This document shows, in pieces, positions 1 through 64,000 of a stretch of 64,000 nucleotides of DNA. The position numbers and the translations under genes were made by a program. The notes under the pieces were generated by a model that worked only from the letters and a program-made list of their open reading frames with translations, did no database searches and was not told the DNA's origin. Where the stretch lies: positions 1,832,001 through 1,896,000 of the forward strand of contig NC_087389.1 in assembly GCF_963675165.1 (NCBI RefSeq), read 5' to 3'. Every line of letters begins with the position of its first letter. Positions within the stretch are counted from its first letter, which is position 1. This stretch comes from Halichondria panicea (taxonomy: Eukaryota; Porifera; Demospongiae; Suberitida; Halichondriidae).

Positions 1-299
1 GTTCATTGCCTGTGGCAGCCTGCTCTTCATTACATTATACAGCCTAAGTCTAGAATTAAGCTGATGTACATATTCAGAAAGATCAGAGTTCATTAGATGT
101 CATAATCGAACCGCAGCCAGGTTTAAATCAACCACATCAAATAGCAAAGTTTATGCAACAACACCCACACACACATATTCAAAAGATGGAGCTGATCAAC
201 ATTTTGAATGGTGTCTAACCACAGGATGTCAGGTCCCACACTGAGGCAGCATGCACTGTATGTAATAGTAGTCAACAACTGGAGAAACATAATTATTTT

Positions 300-1185
300 C
301 TTACCTGTCGTCCTGGCCCTTTAATTGGTCCATCGAATTTCCAGGAATAATTTTTATGATACTTATACGATGGGGACCCATGCAGTTATCTTGTTTAATT
401 GATGCCAATGGAGCCACCAAACTTGGAAAGTTGAAACCAACACAATAATGCAAGCTGCATAAACTCTTTTCTTACCCCTGTTGTCTGTTGGTCTACCCAA
501 TTTCCAGAAACTGGAAACTTTAATAGATCAACAACAGGTTTTCAATGCTAAAGGAGCCACCAAACATTGAAATGAGTACATGAAATCAAACTGCGTGAAC
601 TATTTCTTGCTTGTCGTCCAAAGACGTTGGTCCATCCAGTTTCCATAAACAGGTAACCTTATGGACCAACGAGCAGGTTTTCCAGTTTAATGATGCCAAA
701 GGAGACACCAAGCTTTGAAATGAGCTCACACCAACCTGGAACACATTAAATTATGCATTCAAGCTGCGTGAACTATTTTCTCACTTGTCGTCCAGGCCGT
801 TGGTCCACCTAGTTTCCAGAAATAGGAAACCTTATGGACCAACAAGCAGGTTTTCTTTTAATTGATGCCAATAGAGACACTAAACTTTGAAAAATGAGCT
901 GTGACACCAGCCTGGAACACATTATTCAAGCTGCGCGACTATTTTCTTACTTGCCGTCCAGGTCGTTGGTCCACCTAGTTTCCAGAAACAGCCTCCTATG
1001 GACCAACAAGCAGGTTTTCCTGATGCCAACGAACCCCTGCAAGCTTTGAAATGAGCTGCCCACCTAGAACACTTTATGCAAGCTGGGTGAATTCTTTTAC
1101 CAGTCGTCCAGGCAGTTGGTCCATGCACCTAATTTTAATAGGCCCCTTAGGACCAATGAGCAGGTTTTAATGATGCCTGGAGCAA
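300..1185. repeat. Degenerate tandem array of ~170-bp units, each with a short hairpin
   Basis: Six diverged units can be lined up by a recurring CTTGTCGTCCAGG...GTTGGTCCA block. Unit spacing is roughly 130-175 bp. Five units hold an imperfect stem-loop at about 488-533, 626-670, 799-843, 965-1007 and 1115-1156: TTGGTCCA and GTTTCC on the left arm, GGAAAC and TGGACCAA on the right, with a loop of about 7 nt. Between hairpins runs a conserved spacer (AAGCAGGTTTT, GATGCCAA, CTTTGAAATGAGCT). Short open frames cross several units but are not kept in phase from unit to unit, so I do not call it coding. Bases 1-300 and 1185-1592 show nothing I can name. Confidence 0.75.
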
Positions 1186-1592
1186 TCAAGCAAGTGTAAC
1201 ATGCAACACTGTTTGCTGTAGATCCTGTGAACAGAAGTTTGCAATGAAACGGATATAAAGAAACTGGCAAACTGTAGGGCAACCCAGACATGCATTAAAA
1301 ATTAAAATATGCATGCAGCCTTCCATATCCTTTTGCTTCAAGACATAGTACATGCTGCAGGGGGGTACTTTATATAACCATATTTTTCTGTGCTCTATTA
1401 TCTATGATATAACTAGTCTACTATATATCTCTAGCTAGCTGTGTGTGGTGGTATCAGCTTGCAATTGTTGTGTGAGCCCCACCCACCATGCAAGCTCTCA
1501 AGCCTCTATGACGTAATCTACCGTTGGTCCAGAGTCCATTGCCACAATCTGGAAAGTGTAATACCTCTGTTCTCTAGCTCTTACATGATTAA

Positions 1593-4435
1593 ATGGCTTG
1601 TCTGACAAACACTGCTCTGAGCAGTGATGGTTGCTTATTGCAAGATCTAGACTGGGAGAGGCAAGATGTTGTCTTCCACAACAACACAGGAAAGAATGTT
1701 GAGCTGTTAGAGAAGGACACAATAGTCAGCAGAGTCAAAGGGACTACTGCAAACCGGGGCATTGTGTTCACTAGTGAGCCTCTGTCTATTGGGAAAATAT
1801 TTCAAGTGGATGTACTACAGGAAGATTTTTTTGGGGGATCTCAGCAAGGAAAATTGGTTAGCAAGTTGTGATTATTATAACTAGTCTAATAAGTTTTATT
1901 GTTGGATGTTTTTCCATACAGAGACTTGGGTTCACTGGAGAGAATCCTTCCAGCTCAATACTGCCCCTCAAACCCATGCTGTCATGGGATAACGGCCTCA
2001 AGCATTTACTTACTCTTTGTAAACCTGTCGTCTACAATGGTAAACGTTGTGGTATTTTCAATTCCGTTATTAATGGTGCTGTAAAGTCAATCGGTATATT
2101 GCTCACAAACAAGGGAGATTTTCATGTTTTCACTAACAAGAAGTGGATTGGCTTCATCCATCTTGACAACTATCCCCTGGACGAACCAATGTGGGGGGTG
2201 GTGGAAATGATTGGAGCTAGCAGACAGCTTAAGGCTGTCACTTGGACGGGTGAGTTTATCTCTCACACTTAATTTGTCCTTATTGTGCGTGCTCTATTAA
2301 TAAGAGTAACATAGTATGCTGGCCTAATAAGACGCATAGTAATGTGCATGTGCGTTACACCAGCTCCCTTGGAATTCTGTAATATTTACGTTTACAGCCT
2401 TATAATTATGCAGACCTTTCTAAGGTCCCCCAAAAGTTGATTTCCATACCGTGGGATGTAAAACACACAAAATTCTCGGTTGTTGGGAAAGAGTACATGT
2501 CGTTTTTTTCACCGTTTGAGATGCCTATATGACATAGGCTATGTACCAATAACATTTATACTTCAGGACATAATTATTATGTGATTCATTGCAGGATACT
2601 ACTTAGCTAGGCAGTCTTAGCTATATTACTATGTCCTCAAGTATAGAAATAAAGTGTAAGCAGCAGTCTTTTTATACTGACAGTAAGACAATCGTTTGTC
2701 TCCCTAACCGTTTTCAGCCTGGGTTTTCTTTCCACGTTAGAGTAGATAGCCTTGAGTAAAACCGGGGGCAACACGGATGGGTCATTTCTGTTTCCAATCC
2801 CTCTCTTCCTTAATCTATGCTTTAACCAGGGGCAGATCTAGCAGATAGCAGAGGGTGCTCAAGCACCCCTCTGACCTTGGATAAATTAATTATCTTAATT
2901 TGTGTCTCACTCCTTGGCTGATGGAAGTCAGTCTCAGACTTGGTACTAGCTAGCTGAGTAGCTGTACTGTAGACCTATATATATATTATATAGTGTCTTT
3001 TAAAAGCTGTGCTTGACTATAGCTGCACTGCAGTGCAGACTAGACTTGACAAGCAGTACCTGGAACCACTTGCTATAATAAAAAATTACTCACAATGACA
3101 CCGCAATGACGTCAATAGGGGCGTAACCCTGATTTTCGCGCACATTTTTTAGGAAGGCTCTTTGCCTCTTGCTCATGCAGCACCTATACCTACCACTTTT
3201 TATACCGCCACTGTTAACGATCTTGCTTTTTAAAATTATTGAGCTGCAAAAACATAGCTATATAAGACTCACTATTAATAAATTACATGTATACAGTGGG
3301 GAGCACATATCCGCCATATGCTGAGAAAAGGATAATGGACTTGGGATTACTCAAAGGAAAGGAGGAAGCAAGATTAGAATATCGAAAACTGTTACCACAA
3401 ATCAATGAGGTTAAACCGGCAGTGGGGGCAGACGTATATATTCAACAGCTGGAAGAATCTCTCAAACTTGAAATACAGAGGAAAAATAATGAAGTTCAGA
3501 GTCACCTACAACAACATATCACTAGAGAATTACAACAGCAAATGGCTGGTTTTAACTACCTCTTTCAACAGATGTCGCAAGTCATTGCTTCTGGACAGCA
3601 TCAACGTCACCTTGCCAATCAACAGGAAGAAGAGTTTTGGCAGGTGTCTCCGGAAGAGGTGTCGATTAGTGAGGACGAGATAATTGGCCGAGGAGCCTGG
3701 GGCAATGTCACCAAGGGTACCTTTAGGGGAACAACTGTAGCTGTCAAACGACCACATCGGGAAATCCTTCAGGGCATAACAGTGGAGACAATTCGTCGCG
3801 AGATTCGCACCATGGCTCAGATCCGTCACCCCAACCTTGTCCTCTTTGTTGCTGCCGTCCTCAACGAGCAAACAGGTCCCATGATTGTCACAGAGCTCCT
3901 GGATACCTCTTTACGTTCTGCCTACCAGGACGATCGTGTTGGTCCTAATAAGCGAAGGATCTTTGGAGACATCTCGTCAGCTCTGGTTTATCTCCACCGA
4001 CAGAGGGAACCCGTCATCCACAGAGATGTGAGCTCCGCTAACGTTCTCCTTCTCTCTCTACCTAACGACAAATGGCTTGCCAAACTCTCTGACTTTGGAT
4101 CAGCCAACCTAGCTCGAGATGCCACCACCCCCGGTCCAGGTGCCATCCTGTATACTGCCCCTGAGGCCTATCCTCATCCACCTATGTCACCTCAACCACG
4201 ACCACAACAGACGACAAAAATTGATGTGTACAGTTTTGGTGTGCTCGCCTGCGAGGTGATTAATGCTAGACTTCCAGAAGCTGCTGTATTTCAAGGCCTG
4301 CTGATGAACGTGGAAGGTGTGTGGCCAGAGCTCCACCCACTCATCACATCTTGTGTATCTTACGCCCCTCAAGACAGACCCTCTATGGACACTGTGCTAC
4401 AACACATCAAACAATTGGACTGGGAGCCTAATTAG
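1593..4435 (+). CDS. NHR (Neuralized repeat) - coiled coil - TKL-type protein kinase
   Basis: Three exons, 1593-1856, 1922-2249 and 3297-4435, give a 576-residue protein. The ATG is preceded directly by an in-frame TAA, which fixes the start. Residues about 24-190 form a Neuralized homology repeat (FHNNTGKNVEL, then KLRLGFTGENPSS formed across the first splice). A Q/E-rich coiled coil follows at about 215-305. The kinase spans about 322-575: glycine loop GRGAWGNV near 328, lysine of AVKR near 348, HRDVSSANVL near 439, DFGSAN near 463 and APEAY, so all catalytic residues are present. Both introns keep phase exactly (0 and 1). NHR domains bind protein or lipid partners, and TKL kinases phosphorylate Ser/Thr or Tyr. 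A cytosolic signalling role is inferred. The 1-kb second intron is the weakest part of the model. Confidence 0.85.
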
Positions 4436-5261
4436 CCTAGCATTGATGTTATTAATGTCAAAATTATGAAGGAATTCTAATGACAACAGTCTAGTGTGAT
4501 TCTTATTCTGCCTGCATGAAAAAAGTGGGGGAGAGGCTGCTCAAGATGAAATAGGGTGTTGCATGGCCATATGCATTCTTACTGCTAGCCCTCTCTAGCT
4601 CTTAGAGTATGGATAGCTCTGGTATGTGTATTATACAGCCCGCATGCATAGCAGCCGCAGCAGTCCTCACACTTGTCTTGTCTGTTCCTTTCACAAATAG
4701 TTCTCTGGGGCCCGAAGCTAAACTGTACCAGTGGTTTTACTTTGTCCCCTCACTGGATCGAGTCTACACTCGAGCTCCCCTCAAGGTTTATCTAGTACTT
4801 TTTTGGCCAATGTAGACTACCTACTGTGGGGGGAGGACGGGTGATATAGATACTGGTGCAAGTAATATAGATGGTGATATGCTTCTATAATTATAGGAAT
4901 CATCGTGTCTTTACAAATTGCGTTATTATTGGGACGGGGCTCACGGCTAGGGCTAGGGGTTGGTAGATTACTGGCATAATGGGTAGATCTACCTTTATAA
5001 CAATAATAGGCAGGTTTTTAAAATATAATACACTGGATACCAAAATCAAGTGCTGACCAACAAAACATTCTAGCATCCCCCACAACAACCCACACCACCA
5101 ATTAATGCACCTACTATTTAATATAAGGCATGCAGTATAGTAGTAAATGCACCTATTATTATAAGGCAGTATAATAATAGGTGCTATAGACTATATAGTA
5201 GTCAATGCACCTATATTATTATAAGACACTGGATACCAAAATTACTGACCAACAAAACATT
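4436..5261. other. Intergenic stretch with one doubtful small ORF and AT-rich short repeats
   Basis: A 68-codon open frame at 4609-4815 (+) begins MDSSGM and has a hydrophobic run (AAAAVLTLVLSV). It has no family resemblance I know, and a possible exon edge just before GTTTATCTAG could mean it is one exon of something larger. At about 5098-5226 a GCACCTATTATTATAAGGCA motif recurs three times with drift. Nothing else is recognisable. Confidence 0.4.
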
Positions 5262-7128
5262 CTATAAATGAAGAATTGCAGCTGGGAAATCTGACTGAAC
5301 GAAAGTAAGACTTTGAAAAAGAGACAATGATTTTACATTGTCTTTTGCAACAAATGTTAAAGGAATCTCTCCGTCTCCTTTAATTAAGCAGCACAAGCGT
5401 TGTACCAAAATTTTTGCAAGTCCCTTTCTTCGATGCTCCTCATGAACAAACAAGTGACCAAAGAATCCTGATGGATATTGCAAGCACCATCCAACCGGAG
5501 ACTTGTCTATCTTCCCAGAGCATGTTGGGAAGATACCAACACTGTGATGTTGCTTGATTGCCTCAGTGAATAAGGATATCTTTTTGTCACGATCCATGCG
5601 ATGCCATTCCACTGAAACCTCTTCTATATGACACTCTTCCAGGCTTCCTAAAACATATCCTTCTGGGCAGGTCCTATATAATGGCATGGTGGAGTTTTAT
5701 ATACACAGTGGACCTTCTTAATACAAAGCTGTGTACATATAGGAAAATCAGATGGGGTTGAGATATTCATATAAGCATCACTTGTGATGGCTTTGTGAGC
5801 TTACATTGGTTCGATGGTGAAAGAACAACTTTCTGGGACATAGAAGCCGATTACAATAGCCATTTGTTCAATGGTAGGATATCTTGCCATGTCATTAGAT
5901 CGTAGTGCTGTCTGTAGACATTTTCCGAGCCATGCATCAACTGTGTATGTATAAATAACAATTCACGTGAAACTACAAATCATTCCGCACATACCTACTA
6001 ATACTGAATGGCACTTCTTTTCAGATGCTACATCTATCTGTTGAATGATTACTGGAACAAGTCCTTCTTTTTTCTCAAGCACACAGTTTTGGAGAGTTTT
6101 CTGCAAAGATATGATAAATTATTGGGTATGTATTATTATGCCAAATGCCTTACAATTTCCGAGCCTTGACGAGATAAGATAGCACTAAAATGAGGCCAAC
6201 CGTCAGTGATAATAGTCCCCTCCACTTTTAAAGACTTTAACCGTAGGAGAGTGTTTACCATAAAAACTTTGTTCTGCATAAAAAGTCAATTAACTACACA
6301 GTACAGGTACTATGTGGGGTGCCGTTTGTGAAAAATTTATGCTGTATATAAAAAGGTTTAAGATAAAGCGTATGTTATAAAAGAGTCGATGTTTACCATA
6401 ACAATAGAGAATTCTGGGTTTTTTAGTAAGTCGATTTAACGGTAAACTGGAGAGTGTAAGGGAGCCAGAGCCGAGGGGTGCTGCACAGAGCAGGCTCCAT
6501 GGAGACCCAATGAGTAACCTTAATGAACTAAGGTCAACTGGTTCCAGCCTCATAACATTGCCTCCTTTTTAAAACATTGACCTTTAGACTCCATTTCATA
6601 ACATCGACTCTTTGGATTTAGACACAAACGGCATCCCATAATAAAGACAAGTCAACACTATGTTTTAATATGGCCGGCTAGCTACTGCCAGCTCAATTCT
6701 TAGTTAAGCATGCATGGCCCGACCTTCCGTTAGGATGGGAGGTCAGGTTTCAAGCTAATGTCAGGATTTGTCTTTGCTGCATTATGTAACGCGATGATAA
6801 CAGCTACGAATATTATTATTCTAAAGAGGGTGTTAACCAAGTTTACCTTGCTTGCGGTTGGACATGACATCACCGATCACGTTAGATAGTTGCAGCAAAG
6901 ACATTAGCTTGAAACCCGACCTCCCGTCCTAATGGAAGGTTGGGCTACGCTCAACTACTTAATAGAGACATTTCTATGCTCTATTATCTACGATCGATTC
7001 CATGCACTGACCCAATTCTGCTCAGGATTTTCCCTCAGTTTTTGAATCAGCTCATCATATTGCAGAACTGCAACATCTTGAAACAGTTGAAAAGACCTTG
7101 CAACGATAGAGCTAGAGTAGGATGTCAT
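5262..7128 (-). CDS. GLYAT-like N-acyltransferase, copy D
   Basis: Five exons on the minus strand: 7012-7128, 6154-6273, 5995-6100, 5805-5940 and 5262-5673. All junctions are GT-AG and phases match, giving 296 residues. This is the length of the glycine N-acyltransferase family (acyl-CoA plus amino acid to N-acyl amino acid). The N-terminal domain keeps the family signature, here TDGWPHFSAI. The C-terminal GNAT fold has the acyl-CoA loop EEHRRKGLAK and the DNVKSLSLFQSL segment. It is the most diverged of the four copies here and has extra residues at the N-terminus and in exons 3-4. It lies head to head with copy A. Intron 1 carries a foldback element. Substrate and cell compartment cannot be read from the sequence. 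Confidence 0.85.
6716..6945. repeat. Foldback element in intron 1 of acyltransferase copy D
   Basis: GGCCCGACCTTCCGTTAGGA at the left is answered by an inverted partner (CCTAATGGAAGGTTGGGC) at the right. Arms of about 60 bp include GTCTTTGCTGCA / TGCAGCAAAGAC and enclose an AT-rich middle. It fits a miniature inverted-repeat transposon. Target duplication is not clear. Confidence 0.6.
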
Positions 7129-7743
7129 TTTGGTAGTACATGTACATATAGTCTGGGCACACAGCTAGCTTCTTTCGAAGTTGGGAAGGGCGTGTACAGA
7201 GGGGCGTGTATATACTTGTTTCACCCAGGAGTAAATTTGTTAACTATTAGGCCTTTACCCTAGTTAAGTTATGGTGTATGTCCCCAGAAAGTTGTTCATG
7301 CACCATAGAATCAATGTAAGCCATCACAATCTATGCTATCCTGCTATGTTAACAAAAGACTCACAGCCTGCAACAGTGTGGATGACAATCGTCTGAACGG
7401 AGTGAAAGCTGACAAGAGCTAGCCTATATGGGACAGGCCACGCCCATTTAACATTAACTTTGGTGAAAGTCTACTATACTGCTGCTACTGATTCTATCAG
7501 AAGAAAATAGCTGTACAACAAACCTACACAGCTCTGTCTCTAGCTAGCTAGCTAGCTATATAGCTCTGTGTATGACTTTTAGGATATTTTCTCTGATGAA
7601 TTCTGTATTATAGGAAATTTTACGGGAAAAATATCCAATAATTTAGCGCATGCGCAAGCAGTCGATAGCAGGCCTTCTTTATGAAGGCATAATGAGATTA
7701 GAGACTTGACTGCAGATCTTCTTAGTGAGGTCTGCAACAACGT

Positions 7744-8254
7744 GTGCACAGAACCAGAACTGTTACAGGGGAGAACCTAGCAGGAGCAAGTGCCAATATA
7801 CAATCGGGTGCACGCCTAGACATTGCAGCCAATGGAGTATGGGGTGGCTCCTTTGAAAGAACTTATTTTGATGTCAGGGTATTTAACCCACACGCTGCAT
7901 CCAACAGACACACCGACCCTCAACAGTCTACCGCAAGCACGAGCAAATAAAGAAAAGGGCCTACGAACAAAGAATTCTAGACATCGAACAGGCATCCTTT
8001 TCCCATTAGTCCTCTCTGCAACAGGAGGCTTAGCTCGTGAAGCAACCACCTTCTACAAGAGACTCGCTTCGATGTTAGCATCTAAATGGGACCAATCATA
8101 CAGCAGCACACTATGCTGGCTCCGTTGCCGACTAACCTTTTCCCTCCTTCGCTCATCGATCCAAGCCATCAGAGGGTCCAGATCGTCAAGTGGACACCCC
8201 TTTAGATCTGGGGCCATCGACCTGGTGATCTCGGAGACCCACCTCCACCAATAA
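7744..8254 (+). mobile_element. Relic of a reverse-transcriptase-type mobile element ORF (C-terminal part)
   Basis: The plus strand encodes stretches such as NGVWGGSFERTYFDVRVFNP and TGGLAREATTFYKRLASML. I recognise these from the C-terminal, endonuclease-like part of reverse-transcriptase proteins common in cnidarian, sponge and fish genomes. Only this part is present, and it is broken, with at least one break. No terminal repeats were found. The rest of 7129-8956 is non-coding: a TCTAGCTAGCTAG run near 7540, and at 8910-8956 a one-ended remnant of the TAGCCTC-type repeat. Confidence 0.5.
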
Positions 8255-8956
8255 ACTGAACCTTTGTATGTACCCTTAATCCTCTATATTTCCCACCTAC
8301 TACACTTTTGCCATGTAGTCTAGTGGGGTTTAACTGTCATAAATTGGCACCTCAGGGCTACAAGGGAAAATATGGCTCATAAAGTGGCACCTCAAGCATA
8401 TGCAGTAAAAATAAATTAATGGTGTTTTCGATGAAGGAAAATGTCTTGCATGAGAAACAAAATGTCATAAATGAAAACATAGAGACAGAGGGTGTAGTCT
8501 GTAGGACTAGTTCATCAAAAATTCCGCTGTGTGCTTGCAGAAGGAGCTGCTTTAGAGACACTCTGGGAGAGGGCTAGGGCTCAGGCTGAGCCTTGCTCAC
8601 TAGCACTAGTACTGCACGCACTGCACTAGGCCTGTTCAGCTTCTGTAAAAAGAAGCCAGTTTAGTAATAATGATTATAGGAGTGGCTATTTTAAGCTTAC
8701 CTTTGCTTGCCTACTAGCCTGGCATAGCTGAAGAGAACTGGTCTAAACTGACACCGTCTAGAGCTAGCTGTGTTGTTTCTTCTGGCTGGTTGCTGCGCAG
8801 TAAGTGGAGGGAGGGGCTGGCTAATTGAACAGAGAGGGGGAGTGGCTCTGAACCGTTCGCTTTGAGGGAGGGGCTGGCTGCCATATTCTGTCGCGATTTG
8901 TGAGTGTGCCTCGATCCCAGGCCGAGTTTTCGCTTTTATAACGGTTAGGCGAACAG

Positions 8957-9697
8957 TAGCCTCGAGACCAGGCCGATTAAAATACGGCCTGGTATTGCAT
9001 GTGTAATTAATTATAGGCGTGGCCGTCCACGCCCATGTACTATCTACTAGTTATATGAAGCTTTTTATAGCCTAGCTAGCTAGCTAGCTAGCTGTGGCCT
9101 TCTCTATGGTGTTGTGTTGAGAAGGCTTGCACACAAAGCCAGAAGAGGCTCTCATCTACCTCTATGATGGTTGGATGGTCGTGATGTTTTGAACTGGGTT
9201 TCTGACAGACTATGGCAAGTCTTTGACTTTGTGCTTCCAACTGCAACCATAGGGTCATCTAGAAGTAGATGTGAGCCTCTTCTGGTTTCATAATAGTGTG
9301 CAAACCTCCTCGACAACACAATAGAGAGTATAAGCCACAGCTTCACAGGAGAGAGAGTTTAAAGACTTAAAAGGGTTTCTGACAGACTATGGCAAGTCTT
9401 TGACTTTGTGCTTCCAACTGCAACCATAGGACCATCGTAGAGAGCCTCTTCTGGCTTTAGACAAGTGTGTAAGCCTTCTTGACAACACAAAATAGGGGAT
9501 AAAGCCACAGGAGACAAGTATTTGTTAAAAATAATAGGGAAAGAAACTAGTAAACAAACTAGTTTACGGTATAATTTTACAAAGGTTTACTAACGTGAAC
9601 GAATCCCCATATTCTGGGAGACTCAGTTTGCGCATGTGCACTATCACCCATGCAATAGAGACCAGGCCGTATTTTAATCGGCCTGGTCTCGAGGCTA
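8957..9697. mobile_element. 741-bp non-autonomous transposon, TAGCCTCGA ends, 9-bp target duplication
   Basis: The ends are TAGCCTCGAGACCAGGCC... and its inverse GGCCTGGTCTCGAGGCTA, with arms of about 44 bp. Perfect 9-bp duplications GGCGAACAG flank it at 8948-8956 and 9698-9706. Inside, a block of about 180 bp (TTTCTGACAGACTATGGCAA and downstream) occurs twice, near 9195 and 9375. No ORF of note. The 9-bp duplication is in the range of Mutator-like elements; that assignment is inferred. Confidence 0.8.
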
Positions 9698-9849
9698 GGC
9701 GAACAGTTACCCTGGTGTGTGGACGAGCTCTCTTTTCCTAGTTGTCTTCTTGTTTGAATAGTGTTGCTATGTGGTAGTCATGCAGCTTGATGCATAGCAA
9801 CCAGTCAGCCAATCAGATGGGACATATATCAATTAATACACAGTGCCTC

Positions 9850-9926
9850 GGGGTTTATGACAGTAAACCACACCTCCCCCTCGGGCTTACGCCCTCGTAG
9901 TCGGGAGGTTTACTGTCATAAACCCC
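9850..9926. repeat. Hairpin, 20-bp arms
   Basis: GGGGTTTATGACAGTAAACC is matched by its exact inverse about 37 bp downstream. The loop carries CTCGGGCTTACGCCCTCG. Similar TGACAGTAAA text occurs near 8330. It is probably another small foldback repeat. Confidence 0.55.
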
Positions 9927-9994
9927 TCTACACCGTACATTAACTAATACAAGTCATATTTTCTGTACCCTCCACCTTTCATTGTGTCTACATA

Positions 9995-11749
9995 CCGTAT
10001 AGCGCGAAATTTTCGAGGGGCTTAATTTTCACGGATTTTGTGGGTTAGAATTCTACACGAAAATAAGTCCACGAAAATTGTTAAAATTAGCTATAAGTAT
10101 AACCATAGATGTAGGAGAGAGGGATTGGAAACGGAAGTAGATTTCAATGTACTTCACATATGACCTCGATAAACATCCGCGCCTCGCTTAATGAGGGCTA
10201 ACCTATTCCCCAGGAACTTCGCGGGTAACTGAGATTATTGCAAATCTAGGATTTTATGAGTTGTCACTAGTATTCTGTCAAGTTTTCCAGTATCCAGTGC
10301 AACTGTGCTTTATATAGATAGTGAATAACCATTATTCAAGCTCTATTTACCGTTGCAACTATCTTCTTCATTGAATTTAGGTAAGTTTAATCTTGTATTG
10401 TACACATTTATCCCTTTTTATTAATATTTAGGTCGTATACTTCAATATGCTTGTTGGTAAATCATGTGGTATCACCCCAAGCCAAAGAAAATTAGTCATA
10501 CATCAGCTGGTAGAATTTAGTGCTAGAAAAAAAGTTGAATTAAAGAGCACAACTAAAGATCCCTTTTTTGGGAATACGCTAAGCGTTACAGAAATTTTAA
10601 TTTTAGGCATACATTCCCTTATGATTGGTGATCACCCCAAGAGCATTAGTTTTGGATCAGGTGGATGTATAGCTTTTGTGTGCATGAATGTGTAGTCACC
10701 TATTTTTACCTCATATTTGTTATTGGCCCGGTAGTAGATTGTGGTGAAGGGCCTGTAGGCCCGAGATATTTTTAACTACTACAAATGCTGTTTCATCTAT
10801 ATTTTATATAGCAATACCTCGCAAGCCATGAGTACGCTGAAGAAAAGAAGACAGAAGAATACCCCTCCTCTCTACACCCCTACACGTCACCGCCCTCGTA
10901 AATGTTATCGGCTGTTCCGGCTATATATACACCCTTGTATACCTCACCAGCTTCTCTCCATCTAAGACTGTCTGATTAGAGTGCTAAACTAATCATAATT
11001 ATAGCTGTAATAATCATTTTATCGTGTAAGTTTTTGTTAATGTTGTTCGGTTTGATCCCACTCGTTTTACACTTAGAAAGCAACTAGCAGTGCTGTGGAG
11101 TGTTTTGCTGTCTCCAAGTGCATGTAATTATTATACTTAATGAATTGGAAATTGAAATGTATGCTCACCAGCCTAGTATAATTTATATAGAAACTTCGTA
11201 CAATTGATTCATCAAAAGTGAAAACAATTATTAAGAAAGTTACATGGTGTATTATGTATCTTGTCGTGTGAATGATCATGGTTATTGCCTCAAACTAGTG
11301 GACTTCTTGATGGTTTTCTTTTTCGTTGGCAGCAAAAGAGAAGCCTCTGACAGTCACAAATACATTCACAATTTCAGGGAACTAAGCATCCTCTGATGAT
11401 TTTATATCTACTGGGAAACAAGTATCCAATACCACTAGCTCTGCACATTCTCCTTACTATTACCATGTACCGATGCACTGTTGATTGTGTCTCTTTCCCT
11501 CTTGTTTCACCGCTTATGCAATGAGTTTTCCTCATTTGAGGCAAGAAAAGAAGACAAGAAAGCGAGGCGCAGATGTTTTCCGAGGCCCACTTCCGTTTCC
11601 AATCCCTCTCTCCTACATCTATGGTATACGTGCAAAGATTTAAGGCGTGGCTTCCAGTTAGCAGTCATTCCGCGAACATTGTGCAACGAAATGGCTTTTA
11701 GAGGCCAATCCACGAAATATAAGTGCCTCGAAAATTTCGCGCTATACGG
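9995..11749. mobile_element. 1.75-kb element with CCGTATAGCG ends and TA target duplication
   Basis: Left end CCGTATAGCGCGAAATTTTC and its inverse at the right are flanked by TA on both sides (9993-9994, 11750-11751). Homology between the ends extends about 150 bp, through GATGTAGGAGAGAGGGATTG on both arms. The interior has an 82-codon frame at 10447-10695 that I do not recognise, so no transposase is visible. A TA duplication suggests Tc1/mariner-like mobilisation (inference). The same end sequence occurs near 18913 and 51312. Confidence 0.65.
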
Positions 11750-11772
11750 TAGTTGCCCGACAGGGCTCCGCC

Positions 11773-11813
11773 TAGCCTCGATTCCAGATTTAATCGGCCT
11801 TGAATCGAGGCTA
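11773..11813. mobile_element. 41-bp micro-transposon with perfect 9-bp target duplication
   Basis: Starts TAGCCTCGATTCC and ends GAATCGAGGCTA, leaving a core of about 17 bp. GGCTCCGCC lies on both sides (11764-11772 and 11814-11822). Ends and duplication length match the 741-bp and 1,330-bp members in this window, so it looks like a complete insertion reduced almost to its two termini. Confidence 0.75.
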
Positions 11814-11968
11814 GGCTCCGCCCAACTAGTACATACCTTTAAGTCATAGATCATGCGTAGCGTTATATATATCAGGACATGCTGGTTATTATACGTACCC
11901 AGAGTACCTGGCTTTTGAGATAGACTACCGTATAAATCTTGCCTAAGCTAGCTAGCTAGGAGCTAGAA

Positions 11969-13202
11969 ATGACATACAACCCTAGGTCTTTCGAAGCTGT
12001 TCCACATCTGCAATTTGATAAGCTGATTCAAAAACTGAGGGAAAATCCTGAGCAGAATTGGGTATAATTATAATTATGTCAGTGAGACGATGTATTAAAT
12101 ACTATGTAGTCTACCTATGCTAGATATCAATTGCTATCTAGCTCAACTTTCCATGGTTGAACAATAATTTAATATTGTCAATAATTATTGTAATAATTTA
12201 TTATAATATTGATACCCTTATTTAAAGTGAACTCTTGTACTTGGCTATGCAGACCAAAGTTTCTATGGTAAACACTCTCCTACGGTTCAAGTCTAAAGTG
12301 GAGGGAACAATTACCGTTGACAGCTGGCCTGATTTCAGTGCTATCTTATCCCATCAACACTCGGAAATGGTGAGGCATTTGGCATAATAGTTATACTCTA
12401 AAATAATTATCTCTGCAGGGATCTTTTAAATGCTGTGTGCTTGAGAGAAAAGAAGATCATGTTCAAATGGTCATTCAAGAGATAGCAAAAAAGAAGTGCA
12501 AGTACATAATGGGTAACGTGCAAACTATCATGTGAATTGTTTCCTATGTTGTACATGCACAGTTGATGAATGGCTCGGAAAAGATGTACAGGCAGCACTA
12601 CAGTCTAATGACATGGCAAAAGGTCCTATCATCAATACTTATATTGCCTTCTACCTCCCAAAAAGCTGTGATTTCATCGTTAAACCAATGTAAGCTCACA
12701 AAGCCATAGTCAAGTTTTTTTTACCCAATCTCCTAAAAAAAACTTTGTTTTAACGTTCACGTTGTTATTCCCATAATTATATAGGACCTGCCCAGAAGGA
12801 TATGTTTTGAGAAGCCTGGAAGAGTGTCATATGGAAGAGGTTACAGTGGATTGGAGTTATATGGATCGTGACAAAAAGATATCCGTATTCACCAAGATAG
12901 TCAAGCAACATCACAGTGTTGGTATCTTCCCAATATGCTCTGGGAAAATAGACAAATCTCCGGTTGGATGGTGTATGCAATATCCATCAGGATTCTTTGG
13001 TCACTTGTTTGTTAATGAGGAGCATCGAAGAAAGGGACTTGCTAAGGTTTTGATACAACACATATGCTGTTTAATTGAAGAAGATGGAGAGGTTCCTTTA
13101 GCATTTGTTGAAAAAGACAATATAAAATCACTTTCCCTTTTTCGAAGCCTTAGTTTTGTTCAGTCAGATTTCCAAGCTGCGACTCTTACACGCTTTTGTT
13201 AG
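11969..13202 (+). CDS. GLYAT-like N-acyltransferase, copy A
   Basis: Five exons: 11969-12061, 12253-12369, 12419-12512, 12563-12689 and 12785-13202. The product is 282 residues and all phases agree with copies B, C and D. The start is MTYNPRSFEAV. Exon 2 holds the family signature VDSWPDFSAI, close to vertebrate GLYATL proteins. Exon 5 carries the GNAT domain, with PVGWCMQYPSG, the acyl-CoA loop EEHRRKGLAK and DNIKSLSLFRSL. The family transfers acyl groups from CoA to glycine or other amino acids. The start codon faces copy D across 4.8 kb of transposon-filled DNA. Exons show no damage. Confidence 0.88.
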
Positions 13203-13419
13203 TCAGCTGTTTTGCATGCAGTGTCTGTATATTTTTTGGCCTGTACATTCCTAGTGTATTATTATAGGTGTATTCTTTCAAATGTAAATAAATTGCTAGA
13301 ATATTGATCAGGGAAAAAGGACCAAAAGGTACCGAAACAAGCGAGGGAGGAGAGCTGCAAGTTAACCCGTCACAACGTCATTCACAGGTATACATGTGTA
13401 GATGTACGATCTAAGTGTT

Positions 13420-14290
13420 TAAAGGTTTTGCAGAATTCTTGCAACAGGGCTAAACAGACACAGCAATGACTTCCATATATTATAGTGTACATGTCAAGGT
13501 ATAAATTATGTATAATTATTTGAATTGAAAGATGTCCTGTGAGCCTAAGAGAGCATCAGCTTATTCACAAGATTTAATTAAGGTGGTGGATGGTGCACCA
13601 GGTGGAAATTCAGGGCAAATATTGTTGTGAAGTTGGTGTGTGCAGAACTGTTGGCATATCTGTGTATTGACTGCATTATCAGTTGCTTTTAGTACCATTT
13701 GGAGGTTTTTGCAAGACAGTCAATGGTTCTTGTTGCAAAGCAAAGAAGTGAGAGGAGCATACCTTCAAGACATGCACATTTTCAATGGTCATCCTGAAAT
13801 GTTGATGAGACTGGAGGCTGACAGAAGAAATTGCCAGAGGAGATTTGTAAGGCCTAAGGGGCAAGCCTCCTGTCTTCAAGCTTATCAATATCAACCAATA
13901 TACCCATACCACTGTTTGGAGGGTGTTTCGTTTATCAACTGTTCCGGTATCATTGAAAAGAGCAACAGTTCTGAATATAAACTGATGCTCTCTGGACATC
14001 TTTCAATTCAAATAATTATACACATACCAGGTATCATACAGGATTTTGAATTAGAGGGGATTTTGAAAAGTCACCAAAACGTTGGTCAACAGTTATTTCA
14101 GTACCCTGCCGGCTATGGACACTCAGTCGTACGACTGAGTACCTGAATGCAAATTTTAGGGGGGGGGGGGGGGGGGGATTGGAGCCAGAGGGGGATAATC
14201 ATATATCCCTGTATGGTGCATATACATGTACATGTACATTGTATATACTATAATCAGCAGTTGACTTCCATAATTATATGGAAGTCCTTA
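13420..14290. other. Insertion present only in unit A
   Basis: Unit B joins the flanking sequences with about 70 bp, so roughly 0.8 kb was gained in A (or lost in B). The tail of the block (GAATGCAAATTTTA, a run of about 19 G, ATTGGAGC) is an inverted match to 17270-17340, and GTATCATACAGGATTTTGAA resembles 51150-51180, so it is probably repeat-derived. A hairpin ACTCAGTCGTACGACTGAGT lies near 14118. A 168-codon open frame crosses it but has no family features. Confidence 0.45.
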
Positions 14291-14552
14291 TTATTATGCA
14301 TTTAATACAATGATAATTATTGTTCTGACAGTACAATGTGTGATGTGATGTATATGAATTCTGCACTAGCTGTTCATGACATTGTGACACATTGATGTAC
14401 AGCTCTCCTCCCTCGCTTGTTTCGTGACTTTTGGGTGCTTTACGCGTCAGACAACAATTGGTGGAAGAGTTCCAGAAATACATGTCCTTAGCTTGACTGC
14501 GTACTAGAGACTTTAAGAGGCGCCAGTGATGTTTTAGCCCATCAAAGCTGAT

Positions 14553-16255
14553 GGAGGGCAACATACAACGATACAACAACTGGAGAGAGAAATCAAACGG
14601 TGGGTGTGCGAATTTGAAAATAGCGACTATACCTTCTTACGTACTTGCATCTGTGCAATTTAATTATCCTCAGTCCTTTACTTTATGAGTCCCCTTACAC
14701 GTACAAGCTATGCCTGCTTGTATTTAATGTTTGAGGCATGGTATTGGTTAAACAATTGTATGCATAATACCTGAATACCTGTTCAATCTTGACAATACAG
14801 TACCTTTTTGATTGACCTCTATTTATATCAAACAAAGCTATCTCTGCCCTCCACAGGCTGAGGTATTATAGAGAAGGACAGCTGGCTAGGAGGAGGAGGA
14901 GAAATCTACACTGGTTGAGGATAAAAAAAGGTCACGTGGACAAGGTCAAAGTGGAGCATGAGGTGGATGGCAAGCTCAGTTTCAGCAATTGATGCTGAAA
15001 GAAAAAAGTGAGATTATAATATCTACTGTCCTATTTTTATAGTCTATGTACAAACCACTATAGTAGCTAATAAGTGGGAATACTCCTTAAACACTTGTGT
15101 ATGTGTCACAAGAATCAATATGAGGATACTACCTCATTTTATGAGCCTGCTCCTCACGAGTACAGTCAGGTTCCTGTCCCAGCAGGGTTTCATCTAGTGG
15201 AGTGGGCTGGGGTGAACCTTCCCCCCAAAATGCTCATCTTCCCCCCCTCCCCCCCCCCAAATGTTTGTAGAATTAATGACATCATCACATTTAATCCTAG
15301 ATGAAACCCTGCCCAGCTGGGGCAGGAATGCTCAAAAGCATGCTCCATTTGTCTTTCTGCTTTCATGGTGGCCTGGGATCGAGGCTAGCTCCATGCAAAC
15401 AACACAGGCTGGACAAGGTTGGTATATATGGGGAAGTATATAGAAGTATAATATATTAAGACAGAGTGGTAGGTTTTCTAAACGCAATCATACCTGATCT
15501 ATATGTATATGTGTATTTGTTCAGCACCTCTCATGATCGACTTGCCTATATTGCTATATAGCACATTGTAGTTGTGTATAATCAAGGGCATATTAAGAGA
15601 AGAGGGCATGCAAATCACAATGTATACTGTACGTGTATGCGTTAGGCCCTGATAATTTTTTTCACCCAATCTATTCTTTAATTCTTGAAAAATGTGCCTA
15701 TTATTCTCATAAAAAATCTGCCCAAAAATGTGATTATATAAACAAAATTAAGACTCAATCCCAGGCCGAGTTTTCACTTTTATAACGGTTAGGTGAACAA
15801 CTATACAACTATAGGGCTACACACAACGACACAAGCCATAATTCATGTATCACGATTCTCATTCTTATATTCACTTTGCACCTTCAGGAATTTTTGCCGT
15901 GAGAACATCCTTATGTAAAACTTAATGATCTTTACCAAAAATGTACATTGTTGCCAATTATTCATTGACACCTATTATGCTAAAATTATGAGCATAATTT
16001 ATCAGGGCCTAGTATGCGTCGTATTATTGATGAGTCAGCAGGATATGCTAGGCCAACCACCCACTAGGGAATAGAGTAAAAACAAGAGTATAAAGTGCAC
16101 GTGCAATAAATTCTTGGACATAAGCCCCCGCCCAATGATACAATAGATTGTAGTTGCATCTCTTCTTTTTTACGCCCTTGCTATTATCTATGACAGGCTG
16201 TCTTCAACTGAGGCTCATGAGGAACACTGTGGCATTGACAGCTAGGTGTAATGAT
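14553..16255 (+). pseudogene. Inverted relic of the LEKR1-like coiled-coil gene (unit A)
   Basis: Pieces of the neighbouring minus-strand gene reappear on plus. 14553-14610 matches the end of exon 2, 14865-14985 matches exon 3 (GTGGACAAGGTCAAAGTGGA shared), 15095-15425 matches exon 4 in fragments, and 16190-16255 matches exon 7 (GACAGCTAGGTGTAATG). They are interrupted by stops and small rearrangements, and other repeats lie between them. The same relic follows the acyltransferase in units B and C, so it predates the duplication. Confidence 0.7.
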
Positions 16256-17557
16256 CGAGCTGATGTACAGGCCATTGTCAGTAGTGTACTGTTTTCTGGA
16301 GTGTGGTTTGGACTGTGCAATGTTAAAGTTACCGTGGATACTTACTTGCCTGCACTTAGAAATCGTCTCAGTAACTTCCTTGAGATTCTGTTTGTGTTGT
16401 CAATCATAAATCATACATTTTGTTATGACATCATTTAATTTTTAGATTTCTAGCAGAGGAGGAATGCCAGGGTAACGTTTAATAAAAAATTAAACATTCT
16501 TGTTCTGTGGGTCTTCTCAGAACCCTTTTAGTTGATCAACATGCAGTGACGAGGAGTGCTGGCTGTTGTGTTGGTGTTTAGTCTCATCGGGATGATCCAC
16601 ATTCCCAACGGTCTGTGAGGCCAAACCCTGCCCTGTGAAGACTGGTGCTTGTGTATTCATTGTCTACGTTCTATACTGCTCATCTTCATGTTGTTTCAGG
16701 TATGTTGTTAGCTTTTTAGTATGTAATTTAATATGGCCATATGCTTTGCTATAATTTTTTTAGATTGAGAAACTAGTCTCTTTTTGTATCGGAATCTCTT
16801 AGTGTTTGTAGCGCCCCGAGTTTAGTTTCCGTATAGCGCTCTATTTTTGAGGAACTAAAATTTCGCGGATTTTACATTTATGAGGATTGAGGATTGACCA
16901 CACCTTGACAATAGAGAGGTCTTTACAATACCGGAAGTATCAAAATTTCAAGATCAATCTGCCAAAACCGCGAAATTTTAGTGCCTCAAAAATATATAGA
17001 TAAACACAAGTGCAAGCATGCAAGACTTTTCAGTATAATTATACAGACTTTTCCTGTGATAGTTTCAGTTTAAAATGTTTACAGTGTTTGTAATTGAAGT
17101 GTTTCAACCAACAATTATACCTTTCACAGACGATGGATGACACAAATGCTGTTCCTAACAGTTTATAGATCCTAGTCTCAGTAATAACAGGAGCATTAAC
17201 TCTTGGTAATAATATGTGGCAGCTGCCAACAGCAACCCCATTTGACTCCCCAGGGACTGGGTGTCATACAGGGGGAAAGGGGGGATATCCCCCTCTAGCT
17301 CCAATCCCCCCCCCCTAAAATTTGCATTCAAGTGTGCTTGTAGTTGCCAATTTTACATACTAACAGTTGAAATAGCAAAACTGTCTAGTTGCTTTTCTTA
17401 TTTCCCCCCTCTACTTCACAAAACCCTGCTCCCTTGGGCTATCATTGCGTTATTATGTAGATTCTGTGCTGCTCAAATGGCTATACATATACGCATGCAT
17501 ACTGTCTATACATTACATGCTCATTGTATGCATATTTATACCTTATCTTTATCGCAT

Positions 17558-17606
17558 CTACAGTTTGTGGCTCTGGTGCACCTATCTTCTGTAACCCTAT
17601 AATAGC
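17558..17606 (+). pseudogene. Fragment of the bHLH gene's exon 2 (unit A)
   Basis: CGCATCTACAG followed by GGCTCTGGTGCACC and TGTAACCCT matches the intron 1/exon 2 junction of the bHLH gene at 49237 (minus), including the splice acceptor. Only about 50 bp is recognisable. Surrounding DNA (16.3-18.1 kb) is non-coding, with a one-ended CCGTATAGCG repeat near 16829. Confidence 0.55.
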
Positions 17607-20496
17607 TTCCAGATAATTTTAGTTTGAGAAACAAACCTGCACATAATAATTATTATGTACATGCAGTCATGTATTTTATAAGCTGAATCTTTTTGATCTC
17701 ATGATTGGACTAACATGCCTCATGCACGTTCTTATAATTATTTGTGTTCCTACTGTAGATGTGCTTATACGTACATGATTGGTCTGCAAGAACATGATTT
17801 ATAATCATGTTCATTATCACATGCATGCAGGCACAGACTCGTGTGATAATCTTCAGTGTCCATAGGATAATAATAATATCATAATTATGCAGTAACAATT
17901 TTACAACTTCATAATTTATAATTTACGCAAGTACTCTTGCAAAATAAGGACTAGTACTATACAGACTCTATTTTAATGTACGTGTGTATAATTACCACAT
18001 GCATGATCTATTTATAATTAAAAAGTTGTGTATACGATGAGAAATGAGGATAGATGTAGATGATCGAAATAAAAAGGAATTAAGTGACGTATACTTGCCT
18101 GGGAAAATGTAATCAGGTTTTTGTCTATAATCTAATACGTTTTCTTGCTCCGTTTTGATGAAGCCTTGGCTAATGACAGCTCTTCTGTTAATCTCTCTCT
18201 CTCCTCACATTCCTTTTCAACTATCGCTTGAAGCACTGAAATCTGTACATTAATACAAGGGATGACATGTCACCACACGCTGATACTACAGTAGACTTGA
18301 TATACCGGCCATTTGGTTTGGCACGGATTGCTAGCTAGATTACTGCACAAAACTCGCCCTGAAATGCGGCCACTCGCTATTCCGTAAACAACGACAATTA
18401 TTTGATATTTGATAATTATATAGAGAATAATACAGGCAAATGCCTACCTTCAAAATGTTATCACGGAAATGTGTATAATAAAACCACATCATATAGCAAG
18501 TCATCCACGCGTACAGCTTAAAGGATCAGGTAAAGTATCCTATATAACCTTACATACCTCTTGGTATGCCTCAGAGAGCTTCTCCTCGAGAGCCACCCTC
18601 TTTTTCTCGGCCAATTCCAACTTCTTCCTCACTTGGTGTGTCTCAACTGATGCTCTCTCCTCCAGGCTTTTCCTGTCACGTTTCTCTTGGAGTAGAGACA
18701 ATTCTAGCGCTTTGACAGAGCTCAAGTGATTTGTCATTTCCCTGTCTCCTATGTCCTGTGGTATCTCATAAAGTGTGTAAGGGTGGTAGCTATAGTTACC
18801 TTCTCTTTCTGTAGCTGTTCTTGGAGAGATGAGACCAGTCTAGTCTTTTCCAGTTCACAAGCAGTCAATGTTGACGTCAGCTGTAACAAACGGTAGCACT
18901 CAAAAATTAATATACCGTATAGCGGATAATTTTCATGGGGTAAAAAATTCTTTCAACTCAAAAACTAGCCTCGATCCCAGGCCGCACTGAAAATGGGCCT
19001 GGTACCATTGAAACTAAAAACTGAGTAGCATAGTCCTACTCTTGGTCATACTAGAAGCAATGAGCCAGAAACTTTTTGTGAAGGCGGCTACTCGAAAACG
19101 GTGATTTTCGTGAGTAAACATTTCACGAAAATTACCCGCTGTTACGATAAAATGCACACACAAAATAGCTATATAATTATAGTACAATATAATTGCCGAT
19201 AAATTATACCTCAATTAGCTTTGCTCGCATTTCTTGCTGTTTTGAGAATTGAGTCTTAACAGTCTCCTTGAGAGTAATGAACAAGCAGCAAAAAATCATA
19301 AAAACACAATCTATTACAAATAACAGACCATTTCATGCTCAGTCTTGATTGCCTTGCGAGCACTTTCCAACTGATACCTATGTTCTCTTCTCACTGTCTC
19401 TAACTCTTGGGAGTGCTTCAACTGTAGAGCTTCCATTTTCTTATGGCCACAGGTCAACTCCTCTCGACAGCTGGTCATTGATGACTGCAACTCCTGTGAG
19501 TGCATGCGGAACAAATAATAGACATACATTTTCCATCCACCAACACTCGTCACAAGGTTTGTGAAGTTGACCTGACAGTTTCAAAGAAGTTACTGATACC
19601 ATTTCTAAGTACATGTACATGCAGCTGACGCTTGCCACAGCCGGGCTGTAAGTGTGCATGATAATTTTAATAAGAGGAGGGCTACATGTCAGACTCACAC
19701 ACACCCATCTCAATGCTGTGACAATTTACGTTAATCCACATACATTGCATATTATACCTTTCGTGTCTGTTCCAGTGACTTTAACTTGTGCAATGTTTTC
19801 TCGAGTGTGGCTTGGACTGCAGCTTTGCTAGACTCCAACGCATTGACCTGGGTCTCTAACTCCCTCACTCTCCTGCGATAGTATAAACAAACTCCTGATA
19901 ACGTATACACATTAAAATCAAGGGATCTAACAGGAACGCATTGTAAAATAAGATGGATACGTACTACATCGCTTGCTCTCTCTATATACCTGCCAGCTCC
20001 ATTACACCTAGCTGTCAACTCCACAGTGGTTTCACGAGCCTCAGTTGAAAACAGCCTGTCATAGATACAATTACAATGTAATAATATCACGTTGTCAAGG
20101 TAACAAGGGTGTAATAAAAGTCATACAACCTCTCTGTGTTATACTATTTTTATTACACGATCACACAGCCTTGAGGCATGATTTGGTAAGGGGTTGTAGT
20201 GATATAAAACACATTATAGCATGAGAATCCTTGTGTTTTATTTAAATATATGCAGGCAATTCGTCCTCATGCTTGTGCCTGTATACTTAAAATAGAACAC
20301 TCGAATAATTATTAGGCAAGTCAATCCTCAGACTGAACATTACTGTATATGTTCTAATTTATCGGACAGCAACAAAATCTTGGAAATTGTCTGGGTATAA
20401 TAGGGCGTATGCATTACTACAATTCCTATTATTAGACTTCCGGTCGAAGGGACAGGGCGTTAACTAGAACACATTTTTGTAACAAATCTAATGTAA

Positions 20497-21861
20497 ATGG
20501 TTCGTTTTTGCTGTGTTCCAAACTGCTCTAATAGGTCTGATAGAGAGTCTCACCTTTCCTATTTTGGACTACCTCTAAAGAACAAGTCTTTACTCAAGAA
20601 GTGGATTCACGTTGTTTGTCGAAAGAATCTGTTGATCAACAGCAACACCAAAATCTGCAGTGAACACTTTGTCAACGCACATGGCAGGCGTCTCTACTCA
20701 GATGAGGTCCCCAGTTTGCTTCTACCAGTTGTTGTAAGGGCTCAGAAGGCTAGAAAGGAACCAAGAGAGCGCAGTTTACTCCTACAAGAAGAAGGCTTAG
20801 ATGAATTGGAATTGGAACAAAAAGATGTGTCAACACAAACGGAAGAGGTTGACGTTGAAGTACCTGGTGAGCTGTTAAGAATGAAAAAAATGGTTGCTAA
20901 GCTGGAAGCCAAAGTACATGAACTAGATACGAAAATGAATCGGCAACTATTTCGGTTTTCTTCAATCAAAGATGATGATGTGAAGGTAGCGTTCTATACT
21001 GGGTTTCCTACGTCTTCATGTCTTAAAGCATTCTTTCAGTTTCTTGAACCAGCAGCTAGTGACTTAATCTATTCTAAGAAACAAGAAGAAAATCATGTTC
21101 GAACAGGAGAAGAAACTAAGCGCTATCGTCCAAGATCATTACCACCCATAGAAGAGATGTTTTTGACATTAGTTCGTCTTCGCCTTGGACTGCTAGAGCA
21201 AGATCTTGCTGATCGCTTCAGTGTATCTCAATCTACCGTTAGTAGAATTACTTGCACATGGATCAATTTCCTCTACTTGAAACTAAAACAAATTCCTATG
21301 TGGCCTTCAAGAAACCTTGTGAGAGCAAATATGCCAAAACAATTTAAAGAACAGTACCCTACAACACGAGTAATAATTGATGCTACTGAAATATATATCG
21401 AACAACCTCACCTACCTGAACTGCAACAGATGACTTTCTCTAATTACAAGAATGATAACACGTTTAAGGTTTTAGTTGGGATCTCTCCTGACGGAGCAAT
21501 TACTTTTGTCTCGTCTTTGTTTCCTGGAAGTATTTCTGATAAGGCATTAACGAGGGAGAGTGGGATATTGGACTTGTTAGACAGTGGAGATTCGGTAATG
21601 GCAGATCGAGGAAGACCTTCTGTGAGGGGTGTACGTCTTAACATTCCACCATTTCTTAGAGGAAAAAAGCAACTTTCAGAGAAAGAACTAGTAGTTACTC
21701 GACGCATAGCATCTTTGAGAATTCATGTGGAACGTGCCATGGAGAGAATCAAAAATTTTCACATTTTTGACAAGAGTTTACCTGTATCTTTAACTGACAT
21801 TGCAGATAGAATTTTTTGTGTGTGTTGTGCTCTATCTAATTTTCAGCCACCTTTACTTTAA
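20497..21861 (+). CDS. THAP-domain DDE transposase of the ISL2EU element
   Basis: A single exon of 454 residues. Residues 1-85 form a THAP zinc-binding domain (CCVPNCSNRS, conserved W, CSEHF), expected to bind the element ends. A charged linker and short coiled coil follow at about 100-150. A helix-turn-helix of the DDE_4 type (QDLADRFSVSQSTVSRI) lies near 240. The catalytic domain has D295 (IIDATE), D370 (MADRGR) and E412 (HVERAMERIKNF), with SISDKALTRESG between. All catalytic residues are present and the frame is unbroken. The ATG lies 95 bp inside the left terminus. The stop faces the nuclease gene, 132 bp away. Confidence 0.9.
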   Translation: MVRFCCVPNCSNRSDRESHLSYFGLPLKNKSLLKKWIHVVCRKNLLINSNTKICSEHFVNAHGRRLYSDEVPSLLLPVVVRAQKARKEPRERSLLLQEEGLDELELEQKDVSTQTEEVDVEVPGELLRMKKMVAKLEAKVHELDTKMNRQLFRFSSIKDDDVKVAFYTGFPTSSCLKAFFQFLEPAASDLIYSKKQEENHVRTGEETKRYRPRSLPPIEEMFLTLVRLRLGLLEQDLADRFSVSQSTVSRITCTWINFLYLKLKQIPMWPSRNLVRANMPKQFKEQYPTTRVIIDATEIYIEQPHLPELQQMTFSNYKNDNTFKVLVGISPDGAITFVSSLFPGSISDKALTRESGILDLLDSGDSVMADRGRPSVRGVRLNIPPFLRGKKQLSEKELVVTRRIASLRIHVERAMERIKNFHIFDKSLPVSLTDIADRIFCVCCALSNFQPPLL

Positions 21862-21993
21862 AAAAATGATTTGATCATTTCATTACATTGTTTAAAACAT
21901 GCACGGTATTAAACATTGATGGAAAGTAGAATAAGAAACAGAAACAAAATTAGATGTACTTCATGCAACTAATTATAGTCACAACAGCATTGA

Positions 21994-24900
21994 TCATAAA
22001 TAATAACTAGGTTTATGTTGTGGGTCAATTAATTCTGGTAGAATATGATCAAAAAAGTATGTGTCTAACTTTGGAATAAATTCCTCTTGCCAATGCTCAT
22101 CAGGTGATATCCGTTCAACAACAACACCTTTTGAGGTATAAACACAAAAGTCACACCACTGGGCAGTATATCGTGTAACATAGAGCTGTAGCTGGACTTG
22201 GTGGTAGTACGAGTGATTCCTTTTAAGAGATGGTATACCATTCACAAGTTGTAAGTAAAACCTCTTCTCTTTACACATTTCCTCAATCGTTTTATCTGCC
22301 ATACTGTAGGGACATTTGAATTCCGCAATACCAGTAGGAGTACAATCAATTGACAGATCAAAAACCCAAGCATCAGGGGACGCACCTAGCCAACATTTGT
22401 CACTATCAACAACAAACCCTGCTTTCTTTGTGTGTAAGCCTACATGGTCATTACTTCGCATGTATTTCTCATACTCAATGCGAGCGTTTTCCTCGTGATC
22501 TGTTCCCCACCGAATCGCTTTCGGAATGTGCACGAAGGGCTTGTAGTAAATCGTACACTGAAGAAGTGCTGGTGTCTTTTTTACTTGTTGAAGGATGCGT
22601 CCACATTTAGACCCGGTTATTCGGCTCTGTCTTTCGGCAATCCATAAAGTGCTCGAACTTTGATCTCTAGTTTTCATTTCCAAATCTTCCTGCTGTTTCT
22701 TACTAACAGAGAGCTTGTCTAAAATGTCTTCTGCGGTTACTCTCTCAGTGACAAACACTTTTAGAACATCAGCAGAATCACAAAATTTGACACTATCATC
22801 ACACAATCTCACAGAACCAGGCTTCAAACAGTACGTGTGGTCATTAGCAATTTTGTCAAACGATGGAACAAGTAAATTTAGAAGAGCACATGGTTTGTTG
22901 ATGCATAGCAACTCACAACGAAGAGCTTCCAGTGCCAACTTATCAACTTTACGAGTGTGTTGTGGTCGTGGATCATAAACCATTTGTGAACCCTTTCCAC
23001 GAATCTTTGAAGGTAACAGCTCACGCCGACGATCACCTAACTTTTCGACAGGAATTGGATGCACTTTTCGGCCACGAGGACGGTTCCACTGCTGTAGTTG
23101 GTCTGTACAGGTAAGACTTTCAGGTGCATCTTTAATTCTGAAAAAATCAGCCAGTGCATACGAGAGTGCCCCAATATGCTTACAGCTTCCACAAGGTCCA
23201 CAACCAGCAGGACAACCACACTCAGCACTCAAAATGTCATAGTTGTTCCTATTTAAGCACATACAATACAGTCGATCCTTCCTCATCTCAGGTAAACACT
23301 TAGATTTTATATACACTTTGTCAGTTATAGTAGCTACTTCAATGTCTTGAACGTGTCCACATCTAAATAAATTCTCCGCTGACTTACTGATCGATTTAAA
23401 GTCTCCAGCTGGTAGAGAGTCCTTTAGACAACGTGTCACAAAATACGACATAATTGTGCTCATAGTGAACCGTGGATCCGTTGGATCATCTATATCCTTA
23501 TCTCGAGAGAAGAAAGGAAGAATAGGAATCCAGCCTCTATCGGGATAAATGCATTTCTGTGCAGGAGGATCAGTAACTTCTGGTTCTTTAGTAGAAGCAT
23601 TTGTCCATCCATACTTTATACAAGCGTTTACTCTATGAATCAGTGAAGCGAAAAGTATTTGTAAAGTTAGATAGATCTAGTCTGATAATAGCCTCGATCC
23701 CAGGCCGATCCGTCTCTAATTGAACGCTAGGTCGCCTCCTCGGCCTGGTATTGATTGTATCTGGGCGTGTATCTGGGCATGTGCTGTGGTTGCTGTGGTT
23801 GCTCAGGTATTCGCTAAAAAAGAGCGAATACCTGAGCAAGGTGGAGCGAATAGAACACTAATAGTGCATGTAAGCATACTTACTCCGTAAAATCACCGTT
23901 AAATCACAAAGAACTCCGTGTCATAGGTCTATTCTTTTAGTTTGTCATAGATATAGGCTTAGCGAGCTAGAGTGTGAGGAGCTGTCTTGTGCGAAGGAAG
24001 AAGGAGCATCACTCTTGTGAAAGAACAGACCTAGGTTCTCAAGTTTCTGCTATCAGTGGCTACCTTTGATTGACTACACAATTTAATACAAGCGCTTGAT
24101 TAGACCATTGATTGCCAGATACACTTGGTAGAGTCTATCCTCAGACTCTGGCCATCGAGATCTTGTATACTATGCTCAGGGGTGTCCACAAGTGGCTGGG
24201 CCTGGGATGTATTGTCAAGGTGAGCGATATAAATCAATAATACCCTTTCATCATTGGAAATTGTACACTATAGCCTATAGCCCAATCCTTGGTATCTGGA
24301 TCAAGATATGACATTACGGCACTGGCACTGGTGTTGTGTTAGCCTCCTTCACCGGCCTTCAAGGAAGTTCGGCCTGGGATCGTGGCTAGTTTGTGTGGAC
24401 CATCACTGTGAGTTACAAAATGTATAGTGGAATGGTGAATTTAAGTTCATACTAATTTGTATACAGGAGCAAAATGGAACCTTCCCCTCCAACCCCCGTC
24501 GTACTCCTCCTAGCTGATGGGTGTGAACTCATTGAAGAGGATGCCCCAGTGCCACTCATGTCCTTCCCAAGGGTCCGATCTTATAAAACTACCTGCACTA
24601 AAACTACTGACGTAGAATGGCTCTTTCAACACTTGTGGTTGCTATCCTGACCAGTGACGTCAGGATTCTACTGTCTCTTGATGCACTGTGAACACACAAT
24701 CTTCGTTATGCCACCTGAAGGCTTAGCAGGCATGTCCAACGCAGTATTTATTAAGTCTTTCTGGAAGCTCTTGTTTGAGATCTTCGCTTCTAAACATCTG
24801 CATTTATTATGGACGCAGTACTGCTGTGCACAGTATTAATTTCTAGTGTCATTATATCATTATATCGCTGTATTTTTAGCCAACTGTGATAAACTGAAGA

Positions 24901-25184
24901 TTTTACAGTACATAGCTGATACTTACCAGTTTCCGGTCACGCCCAGATACAATCAATACCAGGCCAAGGAGGCGACCTAGCGTTCAATTAGAGACGGATC
25001 GGCCTGGGATCGAGGCTAGTCTGATAATTGCACTCTATAGAGCTGCGTATTTACTTACTTACCGACTGACTAGATCACTTTTATTTCCTTTCGTAGGAGC
25101 TCCTCTCTCAATAAGCCAGGACTTCAACTGGGCTAGAGTGCCTTTTTCTGGTATAAAGTTACTACAACTTTGTACAGAATTCAT
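21994..25184 (-). CDS. SAP - SWIM - YqaJ nuclease of the ISL2EU element
   Basis: Two exons, 25063-25184 and 21994-23632, join in phase (CG|A) to give about 586 residues. Exon 1 encodes a SAP-like DNA-binding helix pair (TLAQLKSWLIERGAPTKG). Exon 2 has a SWIM-type zinc finger at about 179-193 (CGCPAGCGPCGSCKH). It also has a YqaJ-like PD-(D/E)XK nuclease at about 375-560, with RITGSKCG, WGTDHEENARIEYE, GASPDA and the catalytic EFKCP. A Met at 23463 would give a shorter 489-residue reading, but the upstream 56 codons are open and protein-like, and they continue into the SAP exon. The 1.43-kb intron is almost entirely the nested element; without it the intron is about 100 bp. Confidence 0.85.
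23689..25018. mobile_element. Nested 1,330-bp TAGCCTCGA element in the nuclease intron
   Basis: The ends are TAGCCTCGATCCCAGGCCG and its inverse; the inverted arms run about 80 bp. A perfect 9-bp duplication GTCTGATAA flanks it (23680-23688, 25019-25027). The interior lacks a transposase. It contains a 23-bp hairpin near 23800 and exon-like sequence: a GT donor context near 24219, and an acceptor-like CAG just before a 58-codon frame at 24474-24650 (MEPSPPTPVVLLLADG...). This could be captured host sequence. Confidence 0.8.
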
Positions 25185-27127
25185 CAGATAGAGTATGAAG
25201 TCTTACCACTCATCTATGAATTCATTAATAACTTAGCTCTATTCATTTCCTACTCTAGTCCCCTCGACCGGAAGTTCTAATAATACGAATCGTAGTAATG
25301 CATACGCCCTATTGGAACAGATTTTTATAGAGCATGCGAAGTGTCTGGAATAATTAGAACAAGCAAGCAGCTGCATGTGAGCTAGCTAAGTTTAATAGAA
25401 CAGTGTACGACTGAATAGTTGCACTAGCTATCTAAAACTAGCTACTCAAAGCTATCTAACTGTAGCACTCTAAGTCTTACTTGCCGTCTATGAATGTAAC
25501 TCAACTTTTCAAGGTATTGTCCGGATATTTATGTAATAATAAAGCACTGGAGTGTCCGTTGTATTAGAACAACAAAAATTTCTCAAAAGAGTTCCCGGTA
25601 AATTAGTATACGGTATACACATAATTATGTACCCACACACACGATGGCGTTAGAGAACCTAACACTTACTCAAGTTTCCTCTGCATTTTCTGTATATCTT
25701 CATCTCTAGCAACAAGTGCCGTTTCCATATGCCTGGTTTTTCCAATGAGATCTGTACAGCAAGAAGAATGGAGGAAGAAACACAGGCTGGTGTATTTGCC
25801 ACAAAGATTTAAGGAGGTCATGTACTGCACATGGCATACACATTCACCTTGAACCTCTTGCTCGTATTTGAGAGTGGAGTGTTGTTCCTCTCGGAGCAAC
25901 TGTTTCAAATTGCTCTCAGTCAACGTCCATTTTTCATTCTGCTCTCTCATCTTACTCTTGATACACTCATTTTCTGATCTTAAGCTCATCACAGCTGGAT
26001 AAAATAGAAACAGTCTTTGTTTGTAAACGTATGAATACCAGTTTATGCATGGTTTATGTGCAGTATACTAGATTAATATTTAAAAAAAACACTCATAAGA
26101 AGGCTTCGTTAGAAGCAGGAAATGTGTACTGTTTTACTTTCTATACTCTACCACACCAACCTTGTTCAGCCTGTGTTGCTTGCATGGAGCATGCCTCAGA
26201 GCACTCCTGCCCCAGCTGGGACAAGGACCTGGCTGTACTCGTGAGGAGCTGGATTATCTCGACCTTAAAATGAGGTAGCGCCAAGAACCCTGCTTGAATC
26301 TTGGTAAGGTCATGCCTGATCTGATTCTTGTGACACCTTGAAAGAATAGATAAAGAACAACAATGCGCTAGACACGTACAAGTAATAATAATAATTATAG
26401 CCCAGCGTGGTTAATTTCTTGTGCCTACACGGACTATTAAAATAGGACACTAATAAACGAAGACATTAACTAATCTCACTCGTACATGGAGAATGCCTTC
26501 TCTTTCTCTTGCTGGAGCTTCAACTGCTCTAACTGAGCATGCAATCCACTCAGCTCCGCCTTCATATCCCTCAATTCATGCTCCACTTTGACCTTGTCCA
26601 CCGTAGCATTGTTTTTATCCTCAACCAGTTTAGATTTCTCCACCTCCCAGCCAGCTCTGTCCTTCTCTATATACCTCAGCCTGTGGAGGACAGAGATACC
26701 TTTGTTTGATACAAAAACAGGTCCATCAAAGAGCCATCGCATTTCCTCGGGGTTTCAGATTGAGCACAGATATTCTTTCTAGATACAGCATTAGGTAATC
26801 AGGAGGCAAATATACCTTGTGCATGTATAGGTAACTATTGCACAGAAGTGAGTACAGAGTTAGTTCAGACATGTATGTAAACTCTACTTTAATATGCTAT
26901 TGGTGTCATTGCATTAAATTCAAATTCAGGCTGCTAGTACACCCACCTTTTGATCTCGCTCTCCAGTTGTTGTATGTTTCCCTCCAGCTTTGAGATCTCA
27001 TGATGTACTAGATAGCTCACTCCACAGAACTGACACACTGTCTCCTCACGGGGCAGCCGCTGTATGTCTGCATACCAGGGTCCGGGTGGGAGAGAGAGAG
27101 AGAGACAATAATTATAACTACGATGTA

Positions 27128-28068
27128 TAAAAATGGTGCAAAAAATGGAACCTAAGCATGAACAGAAGCAAGTGCAAAGTTATGCGTTTTTATGGGCCAG
27201 TACTGGATGAGACCAGCAGATACGAGATAGACGGAACAGAAATAGACTTCACGGATAATTACAAGGATCTGGGAATACTCGTATCAAACACACTGGACTG
27301 GTCTAAACACTACTCAACCATATGCTCAAAAGCCTATGGGGCTATAAACCTTATTAGAAGGACTATTACAACCAACAATACTCAAACAAAAAAGAATCTT
27401 TATTTTGCCCTAGTCCACTCTCACCTAACATATTGCACTCAACTTTGGAGACCACTCCTTTTTAAAAATATTTCAAAGCTCGAGAGAATCCAGAGCCTTG
27501 AAGAGCAACGAACTACATTCTCGGGGATAACTCCTACAGTTATAAACAGAGGCTAACCACACTAGGTATGATACCCCTCATGCACTGGATGGAGCTTATG
27601 GATTTACTGTTCCTGGTTAAAAACCTCAAACAACCACAGGACAACTTCAACATCCTAAACCACATTCGCTTCGTCACTACATCGTCGAGACTAGGCAGTG
27701 ACCACAGACTGGCACACAACTATACAAGATGTAATAAGGCAAGACACTTTTATTTCAATAGAGTAGTGCGTCTGTGGAAAGCAATGCCACGCATTGATCT
27801 TCAGATGTCGTATCATGGAATAGAGAGTCTCCTGTCAAAGTTCTTCTGGGAAAATTTTATTAAAAACTTTGATCCAGACAACCTGTGTACATACCATGTC
27901 AAATGTCCCTGCTCTAACTGTCTCATCCACCCTAAAATAGTTAACCAGCTGGACTTTAAGACTGGCAGTGGGCTACTTACTCTCACTACAGTGTACATTT
28001 GTATACAAACGTACTCAGTTTTAATTTTTGTTCAGCACCACTGAAAAGTTTATTATAATAATAATAAT
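27128..28068 (+). mobile_element. 5'-truncated non-LTR retrotransposon (LINE) fragment
   Basis: The plus strand encodes the end of a reverse transcriptase: NRSKCKVMRF, YKDLGILVS, LVHSHLTYCTQLWRP and, in another frame after a frameshift near 27500, GMIPLMHWMELMDL and RHFYFNRVVRLWKAMP. The 3' end is an ATAATAATAATAA tail at about 28047-28066. Unit B lacks it (GATGTATA continues to GTACACTGC), so it arrived after the duplication. It lies antisense in intron 1 of coiled-coil copy A. The frames and tail resemble the CR1/L2/Jockey group; the exact clade is not determined. Confidence 0.8.
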
Positions 28069-28371
28069 AAAACGTACACTGCATGTATATAAAGGCTATT
28101 CAGCAGTCCATGCTGGGAGTGGGAACAGCGGACCAGACATATTAAATGTCTATGATCAGGGGGTGATATGTAAACTCTAATAGACTATGTTGACATGTCA
28201 TATCATCCCATAGATCTACATGGTAGATCTACACAGATCTACTTGTTGATGCTATTATTTTAATTTGCAACTTTAGCAACTCCAGGCTAAAGTTGCAAAT
28301 AGCATTATTTACCTTCGGGGAGATCTTTGACAGGTTAATATCTCTCCATGGAAGTAAATAAATTTAATACA

Positions 28372-28505
28372 TGGAATTTAATCGGAAGGATTAAATGTGG
28401 TTAACAGGTGACGTACAGATACCAATTGCAACCAACACGGGCATGCGCAAGGAACACGTGGTCAGGCAGTCAGTGCAAGAACAAACGAATTAGAAAACTT
28501 CTCTT
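28372..28505 (+). repeat. Ngaro split repeat A1
   Basis: 134 bp beginning TGGAATTTAATCGGAAGG and ending GAAAACTTCTCTT. Repeated as A2 at 33639-33772. Confidence 0.88.
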
Positions 28506-28534
28506 GATCTATCATATAATTCTCAAGATTTCTC

Positions 28535-29758
28535 TTGCTGATCTATCCGGTAATTCTCTATACGAAGATGACCACTACCTCTTCGAGCACATCCTCAACT
28601 GGAACACCGCCGATCAGTTCCACCAACCCGACGACAACTCCGACAACTCTCAACCCGATGACAACTCCGACAACTCTCAACACCATGATTGCCAATTCTG
28701 TCCAGGCAGCCCTCGGCGCGGTGTTACCAACGATCATCAACGCAATGGACCAGCGGATTCAGGCAGCAGTCCAACAACACCGCCCCTCATCAGTCTCACC
28801 ATCAGTCTCACCACCAGTCCCACCATCAGTCCCCTCATCGATCCCAACCATCTCTGCTTCCGGCTCGGGTACCCCACGGAGTCCCACCTCAGGCCCGGTT
28901 GTCAGCACCGGAACGGCAGGTGTGTCAAGTACCTCACTAGCACATGTTCCCCTCGTATCCACTAGGGCCCCCCGTACTCAAACCCGCATGAGCCTCCCCA
29001 CATTACCGACGATACCAAGCATTATTCCGTTACTTCAACCAGAAGTCCCATATACGGTCAATGTAGGCCAGAATGCCATCCCCATTCCCGACAAACTACC
29101 TAAAAAATCGGAAAAAGGGGAATTTATCGAACTAGCTGAGTTCCTACCCGACTCGTTTGGGGGTACTTCAAACGATACGGGTGAGAAACCCAGAAAAAAG
29201 CGCAGGGTTGCCAACATACTACAGTGGGTGGAATGTTTTAACGCATACGTCTCAGTTGTCACGCAACGCGACCCCACACGCATGCAGGACCTTTTAGCAT
29301 ATTCCTCACTAATCGTCCACACGGCCCGGAAATACGCTGGAGATGGGTGGATTCAATACGATAGAAACTTCAGAAAAGCAGCTGCAGCTAACCCAGCCAT
29401 GAAGTGGGGCGAGATTCATCAAACATTTTATGCTATGGCTTTTGTAAATGCAAAAACCAAAGAGCATTGTTCTTTATGCTTTAGCTTAGACCACGCAACG
29501 ACGGAATGCGACGACTACGAACCTCCCAAAACACCTACTAACTACCACAAACGATCTATTGCGGCTGTCAACTCAGCAGAGATTTGCCGCAATTGGAACT
29601 TTGGCACATGCCCACGCCTCCCAAACTGTCCATACCAACACTCGTGTATTAGCTGTCATGGGCCTCACAAACAACCGGTATGTCCGCGGAAGAAGAGGAG
29701 GAGCTATGCAGGACAGAACTACCAAGGACCAAGCTATCAAGCACCAACAATGAACTAG
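28535..29758 (+). CDS. Gag-like region of the Ngaro element
   Basis: A Ser/Thr/Pro-rich N-terminal third is followed by a basic segment (KPRKKRRVANILQW) and a globular middle. The C-terminus holds Cys/His clusters (CSLCFSLDHATTEC, CRNWNFGTCPRLPNC, CISCHGPHKQPVC) of the kind that bind nucleic acid. It lies first in the element, as expected for a gag-like protein. Confidence 0.7.
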   Translation: MLIYPVILYTKMTTTSSSTSSTGTPPISSTNPTTTPTTLNPMTTPTTLNTMIANSVQAALGAVLPTIINAMDQRIQAAVQQHRPSSVSPSVSPPVPPSVPSSIPTISASGSGTPRSPTSGPVVSTGTAGVSSTSLAHVPLVSTRAPRTQTRMSLPTLPTIPSIIPLLQPEVPYTVNVGQNAIPIPDKLPKKSEKGEFIELAEFLPDSFGGTSNDTGEKPRKKRRVANILQWVECFNAYVSVVTQRDPTRMQDLLAYSSLIVHTARKYAGDGWIQYDRNFRKAAAANPAMKWGEIHQTFYAMAFVNAKTKEHCSLCFSLDHATTECDDYEPPKTPTNYHKRSIAAVNSAEICRNWNFGTCPRLPNCPYQHSCISCHGPHKQPVCPRKKRRSYAGQNYQGPSYQAPTMN

Positions 29759-29984
29759 AACCATAGTCAATAATTATATATTTTGATTGGGTTTTTTCAG
29801 GTATTTATCAGTGTTATGCATTTATCACCGTTATGCCCCATCGGGGTATCCTTTTTTCTCCCATTATATATCCACGGCATGTGATCAACTCATTGTTATG
29901 TATTTCCTCTCATTACTATTGCTTCAACGTTATAATATTGGCAGTGACACTCAATTAATACGAGGAAATAAACGCTGCTGTCAC

Positions 29985-30595
29985 CAGGCATGCCCCTGGT
30001 CAACGCACAAGGCACGTCCTTGGCTATGTAAATACTAAATCATACACCAGGCATGCCCCTGGTCGGCATCCGATCCGACGTTAAGTAGGTCAGTACAAAG
30101 ACCCACCAGGCATGCCCCTGGTCAACGCACAAGGCAGGCTAAGTAAATAATAAATCATACACCAGGCATGCCCCTGGTCGGCATCTGATCCTACGCTAAG
30201 TAGGTCAGTACAAGCACACACCAGGCACGCCCCTGGTCATATCAATTAAGGCACCAGGCATGCCCCTGGTCAAACACACATCAGGCATGCCCCTGATCAC
30301 GTCTCACATTGATTACACAGTACACTCAGGGCATGGCCAATCCCGCCCATTCTAGGACAGCTTCCCATATCTATCACACACCAGGCATGCCCCTGGTCAA
30401 CCCACTTAAGTATTAGACATGGTACACACTAGGCATCTGGTCATCGGCATCACACGCCAGGCAGGCCTTTGCTAATTAGGTCCTGAGAAGGTACCGTTCA
30501 CACACTAGTGAGCCCCCAGTCATTTCTCGGGAATCACGTATAGGTACACCTCAGACACATATCGAATACACACCAGGCATGCCCCTGGCTGGCCA
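29985..30595 (+). repeat. Array of CCAGGCATGCCCCTGG motifs inside the Ngaro element
   Basis: About nine copies of this near-palindromic 16-mer lie between the gag-like and RT regions (near 29987, 30047, 30104, 30162, 30222, 30252, 30281, 30382 and 30574). The first four alternate with two spacer types (TCAACGCACAAGG and TCGGCATCCGATCC), giving a period of about 115 bp. Confidence 0.75.
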
Positions 30596-32330
30596 AAAAA
30601 CTAATCTCACAGTGATACACAACGGGGTTTATCCATATACTGACGATCTACGGACAATGGAGTCTTACCGGCACAATCGAACAGCTGTCACACAACAAAC
30701 CCAATCACATTCCCCACTGTGTGTGACAGCGTGGACTAAGGAGCTGCAATCTCATCCAGACATAGAGTTTAAGGAATACTTGACTCACGGTATGCGATAT
30801 GGATTCAGAATCGGTTTCGACCCCTCACAACCGTTACGAACTACTCGCACCAACATGCCCTCCGCTAGACTACATCCAAACGTCGTACAAGAATACCTTG
30901 ACCACGAATGTCACGAGGGTCGTGTGATAGGCCCCTTGGCTATCTCCGATCATCCAGAGGTACACGTCAGCCGTTTTGGGGTCATCCCCAAGAAGCATCA
31001 ACCCAACAAATGGCGCCTCATTCTCGATCTATCTCACCCAGACCGCGATAGTATCAACGACGGCATCGACAAACAACTCTGCTCCATGAAGTACGCTTCC
31101 ATTGACGACGCTGCTCGTATCGTGCATGCACTAGGCCGAGGCAGCCTCATGGCCAAGATTGATATAGCACATGCATACAGAATAGTGCCCATCAGTCCAT
31201 TGGACCACCATCTCTTGGGGATGGCGTGGGGCGACTCCCTTTTCATAGACACGGCTCTACCTTTTGGGCTTAGATCAGCACCAAAAATATTCTGTGCCAT
31301 TGCCGACACTCTCGAATGGATTCTCTTCAACAAAGGCGTATCCACATGTTTGCACTACATCGATGATTTTTTCACTGCAGGACAGGCAGGCTCGGGAGAC
31401 TGTCAACAAAACCTGGGGTCAATCATTGCCACTTGTGATCAGCTGGGTATCCCTCTGGCAAAACACAAAGTTGAGGGCCCAGTTACAGTGATGACCTTTC
31501 TGGGCATCGAAATTGACACTGATCACATGCTTCTACGACTGCCAACAGACAAACTCGACCGCTTACAGGCACTTGTGACAAGCTGGATTTCAAGAAAAGC
31601 AGCCACAAAAAGGGAGATGCTGTCACTCATAGGGCAACTCAGTCACGCATGCAAGGTAGTGATTCCGGGCAGATCCTTTTTACGCCAGCTGATTGACCTA
31701 GCATCATCCCGTCACCAACTGGACCACTGGATACGTCTTAACGAGTCGTTCAGGGCAGATCTGTACTGGTGGCACCTCTTCCTGAGGAGGTGGAACGGAA
31801 CATCGTTAATTTCTACACATGCAACTTCGGCGAACACGATAGTCCTGGTGTCCGACGCCTCAGGCACATGGGGATGCGGGGCCTTCTACAGCAGATCGTG
31901 GCTACAATGCCGGTGGACACACTCGTGGGCAGACATTAATATTGCAGCAAAAGAGTTCGTTCCAATTCTATTAGGCCTAGGAACATGGGGTCACAAATGG
32001 ACTGGCTCACATATTATTCTCAGATGCGACAACATGGCGGTAGTATCTATTATCAACAACAAAAAATGTTCAGACAAACTGCTCGCCCATCTGTTACGCT
32101 GCTGCCATTATCTATATGTGCACAATTTGACATCACTGTCACGGCTCAGCACATACAGGGAAAACTAAACACAGCGGCAGACGCCCTTTCAAGAAATAAG
32201 GTACAATTATTTCATCTCTCCGTTCCACAGGCAGACGAGCAGCCGTCGTTAGCCCCACAGAGCTTGCAGGAATGGGTAATGAACTCAACCCCCGACTGGC
32301 TATCCCCTTGTTGGAGACACAAGCTGCAGA
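30579..32330 (+). CDS. Reverse transcriptase - RNase H region of the Ngaro element
   Basis: Palm motifs are visible: WRLILDLSHP, MAKIDIAHAYRIVPI, LPFGLRSAPKIF and the catalytic YIDDFF box. A thumb segment (TFLGIEID) and an RNase H domain (VLVSDASGTWGCGA, AAKEFVPILLGL) follow. The arrangement is that of DIRS-order polymerases, which lack a protease and DDE integrase. Confidence 0.8.
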
Positions 32331-33237
32331 ATTAATGCACCACGGGATTGCTGCCAACACACAAAAATTATACACATCAGCTCAAAAAATATATTTATCA
32401 TTTTGTCAACGGCTGTCTTTCGTCCCCCTCCCAGCAACCGAAGACACTTTAATTTTATTTGTGACCGAACTGGCACAGTCTAGAGCGCATTCTACTATAC
32501 GGTCCTACTTATCGGGAGTTCGACACTTACACATTATTCACGGGCACAAGAACCCACTACAAGATTCCCCACGTCTGCACTTAGTTTGCAAAGGCATTCA
32601 ACGTATCAAACCAAAATCAAGTCAGCCAAGACTGCCGGTCACCCCTCTCATTCTCCGACTCCTAAAACAACAACTGCAACCTTTAGATGACTTCGACAAC
32701 GCAATGATATGGGCAGCAGCCTGCGCGGCTTTCTTTGGGTTTTTGAGATCAGCCGAGTTCTGCTCCTCAGCCCTCCTCCTATCAGACGTGGCAATCGACA
32801 ACCGGGAACATCCCACGACGATATCACTGTTCATCAAATGCTCCAAAACAGATCAGTTCCACCAAGGTACGAATATTTATCTTTCAAAAACTGACACCGA
32901 CCTCTGCCCAGTAACAGCAATCAAAAAGTATTTAACTTTGCGTCAGCAGCCAGATGGCCCGCTGTTTATCTCACAGCAAGGCGTCCCCCTTACCAGAGAG
33001 GTATTCATCACAAAGGTTCAAGGGGCGCTAAGCCGAGCCGGAGTGAACCCAGACTTCTACAAAAGTCACTCCTTTCGAATCGGCGCAGCAACGACAGCAG
33101 CGGCTCAGGGCATCAGCGATTCCACCATTAAAACACTGGGTCGATGGTCCAGTGACGCCTTTCAAGCTTACATCAAGATACCGAGACAAGATTTTGCAGA
33201 GATCACGAAATCGCTCGTGACTGGTCGGAACACTTAA
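32272..33237 (+). CDS. Tyrosine recombinase of the Ngaro element
   Basis: The N-terminal core-binding part (NTQKLYTSAQKIYLSFC, TIRSYLSGVRHLH) is followed by a catalytic domain with the HxxR box in KSHSFRIGAATTAA, a conserved W in GRWSSDAFQAYI and the likely nucleophile Tyr there. It would integrate a circular intermediate, the mechanism known for this order. Confidence 0.85.
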   Translation: MGNELNPRLAIPLLETQAAELMHHGIAANTQKLYTSAQKIYLSFCQRLSFVPLPATEDTLILFVTELAQSRAHSTIRSYLSGVRHLHIIHGHKNPLQDSPRLHLVCKGIQRIKPKSSQPRLPVTPLILRLLKQQLQPLDDFDNAMIWAAACAAFFGFLRSAEFCSSALLLSDVAIDNREHPTTISLFIKCSKTDQFHQGTNIYLSKTDTDLCPVTAIKKYLTLRQQPDGPLFISQQGVPLTREVFITKVQGALSRAGVNPDFYKSHSFRIGAATTAAAQGISDSTIKTLGRWSSDAFQAYIKIPRQDFAEITKSLVTGRNT

Positions 33238-33417
33238 AAGGTTTAGTCAAACTACTTGGGTATGGTTAACGTTCTACCTTACTTATTTTACTTACTTACT
33301 TTAATTGTTTGGAGAAAAAAAAAAAAAACTTATCTCTGCGAGCTAATTTTACTTAATACATTTGGCACCAACCTTCCCTCCAAACAATAATTATCTCATA
33401 ACTTTAAAGTAGAGCGA

Positions 33418-33772
33418 GAGAAAACGCAGATAGCTAGTAATCTACCCGTGTCATAACTAAGGGTAGAAATACATTCCGTATGTTTGCTTTCGGGGTTAAC
33501 AATATCCGGGGATCAAAGCCTCAGAAGAGGCCTACGCTAACGCATAGCCCTTGCATGGTTGGCATGTTCTAAAGTTAAAGGTGGCATGTTCTAAAGTATT
33601 CTCTCGATGTTATTACATGATAGGTGCACCATGTTAAATGGAATTTAATCGGAAGGATTAAATGTGGTTAACAGGTGACGTACAGATACCAATTGCAACC
33701 AACACGGGCATGCGCAAGGAACACGTGGTCAGGCAGTCAGTGCAAGAACAAACGAATTAGAAAACTTCTCTT
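33418..33772 (+). repeat. Ngaro repeats B1 and A2, adjoining
   Basis: B1 (33418-33638) starts GAGAAAACGCAGATAGC and ends GCACCATGTTAAA. A2 (33639-33772) follows directly and repeats A1. The abutting B1-A2 order is diagnostic for Ngaro. Confidence 0.85.
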
Positions 33773-34150
33773 CCCTCCCCCCTCCCTGACTCATAGTCAT
33801 AGTGATCATAGTGTTGTTGTTTCGTTTTTATTCTCCGGCTAGAGCCAGTGGATAGTATAGAGTTTCATGGCTTGTTTGGCTAATTGTCCAGGTAGGGTAG
33901 AGGTAATGGGGTTTTGATTCATGTAAGGGTCGATTTATGTACGTTAATTTTTCTTTTATTTTCTTTTTCTCCGCCTGCGGGCGTGATATGCAAGGGCTTA
34001 TAGTTCCTCCAGTCGAACCTTCCTCGGCAGGGGAGAGCAGGTCCTCTCCCCAGGTCACGGAGCAAGTCCTCCGTTACACATTTTTATACAGTTCCACCGA
34101 TACCACCTCCCACACGGATGTGATCCCACCCCCGGACGGGTCCACGCATC

Positions 34151-34371
34151 GAGAAAACGCAGATAGCTAGTAATCTACCCGTGTCATAACTAAGGGTAGA
34201 AATACATTCCGTATGTTTGCTTTCGGGGTTAACAATATCCGGGGATCAAAGCCTCAGAAGAGGCCTACGCTAACGCATAGCCCTTGCATGGTTGGCATGT
34301 TCTAAAGTTAAAGGTGGCATGTTCTAAAGTATTCTCTCGATGTTATTACATGATAGGTGCACCATGTTAAA
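34151..34371 (+). repeat. Ngaro split repeat B2 (right end)
   Basis: 221 bp, same as B1 by eye. The 378 bp between A2 and B2 holds no convincing gene. Confidence 0.85.
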
Positions 34372-34392
34372 GTATCTCTATCTATATCTGGC

Positions 34393-34440
34393 CTAGCCTC
34401 GATCCCAGGCCGCTCTTCCTCGAAGAGAGGCCTGGGATCC
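34393..34440. mobile_element. Short TAGCCTCGA foldback
   Basis: TAGCCTCGATCCCAGGCC and an inverted GGCCTGGGATCC are separated by CGCTCTTCCTCGAAGAGA, itself a hairpin. The right end is incomplete compared with the 41-bp copy at 11773, and no duplication is seen. Confidence 0.5.
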
Positions 34441-34574
34441 AGACATTTCAAATTTACCCGCTGGCTCTAATTCCAATTAAAAGAAAAGCAACCTTTGAGC
34501 TGAGTTGTACAATCGTTACCTGGGCTTTTGAAAATCTTGCAGTGCATGCTAGCTAGCTAGCTTAGGAGCTAGAA

Positions 34575-36089
34575 ATGACATACAACCCTAGGTCTTTAGA
34601 AGCTGTTCCATTTCTGCAATTTGATAAGCTGATTCAAAAACTGAGGGAAAATCCTGAGCAGAATTGGGTATCTTTATAATTAACCTATATCAGTGAGACG
34701 TTGTTACTGTATCACTATATATGGATGTACCTATGCTAGATATCAATTGCTATAATTATTATATCTATATCTAGCTCAATTTTCCACGGTTAAACATTAT
34801 TGATACCCTTATTTTAAAGTGGACTCTTGTTGTATGGCTATGCAGACCAAAGTTGCTATGGTAAACACTCTCCTACGGTTCAAGTCTAAAGTGGAGGGAA
34901 CAATTACCATTGACAGCTGGCCTGATTTCAGTGCTATCTTATCCCATCAACGCTCAAAAACGGTGAGGCATTTGGCGTGATATACTCTTAATTAAGTATC
35001 TCTGTAGGAATCTCTTCAATGCTGTGTGCTTGAGAGAAAAGAAGAACATGTTCAAATGGTCATTCAAGAGATAGCAAAAAAGAAGTGCGATTACGTATTA
35101 ATAGGTAACGTGCAAATTATCATGTGAATTGTTTCCTATGTTGTATATACATGCACAGTTGATGAATGGCTCGGAAAAGATGTACAGGCAGCACTACAGT
35201 CTAATGACATGGCAAAAGGTCCTATCATCAATACTTTAATTGCCTTCTACCTCCCAAAAAGCAGTGATTTCACCGTTGAACCAATGTAAGCTCACAAAGC
35301 CATAGTCCACGTTATTATTCCCATAATCGCATGTTGTCCTATTATTTACTGTGATTCGTACAGTGATTAATCGCGTAATTGCACGTCGTCATTAACGACG
35401 TGCAATTACTGCCTTGACGACCGCGGCTAATTTTTTCACTGAAACTGTAGCTAAAAATGTCCTTAAAACTGCATCACAAACGATTAACAATCAATAGTAT
35501 GGCTACTCGTGCAATAAGGGATTAATAGTACTCATAACAAGCACTGGCAAGGTTAATAGCACTTAGCTACGCCTCGTGCAATTAGTATCCTTGCCATTGC
35601 TTGCTTGTTACTCGTGCTATTAATCCCATATTACACTCTTAGCCATACTATTAATTATACTAATTATGTAGGACCTGCCCAGAAGGATATGTTTTGAGAA
35701 GCCTGGAAGAGTGTCATATAGAAGAGGTTTCAGTGGAATGGAGTTATATGGATCGTGACAAAAAGATATCCTTATTCACCCAGATAGTCAAGCAACAACA
35801 CAGTGTTGGTATCTTCCCAACATGCTCTGGGAAGATAGACAAGTCTCCGGTTGGATGGTGTTTGCAATATCCATCAGGATTCTTTGGTCACTTGTTTGTT
35901 AATGAGGAGCATCGAAGAAAGGGACTTGCTAAGGTTTTGGTACAACACATATGCTGTTTAATTGAAGAAGATGGAGAGGTTCCTTTAGCATTTGTTGAAA
36001 GAGACAATATAAAATCACTTTCTCTTTTTCGAAGTCTTAGTTTTGTTCAGTCAGATTTCCAAGCTGCGATTCTTACTCGCTTTTGTTAG
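34575..36089 (+). CDS. GLYAT-like N-acyltransferase, copy B
   Basis: Exons 34575-34667, 34846-34962, 35008-35104, 35159-35285 and 35672-36089 give 283 residues, with phases identical to copy A. The signature is IDSWPDFSAI in exon 2, and the GNAT loop EEHRRKGLAK is intact. It has one more codon than A at the end of exon 3. Before the Ngaro insertion its start lay about 0.2 kb from that of coiled-coil copy A, head to head, as copy C still does with coiled-coil copy B. The promoter may therefore be disturbed. Confidence 0.88.
35310..35660. repeat. Repeat-derived insertion in intron 4 of acyltransferase copy B
   Basis: Absent from the same intron in A and C. It contains AATTGCACGTCGT/ACGACGTGCAATT and a longer imperfect foldback (ATAGTATGGCTA...TAGCCATACTAT, with CTCGTGCAATAAGGGATTAAT and its inverse). 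Probably one or two miniature inverted-repeat elements. Confidence 0.55.
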
Positions 36090-36585
36090 TCAGCTGTTTT
36101 GCATGCAGTGTCTGTATATTTTGTAGCCTGTACATTCCTAGTGTATTATTATAGGTGTATTCTTTCAAATGTAAAAATTGCTAGAATATTGGTCGGGAAA
36201 AGGACCAAAAGGTACCAAAACAAGCGAGGGAGGAGAGCTGCAAGTTATCCTGTTACAACGACAACGTCATTCACAGGTCTACATGTGTAGATGTACAATG
36301 ATAATTTACTAAGTGTATAATAATTATTATGCACATGATACAATGATAATTATTGTTCTGAAAGTACAATGTGTGATGTGATGCATATGAATTCTACACT
36401 AGCTGTTCATGACATTGTGACACATTGATGTACAGCTCTCCTCCCTCGCTTGTTTCGTGACTTTTAGGTGCTTTACGCGTCAGACAACAATTGGTGGAAG
36501 AGTTCCAGAAATACATGTCCTTAGCTTGACTGCGTACTAGAGACTTTAAGAGGCGCCAGTGATGTTTTAGCCCATCAAAGCTGAT

Positions 36586-38280
36586 GGAGGGCAACATACA
36601 ACGATACAACAACTGGAGAGAGAAATCAAACGGTGGGTGTGCGAATTTGAAAATAGCGACTATACCTCCTTACGCACTTGCATCTGTGCAATTTAATTAT
36701 CCTCAGTCCTTTACTTTATGAGTCCCCTTACACGTACAAGCTATGCCTGCTTGTATTTAATGTTTGAGGCATGGTATTGGTTAAACAATTGTATACATAA
36801 TACCTGAATGAATACCTGTTCAATCTTGGAAATACAGTACCTTTTTGATTGACCTCTATTTATATCAAACAAAGCTATCTCTGTCCTCCACAGGCTGAGG
36901 TATTATAGAGAAGGACAGCTGGCTAAGAGGAGGAGGAGAAATCTACACTGGTTGAGGATAAAAAAAGGTCACGTGGACAAGGTCAAAGTGGAGCATGAGG
37001 TGGATGGCAAGCTCAGTTTCAGCAATTGATGCTGAAAGAAAAGAGTGAGATTATAATATCTACTGTCCTATTTTTATAGTCTATGTACAAACCACTATAG
37101 TAGCTAATAAATGGGAATACTCCTTAAACACTTGTGTATGTGTCATAAGAATCAATTTGAGGATACTACCTCATTTTATGAGCCTGCTCCTCACGAGTAC
37201 AGTCAGGTTCCTGTCCCAGCAGGGTTTCATCTAGTGGAGTGGGCTGGGGTGAACCTTCCCCCCAAAATGCTCATCTTCCCCCCTCCCCCCCAAATGTTTG
37301 TAGAATTAATGACATCATCACATTTAATCCTAGATAAAACCCTGCCCAGCTGGGGCAGGAATGCTCAAAAGCATGCTCCATTTGTCTTTCTGCTTTCATG
37401 GTGGCCTGGGATCGAGGCTAACTCCATGCAAACAACACAGGCTGGACAAGGTTGGTATATATGGGGTAGAAGTATAATATATTAAGACAGAGTGGTAGGT
37501 TTTCTAAACGCAATCATACCTGATCTATATGTGTATGTGTATTTGTTCAGCACCATATAGCACATTGTAGTTGTGTATAATCAAGGGCATATTAAGAGAA
37601 GAGGGCATGCAACTCACAATGTATACTGTGTATGCATTAGGTCCTGATAATTTTTTTCTATTCTTTAATTCTTGAAAAATGTGCTTATTATTCTCATAAA
37701 AAATCTGCCCAAAAATGCGATTATAAAAACAATTAAGACTCAATCCCAGGCCGAGTTTTCACTTTTATAACGGTTAGGCGAACAACTATACAACTATAGG
37801 GCTACACACAACGACACAAGCCATAATTCATGTATCACGATTCTCATTGTTATATTATGCAAAACTTAATGATCTTTACCAAAAATGTACATTGTTGCCA
37901 ATTATTCATTTGACACCTATTATGCTAAAATTATGAGCATAATTTATCAGGGCCTAGTATGCGTCGTATTATTGATGAGTTAGCAGGATATGCTAGGCCA
38001 ACCACCCACTAGGGAATAGAGTAAAAACAAGAGTATAAAGTGCACGTGCAATAAATTCTTAGATATAAGCCCCCGCCCAATGATACGATAGATTGTAGTT
38101 GCATGCCCTCTTCTCTTTTACGCCCTTGCTATTATCTATGACAGGCTGTCTTCAACTGAGGCTCATGAGGAACACTGTGGCATTGACAGCTAGGTGTAAT
38201 GATCGAGCTGATGTACAGGCCATTGTCAGTAGTGTACTGTTTTCTGGAGTGTGGTTTGGACTGTGCAATATTAAAGTTAC
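36586..38280 (+). pseudogene. Inverted relic of the LEKR1-like gene (unit B)
   Basis: Counterpart of 14553-16255. It has the same exon-2, exon-3, exon-4 and exon-7-like pieces in the same order (for example GGCAACATACAACGATACAA, GTGGACAAGGTCAAAGTGGA, GACAGCTAGGTGTAATG). The rest of 36090-40157 is non-coding and follows unit A closely. Confidence 0.7.
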
Positions 38281-39620
38281 CGTGGATACTTACTTGCCTG
38301 CACTTAGAAATTGTCTCAGTAACTTCCTTGAGATTCTGTTTGTGTTGTCAATCATAAATCATACATTTTGTTATGACATCATTTAATTTTTAGATTTCTA
38401 GCAGAGGAGGAATGCCAGGGTAACGTTTAATGAAAGATTAAACATTCTTGTTCTGTGGGTCTTCTGCAGAACCCTTTCAGTTGAGTTCAATTCAACATGC
38501 AGTGACGAGGAGTGCTGGCTGTTGTGTTGGTGTTTAGTCTCATCGGGATGATCCACATTCCCAACGGTCTGTGAGGCCAAACCCTGCCCTGTGAAGACTG
38601 GTGCTTGTGTATTCATTGTCTACGTTCTATACTGCTCATCTTCATGTTGTTTCAGGTATGTTGTTAGCTTTTTAGTATGTAATTTAATATGGCCATATGC
38701 TTTGCTATAATTTTGTTAGATTGAGAAACTAGTCTCTTTTTGTATCGGAATCTCTTAGTGTTTGTAGCGCCCCGAGTTTAGTTTCCGTATAGCGCTCTAT
38801 TTTTGAGGAACTAAAATTTCGCGGATTTTATTTTTGAGGATTGAGGATTGACCACACCCTGACAATAGAGAGGCCTTTACAATACCGGAAGTATGTAATG
38901 AATGGTTTCGAATGTAGCCAGGTACAAAACAGGTCAAGCTGTACAAATTATGAAAGCCGCATATGCATAAAGTATCACAACCAGCATTAAAACACGTTGC
39001 TATCAAGATCAATCTGCCAAAACTATGAAATGTTAGTGTCTCAAAAATACGGTAGATAAACGCAAGCGCAAGCATGCTAGTACAGATTTTTCCTGTGATA
39101 ATTTCAGTTTACAGTGTTTGTAATTGAAGTGTTTCAACCAACAATTATACCTTTCACAGACGACGGACGACACAAATGCTGTTCCTAACAGTTTATAGAT
39201 CCTAGTCTCAGTAATAACAGGAGCATTAACTCTTGGTAACAAAAAAAGTGGCAGCTGCCAACAGCAACCCCATTTGACTCCCCAGGGTGTCATACAGGGG
39301 AAAGGGGATATCCCCCTCTAGCTCCAATTCCCCCCCCCCCTAAAATTTGCATTCAAGTGTATTTGTAGTTGCCAATAACAAAATGTAGTTACATACTAAC
39401 AGTTGAATATTTTTTTAGCAACATTTTCTAGTTGCTTTTCTTATTTCCCTCCTCTACTTCACAAAACCCTGTATGACACCCTGCTCCCTTGGTCGTGTAG
39501 GCTATCATACTAAATTACTGCGTTATTATGTAGATTCTGTGCTGCTCAAAGGGCTATACATATACGTGCATACTGTCTATACGTGCTCATTGTATGCATA
39601 TGACCTTATCTTTATCGTAT

Positions 39621-39668
39621 CTACAGTTTACGGCTCTGGTGCACCTATCTTCTGTAACCCTTCCAGAT
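39621..39668 (+). pseudogene. Fragment of the bHLH gene's exon 2 (unit B)
   Basis: GTATCTACAG, GGCTCTGGTGCACC and TGTAACCCTTC match the acceptor and start of bHLH exon 2 (49237, minus), as in unit A. Confidence 0.55.
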
Positions 39669-40157
39669 AATTTTAGTTTGAGAAACAAACCTGCACATAA
39701 TAATTATTATGTACATGTGTTTTATAGCTGGATCTCATGATTGGACTACAATGCCTCGTGCACGTTCTTATAATTATTTGTGTTCCTACTGTAGATGTGC
39801 TTTATTATACGTACGTGATTGGTGCAGGCACAGACTCGTGTGATAATCTTCAGTGTCCATAGGATAATATCATATCATAATATGCTTGCATGTTTATTCT
39901 AGTAGTAACAATTTTACAAGTTCATAATTTACGCAAGTACGTACTCTTGCAAAATAAGGACTAGTACTATATAATATATATACAGACTCAATATTGATGT
40001 ACAGTACGTATGTATAATTATCACATGGATGATCCATTTATAATTAAAAAGTTGTGTATATACGATTAGAAATGAGAATAGACGTAGATCATTGAAATAA
40101 AAATTAAGTGGCGTGTATATTTGCCTGGGAAAATGTAATCAGGTTTTTGTGTATAAT

Positions 40158-43100
40158 CTAATACGTTTTCTTGCTCCGTTTTGATGAAGCCTTGGCTAAT
40201 GACAGCTCTTCTGTTAGTCTCTCTCTCTCCTCACATTCCTTTTCAACTATCGCTTGAAGCACTGAAATCTGTACATTAATACAAGGGATGACATGTCACC
40301 ACACGCTGATACTACAGTAGACTTGATATACCGGCCATTTGGTTTGGCACGGATTGCTAGCTAGATTACTGCACAAAACTCGCCCTGAAATGCGGCCACT
40401 CGCTATTCCGTAAACAACGACAATTATGATAATTATAGAACAATACAGGCAAATGCCTACCTTCAAAATGTTATCACGGAAATGTGTATAATAAAACCAC
40501 ATCATATAGCAAGTCATCCACGCGTACAGCTTAAAGGATCAGGTAAAGTATCCTATAACCTCACATACCTCTTGGTATGCCTCAGAGAGCTTCTCCTCGA
40601 GAGCCACCCTCTTTTTCTCGGCCAATTCCAACTTCTTCCTCACTTGGTGTGTCTCAACTGATGCTCTCTCCTCCAGGCTTTTCCTGTCACGTTTCTCTTG
40701 GAGTAGAGACAATTCTAGCGCTTTGACAGAGTTCAAGTGATTTGTCATTTCCCTGTCTCCTATGTCCTGTGGTATCTCATAAAGTGTGTAAGGGTGGTAG
40801 CTATAGTTACCTTCTCTTTCTGTAGCTGTTCTTGGAGAGATGAGACCAGTCTAGTCTTTTCCAGTTCACAAGCAGTCAATGTTGACGTCAGCTGTAACAA
40901 ACGGTAGCACTCAAAAATTAATATACCGTATAGCGGATAATTTTCATGGGGTAAAAAATTCTTTCAACTCAAAAACTAGCCTCGATCCCAGGCCGCACTG
41001 AAAATGGGCCTGGTACCATTGAAACTAAAAACTGAGTAGCATAGTCCTACTCTTGGTCATACTAGAAGCAATGAGCCAGAAACTTTTTGTGAAGGCGGCT
41101 ACTCGAAAACGGTGATTTTCGTGAGTAAACATTTCACGAAAATTACCCGCTATTACGATAAAATGCATACACAAAATAGCTATATAATTATTTAGTACAA
41201 TATAATTGCCGATAAATTATACCTCAATTAGCTTTGCTCGCATTTCTTGCTGTTTTGAGAATTGAGTCTTAACAGTCTCCTTGAGAGTCTAATGAACAAG
41301 CAGCAAAAAATCATAAAAACACAATCTATTACAAATAACAGACCATTTCATGCTCAGTCTTGATTGCCTTGCGAGCACTTTCAAACTGATACCTATGTTC
41401 TCTTCTCACTGTCTCTAACTCTTGGGAGTGCTTCAACTGTAGAGCTTCCATTTTCTTATGGCCACAAGTCAACAACTCCTCTCGACAGCTGGTCATTGAT
41501 GACTGTAACTCCTGTGAGTGCATGCGGAGCAATTAATAGACATACATTTTCCATCCACCAACACTCGTCACAAGGTTTGTGAAGTTGACCTGACAGCACA
41601 AACAGAATTTTCAAAGAAGTTACTGAGACCGTTTCTAAGTACATGTACATGCAGCTGACGCTTGCCACAGCCGGGCTGTAAGTGTGCATGATAACTTTAA
41701 TAAGAGGAGGGCTACATGTCAGACTCACACACACCCATCTCAATGCTGTGACAATTTACGTTAATCCACATACATTGCATATTATACCTTTCGTGTCTGT
41801 TCCAGTGACTTTAACTTGTGCAATGTTTTCTCGAGTGTGGCTTGGACTGCAGCTTTGCTAGACTCCAACACATTGACCTGGGTCTCTAACTCCCTCACTC
41901 TCCTGCGATAGTATAAACAAACTCCTGATAACATATACACATTAAAATCAAGGGATCTAACAGGAACGCATTGTAAAATAAGATGGATACGTACTACATC
42001 GCTTGCTCTCTCTATATACCTGCCAGCTCCATTACACCTAGCTGTCAATTCCACAGTGGTTTCACGAGCCTCAGTTGAAAACAGCCTGTCATAGATACAA
42101 TTACAATGTAATAATATCACGTTGTCAAGGTAACAAGGGTGTAATAAAAGTCATACAACCTCTCTGTGTTATACTATTTTTATTACACGATCACGCAGCC
42201 TTGAGGCATGATTTGGTAAGGGGTTGTTGTGATATAAAACACATTATAGCATGAGAATCCTTGCGTTTTATTTAAATATATGCAGGCAATTCGTCCTCAT
42301 GCTTGTGCCTGTATACTTAAAATAGAACACTCGAATAATTATTAGGCAAGTCAATCCTCAGACTGAACATTACTATTACTGTATATGTTCTAATTTATCA
42401 GACAGCAACAAATAGTATCTTGGAAATTGTCCGGGTATAATTGGAACAGATTTTTATAGAGCATGCAAAGTGTCTGGAACAAGCAAGCAGCTGCATGCGA
42501 GCTAGCTAAGTTTAATAGAACAGTGTACGACTGAATAGTTGCACTAGCTATCTAAAACTAGCTACTCAAAGCTATCTAACTGTAGCACTCTAAGTCTTAC
42601 TTGCCGTCTATGAATGTAACTCAACTTTTCAAGGTATTGTCCGGATATTTATGTAATATTAAAGCACTGGAGTGTCCGTTGTATTAGAACAACGAAAATT
42701 TCCCAAAAGAGTGCCCGGTAAATTAGAAGATATACGGTATACACATAATTATGTACCCACACACACAATGGCGTTAGAGAACCTAACACTTACTCAAGTT
42801 TCCTCTGCATTTTCTGTATATCTTCATCTCTAGCAACAAGTGCCGTTTCCATATGCCTGGTTTTTCCAATGAGATCTGTACAGCAAGAAGAATGGAGGAA
42901 GAAACACAGGCTGGTGTATTTGCCACAAAGATTTAAGGAGGTCATGTACTGCACATGGCATACACATTCACCTTGAACCTCTTGCTCGTATTTGAGAGTG
43001 GAGTGTTGTTCCTCTCGGAGCAACTGTTTCAAATTGCTCTCAGTCAACGTCCATTTTTCATTCTGCTCTCTCATCTTACTCTTGATACACTCATTTTCTG

Positions 43101-45325
43101 ATCTTAAGCTCATCACAGCTAGATAAAATAGAAACAGTCTTTGTTTGTAAACGTATGAATACCAATTTATGCACGGTTTATGTGCAGTATACTAGATTAA
43201 AAAAACACTCATAAGAAGGCTTTGTTAGAAGCAGGAAATGTGTACTGTTTTACTTTCTATACTCTACCACACCAACCTTGTTCAGCCTGTGTTGCTTGCA
43301 TGGAGCATGCCTCAGAGCACTCCTGCCCCAGCTGGGACAAGGACCTGGCTGTACTCGTGAGGAGCTGGCTTATCTCGACCTTAAAATGAGGTAGTGCCGA
43401 GAACCCTGCTTGAATCTTGGTAAGGTCATGCCTGATCTGATTCTTGTGACACCTTGAAAGAATAGATAAAGATAATCTACAACAATAATGTAGTTAAGTA
43501 TAAACGTGGAATTTCTTACGCCTACACAGACTATTAAACTAATAAACGAAGATACTAAACGAAGATACTAACTAATCTCACTCGTACATGGAGAATGCCT
43601 TCTCTTTCTCTTGCTGGAGCTTCAACTGCTCTAACTGAGCGTGCAATCCACTCAGCTCCGCCTTCATATCCCTCAATTCATGCTCCACTTTGACCTTGTC
43701 CACCGTAACATTGTTTTTATCCTCAACCAGTTTAGATTTCTCAACCTCCCAGCCAGCTCTGTCCTTCTCTATATACCTCAGCCTGTGGAGGACAGAGAAG
43801 AGATAGCTTTGTTTGATACAAAAACAGGTCCATCAAAGAGCCATCGTATTTCCTCGGGGTTTCAGATTGAGCACAGATATTGCATTTAGCTTTAGGTAAC
43901 CAGGAGGCAAATACAGCTTGTGCATGTATAGGTAACTATTGCACAGAAGTAAGTACAGAGTTAGTTAAGGTTGCGGTAAACAGTTTGCTCATGAATATTC
44001 ATGATCTTCTTATAATGATTTTTGTGAAACTATACATGCCATGATAAAAGTTGAAGCACATACATGATACTTATATTGGTGTATCATCCTGTATGACAAG
44101 TATCAGTATTCAAAACATTTTCCAGTGGAAGCTCTGAGCAATCATCAAGTTACTAGAAACAACACTAACTAGTAGTCATTATAATTTTAAACTTCCTAAA
44201 ACACTTCTAGCTCTGTGTTCTTGCTCTTATATGATGCTTCTTACCATTCTGGAGGGCGGGTCGAAGCGTTTTTTTCCTTCCAGGCCAAGAAACTCTCACA
44301 AAACAATAATATGTAGACTAACTCCACTTAAAATGGCGGCCAGAGCCAAGGAAAACAGCCTCTTGTGAGCTTTCAGTAGCCTTTTTTCGAAATATCTCTT
44401 CGACCCGCCCTACATATAGTGAAGGTACAGTCTAAGCTTTATAGTAAAAATGTCTATTCGAGCCATGAAATGACTACTGCGTTTCAGCTGGACTTCCAGC
44501 TCATTCTAGCTGGAAAAGATCACTAGATCTAGCTCATGAATAATTAATGAGCAAACGGTTGACCGTAACCTAAAATATCAGACATGTATGTAAACTCTAC
44601 TGCCCCTTTTTTTTTTAATAACCATGCATCAGTGCAGTGTCATTGCATTAAATTCAGGCTGCTAGTACACCCACCTTTTGATCTCACTCTCCAGTTGTTG
44701 TATGTTGCCCTCCAGCTTTGAGATCTCATGATGTACTAGATAACTCACTCCACAGAACTGACACACTGTCTCCTCACGGGGCAGCCGCTGTATGTCTGCA
44801 TACCAGGGTCCGGGTGGGAGAGAGAGAGACAATAATTATAACTACGATGTATAATTGTACACTGCATGTATATGAAGGCTATTCAGCAGTCCATGCTGGG
44901 AACAGCGGACCTGACATATTAAATAGCCTTCATACACTGCATGTATATGAAGGCTATTCAGCAGTCCATGCTGGGAACAGCGGACCTGACATATTAAATA
45001 GCCTTCATACACTGCATGTATATGAAGGCTATTCAGCAGTCCATGCTGGGAACAGCGGACCTGACATATTAAATAGCCTTCATACACTGCATGTATATGA
45101 AGGCTATTCAGCAGTCCATGCTGGGAACAGCGGACCTGACATATTAAATGTCTGTGATCAGGGGGTGATATGTAAACTCTAATAAATAATTATGTTGACA
45201 TCATGTCATGTGTATAATAAAACCACATCATATAGCAAGTTTGCAACTTTAGCAACTCCAGGCTAAAGTTGCAAATAGCATTATTTACCTTCGGGGAGAT
45301 CTTTGACAGGTTGATATCTCTCCAT
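40158..45325 (-). CDS. LEKR1-like coiled-coil protein, copy B (intact)
   Basis: Thirteen exons: 45289-45325, 44675-44795, 43582-43782, 43277-43452, 42972-43118, 42794-42875, 42020-42085, 41788-41902, 41344-41511, 41223-41288, 40811-40891, 40569-40766 and 40158-40268. They join in phase throughout and give 522 residues. The N-terminus MERYQPVKDLPEDIQRL leads into a short Cys motif, CQFCGVSYLVHHEI, then almost continuous Glu/Lys/Leu-rich coiled coil to the end (SKRSKKTY). That Cys motif and composition recall LEKR1 (leucine, glutamate and lysine rich 1), from memory and not checked. It is probably a structural or scaffolding protein. The start lies 213 bp from acyltransferase copy C on the other strand. 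Confidence 0.8.
43968..44576. mobile_element. MITE in intron 2 of coiled-coil copy B, absent from copy A
   Basis: The ends GGTTGCGGTAAACAGTTTGC and inverse (GCAAACGGTTGACCGTAACC) have arms of about 38 bp running into TCATGAATA. TAA flanks both sides, which would suit a Harbinger-like 3-bp duplication, though the empty site in copy A is not a perfect match. A second inverted pair, AGGGCGGGTCGAAG / CTTCGACCCGCCCT, lies inside at about 44253-44412 and may be a nested element. Confidence 0.65.
44861..45160. repeat. 75-bp tandem repeat, four copies
   Basis: The period is exactly 75 bp (ACTGCATGTATATGAAGGCT at 44861, 44936, 45011 and 45086). Within each unit TATGAAGGCTATT and AATAGCCTTCATA are inverted, so each unit can fold. 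Unit A has a single copy near 28079. The array lies in intron 1 of coiled-coil copy B. Because 75 is a multiple of three, it creates a long but meaningless open frame. Confidence 0.85.
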
Positions 45326-45538
45326 GGTGCCGGTGGCGTGGCAACTTTATACAGCCATAGATATATTATCGATCTGGCCCAGGCAGAATCTCATCTCCAG
45401 ACATTTCAAATTTACCCGCTGGCTCTAATTCCAATTAAAAGAAAAGAAAGCTCTCCTGACCTTTGAGTCGTACTGGCTTTTGAGATACATAAAATCTTGC
45501 AGTGCATGCATGCTAGCTAGCTAGCTTAGGAGCTAGAA
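45326..45538. promoter_or_regulatory. Likely shared promoter, coiled-coil copy B / acyltransferase copy C
   Basis: Only 213 bp separates the two start codons, which point away from each other. It contains TTTACCCGCTGGCTCTAATTCC, which is also kept upstream of acyltransferase copy B. No TATA box is obvious. Confidence 0.5.
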
Positions 45539-47340
45539 ATGGCATACAACCCTAGGTCTTTAGAAGCTGTTCCATTTCTGCAATTTGATAAGCTGATTCA
45601 AAAACTGAGGGAAAATCCTGAGCAGAATTGGGTATCTTTATAATTATTATATTTAGACCTATGTCAGTGAGACGTTGTTACTGTATTACTAGCACTATGG
45701 ATGTCACTATGGATGTACCTATGCTAGATATCAATTGCTATAATTATTATATCTATCTAGCTCAATTTTCCACGGTTGAACATTATTGATACCCTTATTT
45801 AAAGTGGACTCTGTTGTATGGCTGTGCAGACCAAAGTTTCTATGGTAAACACTCTCCTACGGTTCAAGTCTAAAGTGGAGGGAACAATTACCGTTGACAG
45901 CTGGCCTGATTTCAGTGCTATCTTATCCCATCAACACTCAGAAATGGTGAGGCATTTGGCGTGATATACTCTTAATTAAGTATCTCTGCAGGAATCTCTT
46001 CGAATTCAATGCTGTGTGCTTGAGAGAAAAGAAGAACATGTTCAAATGGTCATTCAAGAGATAGCAAAAAAGAAATGCAATTACGTATTAATAGGTAACG
46101 TGCAAACTATCATGTGAATTGTTTCCTATGTTGTATATACATGCACAGTTGATGAATGGCTCGGAAAAGAGGTACAGGCAGCACTACAGTCTAATGACAT
46201 GGCAAAAGGTCCTATCTTCAATACTTTAATTGCCTTCTACCTCCCAAAAAGCAGTGATTTCATCGTTGAACCAATGTAAGCTCACAAAGCCATAGTCAAG
46301 TTTTTTACCCAATCTCCGTAAAAAAACAACTTTGTATTAACGTTCACGTTGTTATTCCCATAATTATATAGGACCTGCCCAGAAGGATATGTTTTGAGAA
46401 GCCTGGAAGAGTGTCATATAGAAGAGGTTTCAGTGGAATGGAGTTATATGGATCGTGACAAAAAGATATCCTTATTCACCAAGATAGTCAAGCAACATCA
46501 CAGTGTTGGTATCTTCCAAACATGCTCTGGGAAGATAGACAAATCTCCGGTTGGATGGTGTTTGCAATATCCATCAGGATTCCTTGGTCACTTGTTTGTT
46601 CATGAGGAGCATCGAAGAAAGGGACTTGCTAAGGTTTTGGTACAACACATATGCTGTTTAATTGAAGAAGATGGAGAGGTTCCTTTAGCATTTGTTGAAA
46701 GAGACAATATAAAATCACTTTCTCTTTTTCGAAGTCTTAGTTTTGTTCAGTCAGATTTCCAAGCTGCGATTCTTATGCACATGATACAATGACAATTATT
46801 GTTCTGACAGTACAATGTGTGATGTGATGCATATGAATTCTACACTAGCCGTTCATGACATTGTGACACATTGATGTACAGCTCTCCCCCCTCGCTTGTT
46901 TCGTGACTTTTGGGTGCTTTACGCGTCAGACAACAATTGGTGGAAGAGTTCCATAAATACATGTCCTTAGCTTGCTTGACTGTGTACTAGAGACTTTATA
47001 ATTTAAGAGGCGTCAGTGATGTTTTAGCCCATCAAAGCTGATGGAGGGCAACATACAACGATACAACAACTGGAGAGAGAAATCAAACGGTGGGTGTGCT
47101 GGCAGTCCAAATTTGAAAATAGCGACTATACCTCCTTACGTACTTGCATCTATATAGTTATCCCCGGTCCTTTACTGAGTCCCCTTACACGTACAAGCTA
47201 TGCCTGCTAGTATTTAATGTTTGAGGCATGGTATTAAAAGACTGGTTACATGTATACACAAGGCTAAGGCTGTATTGAATACCTGTTCAATCTTGGAAAT
47301 TGACCTCTATTTATATCAAACAAAGCACTTCTGTTCCTTA
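45400..47340. repeat. Truncated duplication unit C
   Basis: Matches the left end of units A and B through the acyltransferase and the start of the relic (GGCAACATACAACGATACAA near 47047), then stops being collinear after ATTTATATCAAACAAAGC. About 270 bp that follow the acyltransferase stop in A and B are deleted. Confidence 0.8.
45539..46792 (+). CDS. GLYAT-like N-acyltransferase, copy C
   Basis: Exons 45539-45631, 45830-45946, 45992-46094, 46149-46275 and 46372-46792. It starts MAYNPRSLEAV. Exon 3 has two extra codons (ESLRIQCC against ESLQCC in B). A deletion at the 3' end replaces the last residues LTRFC of A and B with LMHMIQ, and the frame closes at once, so the protein stays close to 285 residues. 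The VDSWPDF signature and the EEHRRKGLAK loop are intact, although GFLGHLF replaces GFFGHLF. Confidence 0.86.
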
Positions 47341-48808
47341 TTGAAAGTTTACTACGTTAATTAAGGTGACATTTAAATTCTGCTAAAAATCCTCTTCAAG
47401 CAGCAAGTGAGATTCCATTTTCCTATTAGATTTTACTCTCATTCGCAGAAATAGCAGAAATTAGCAAAAATACAGTAGACTCTCGCTATTTGAAGTGCCA
47501 ATTGGTTTAGCATGGAATGCTAGCTATCGCTAGTAGATGTTTACTGCACAAAATTCATTGACACCCTGAAATGCATGTGGCCACTCGCATAGGGCCACGT
47601 GGTGTTTTAATTAATGACCTTTTGACCCTGGCGTTCCTCCTCAGGATTTCTAGGGGGGGAAATTCCAGGGCACCCCCCCTCTCTATGAGTTATGATGTGG
47701 TGCATAGTGTGTGTGTGTGTGTGTGTGTGTAGACTGCTACAGCTGCTCAAGGATCAATGAAGTGCAAATACGAGTTTCTATAGGCTTCTAGTAATATTTT
47801 CTTGGATTGATTTTAATTTGTAGATTTGCAAAATCTCAAGTTATGCCTAGTTTTGCTTACTGGCCCAGAGGAGGTACGACATCCGCGTGTCCGCATGTCT
47901 TTAACACACACATTCCTTAGGTCAAAGTTCGGAATGTGTGTGTTAAAGACATGCGGATGACACGCGGATGTCGTACCTCCTCTGATACTGGCCAGTACTT
48001 GGCTGCCCCAAACTGTAGGTTTTCTTTATTGCAACATTTTGGGTGTGGTTTAGCAGATAAAATAGAGAGCAGAATCATTTTTCCTTGTCTTCGAGACAGA
48101 ACCGTAAAATTAGTCGTTTGATTTTAGGTAAAGTCGTCGCGGCTATATATTTTCAGCCACCTCACTGTTTCAGCCAAGCTGCACTGTCCCAAGTGTGACC
48201 GGGTCAATTTTTTGGTATAATCGTAGGCACATCATTTTTTAAGTATAGAATATTGGGTAAAAAAATGTGTACATGTAGGTGTCTGAGTTTTTACTGTGTA
48301 TTGTTTGATCTTTCACCAAATCCAGCATCAGTGACTGTGTGATGCATGCTGTATGTCATATATCATACAGATTTTAGCTTCAAGCAATAGTAAGGAGTGT
48401 GAGGAGAGGGAGAGACTATCAGAAGAGCTGTCATTAGCATTGAAACGAAGCAAGAAAACTATAAAATGAACACGTTATTTACCTCTATGTAATTATGTGC
48501 AGTTCTATCTCCGTCTATTCTCGAGAATTTCTTATTGTATAATAATTATGTCCACAGCAATTTGTCCGATATCAACGAGACACCATAATTATAATTAAAC
48601 TATACTTATTATGCAAGATAATAATTCAGACGTATAGTTAGGACGTACAGTACAGAAACGCATGCTGGTCCAACAAATCATGATCATGAAAAAATGCACA
48701 TAGCTACTAAAATATGTGACAATTAATTAAGTGATACAAGAGAGATAAATATGATGAGTAAGTGATAAATCAAAGTTCTGAGACAGTCCTTAGGCACTTC
48801 CTTCGTTT
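47341..48808. other. Non-coding stretch with repeats and one exon relic
   Basis: Contents in order: a repeat starting AGTAGACTCTCGCTATT (47474 on; similar at 18293 and 59696); a (TG)n run at about 47708-47731; a foldback at 47867-47983; a block of about 200 bp at 47990-48190 shared in inverse with 62155-62345; and at 48370-48469 (+) a relic of the last LEKR1-like exon (GAGTGTGAGGAGAGGGAGAG, SEELSLALKRSKKTI then stop). No complete gene is seen. Confidence 0.55.
47867..47983. mobile_element. 117-bp foldback element
   Basis: AGAGGAGGTACGACATCCGC... and its inverse form arms of about 50 bp around a loop of about 14 nt (TTAGGTCAAAGTTC). The arms differ by one 3-nt insertion. TACTGGCC lies close to both ends and may be part of the target site. 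Confidence 0.65.
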
Positions 48809-49887
48809 TTAGCGAGCTGGAAGCTCAATTTCCTCATAAGAGCCTACATATGTGTATGAAGGAATGGGGACATTAGACAAAATGGTCGGACTGTTGCTTA
48901 GTAGAAATCTAGAGGACACCAATGACTCTCCATGTAGCCCGCCGACAAGTTGCTGAATCTGAGTCTGATCGGGGATGAAAGAGGGGTTATTAGGAGAAAC
49001 AAGTTCGTAGTTAAGAACAGGAGCAGAGGATGTTTGTGTTTGGCCTTGCATACTCATAGGAATGTCTGATGAATCGTCAGAGTCTTCAAGGGGCAGTGGT
49101 AAGGTCTCATCGCAACTTAAATCTAAGTGGTCAAGTTGATTGATTTGCTGCGAAACAAGCACTTCACCATTAGATGAAATAGTGTAGTGTCCAGAAGGAT
49201 TACAAACTGGTGCACCAGAGCCGCTGACAAAAACGACCTGTAGATGCGATAAAAAGATAGTCGCATACAATGAGCATAATTATGCGTGCGTATTCGCGGT
49301 AGAGCACTATTTAGTCAACGAATGCTTTTTTCGTGGGTATTAAAAACAATCCGCTATACAGTATAAAGTTGTCGTTAGCCTTATTAGCCTACACAGCCAA
49401 AAGGGGGGTGATAGGGATAGTCATGTGTGTGACAATTTGTGAAATTGGCTTTGTGAAATGCATGTAGATCTACAGATTTTACCTTTCCATGAGATGTTCC
49501 ATGAGATGTCCTCAAACAGTCCAGCTCTTGTTTAAGTTTTGTGATATAAGTGTCTGCTCCTTGAAGTATCTGCTCATGCGTTATTCGTTTCTGAGCCCCT
49601 ACAAGTGGAAGGAGCCCGATTGTCCTTGCCAGAGTCTGATAGGCCAAGGCGAGGTTGCTGACTCTCGTCCTCTCTTTTTTTGCCCTCTTTCTTTTTTTCT
49701 CTCCTTCATCAGTTTCTAGGAGTGAATATTCGGCCCCCTGAAATTCTCCGCGTTTCTTTCCTTTGTGTTTTGTCGGAAGGTAGCTGACTTCCTGCTCGGA
49801 TGAGTCCGTGGGACTGTTCTGAGAGTGAGAAGATTCTCCAGACGAATTCAGAGAGGCAGGGCTGCTCTGAAAAAGGAAGTCTGCCAT
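48809..49887 (-). CDS. bHLH-type transcription factor
   Basis: Two exons, 49483-49887 and 48809-49237 (phase 0), give 277 residues. After a Ser-rich N-terminus, residues about 64-122 have a basic stretch (KKRKRAKKERTRV) with the E-R-x-R-V pattern of bHLH proteins. Helix 1 is LALAYQTLARTIGLLP, then a loop, then helix 2 THEQILQGADTYITKLKQEL. This should dimerise and bind E-box-like DNA in the nucleus. Exon 2 is acidic and Ser/Pro-rich, like an activation region. I cannot assign a subfamily, and the basic region is not a textbook match. Fragments of its exon 2 occur in duplication units A and B. Confidence 0.7.
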
Positions 49888-50075
49888 CTTTAACTGTTAA
49901 TGTTGCAGCTGCCGCTTTTTCTGTTCCAGGTTGATTTTTATTAACATGACTTGTGTACAGCTAAGATCTACAGCTAAGATCTACATGACAACATGACAGA
50001 TCGATCTACATGTGTTCTACATGTACATGTACATGTTGACCACATGAAATGATAATAATTATTGAGCTAGCTCTT

Positions 50076-53000
50076 TTATATACTGATCATGTTAGTATTG
50101 ATGCCTGGCTCTATTTTCCATGACATCAGCTGTGAATATCGAGTTAATAGTTGCTTCCAATAACAGCGAACATCTTCCATCTTTAGGTGAGCCCATATGA
50201 ACTCATACCCTCTGGACGAAGGATAATGACGATAAAAATATTAGTACAAACAGGGAACATGCCTTGATGCTATTTGTTGCGCAGCTTTATCATTTTTGCG
50301 AGCAAATGCCAACACAACCCTGAGCAAAGAAGAAAGAACATGTCCATGGCACTAATTATAAGTACATAAATAATTATGTACAGTGAAACCCCTCTATAAC
50401 GGGGAACAATGTTTTGGAGGTGGCCTTTGTTGAGGGGTTGTTTTGTACATAAACTGTTCATTTGCGAGATCTGGGTGCCTAGCCGTTATAGCTCCAAGCA
50501 GTTCAGGGGTGGCCGGCCGCTTAGAGGGGTTCCACGGTATGTAGATCTAAGGCTGCTCAGATTGTAATGCTGGCAGTACAGTTGAAACACTTACAGAGAC
50601 TAAAGCATGCATCTAGTCACCTTAGATTGGACAAATCCTGTTTGACTGGTACGTAATGGACCCATGGCTTGAGATTGGGATAAAAGAACTCCACCCACTC
50701 TTCTCCAACATGAAGAACCAGAGACCCACACAGAAAGAGGTGACGGAAGCGAAAGCTGGCAGCAACTCCCCGGAAATTGAAAAGATACCTGATATAATTA
50801 TAATGATGTAATGTCTCTATCACACAAAATAATCTTACTTGTACTGACAGTGCTCTTCTAATGACATAATTTCTGCTGGAGGATAACCCAGGGTGTCCTG
50901 ATTGCAACATGTAGATTATCACCAGGGAACTACAAATGAAACGCAGGTTACATACCTTATCAGATTTCCATGCTTGGTTCTTTGTGTACTGAGCATCCAC
51001 AAACTCAGGATTCTCTCGCGAGAACAGCACCAACGGATCTCTTTCTCCATTTGTTCTGTATCAAACGACTATAATTAGGTAGCAGGAGCAAGCTTAGGTT
51101 GTTTTTCCTTAGTCTACACTAATTCGGATACCATTAGTAAATAGTAGGGTTAGCAGGGTGTCATACAAGATTTTAAAGTAGAGGGGGAAAAAATAAGACA
51201 TGCTTTGAAGGGAGGGGGGGGATCCATATCACCAGAAAATTTGGCTAAAAAAGGCTGTTATTTCGTTAGTAGGTAAGTCCGGTTTTGAGGTTGCATTTGC
51301 ATTTGCATTTGTATAGCGGGTAATTTTCGTGGGGGTGAAATATTTGTTATTTTTGTGGGCAAGCTGACCTCCACAAATTTTTAACGTAGGCGTGGCTTAC
51401 CGGAACGTAGGAATGCAGTGTAGCCACGAGACTAAACAAAATTTTTACTCATGAATACCACCATTTTTCGAGTTGAATGAATTTTTTACCCCACGAAAAT
51501 TACCCGCTATACGGCGCGGTATACTCAGAACTCAAGTCATAAAAATATAGTGGGGAATTTGAGCCATATCCCCCTGTTATATATGATATCACCCTAACTT
51601 AGGGTTAGCCTCTTTCCCAGGCCGATTTTTCTTCAATAGAATTTTACAGTATTGTATTCTATCTTTCTCCCTCCGTTCTATTAAAGAAAAATCGACCTGG
51701 GAATGAAGCTAGGTGCATGAGGGTTAGGATCTGGAAGTTCCAGCCTTGTGAGCTTTTGAATAATACACTTTGCAATTGGTCAACACATGTACACACGTAG
51801 TGAAAATGAATCTTAAAAAATGAGCAACCTAATTAACCAGCAAGCAGTGCTTACCTAGATCCTCTAAAGAATGCAACAGGAATTTTATCTTCCCAAGGCC
51901 ATTTACTTGCAGACCTGTGTGAGTACAGACATTGAGTACATAGATTCACTTGACAAAAGCCTACTGCTAACAGGCAAAACTTTACTGGGTGATGCTGAGT
52001 CTTTTCTCGTCCCATCGGCCCAGACCTCTGGGTTCAGTGGTGATGGATGGCCCGCCAGACCAGAAGCTCCAGGCTGGATACATGATGTCAAAGTATTCCG
52101 GAGTCTATGGAGTAAGGCACACAATGTCGAGCCGCATGAGTACACAGGATTCAATTTATTTAATGTTCCTACTTTGCTGAATGAGAAGATTGGGAGTGGA
52201 TTTTTATGCTTGTATGACTGCACAGGGAGAATCAATGTCATAGCAAGTTAATAAATTCAAAATTAATTTTTATCACCTTAGGATAGTCGTGGACGTTGAT
52301 GACTATTTCCATGTCAGGTAAGTGCTGTATTACGTCCAGAATAAAATACTCAACTCCTCTACACCTAAAAAGAAAATAGCGTCCATTTATTCCACAATAA
52401 TAAAGTCCAAACTGAAACTACCTTGATTGAAATACACAGTCCTTGGAGCGATACAGCTTGTGATTAATAATCTGATAGTGCACTCCTCCGTACATCTTAT
52501 CCCGAGCATTATCAAACTCATCACGTTGAATACCTCCTCGCCTAACCCACACGTCCAGATCAGAGTCTATCACTTGAGAATGGCACGAGCAGTTGGAGTG
52601 GTAGCTGTCACAGCCCTGATATTCTGACAGAGAAGAGTTTATGTTGAGTAAGTACTCATTCCACAAGCCTTGGGACTGGGAGATGTCTGCGGGTAAATAG
52701 TTGGTAAAGGATTTTGTACTCAAGTGATGCAAAGGTTTCATGAAGGTGATTCTAACTAATGACGTCAAATATTAAATAAGACATTTCGGGAAGAAGCTGT
52801 ATAAACGCTCCAAAACATACTTCAGCACCATTTACAAAATATGGGAGTGTAATGGTTATTGGGGTAAATATGTGCAGCATGGTCTTGACTATACGGTAGT
52901 ACAATACTATCTTTCGTCAATGTAAATTAAACAACAGTGCAGTGCAGTACGCGCGCGTACAATGTAGAACGTTTAATATCATATCTTACAACTTGCAATT

Positions 53001-53137
53001 CCACTTTCATTGGGACCATCTTTGCTATCAGAATCACAGGCCTGAGAGTCATGATCAGCACCACATTCCTGATGGTTAGCTGAGGCTACTGCTAGACTGA
53101 TTATGTACAAGCATGAGAAAGAAGACAACATTTTCAT
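50076..53137 (-). CDS. POGLUT1: Protein O-glucosyltransferase 1 (Rumi/KTELC1)
   Basis: Eleven exons: 52990-53137, 52422-52686, 52277-52364, 52173-52217, 51986-52104, 51855-51914, 50956-51055, 50839-50897, 50621-50788, 50263-50319 and 50076-50211. All junctions are in phase and give 414 residues. A signal peptide starts at the second of three close Met codons ([16 protein letters not shown]). The CAP10 glycosyltransferase domain follows: [80 protein letters not shown]. The enzyme adds glucose to EGF repeats of Notch-type proteins in the ER. I see no KTEL/KDEL-like tail; it ends NMISI. Intron 10 is 51 bp with a GC donor. Confidence 0.93.
51312..51514. mobile_element. ~200-bp TATAGCGGGTAATTTTCG MITE in POGLUT1 intron 6
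   Basis: TATAGCGGGTAATTTTCGTG and its inverse CACGAAAATTACCCGCTATA bound the element. It belongs with the CCGTATAGCG-ended repeats at 9995 and 18913. Confidence 0.65.
51606..51711. mobile_element. 106-bp TAGCCTC-type foldback in POGLUT1 intron 6
   Basis: TAGCCTCTTTCCCAGGCCGA and the inverse TCGACCTGGGAATGAAGCTA form arms of about 28 bp continuing into TTTTTCTT/AAGAAAAA. A diverged member of the same family as 11773-11813. No clean duplication. Confidence 0.6.
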
Positions 53138-53217
53138 GACTTTTGTTGTTAGAGAATCTACGTTTATTCTAATCAATACCCATTTTACCTGCACATGGCA
53201 TGGTACATGGTCTCAAG
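53138..53217. promoter_or_regulatory. Compact bidirectional promoter, POGLUT1 / MRPS25
   Basis: Only 80 bp lies between the divergent start codons, so the two genes must share their promoter and 5' UTR space unless starts are misassigned. Confidence 0.5.
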
Positions 53218-54002
53218 ATGTCTAAACTGAAACCTACTTTTGGGTTTGTGAAGAGGCTTGAGTTCCTTTCCAGTGGGAAATTGTATTTAAAAGACTCTGT
53301 TAAAACTATAACACTGTCTTATGAAACTAAAGGGAGCCGTGGTAACTATGGAATCAGGTATAATTATTGGACTTAGTGCGTTCGTACGTGGTGCTGACAA
53401 CCGCATACATCTGAGTGCAGGAGCTTCATATCCCAGAGGCTGCCTACGATACAATTCAAGAATCCCAATGTTCAAGTAGTTTTGTTCAAGAACGAAGAAA
53501 AATTCCCCAATATATGGATTTACTTCAGTAAGCAGTGGAACACATCTAACCCTACTCAAATGTATGCGTGCACGTGTACATGCTTACACCTTTTGGTGGT
53601 TTGCCTGTTTACTTACTGTATTCTTATACATTGACGTGGTGAAAAGTAACTGTATTTTGGTCCCTACATTTTTTTTAGACGATAGTCAGAAGATAATGCT
53701 AGATGTCGAGGGGAAAACAGATGAAGAGATCTACTCCGAGCTGTCTGCTGTGGCTGGGAAAACAGAGTACGTACACACGTGCATGCTCTACGCAACAACC
53801 CATTTATGCTTTAACACTACACAGGGGTCAAGTTCAACGTGCTCTCAAGAAAGCTGAATATAATCCGGCCAACTTTGGTGACAGCCGAAAAGGACGTTTG
53901 TGTATTTGTGAAGTCCCTGGTCAGATACCTTGTCCCAGGAGAGTGCCTTTAAGGGATGTCAAACATAGTTGGCATGACAAGAAACAGGAATCAGCAGTGT
54001 AG
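53218..54002 (+). CDS. MRPS25: Mitochondrial small-ribosomal-subunit protein mS25
   Basis: Four exons, 53218-53357, 53421-53527, 53679-53766 and 53825-54002, are in phase and give 170 residues; the human protein is of nearly the same length. The order of segments matches: VKRLEFLSSGKLYLKDSVK, then RLPTIQFKNPNVQVVLFKN, the segment NDSQKIMLDVEGKTDEEIY of the L51/S25/CI-B8 thioredoxin-like fold, and the conserved C-terminal PANFG...CICEVPGQIPCPRRVPL. It is part of the mitoribosome small subunit. The gene is built of very small exons separated by 50-150-bp introns. Confidence 0.93.
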
Positions 54003-54262
54003 ATAAAATTATGTCATGTCATTATGTTTATTTTTTTCCAATAGTGTATAGATAATGTGCACCGTTATCTGAGTTCATGTTCACCAATAATTTATGTGTA
54101 AAAAGTTTGACAAAAAAATATCCGTGGATTATCTTTAATAGAATAATACCCCTACTGTATAATGTATAGGTAGACTAAAATGTCATTCACTAAAAAATTA
54201 TAGGATGATGGTACATGTATATTCACACACGTACATTAATTTCTGATCACCAAGTGTAAGGT

Positions 54263-55077
54263 TTAAAATGGTACATCATATGTATACACTCCATCGTAGC
54301 GCTTTAGTTTCCAGTCATGACTGTTTTTATCGTTCCTAGCAATTTCAACTTGTCCACAGTAAGTAGCCTCCACATCAATCTTGCAGCCTCCCCACGACAC
54401 TGCCTCACGCACACACACCTCGTGAGTGACCAGCAACAAAGTCTTGGGCCAGTGTTCATCAGCTAAGGTATTCAGAGCGGACAGATAGCGCTGTTTACAT
54501 TCTGCTAGAGTCTCTGGAAATTTGGGTAGCGAAGAGGAATCAAATGAAAGAATTTTCAAGCCTTCAGCATCTTCTTTGCACGGAACCATTGGGGAGTCAG
54601 TCATGCCGTTTTCTTTCATGAGTAGCTCACAGAGGTTGTTGTGTGTTTGGAAGCCTGGGAGCTCTAGAGCTAGACATGCTTGATGGGCCGTTTGGAGACA
54701 GCGCAGGAAGGGGGACGCAAACACCATCTCGATACCCTACATGGAGTGCGATGTAACACAAGTATAAACTGATTTCATTTCCAATTTTATATCAACACAA
54801 TATAAATAATTATATCTAGACATATTAAAATGTTAGCCTCAGTGTATACTAGACTAGCCATATTAGTATTGGTAGATATGTAGTACATGCATTTACATAC
54901 TTTTTCTGCTAGTCTACACTTAACAAGCCTGTTGGCTTCATTATGTCCATGATGAGTTAGTGGTGTGTCATAAGGTCTAACTGCTGTCCTCTTCCAGTTT
55001 CTGTCCATGCTATCCAGTCGCTCTCCATGCCTCATAACAAACACATGCTGAGTCACTTGGTCATCACTCATGTTCAA
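54263..55077 (-). CDS. Histidine phosphatase (phosphoglycerate-mutase/UBASH3-like)
   Basis: Two exons, 54901-55077 and 54263-54736 (phase 0), give 216 residues. Catalytic features are all visible: FVMRHGERLDS near 13-23 with the phospho-accepting His, SPFLRCLQTAHQA with the second Arg, and VTHEVCVREAVSWGG with the second His. RPYDTPLTHHGHNEA completes the pocket. Close relatives include a group of eukaryotic phosphoglycerate-mutase-like proteins and the phosphatase part of UBASH3. The substrate is unknown. Start could be Met1 (55077) or Met3 (55071). It ends 74 bp from the SETD6 stop on the same strand. The gap 54003-54262 is empty. Confidence 0.88.
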
Positions 55078-55150
55078 TAGCTCAAATTAATTATTTAACA
55101 GACTGTACTGAGCACAGAATCTAGGATCTAGAGGTAAACAAAGTAAATGC

Positions 55151-58100
55151 TCATGAGCCCTGCCCACTTCCGGTTTCCACTAACAGAGTTCTAAGGCATT
55201 TTTGCTGTCCAATGCTCAAATACAGTCCATATCTTTCTTTCTCAGTCATTTCCACACTGTGTTCAGACAGCAATGGAAGCAAAGAGTCATAGGCTTCCGG
55301 ATATAATGACAGTCGGTATTTAGTAAGCCTGTAGCAACATTTAAAGAATGAATCTCAACAATAGGCAATTTGTTTAGCAGTTTACCGTGTTAAAAACGCA
55401 AGCTCTTCTTCAATTAAGTCCTGTGTAGAAAAGTCAACCAGTTTGCCACAAGTGTGTTTCTTCACAAGACTCTTATACTTATTATTTCTGGAGTAGAGCA
55501 ACTGCAATTAAAATTAGAATCCATAACAATTACATATATAGGAACGATTGTTTATATATTTGTGCCTTGGTTGCGCATGTGCAGCGAGGTATACGGTAGC
55601 GTGTTCGTGTGTAGACTGCTACAGCTGCTCAAGGATCAATGAAGTGCAAGTTCTTGACTGCAATTTGTAGATTTGCAAAATAATGCTTTGTTATTGAACA
55701 TGTAGCTAGGTTTGCTTGGAATGCCATTGTAGCCTTTTCAGAACAGTGCATAGCAAAACTTGTTCATGGAGTGTTGCTACTCTACTTAGTAGTTAGCTCT
55801 GCACTAGAACACTAGCTATTGGTAGCTGCACGAGTGAGAAAAGAGCTGCATGCACTTAGCTGTTTCATGCAGCAGCCATTGGACTTAGAATTTGACATCC
55901 TTTTTAGTAACAATTATTATGGCTGCCACTTTTTGCTAAATTTAACAGCTATCAGTCTAGTAGCTTCAAGTTTGGTGCTTTTCATTGAGGCATCAGCACC
56001 CGCGGTGCTTTAATTTGAGTAGCTTCTATATATATAGCATGATAGGAAATACACAATGAATGCAGGCAATGATTTAGTATAACTTTATGGTGCTGACAAA
56101 TGTACCCTCCCTTCCGGAGGATAAGTGTAATTTACACACTAGTCTACACTTACCTTAATAAGCAGTAGCAAATCAAGATCAGGCTCTCCATCTCTGTCAA
56201 CACAGTAGTTTTCTTCTAGAAGGCCCTATGAGAGTCGCAACACTTTGACATTTTGAAATTGCATGTACTATGCTTACGTCAGATTTAATTTGTTCCCAAT
56301 GCTTTTGTTGATGAGCGACAGCTCCAGAGTCCTCTTGTGATACACAGGCCATGTACACATGATGTATGCACTCTGTAGGGATTAAAACCTGTTACACATG
56401 TGAATATTATGATAGACGACACAGGATACACTTACTATATCGTGTGGATTGTTCACTTCACAGAACCCGTAGGTATGGAGTAGACTGGTGTTGGATAGTT
56501 CTCCATAGGTGTTCATTACTTCTTCTCCCTGCATCACCGGAAATTCACAAGGATATTATGTGGAGAAGGTAATCTAATCTTAGCTGGCGTAGCTGTGCAT
56601 GGATACCATATAGTTACCACTATAATTTTTGCATCAATCATTTGCGAACTTTGCGAGTGCTTACAATGTACCCCTAAGATTGCAAATACCTATACTGGTG
56701 GTTATATGACATGCACCACAATTCTTGCTTGATAGCAAAAAGCTGATTGCAAAGTGTGACTGAACATTTCTGCTGGTTTCACTTATTTGCAAATGCTTTT
56801 CACACGAAAGTAATACGGTGAACAATGTGAATGAAACCCTATTGACCCTGGAGAGATAAGTACCAGTTGAGGGGAGGTAACCAGGGACAAGCACAGTGAT
56901 AGGATGAGGTGTACCTGCTTGATGTCCCTGACCACCATCAGCTTGAGTGCCTTCCTAGTGAAAGTGAGCTCAGCGTGATGTTGTGAGCTGTGGTTGAGCA
57001 GATCAACAAAGGGCACCATCATAGTGCTGCTGGTCACTCTGTCATCCTCAGCATCTGTGAAACTGTAAGACATCACCAGGGATACCAGCTTCTTGTACTC
57101 CTCATCATTTTGTACTTCAGCCCTGAAAAGAATTTATCACACACATGTCAACGTACCGTAGTGCACATGCATAATTAATATACTTACAATGAAACAATCA
57201 AAGTTTTGTTGAGAAAATACATAATATTATGTGCTAGTTCCAGCGACTTGGCCAGAAACTAAGCTGTTACCTGAATATCTGAGGGTTTTTCTTCATTAAA
57301 GGGAGAACCACATTTCTAAAGTCATCTTCAATCCTCTTCAAGTCACTTTCTACGAGTTGGCTCATACATGTTCCTTCTAGTAGTCTGGCACGATCAGCCT
57401 TTGACCAGAGCATGGGTGGACCACAGTCCTCGTTGTTAGGCACTAAATTCAGGTAGGCATGCCAGTGACTCTTGCTCTGTGAGGGGCACAATTGGTGACT
57501 ACGATGATCTACTTTTAAACATAGGTGAACCCTAATTGTCTTACAAAGGGTGATACATGTAAATAGGAACTTAGATCTCTTAGGCATGCTATAGTAATCC
57601 CCAAACAATTTCTCACTGCGCGAGATTTTCACTACTCGCGCGCATATAGATACCTATACTCATAGGAGCATATAAAGAATAGGGACATACAACCGAACGT
57701 ATAGGGAAAATAGTGGTACCTTACAACAAGTACTCTAATATGTCACTCACTTTCAAAGAGCACTCTGCTGCCAAAGCAATGAGCAGAGGAACCCAGCTGC
57801 TGGTTACCTCCTTTAGTTCCTCATCTCTCTCCACAACACTAGCCACAGTACTATTGGCACAGGATAGAATCGCCTCTCGAGGAATAACGGCCAAACACTC
57901 TCCTGTCATAATGCTCTCTGTTGCTATCACACCTATTTTGTGACACGAATCACGCTCACCAATGTAGAGCTGTATTAAAGAGTTAAGTTCATGTACATGT
58001 AGTAAGCATAATTATTATTACCATATAATATAGTTGATATAATTACAAATTACAGCACCAGAAAAAAATAATCACACTTCGGAGTGGTAAACTTTTATAG

Positions 58101-58847
58101 ACTAAGAACACAAACAATTGCGTTCAATCCGAGCTGGAGCTTAAATTATGGTGGCGATTAATAAAAGAAGCGCCTACTGTTGCTGTTATCTGGTGCTTAT
58201 AACAAGAGTATTAAGACAAGCATCCTGCATCTTTGACTTCCTTCACACTTCTAAACGGTTATCGACTCATAGTTATGTTTCGAGTAAGCTCTCAACGGTG
58301 CAGCTAGCTAGCAAATAAAACTGATAGACCACGCCCATTTTTCCTAAAATGTCTACACTAGCTGTAAAACATAATTATGGCTGAACGCAATTTTTGGCGT
58401 TCTAAAAGATGCGCCCACTCAGAAGTGGATTTTATGGCACTGTAATTACAATTTCGGTATGCATACATGTACATATAATGTTATAGGCCTGAAAGTAATT
58501 GCCTTGGCACACCTTTTTTAATTACAACAACCGTTATCACTTTTTAGGACCTAAAACATTGCGTTGAGTTGGCGCTGTAATACGGCATTACATTTATAGA
58601 AACAATGACGTACATTGGGATGCAACTCTAGGCCGACTTTCTTACACCAGTGACGAAAATCAGACACTCGTTTGTCACTTTCATATCTCTTCCCATCTGA
58701 GTGCTTCTGTTTACCAAGCAGAAATGCCCGAAACTGCTTAGGTTGTGATTTTAGTTTTCTCTTGAGATTGCTTGCGAACAGCCTTGATCTTGTGACTCTC
58801 CGCCCATGCCTTGACCGATTTCTTAGCTTTTTTAGTACATCAGACAT
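55151..58847 (-). CDS. SETD6: SET-domain protein-lysine methyltransferase SETD6-like
   Basis: Nine exons: 58614-58847, 57725-57969, 57271-57474, 56915-57122, 56436-56528, 56278-56370, 56154-56225, 55386-55477 and 55151-55328. They give 472 residues, almost exactly the human length. FRHWCKKVGLELHPNV at the N-terminus, GVIATESIMTGECLAVIPRE, SSWVPLLIALAAE, MVPFVDLLNHSSQHHAEL (SET NH motif) and EEVMNTYGELSNTSLLHTYGF (catalytic Tyr) follow the human protein in order. The C-terminal helical Rubis-type domain ends RYGLYLSIGQQKCL. In vertebrates SETD6 methylates RelA and other nuclear proteins. The acceptors of exons 3, 6 and 8 were chosen by phase and are less certain. A basic extension of about 55 residues precedes the family N-terminus. 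Confidence 0.88.
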
Positions 58848-58992
58848 ATTGTGTAATACTTCTCTAGCTTACTGCAGGACCAGATCAGGAAGATATTGAT
58901 CAAAAGATGCATTTGCATTGTACTGCGGTAGGTGCAAAAGCCACGTGGGTGACCTTTGACCCAGGTAAGCACTAAATGGAGTTCAGGACAAG
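58848..58992. promoter_or_regulatory. Likely bidirectional promoter, SETD6 / L51-S25-type gene
   Basis: 145 bp between divergent start codons. It contains GGTGACCTTTGACCCAGG, a nuclear-receptor-like half-site pair by eye only. Confidence 0.4.
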
Positions 58993-60227
58993 ATGAGACT
59001 GACACGGCTGCTTCTCGCTTCCCTAGAGGGTCTAAAGCCACTCTGCATTGACCAAAACTTCTCAGTATTCAAAAGGACTGTAGATCACCTACAATCCTGG
59101 CAATTGGAACTCCCTGGGTCGGTGAAAAAGGCCACCTGTCACTTGTGTCTGGATACCACACAGTCAGCACAAAGAGGAGCCTGGTATGCTGTCCTGCACT
59201 CATGTTCTATGTGTAGTGTGTTTGTGCAATTATTGATACCATACAATGTATAATAAAAGCGCCACTCTAATTTTAGCAGCTTTACCTATCAAAAACCACT
59301 TGGAACCAGCTAGCGTGTTAGTGTGTCGTCAATCCGTGAAATTCGAAAGGGGATGTCGTCAAACAAAGCTATTTATCCCACAATTTACTAAAATGTGTGA
59401 AAAACCCAGAAAATTTGACACTTTGTGATCTAAATACAGTGGAAAAGGTTCATCCATAACTGCTATTTATAACCATAATTATGTGTGGACCCAATCAAGA
59501 GTTTAATTTCACAGTTTATACAACAGCATGTGATTGTGACATAGGTTGGAAGAAATGCCTACTACAGTTTTAAGTGGAGTTGCATACTCTTCCTAATGAA
59601 CTCTTGCTGAAATCAATACATCATTAATTTTTATGAAGTAATCTTGCAATATGGCAGTAATGATTAGCAATAACATACAAACTACCTCCACAAGTAGACT
59701 CTCGTTAATCCGGTACACCAACTGGAAAATCATTTTGTGGCGCTGTAATTGGAAAGACGGTAGTCTATTTCAATGTATGTGATTCTAATAATTACGCAGG
59801 ATGTTTCTCTATGAGAATGTGCCTCAGTTGAAGTACCACAACCCCTCAATCGTGTTCAGTGTTCAACGTCACAATGAGGAGGACTCGAAAATAGAGTTTG
59901 TCTCAGGTATGCTCATGCATGTTACTGTTCATCAAATTAAAGTGGCCCTCTAATTATATTAACTTGATGAGAGCCAGATGTCCCTGTCCCATTAGATCAA
60001 TTAAAAAGAAAGAGTCATTTGATACTTGCACATCTCGCCAAATAGTACAATATGTAGGGACAAAAATTATATTTTAATTTTTGGACGTATATGATTGAGT
60101 TACTGCAATCTGAACTATAAACTAGCTTTCTTTCTCAGAAAATGGTGATGCTGAAATACTCCTCATGACTGGATTAAAACAAGCTGAAATCAGAGAACAA
60201 CTAGAATCACTTGTGAATAGATTATGA
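58993..60227 (+). CDS. Small L51/S25/CI-B8-fold protein, probably mitochondrial
   Basis: Three exons, 58993-59183, 59800-59906 and 60139-60227, join in phase (TG|G and G|AA) to give 128 residues. The block GAWMFLYENVPQLKYHNPSI resembles the GARKFVFFNIPQIQYKNP segment of mS25, and ENGDAEILLMTGLKQAEI follows like the rest of that thioredoxin-like fold. The N-terminus is basic/amphipathic (MRLTRLLLASLEGL), as in mitochondrial targeting. It lacks the CICEV C-terminal part of mS25. It could be a mitoribosomal or complex I assembly protein; I cannot match it to a named animal gene. A LINE- or MITE-like fragment starting AGTAGACTCTCGTTAATCC lies in intron 1 (59696). Confidence 0.7.
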
Positions 60228-60339
60228 TGACAATAAGCAGCTATCAGTTTAATGTCACATTATATGTACTACATTGTCGTTTGGTCCAGCCCATGTTGAT
60301 GATTTTATTTGCTATTTCTAATCTCGGGACACCTTGGTT

Positions 60340-60400
60340 TCAGAGGCAGACCGAGTTGTCTCTGAAATAACGCTAGGTTGCCAACAACTCGGCCTGCATG
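60340..60400. repeat. Small hairpin between the L51-S25-type gene and Rabenosyn-5
   Basis: GCAGACCGAGTTGT and ACAACTCGGCCTGC pair around TCTGAAATAACGCTAGGTTG. The interval 60228-60712 is otherwise empty; ACTCGGCCTGC recalls the CAGGCCGAGTT repeats elsewhere in the window. Confidence 0.5.
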
Positions 60401-60712
60401 GGGACAAGGCTTACCGAATAGATAAACCACGCCTTGATAAACAGCAGTGCCATATCTGCGATAAGCAGGCGTGTCTCCATGGTAATAGCTGCAATGCGCA
60501 TGCGCAGTTAAAGAACACGCCCATTTTCTGAATTACTAAAGAGACAGCCGGTTAATGGAGCTAGTTCCGGATAATTAAGATTCTTTGTATAACTACAATA
60601 TAATAATTATAATAGTGTTGGAAGAATCAGGGTTAAATCACCAAGACAATGGGTTGGATAAAAACTGAAATTAAGGGTCACAATTAAAACTGCAATAAAA
60701 TTACATGTTAAA

Positions 60713-63700
60713 TTACATATCAGGAGAAAGCCCGTAAGAATATTTCCTCTGTTCCAGTATTGTCGCTTCTATCTCTCTCAGAGAGGCTTCCAGAGCGTAC
60801 ACCTCATCCATACGATTAGCATCCCTTGCTTGTTTGATGTACACTAATAGCTGCTGCTTTTGCAGATCAAAGGGATCCTCAAAGGTACTGTCCACACCCT
60901 GCGCTACATTGGAGCTACACATCCACCCGGAATTGGAGCCCTTTCTACCGATAGGCATGTTAAGTTCGTCACTCTCTTTTTTGAAACTAACAACCACTTT
61001 GGTAGATAAATCTTTTGAGAAATCCATAAACTTGTCCAAGCCGCTTCGTTCGTCAACAAATTTAGCTGTCCTCTCCTCCGCTTGTTTTCTCTTCAATTCT
61101 CGCTCTCTCTCAAGCTCCTTTTTTCGTTCTTGAGCTTCTTTTTCAACTCTCTCACGAATTTCTCTTAGTTTGGCTTCAGTAGGTATCGATGGCAAGCTGA
61201 GTAGGTTATCTTGTAGATAGTTACTGGCAAACACTCGTACACTCCGCGACAGTTTGTGATGCCTTGTTGAAGAATCAGAGCCTCCTAGACTGAAGATCTG
61301 CTTGCTGTAAGTAGGGATACACAAACATGTGGTTGCAAGGTAACAATACTATAGATATAGCATGAAACCAAGTAGGCACAAGCCTGCATAATATTTCATA
61401 CAACATAATTATACGGATTTACCATGCTATTGTGTATTTTGTATAATGACGGGTTAATGACGATTCTTTACCAAACACAGAAAGGACTGTATGACTTTAT
61501 TACACGCTTAATTGTAATCTGGCAATATTTTTTCAGTAGCAGGTATTTTTCGAGGGTATAAATGTTCGTGGTTTTTGCTGATTGTATACCGTGAACATTT
61601 ATATCCACAAAATTAATATTCCATGCTATTCCGCGCAAATTAAATCCCCGAAAACCTTTCTAAAGGCATTTACGCGAAGTTTATACCTTTGAAATATACC
61701 CGCTACCGTATTGCTAGAATATTGCTGGTGAAAACCTTTGCAAATGAGCTAAATCAGCAGAAAATTTGACCCTTTGCGATCTAACTATTGCATTCTGGCA
61801 AGGATCGTGTGTATTTACTGGTAGTTTTGCGGATTTTATTGTTGCAAATTGATCAACCATCGCAAAGTTCGCAAATGTTTAATGCTTGCAAAACATTCTA
61901 GTAATACGGTATATACGGTAACCATGATACAGTCACTGCATAAGAGTGAGGGGGGGCATACATCGTGTACATGTAATTATATGGTACAAAGATCTTGCCC
62001 TTAGGCTGTAATACAGTAGCCTCCTTCGCAGCCTCTCCTTTTTCTGTTCTTGTCACACAGGTCAATAAGATAAAATACGGTAAGAATTGGAGGAACAAAG
62101 AAAGAAAGAACAGAAAAAGAAGAGGCTGCGAAGGAGGCTAGTAATACATCCGATCACCCTTGGGACAGTGCAGCTTGGCCGGAATAGCGAGATGGCTGTG
62201 TTTCAGGAAATAGTCGCGGCTTAAAAACGACCTTACCTCGAATCTAGAGACTAATTTTGCGGTTCGAATAATGATGAATCATTCTGCTCTCTATTTAAGT
62301 GTAATCCAATTTTATTTTCCAAACTACACCCGAAATGTCATATCTGGCCGTAATGAACGTATAAATTATTCCCCCAAAGCACAACATTGACCCCATTATG
62401 TCGTCACACAAATAATCAACATGACTCTATCTGAATGCCAAGGAAATAATTAACCACCAGCAGGCCTACAGATGTTTAGCATACTGATCTGCAAAAGGTA
62501 CCTATTATGCCGGCATAATCTACCAACCCCTATCTGGATCCTTCAGCTGTACGTACAATACGTACCTCGAATAAAAGACGCCAGTAGCTAGAGGCAAGTC
62601 TAAGCTTTAACATCAAAATCTGCTACAAAACTAATAACTTGTCGTTTGAATGCTATATCCAATGCAATGCTGTGGCATCCAGGTAAGCAGGCTCAGAAAG
62701 TACTAAAATTCTAACCCTCGGCTGTTTTATGTCTCACAACCAAGCAGGTATTAATGGTAAATAGTACGAAGCAGGTATTAATCATTATGATACAGTACGT
62801 ACATGAACATGGAAGAGCAAAATAAGATTTGAACGCTATGACAAGGCTTTGAAAGCGATTGTGGTGCATGGTCAGACATACACTAAGACTATAGCAGAGT
62901 CAGCAGAAAGAAGCCTAAAATATGTTATACAAATAAAGTACCTGACATGCACTGTGGGAGTTCTGGACCGTTCTTTGGGATCACAGTAGAGCAGGCCTGA
63001 AGTGTTAACAGTAGGACACTAGGCTGACATGCAGTGGGACCGAAGTAGGCTCACAGTAGCCAGCAAATAAGCCTGGAGTTCCCATGAAATAAATAATCAT
63101 GTATCCACGTGGCTGTAATAGTGCCTCGAATTAAAGCCGTGTATATTTAGCTAGCTCTATGGCCAATGTGCAAGTTCAAGCTTCTTAGCTTTTGCTTGCT
63201 CTTATTCGACAACAAAGCTTTAAAATAAAAATCTACCACTATAACTTTATGTGCGAAGGCCATTCATGCTGTAAACGCACCGCTATGGTATCCAGCTCAG
63301 AAATCACAAACAGACATACAGACAAACCAAACGACTACTATACCCATGGCCTCCCACGCAACAACTTGGGAAAAACTGCATGCCTGGGGCTGTATGCTAT
63401 ATATCCTACAGCTGTTGACCAATGAGATCAATTATTAGTGGTGACGTAAGTGTGGTATAGTATGATCTATTCCACCCTCGGGTAACGCCCTCAGGTATCG
63501 TACACCGTAATATGGTATATTCCATATAAGGTACTCGAATCTAGCACTTGATATATGAAAGTATTTATTGTTGCTCACCTGATGGAATCAATTGACTCAT
63601 ACAGACGGACGAGTTCCTGTCTTCTTTTATTGGCTTGATACAGTGTGAAGGTGTGTTCTCCCGCTCTGCAAATACAGAAACAGTGATTAAAACAGTGATT

Positions 63701-63930
63701 ATAATAATGTGTGCGTGAATTGATCTGCTCAAATTTTCATGATACAAATCAGTGTCACCAAAAAGTCACATGTAGACACAGACATGTTTTACTACTAGAC
63801 TTACAGAAGAGACACTCCTATCTCAACAAATGAGGGTTTAATGCGATCAGCTTCGGTCATTGTCAGTTGCATGTTCTCATACAGAGCAACAATCACAGGT
63901 TTCTCCAAACCCTCCAGTTGAAACAGCCGC
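60713..63930 (-). CDS. RBSN: Rabenosyn-5, 3' part (runs off the right edge)
   Basis: Three exons are visible: 63805-63930, 63579-63665 and 60713-61304, joined in phase; upstream exons lie beyond the window. ALYENMQLTMTEADRI, AGEHTFTLYQANKRRQELV, RLYESIDSISKQIFSLG (formed across the last splice) and a long charged helix (REIRERVEKEAQERKKE) follow the order of Rabenosyn-5 after its FYVE domain. The C-terminal DPFDLQKQQLLVYIKQARDA / MDEVYALEASLREIE is a Rab-binding helical hairpin. The protein links Rab4/Rab5 on early endosomes to recycling and fusion. The region between the charged helix and the hairpin is short compared with vertebrates, with no run of NPF motifs. The last intron, 2.3 kb, is filled with repeats. 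Confidence 0.85.
62016..62140. mobile_element. ~124-bp TAGCCTCC foldback with 8-bp duplication
   Basis: TAGCCTCCTTCGCAGCCTCT and its inverse AGAGGCTGCGAAGGAGGCTA form arms of about 36 bp, continuing through TTTTTCTGTTCTT. GTAATACA occurs on both sides (62008-62015 and 62141-62148). It lies inside the last intron of Rabenosyn-5. Confidence 0.7.
62155..62345 (-). repeat. Dispersed repeat, inverse of 47990-48190
   Basis: Read on the minus strand it matches 47990-48190 in order: a CATTT[C/T]GGGTGT block, TAGAGAGCAGAAT, AAAATTAGTC, GTCGCGGCT/GCCGCGACT and CCAAGCTGCACTGTCCC. No ORF. An unnamed repeat family. Confidence 0.55.
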
Positions 63931-64000
63931 CTGTATACCAAGGTACTGTCAGTAAAACTTTCAAGGCCTAGTATCATACATGTAAGTGAAGTAACTGCGC

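Follow-up and report, generated by a model that had tools for sequence, protein, structure and literature searches.

A complete transposon anatomy in 41 bp

Within the 64,000 nucleotides of Halichondria panicea DNA analysed here (the window), one unit of only 41 bp (TAGCCTCGATTCCAGATTTAATCGGCCTTGAATCGAGGCTA, positions 11773-11813) has the appearance of a complete transposon insertion, which raises the question of whether it was mobilised at this size or shrank where a longer element had inserted. The left tip TAGCCTCGATTCCAG is joined to the right end ATTTAATCGGCCTTGAATCGAGGCTA, the inverted ends are identical at 12 of 12 positions and the flanking 9-bp target duplication GGCTCCGCC (11764-11772 and 11814-11822) is perfect, so that both tips and the duplication are intact. 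This agrees with the original prediction of a complete-looking copy, apart from a first end that was written there with 13 letters. The two flanks are the only occurrences of GGCTCCGCC in the window when both strands are counted. The unit is near-palindromic (30/41 positions are self-complementary) and too short to have coding capacity; the two open frames that cross it (11439-11849 and 11507-11947) are taken as chance.

When the window was scanned for units between 20 and 400 bp long whose inverted ends match at 10 or more of 12 positions and whose flanking 9-bp duplication is exact, low-complexity words being excluded, seven rows were returned. These comprised the 41-bp unit and six rows from one 75-bp tandem array (approximately 44.87-45.09 kb), which were rejected as transposon units because all of them derive from the array. 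Fifty first-order Markov simulations of the same scan gave a mean of 0.04 units per window and a maximum of 1, a rate at which a perfect duplication around 12-bp ends favours a collapsed family copy. TA-anchored TAGCCTC...GAGGCTA pairs spaced 20-150 bp with up to two mismatches number 25 in the window, and this number alone is within chance (100 simulations gave a mean of 11.2 and a maximum of 25). Four of the 25 pairs are flanked by 9-bp duplications in which no more than one letter differs, compared with no pair in the 100 simulations; the four reduce to three independent elements, of 41, 124 and 125 bp, once the segmental duplication of the 125-bp element is discounted.

Short palindromes of this general form do occur elsewhere. 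Pairs of TAGCCTCGA...TCGAGGCTA spanning 26-56 bp end to end were found in unrelated contigs, in 8 viral and at least 119 bacterial stretches, as would be expected if the unit had arisen by chance as a palindrome or were some unrelated hairpin, for example a terminator. However, among the 132 such matches examined from those listed, none has a 9-bp flanking duplication with fewer than two mismatches and only two have one with exactly two, and the window itself holds further members of the family that share these tips, against the simulated rate given above. Taking the tips, the duplication and the family core together, coincidence is very unlikely, and we give it next to no weight. The viral and prokaryotic palindromes, among the matches listed, look unrelated to the family. 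Two further scans of viral contigs for similar short units gave no stretches, and two more viral stretches were rejected as they lack a TAGCC tip. A search of bacterial bins for host contamination found the family motif without mismatch in 0/6 and 0/84 genomes, with G001, G003 and G004 present in both sets.

Family members and their surroundings

The terminal inverted repeats of the 41-bp unit are common to longer elements in the window. The closest relative in end sequence is a 741-bp element (8957-9697) with 37-bp identical inverted ends and a perfect 9-bp duplication, GGCGAACAG. A 1,330-bp element (23689-25018) likewise has a perfect duplication, GTCTGATAA, and both are confirmed as the relatives that had been proposed from the ends and the duplication length. 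Shorter members are the 125-bp element at 18966-19090 (duplication CTCAAAAAC/CTCGAAAAC), which recurs at 40977-41101 through segmental duplication, the 124-bp element at 62017-62140 with TAGCCTCCTTCGCAGCCTC ends (duplication GTAATACAG/GTAATACAT) and a diverged 106-bp element at 51606-51711. The target duplication therefore matches at 9/9 positions in the 41-, 741- and 1,330-bp elements and at 8/9 in the 124- and 125-bp elements, and none is recognised for the 106-bp element or for a 49-bp unit described below. The family tips are of at least two kinds, TAGCCTCGATCCCAGGCCG and TAGCCTCCTTCRC, plus variants, and the 125-bp and 49-bp members each carry one tip of each kind. Single ends at 15387 and 37420 represent one duplicated locus; the former was considered as a fourth tiny unit and rejected, having seven duplication letters and no left tip. 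The 41-bp copy thus belongs, as had been claimed, to a family of transposons whose insertion duplicates 9 bp of target, and consists of almost nothing but ends. We consider it probable that it is a non-autonomous member of this DNA transposon family (TAGCC... inverted ends, 9-bp target duplications) that arose as a collapsed derivative.

The 9-bp duplication fits the Mutator-like (MULE) superfamily, although it is not diagnostic alone; maize Mu, for example, makes 9-bp duplications according to the text available to us (PMC2774946). No MULE transposase was found among 20 ORFs scanned with Pfam (18 of the 28 ORFs of at least 130 aa, plus two shorter ones), so the superfamily cannot be named. 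An autonomous MULE partner could lie outside the window. Literature searches for the family sequence and for short MULE palindromes found neither, which does not prove their absence. A search for the shortest or smallest transposon or MITE gave nothing on this question in the titles and opening lines of the abstracts, no transposon paper was recognised among the matches listed for tiny, micro or palindromic MITEs, and no match listed for Amphimedon MITEs with 9-bp duplications contains Amphimedon.

The motif CCCAGGCCGAGTTTTCRCTTTTATAACGGTTAGGYGAACA at 8906-8956, 15750 and 37735 occurs as related copies that hold most of the 741-bp element's target sequence, and the copies at 15750 and 37735 (one duplicated locus) look like empty sites. 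Adjacent to the 41-bp unit, an inverted-repeat element of approximately 1.76 kb (9993-11751), whose 45-bp ends (TACCGTATAGCGCGAAATTTTCGAGG...) are 87% complementary, ends 21 bp before it. Segmental duplications of approximately 82-98% identity relate 12207-27130, 34438-44854 and 45396-47235 and supply paralogous sites for several insertions. Open reading frames at 12777, 35664 and 46364 within the window resemble the GNAT (FR47-like) acetyltransferase of 5262-5696, an inverted copy on which the Pfam assignment is based. The 75-bp tandem array extends over 44858-45149 and includes identical stretches. A retrotransposon at 28368-34371, which we take to be DIRS-like, has a reverse transcriptase, a Phage_integrase match and split direct repeats (28368-28505 with 33635-33772, and 33418-33638 with 34151-34371); sequence comparison suggests that a paralogous copy near 45327 lacks it. 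Scans of the window for tRNA genes and Rfam families gave no matches.

The 1,330-bp element is nested in an ISL2EU-type transposon (20402-25310) that encodes a THAP/DDE transposase (20497-21861) and, on the minus strand, a YqaJ protein. It is inserted between the SAP and YqaJ parts of the latter, of which a SAP-like piece lies near 25062-25202. Pfam matches to THAP, HTH_Tnp_4, DDE_Tnp_4 and YqaJ were obtained on the host element, which has an AT duplication and a clean empty site, AATT, in a paralogous copy at approximately 42440. A survey, in its available text, characterises ISL2EU by a transposase with THAP and DDE domains, a second, YqaJ-containing protein and duplication of AT within AATT (PMC4482050), all of which the host, an ISL2EU-type element, shows. 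The group including ISL2EU was not found in sponges, according to the same portion of that survey (PMC4482050).

Hairpin ends and the origin of the core

The sequence between the tips of the 41-bp unit points to its source. Over the right arm, TAGCCTCGATTCAAGGCCGATTAAAT, the unit agrees with the 741-bp element's tip at 22/26 positions and at 6/7 in the loop, compared with 16-19/26 positions and 1-3/7 in the loop for nine other tip-like sequences, second-kind tips and duplicate tips having been excluded from the comparison. On sequence similarity, the core is shown to be made of the family's own end sequence.

Behind a first-kind tip there is often a loop, which varies between elements, followed by an inverted copy of the tip sequence, CGGCCTGG or GGCCTGG. 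This inverted copy is present at 8957, 9697, 18966, 23689, 25018 and 34394 and absent at 15387, 24388, 51606 and 51711; several family ends can therefore form a hairpin. Compared with shuffled sequences, the predicted hairpin fold is strong at 8957 (z -4.45, with 0/200 shuffles as good) and clearly better than shuffles at 34394, weaker at 23689 (z -2.41, 5/200) and weak at 18966 (z -1.92, 7/200). Several members have such a small hairpin (CCAGGCCG-loop-CGGCCTGG) at both ends, so that the left hairpin's outer arm and the right hairpin's inner arm are direct repeats of each other. In the 741-bp element these are two plus-strand copies of the 12-bp sequence GAGACCAGGCCG, one at 8964-8975 in the left outer arm and one at 9658-9669 in the right inner arm, and the predicted product of collapse between them is 47 bp long and has the two tips end to end.

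The 41-mer aligns to this predicted product with 36 identical positions, five mismatches and two gaps, of 5 and 1 columns, a score of 25 that was reached by 0/20,000 shuffles of the 17-bp core. The corresponding products of other members align less well, scoring 15 for the 1,330-bp element and at best 9 and 11 for the 106- and 125-bp elements.

We suggest that the 11773 locus originally received a longer insertion, a member of the 741-bp subfamily, by means of a transposase encoded elsewhere, and that this insertion subsequently lost nearly its whole interior. The direct repeats would anneal, for instance during gap repair aborted after excision or by slippage, and the intervening DNA would be deleted to leave a tip, one hairpin and a tip (47 bp in the case of the 741-bp element), after which approximately 6 bp near the centre of the palindrome would have been lost to give 41 bp. 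Because such a deletion is internal, the duplication and both tips survive. Several observations do not fit easily. The 41-mer is not a plain collapse product, since it has TT in both arms where the 741-bp element reads GA; one arm is further changed relative to the 47-bp product, and of the six positions that are gone at least four come from the left arm. Moreover, a repeat of 12 bp is present in the 741-bp element only, the corresponding repeats of the 1,330-bp element being 9 and 7 bp. On balance, a longer insertion that later collapsed in place remains the explanation we favour, with some reserve.

The near-palindrome could also have been generated without collapse of a whole element, if a template-directed or hairpin-repair event copied a pre-existing family end back on itself. 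The 30/41 self-complementary positions noted above, together with a TTC at positions 10-12 of both arms that occurs in no other listed tip, are suggestive of such an event, but copying back alone leaves the perfect 9-bp direct duplication outside both tips unexplained, and we regard this origin as improbable.

Movement at small size and its implications

Collapse in place has further to account for the recurrence of end-to-end units in the window. A 49-bp unit (24340-24388), located inside the 1,330-bp element, has one TAGCCTCCTTC tip and one TAGCCACGATCCCAGGCCG tip and no clean duplication; a candidate duplication was rejected, as 3/9 letters agree ungapped. It folds no better than shuffled sequence (z -0.59, 54/200 fold as well), which counts against collapse. 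Another unit, at 34394-34439, consists of an intact left tip, a loop and GGCCTGGGATC; the right tip lacks its final 7 bp, and the complete unit would measure approximately 53 bp. Its right arm reads GGCCTGGGATC, as in right tips, while inner arms read GGCCTGGTA. The original prediction held that a deletion derivative with leftover internal sequence and no short companions would never have moved as such. Leftover end sequence is indeed present in the core, but the 49- and ~53-bp units show that the 41-bp unit is not alone in being short. A clean duplication is seen only at the 41-bp unit, and the cores of the other two are unlike its own.

These units lend some substance to a different order of events, in which an element collapsed first and was then cut and pasted by the family transposase as a palindromic two-tip element of 41-53 bp. 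The 41-bp unit has intact tips inside a perfect duplication, compared with 8/9 for the members of 124 and 125 bp; the two further units lie within the same 64 kb and have similar loops (10/13 positions over a stretch chosen by eye, matched by 18/100,000 shuffles). Of the eight independent loci (41, 49, ~53, 106, 124, 125, 741 and 1,330 bp), three are end-to-end units, a high proportion if every one goes back to a rare in-place deletion. In addition, the 34394 unit is missing from a paralogous copy at approximately 45380. However, that copy does not qualify as a clean empty site, because its adjoining 18 bp also differ, the 49- and ~53-bp units lack clean duplications, and there is no second copy of the 41-bp sequence in the 64-kb window. 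As one parental loop is retained on collapse, the similar loops could also have arisen if members of a single parent subfamily collapsed independently.

Size is a further difficulty. The minimum spacing of tips reported in vivo for bacterial cut-and-paste transposons is 64-70 bp, which exceeds 41 bp, and excised elements of Paramecium are nearly absent between peaks at 26-28 and 45-46 bp, according to the part of that study accessible to us (PMC3464196). Given these published limits, two transposase-bound ends would be hard pressed to meet across 41 bp. They were established with other enzymes, however, nor are they absolute. Loops of approximately 45 bp have been proposed in Paramecium (PMC3464196). 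Elements of the forbidden size are excised there once an ISWI remodeller is lost, and in Blepharisma there is no such size gap and the first peak is at 65 bp, as far as the available sections of the relevant paper go (PMC9942856). Collapse followed by movement is a possibility that we rate well below collapse in place, and a nuclear family of 41-53 bp palindromes mobilised as such by a 9-bp-duplicating cut-and-paste transposase, for which bare tips some 40 bp apart suffice, seems slightly more doubtful still. The anatomy of the 41-bp unit is exactly what in-place collapse would leave, and the window alone cannot show movement at 41 bp.

The 41-bp unit is similar to MITEs and other internally deleted cut-and-paste derivatives in its intact inverted ends, intact target duplication, lack of coding capacity and core drawn from the ends of a parent, and probably also in needing a transposase supplied from another locus. 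MITEs usually measure about 100-600 bp and occur as many like copies, whereas this unit is 41 bp and has one copy in the window. Among other very short elements, the internal eliminated sequences (IESs) of Paramecium are flanked by TA, while bacterial REPINs and REP sequences are linked to RAYT transposases, enzymes acting on single strands, and, to our knowledge, have no 9-bp duplications; nor do we know of inverted tips combined with a 9-bp duplication in the double-hairpin elements of fungal mitochondria. Paramecium IESs are alike in being transposon remnants, decayed to as little as 26 bp, that are still cut at both ends by a transposase-like protein; in contrast, their excision is developmental and they are described as unique-copy, 41 bp falls between their size peaks, and insertion at such a size is not reported in the portion of the study available (PMC3464196). 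REPINs and REP sequences resemble the unit in being tiny, palindromic and non-autonomous, with a presumed origin in element ends, as described in the excerpted source (PMC3116915). The fungal elements are also small, hairpin-forming and potentially mobile, but they are mitochondrial and GC-rich in the part of the account available (PMC10085805).

Movement at 41 bp, if it took place, would push down the lower bound known for the distance between transposon ends and inform how a transposase handles DNA far below its persistence length. Collapse in place would instead suggest a simple rule, in which the direct repeats carried by hairpin termini allow an element to be reduced to nothing but its ends in a single step; the smallest non-autonomous elements could plausibly arise by this route.
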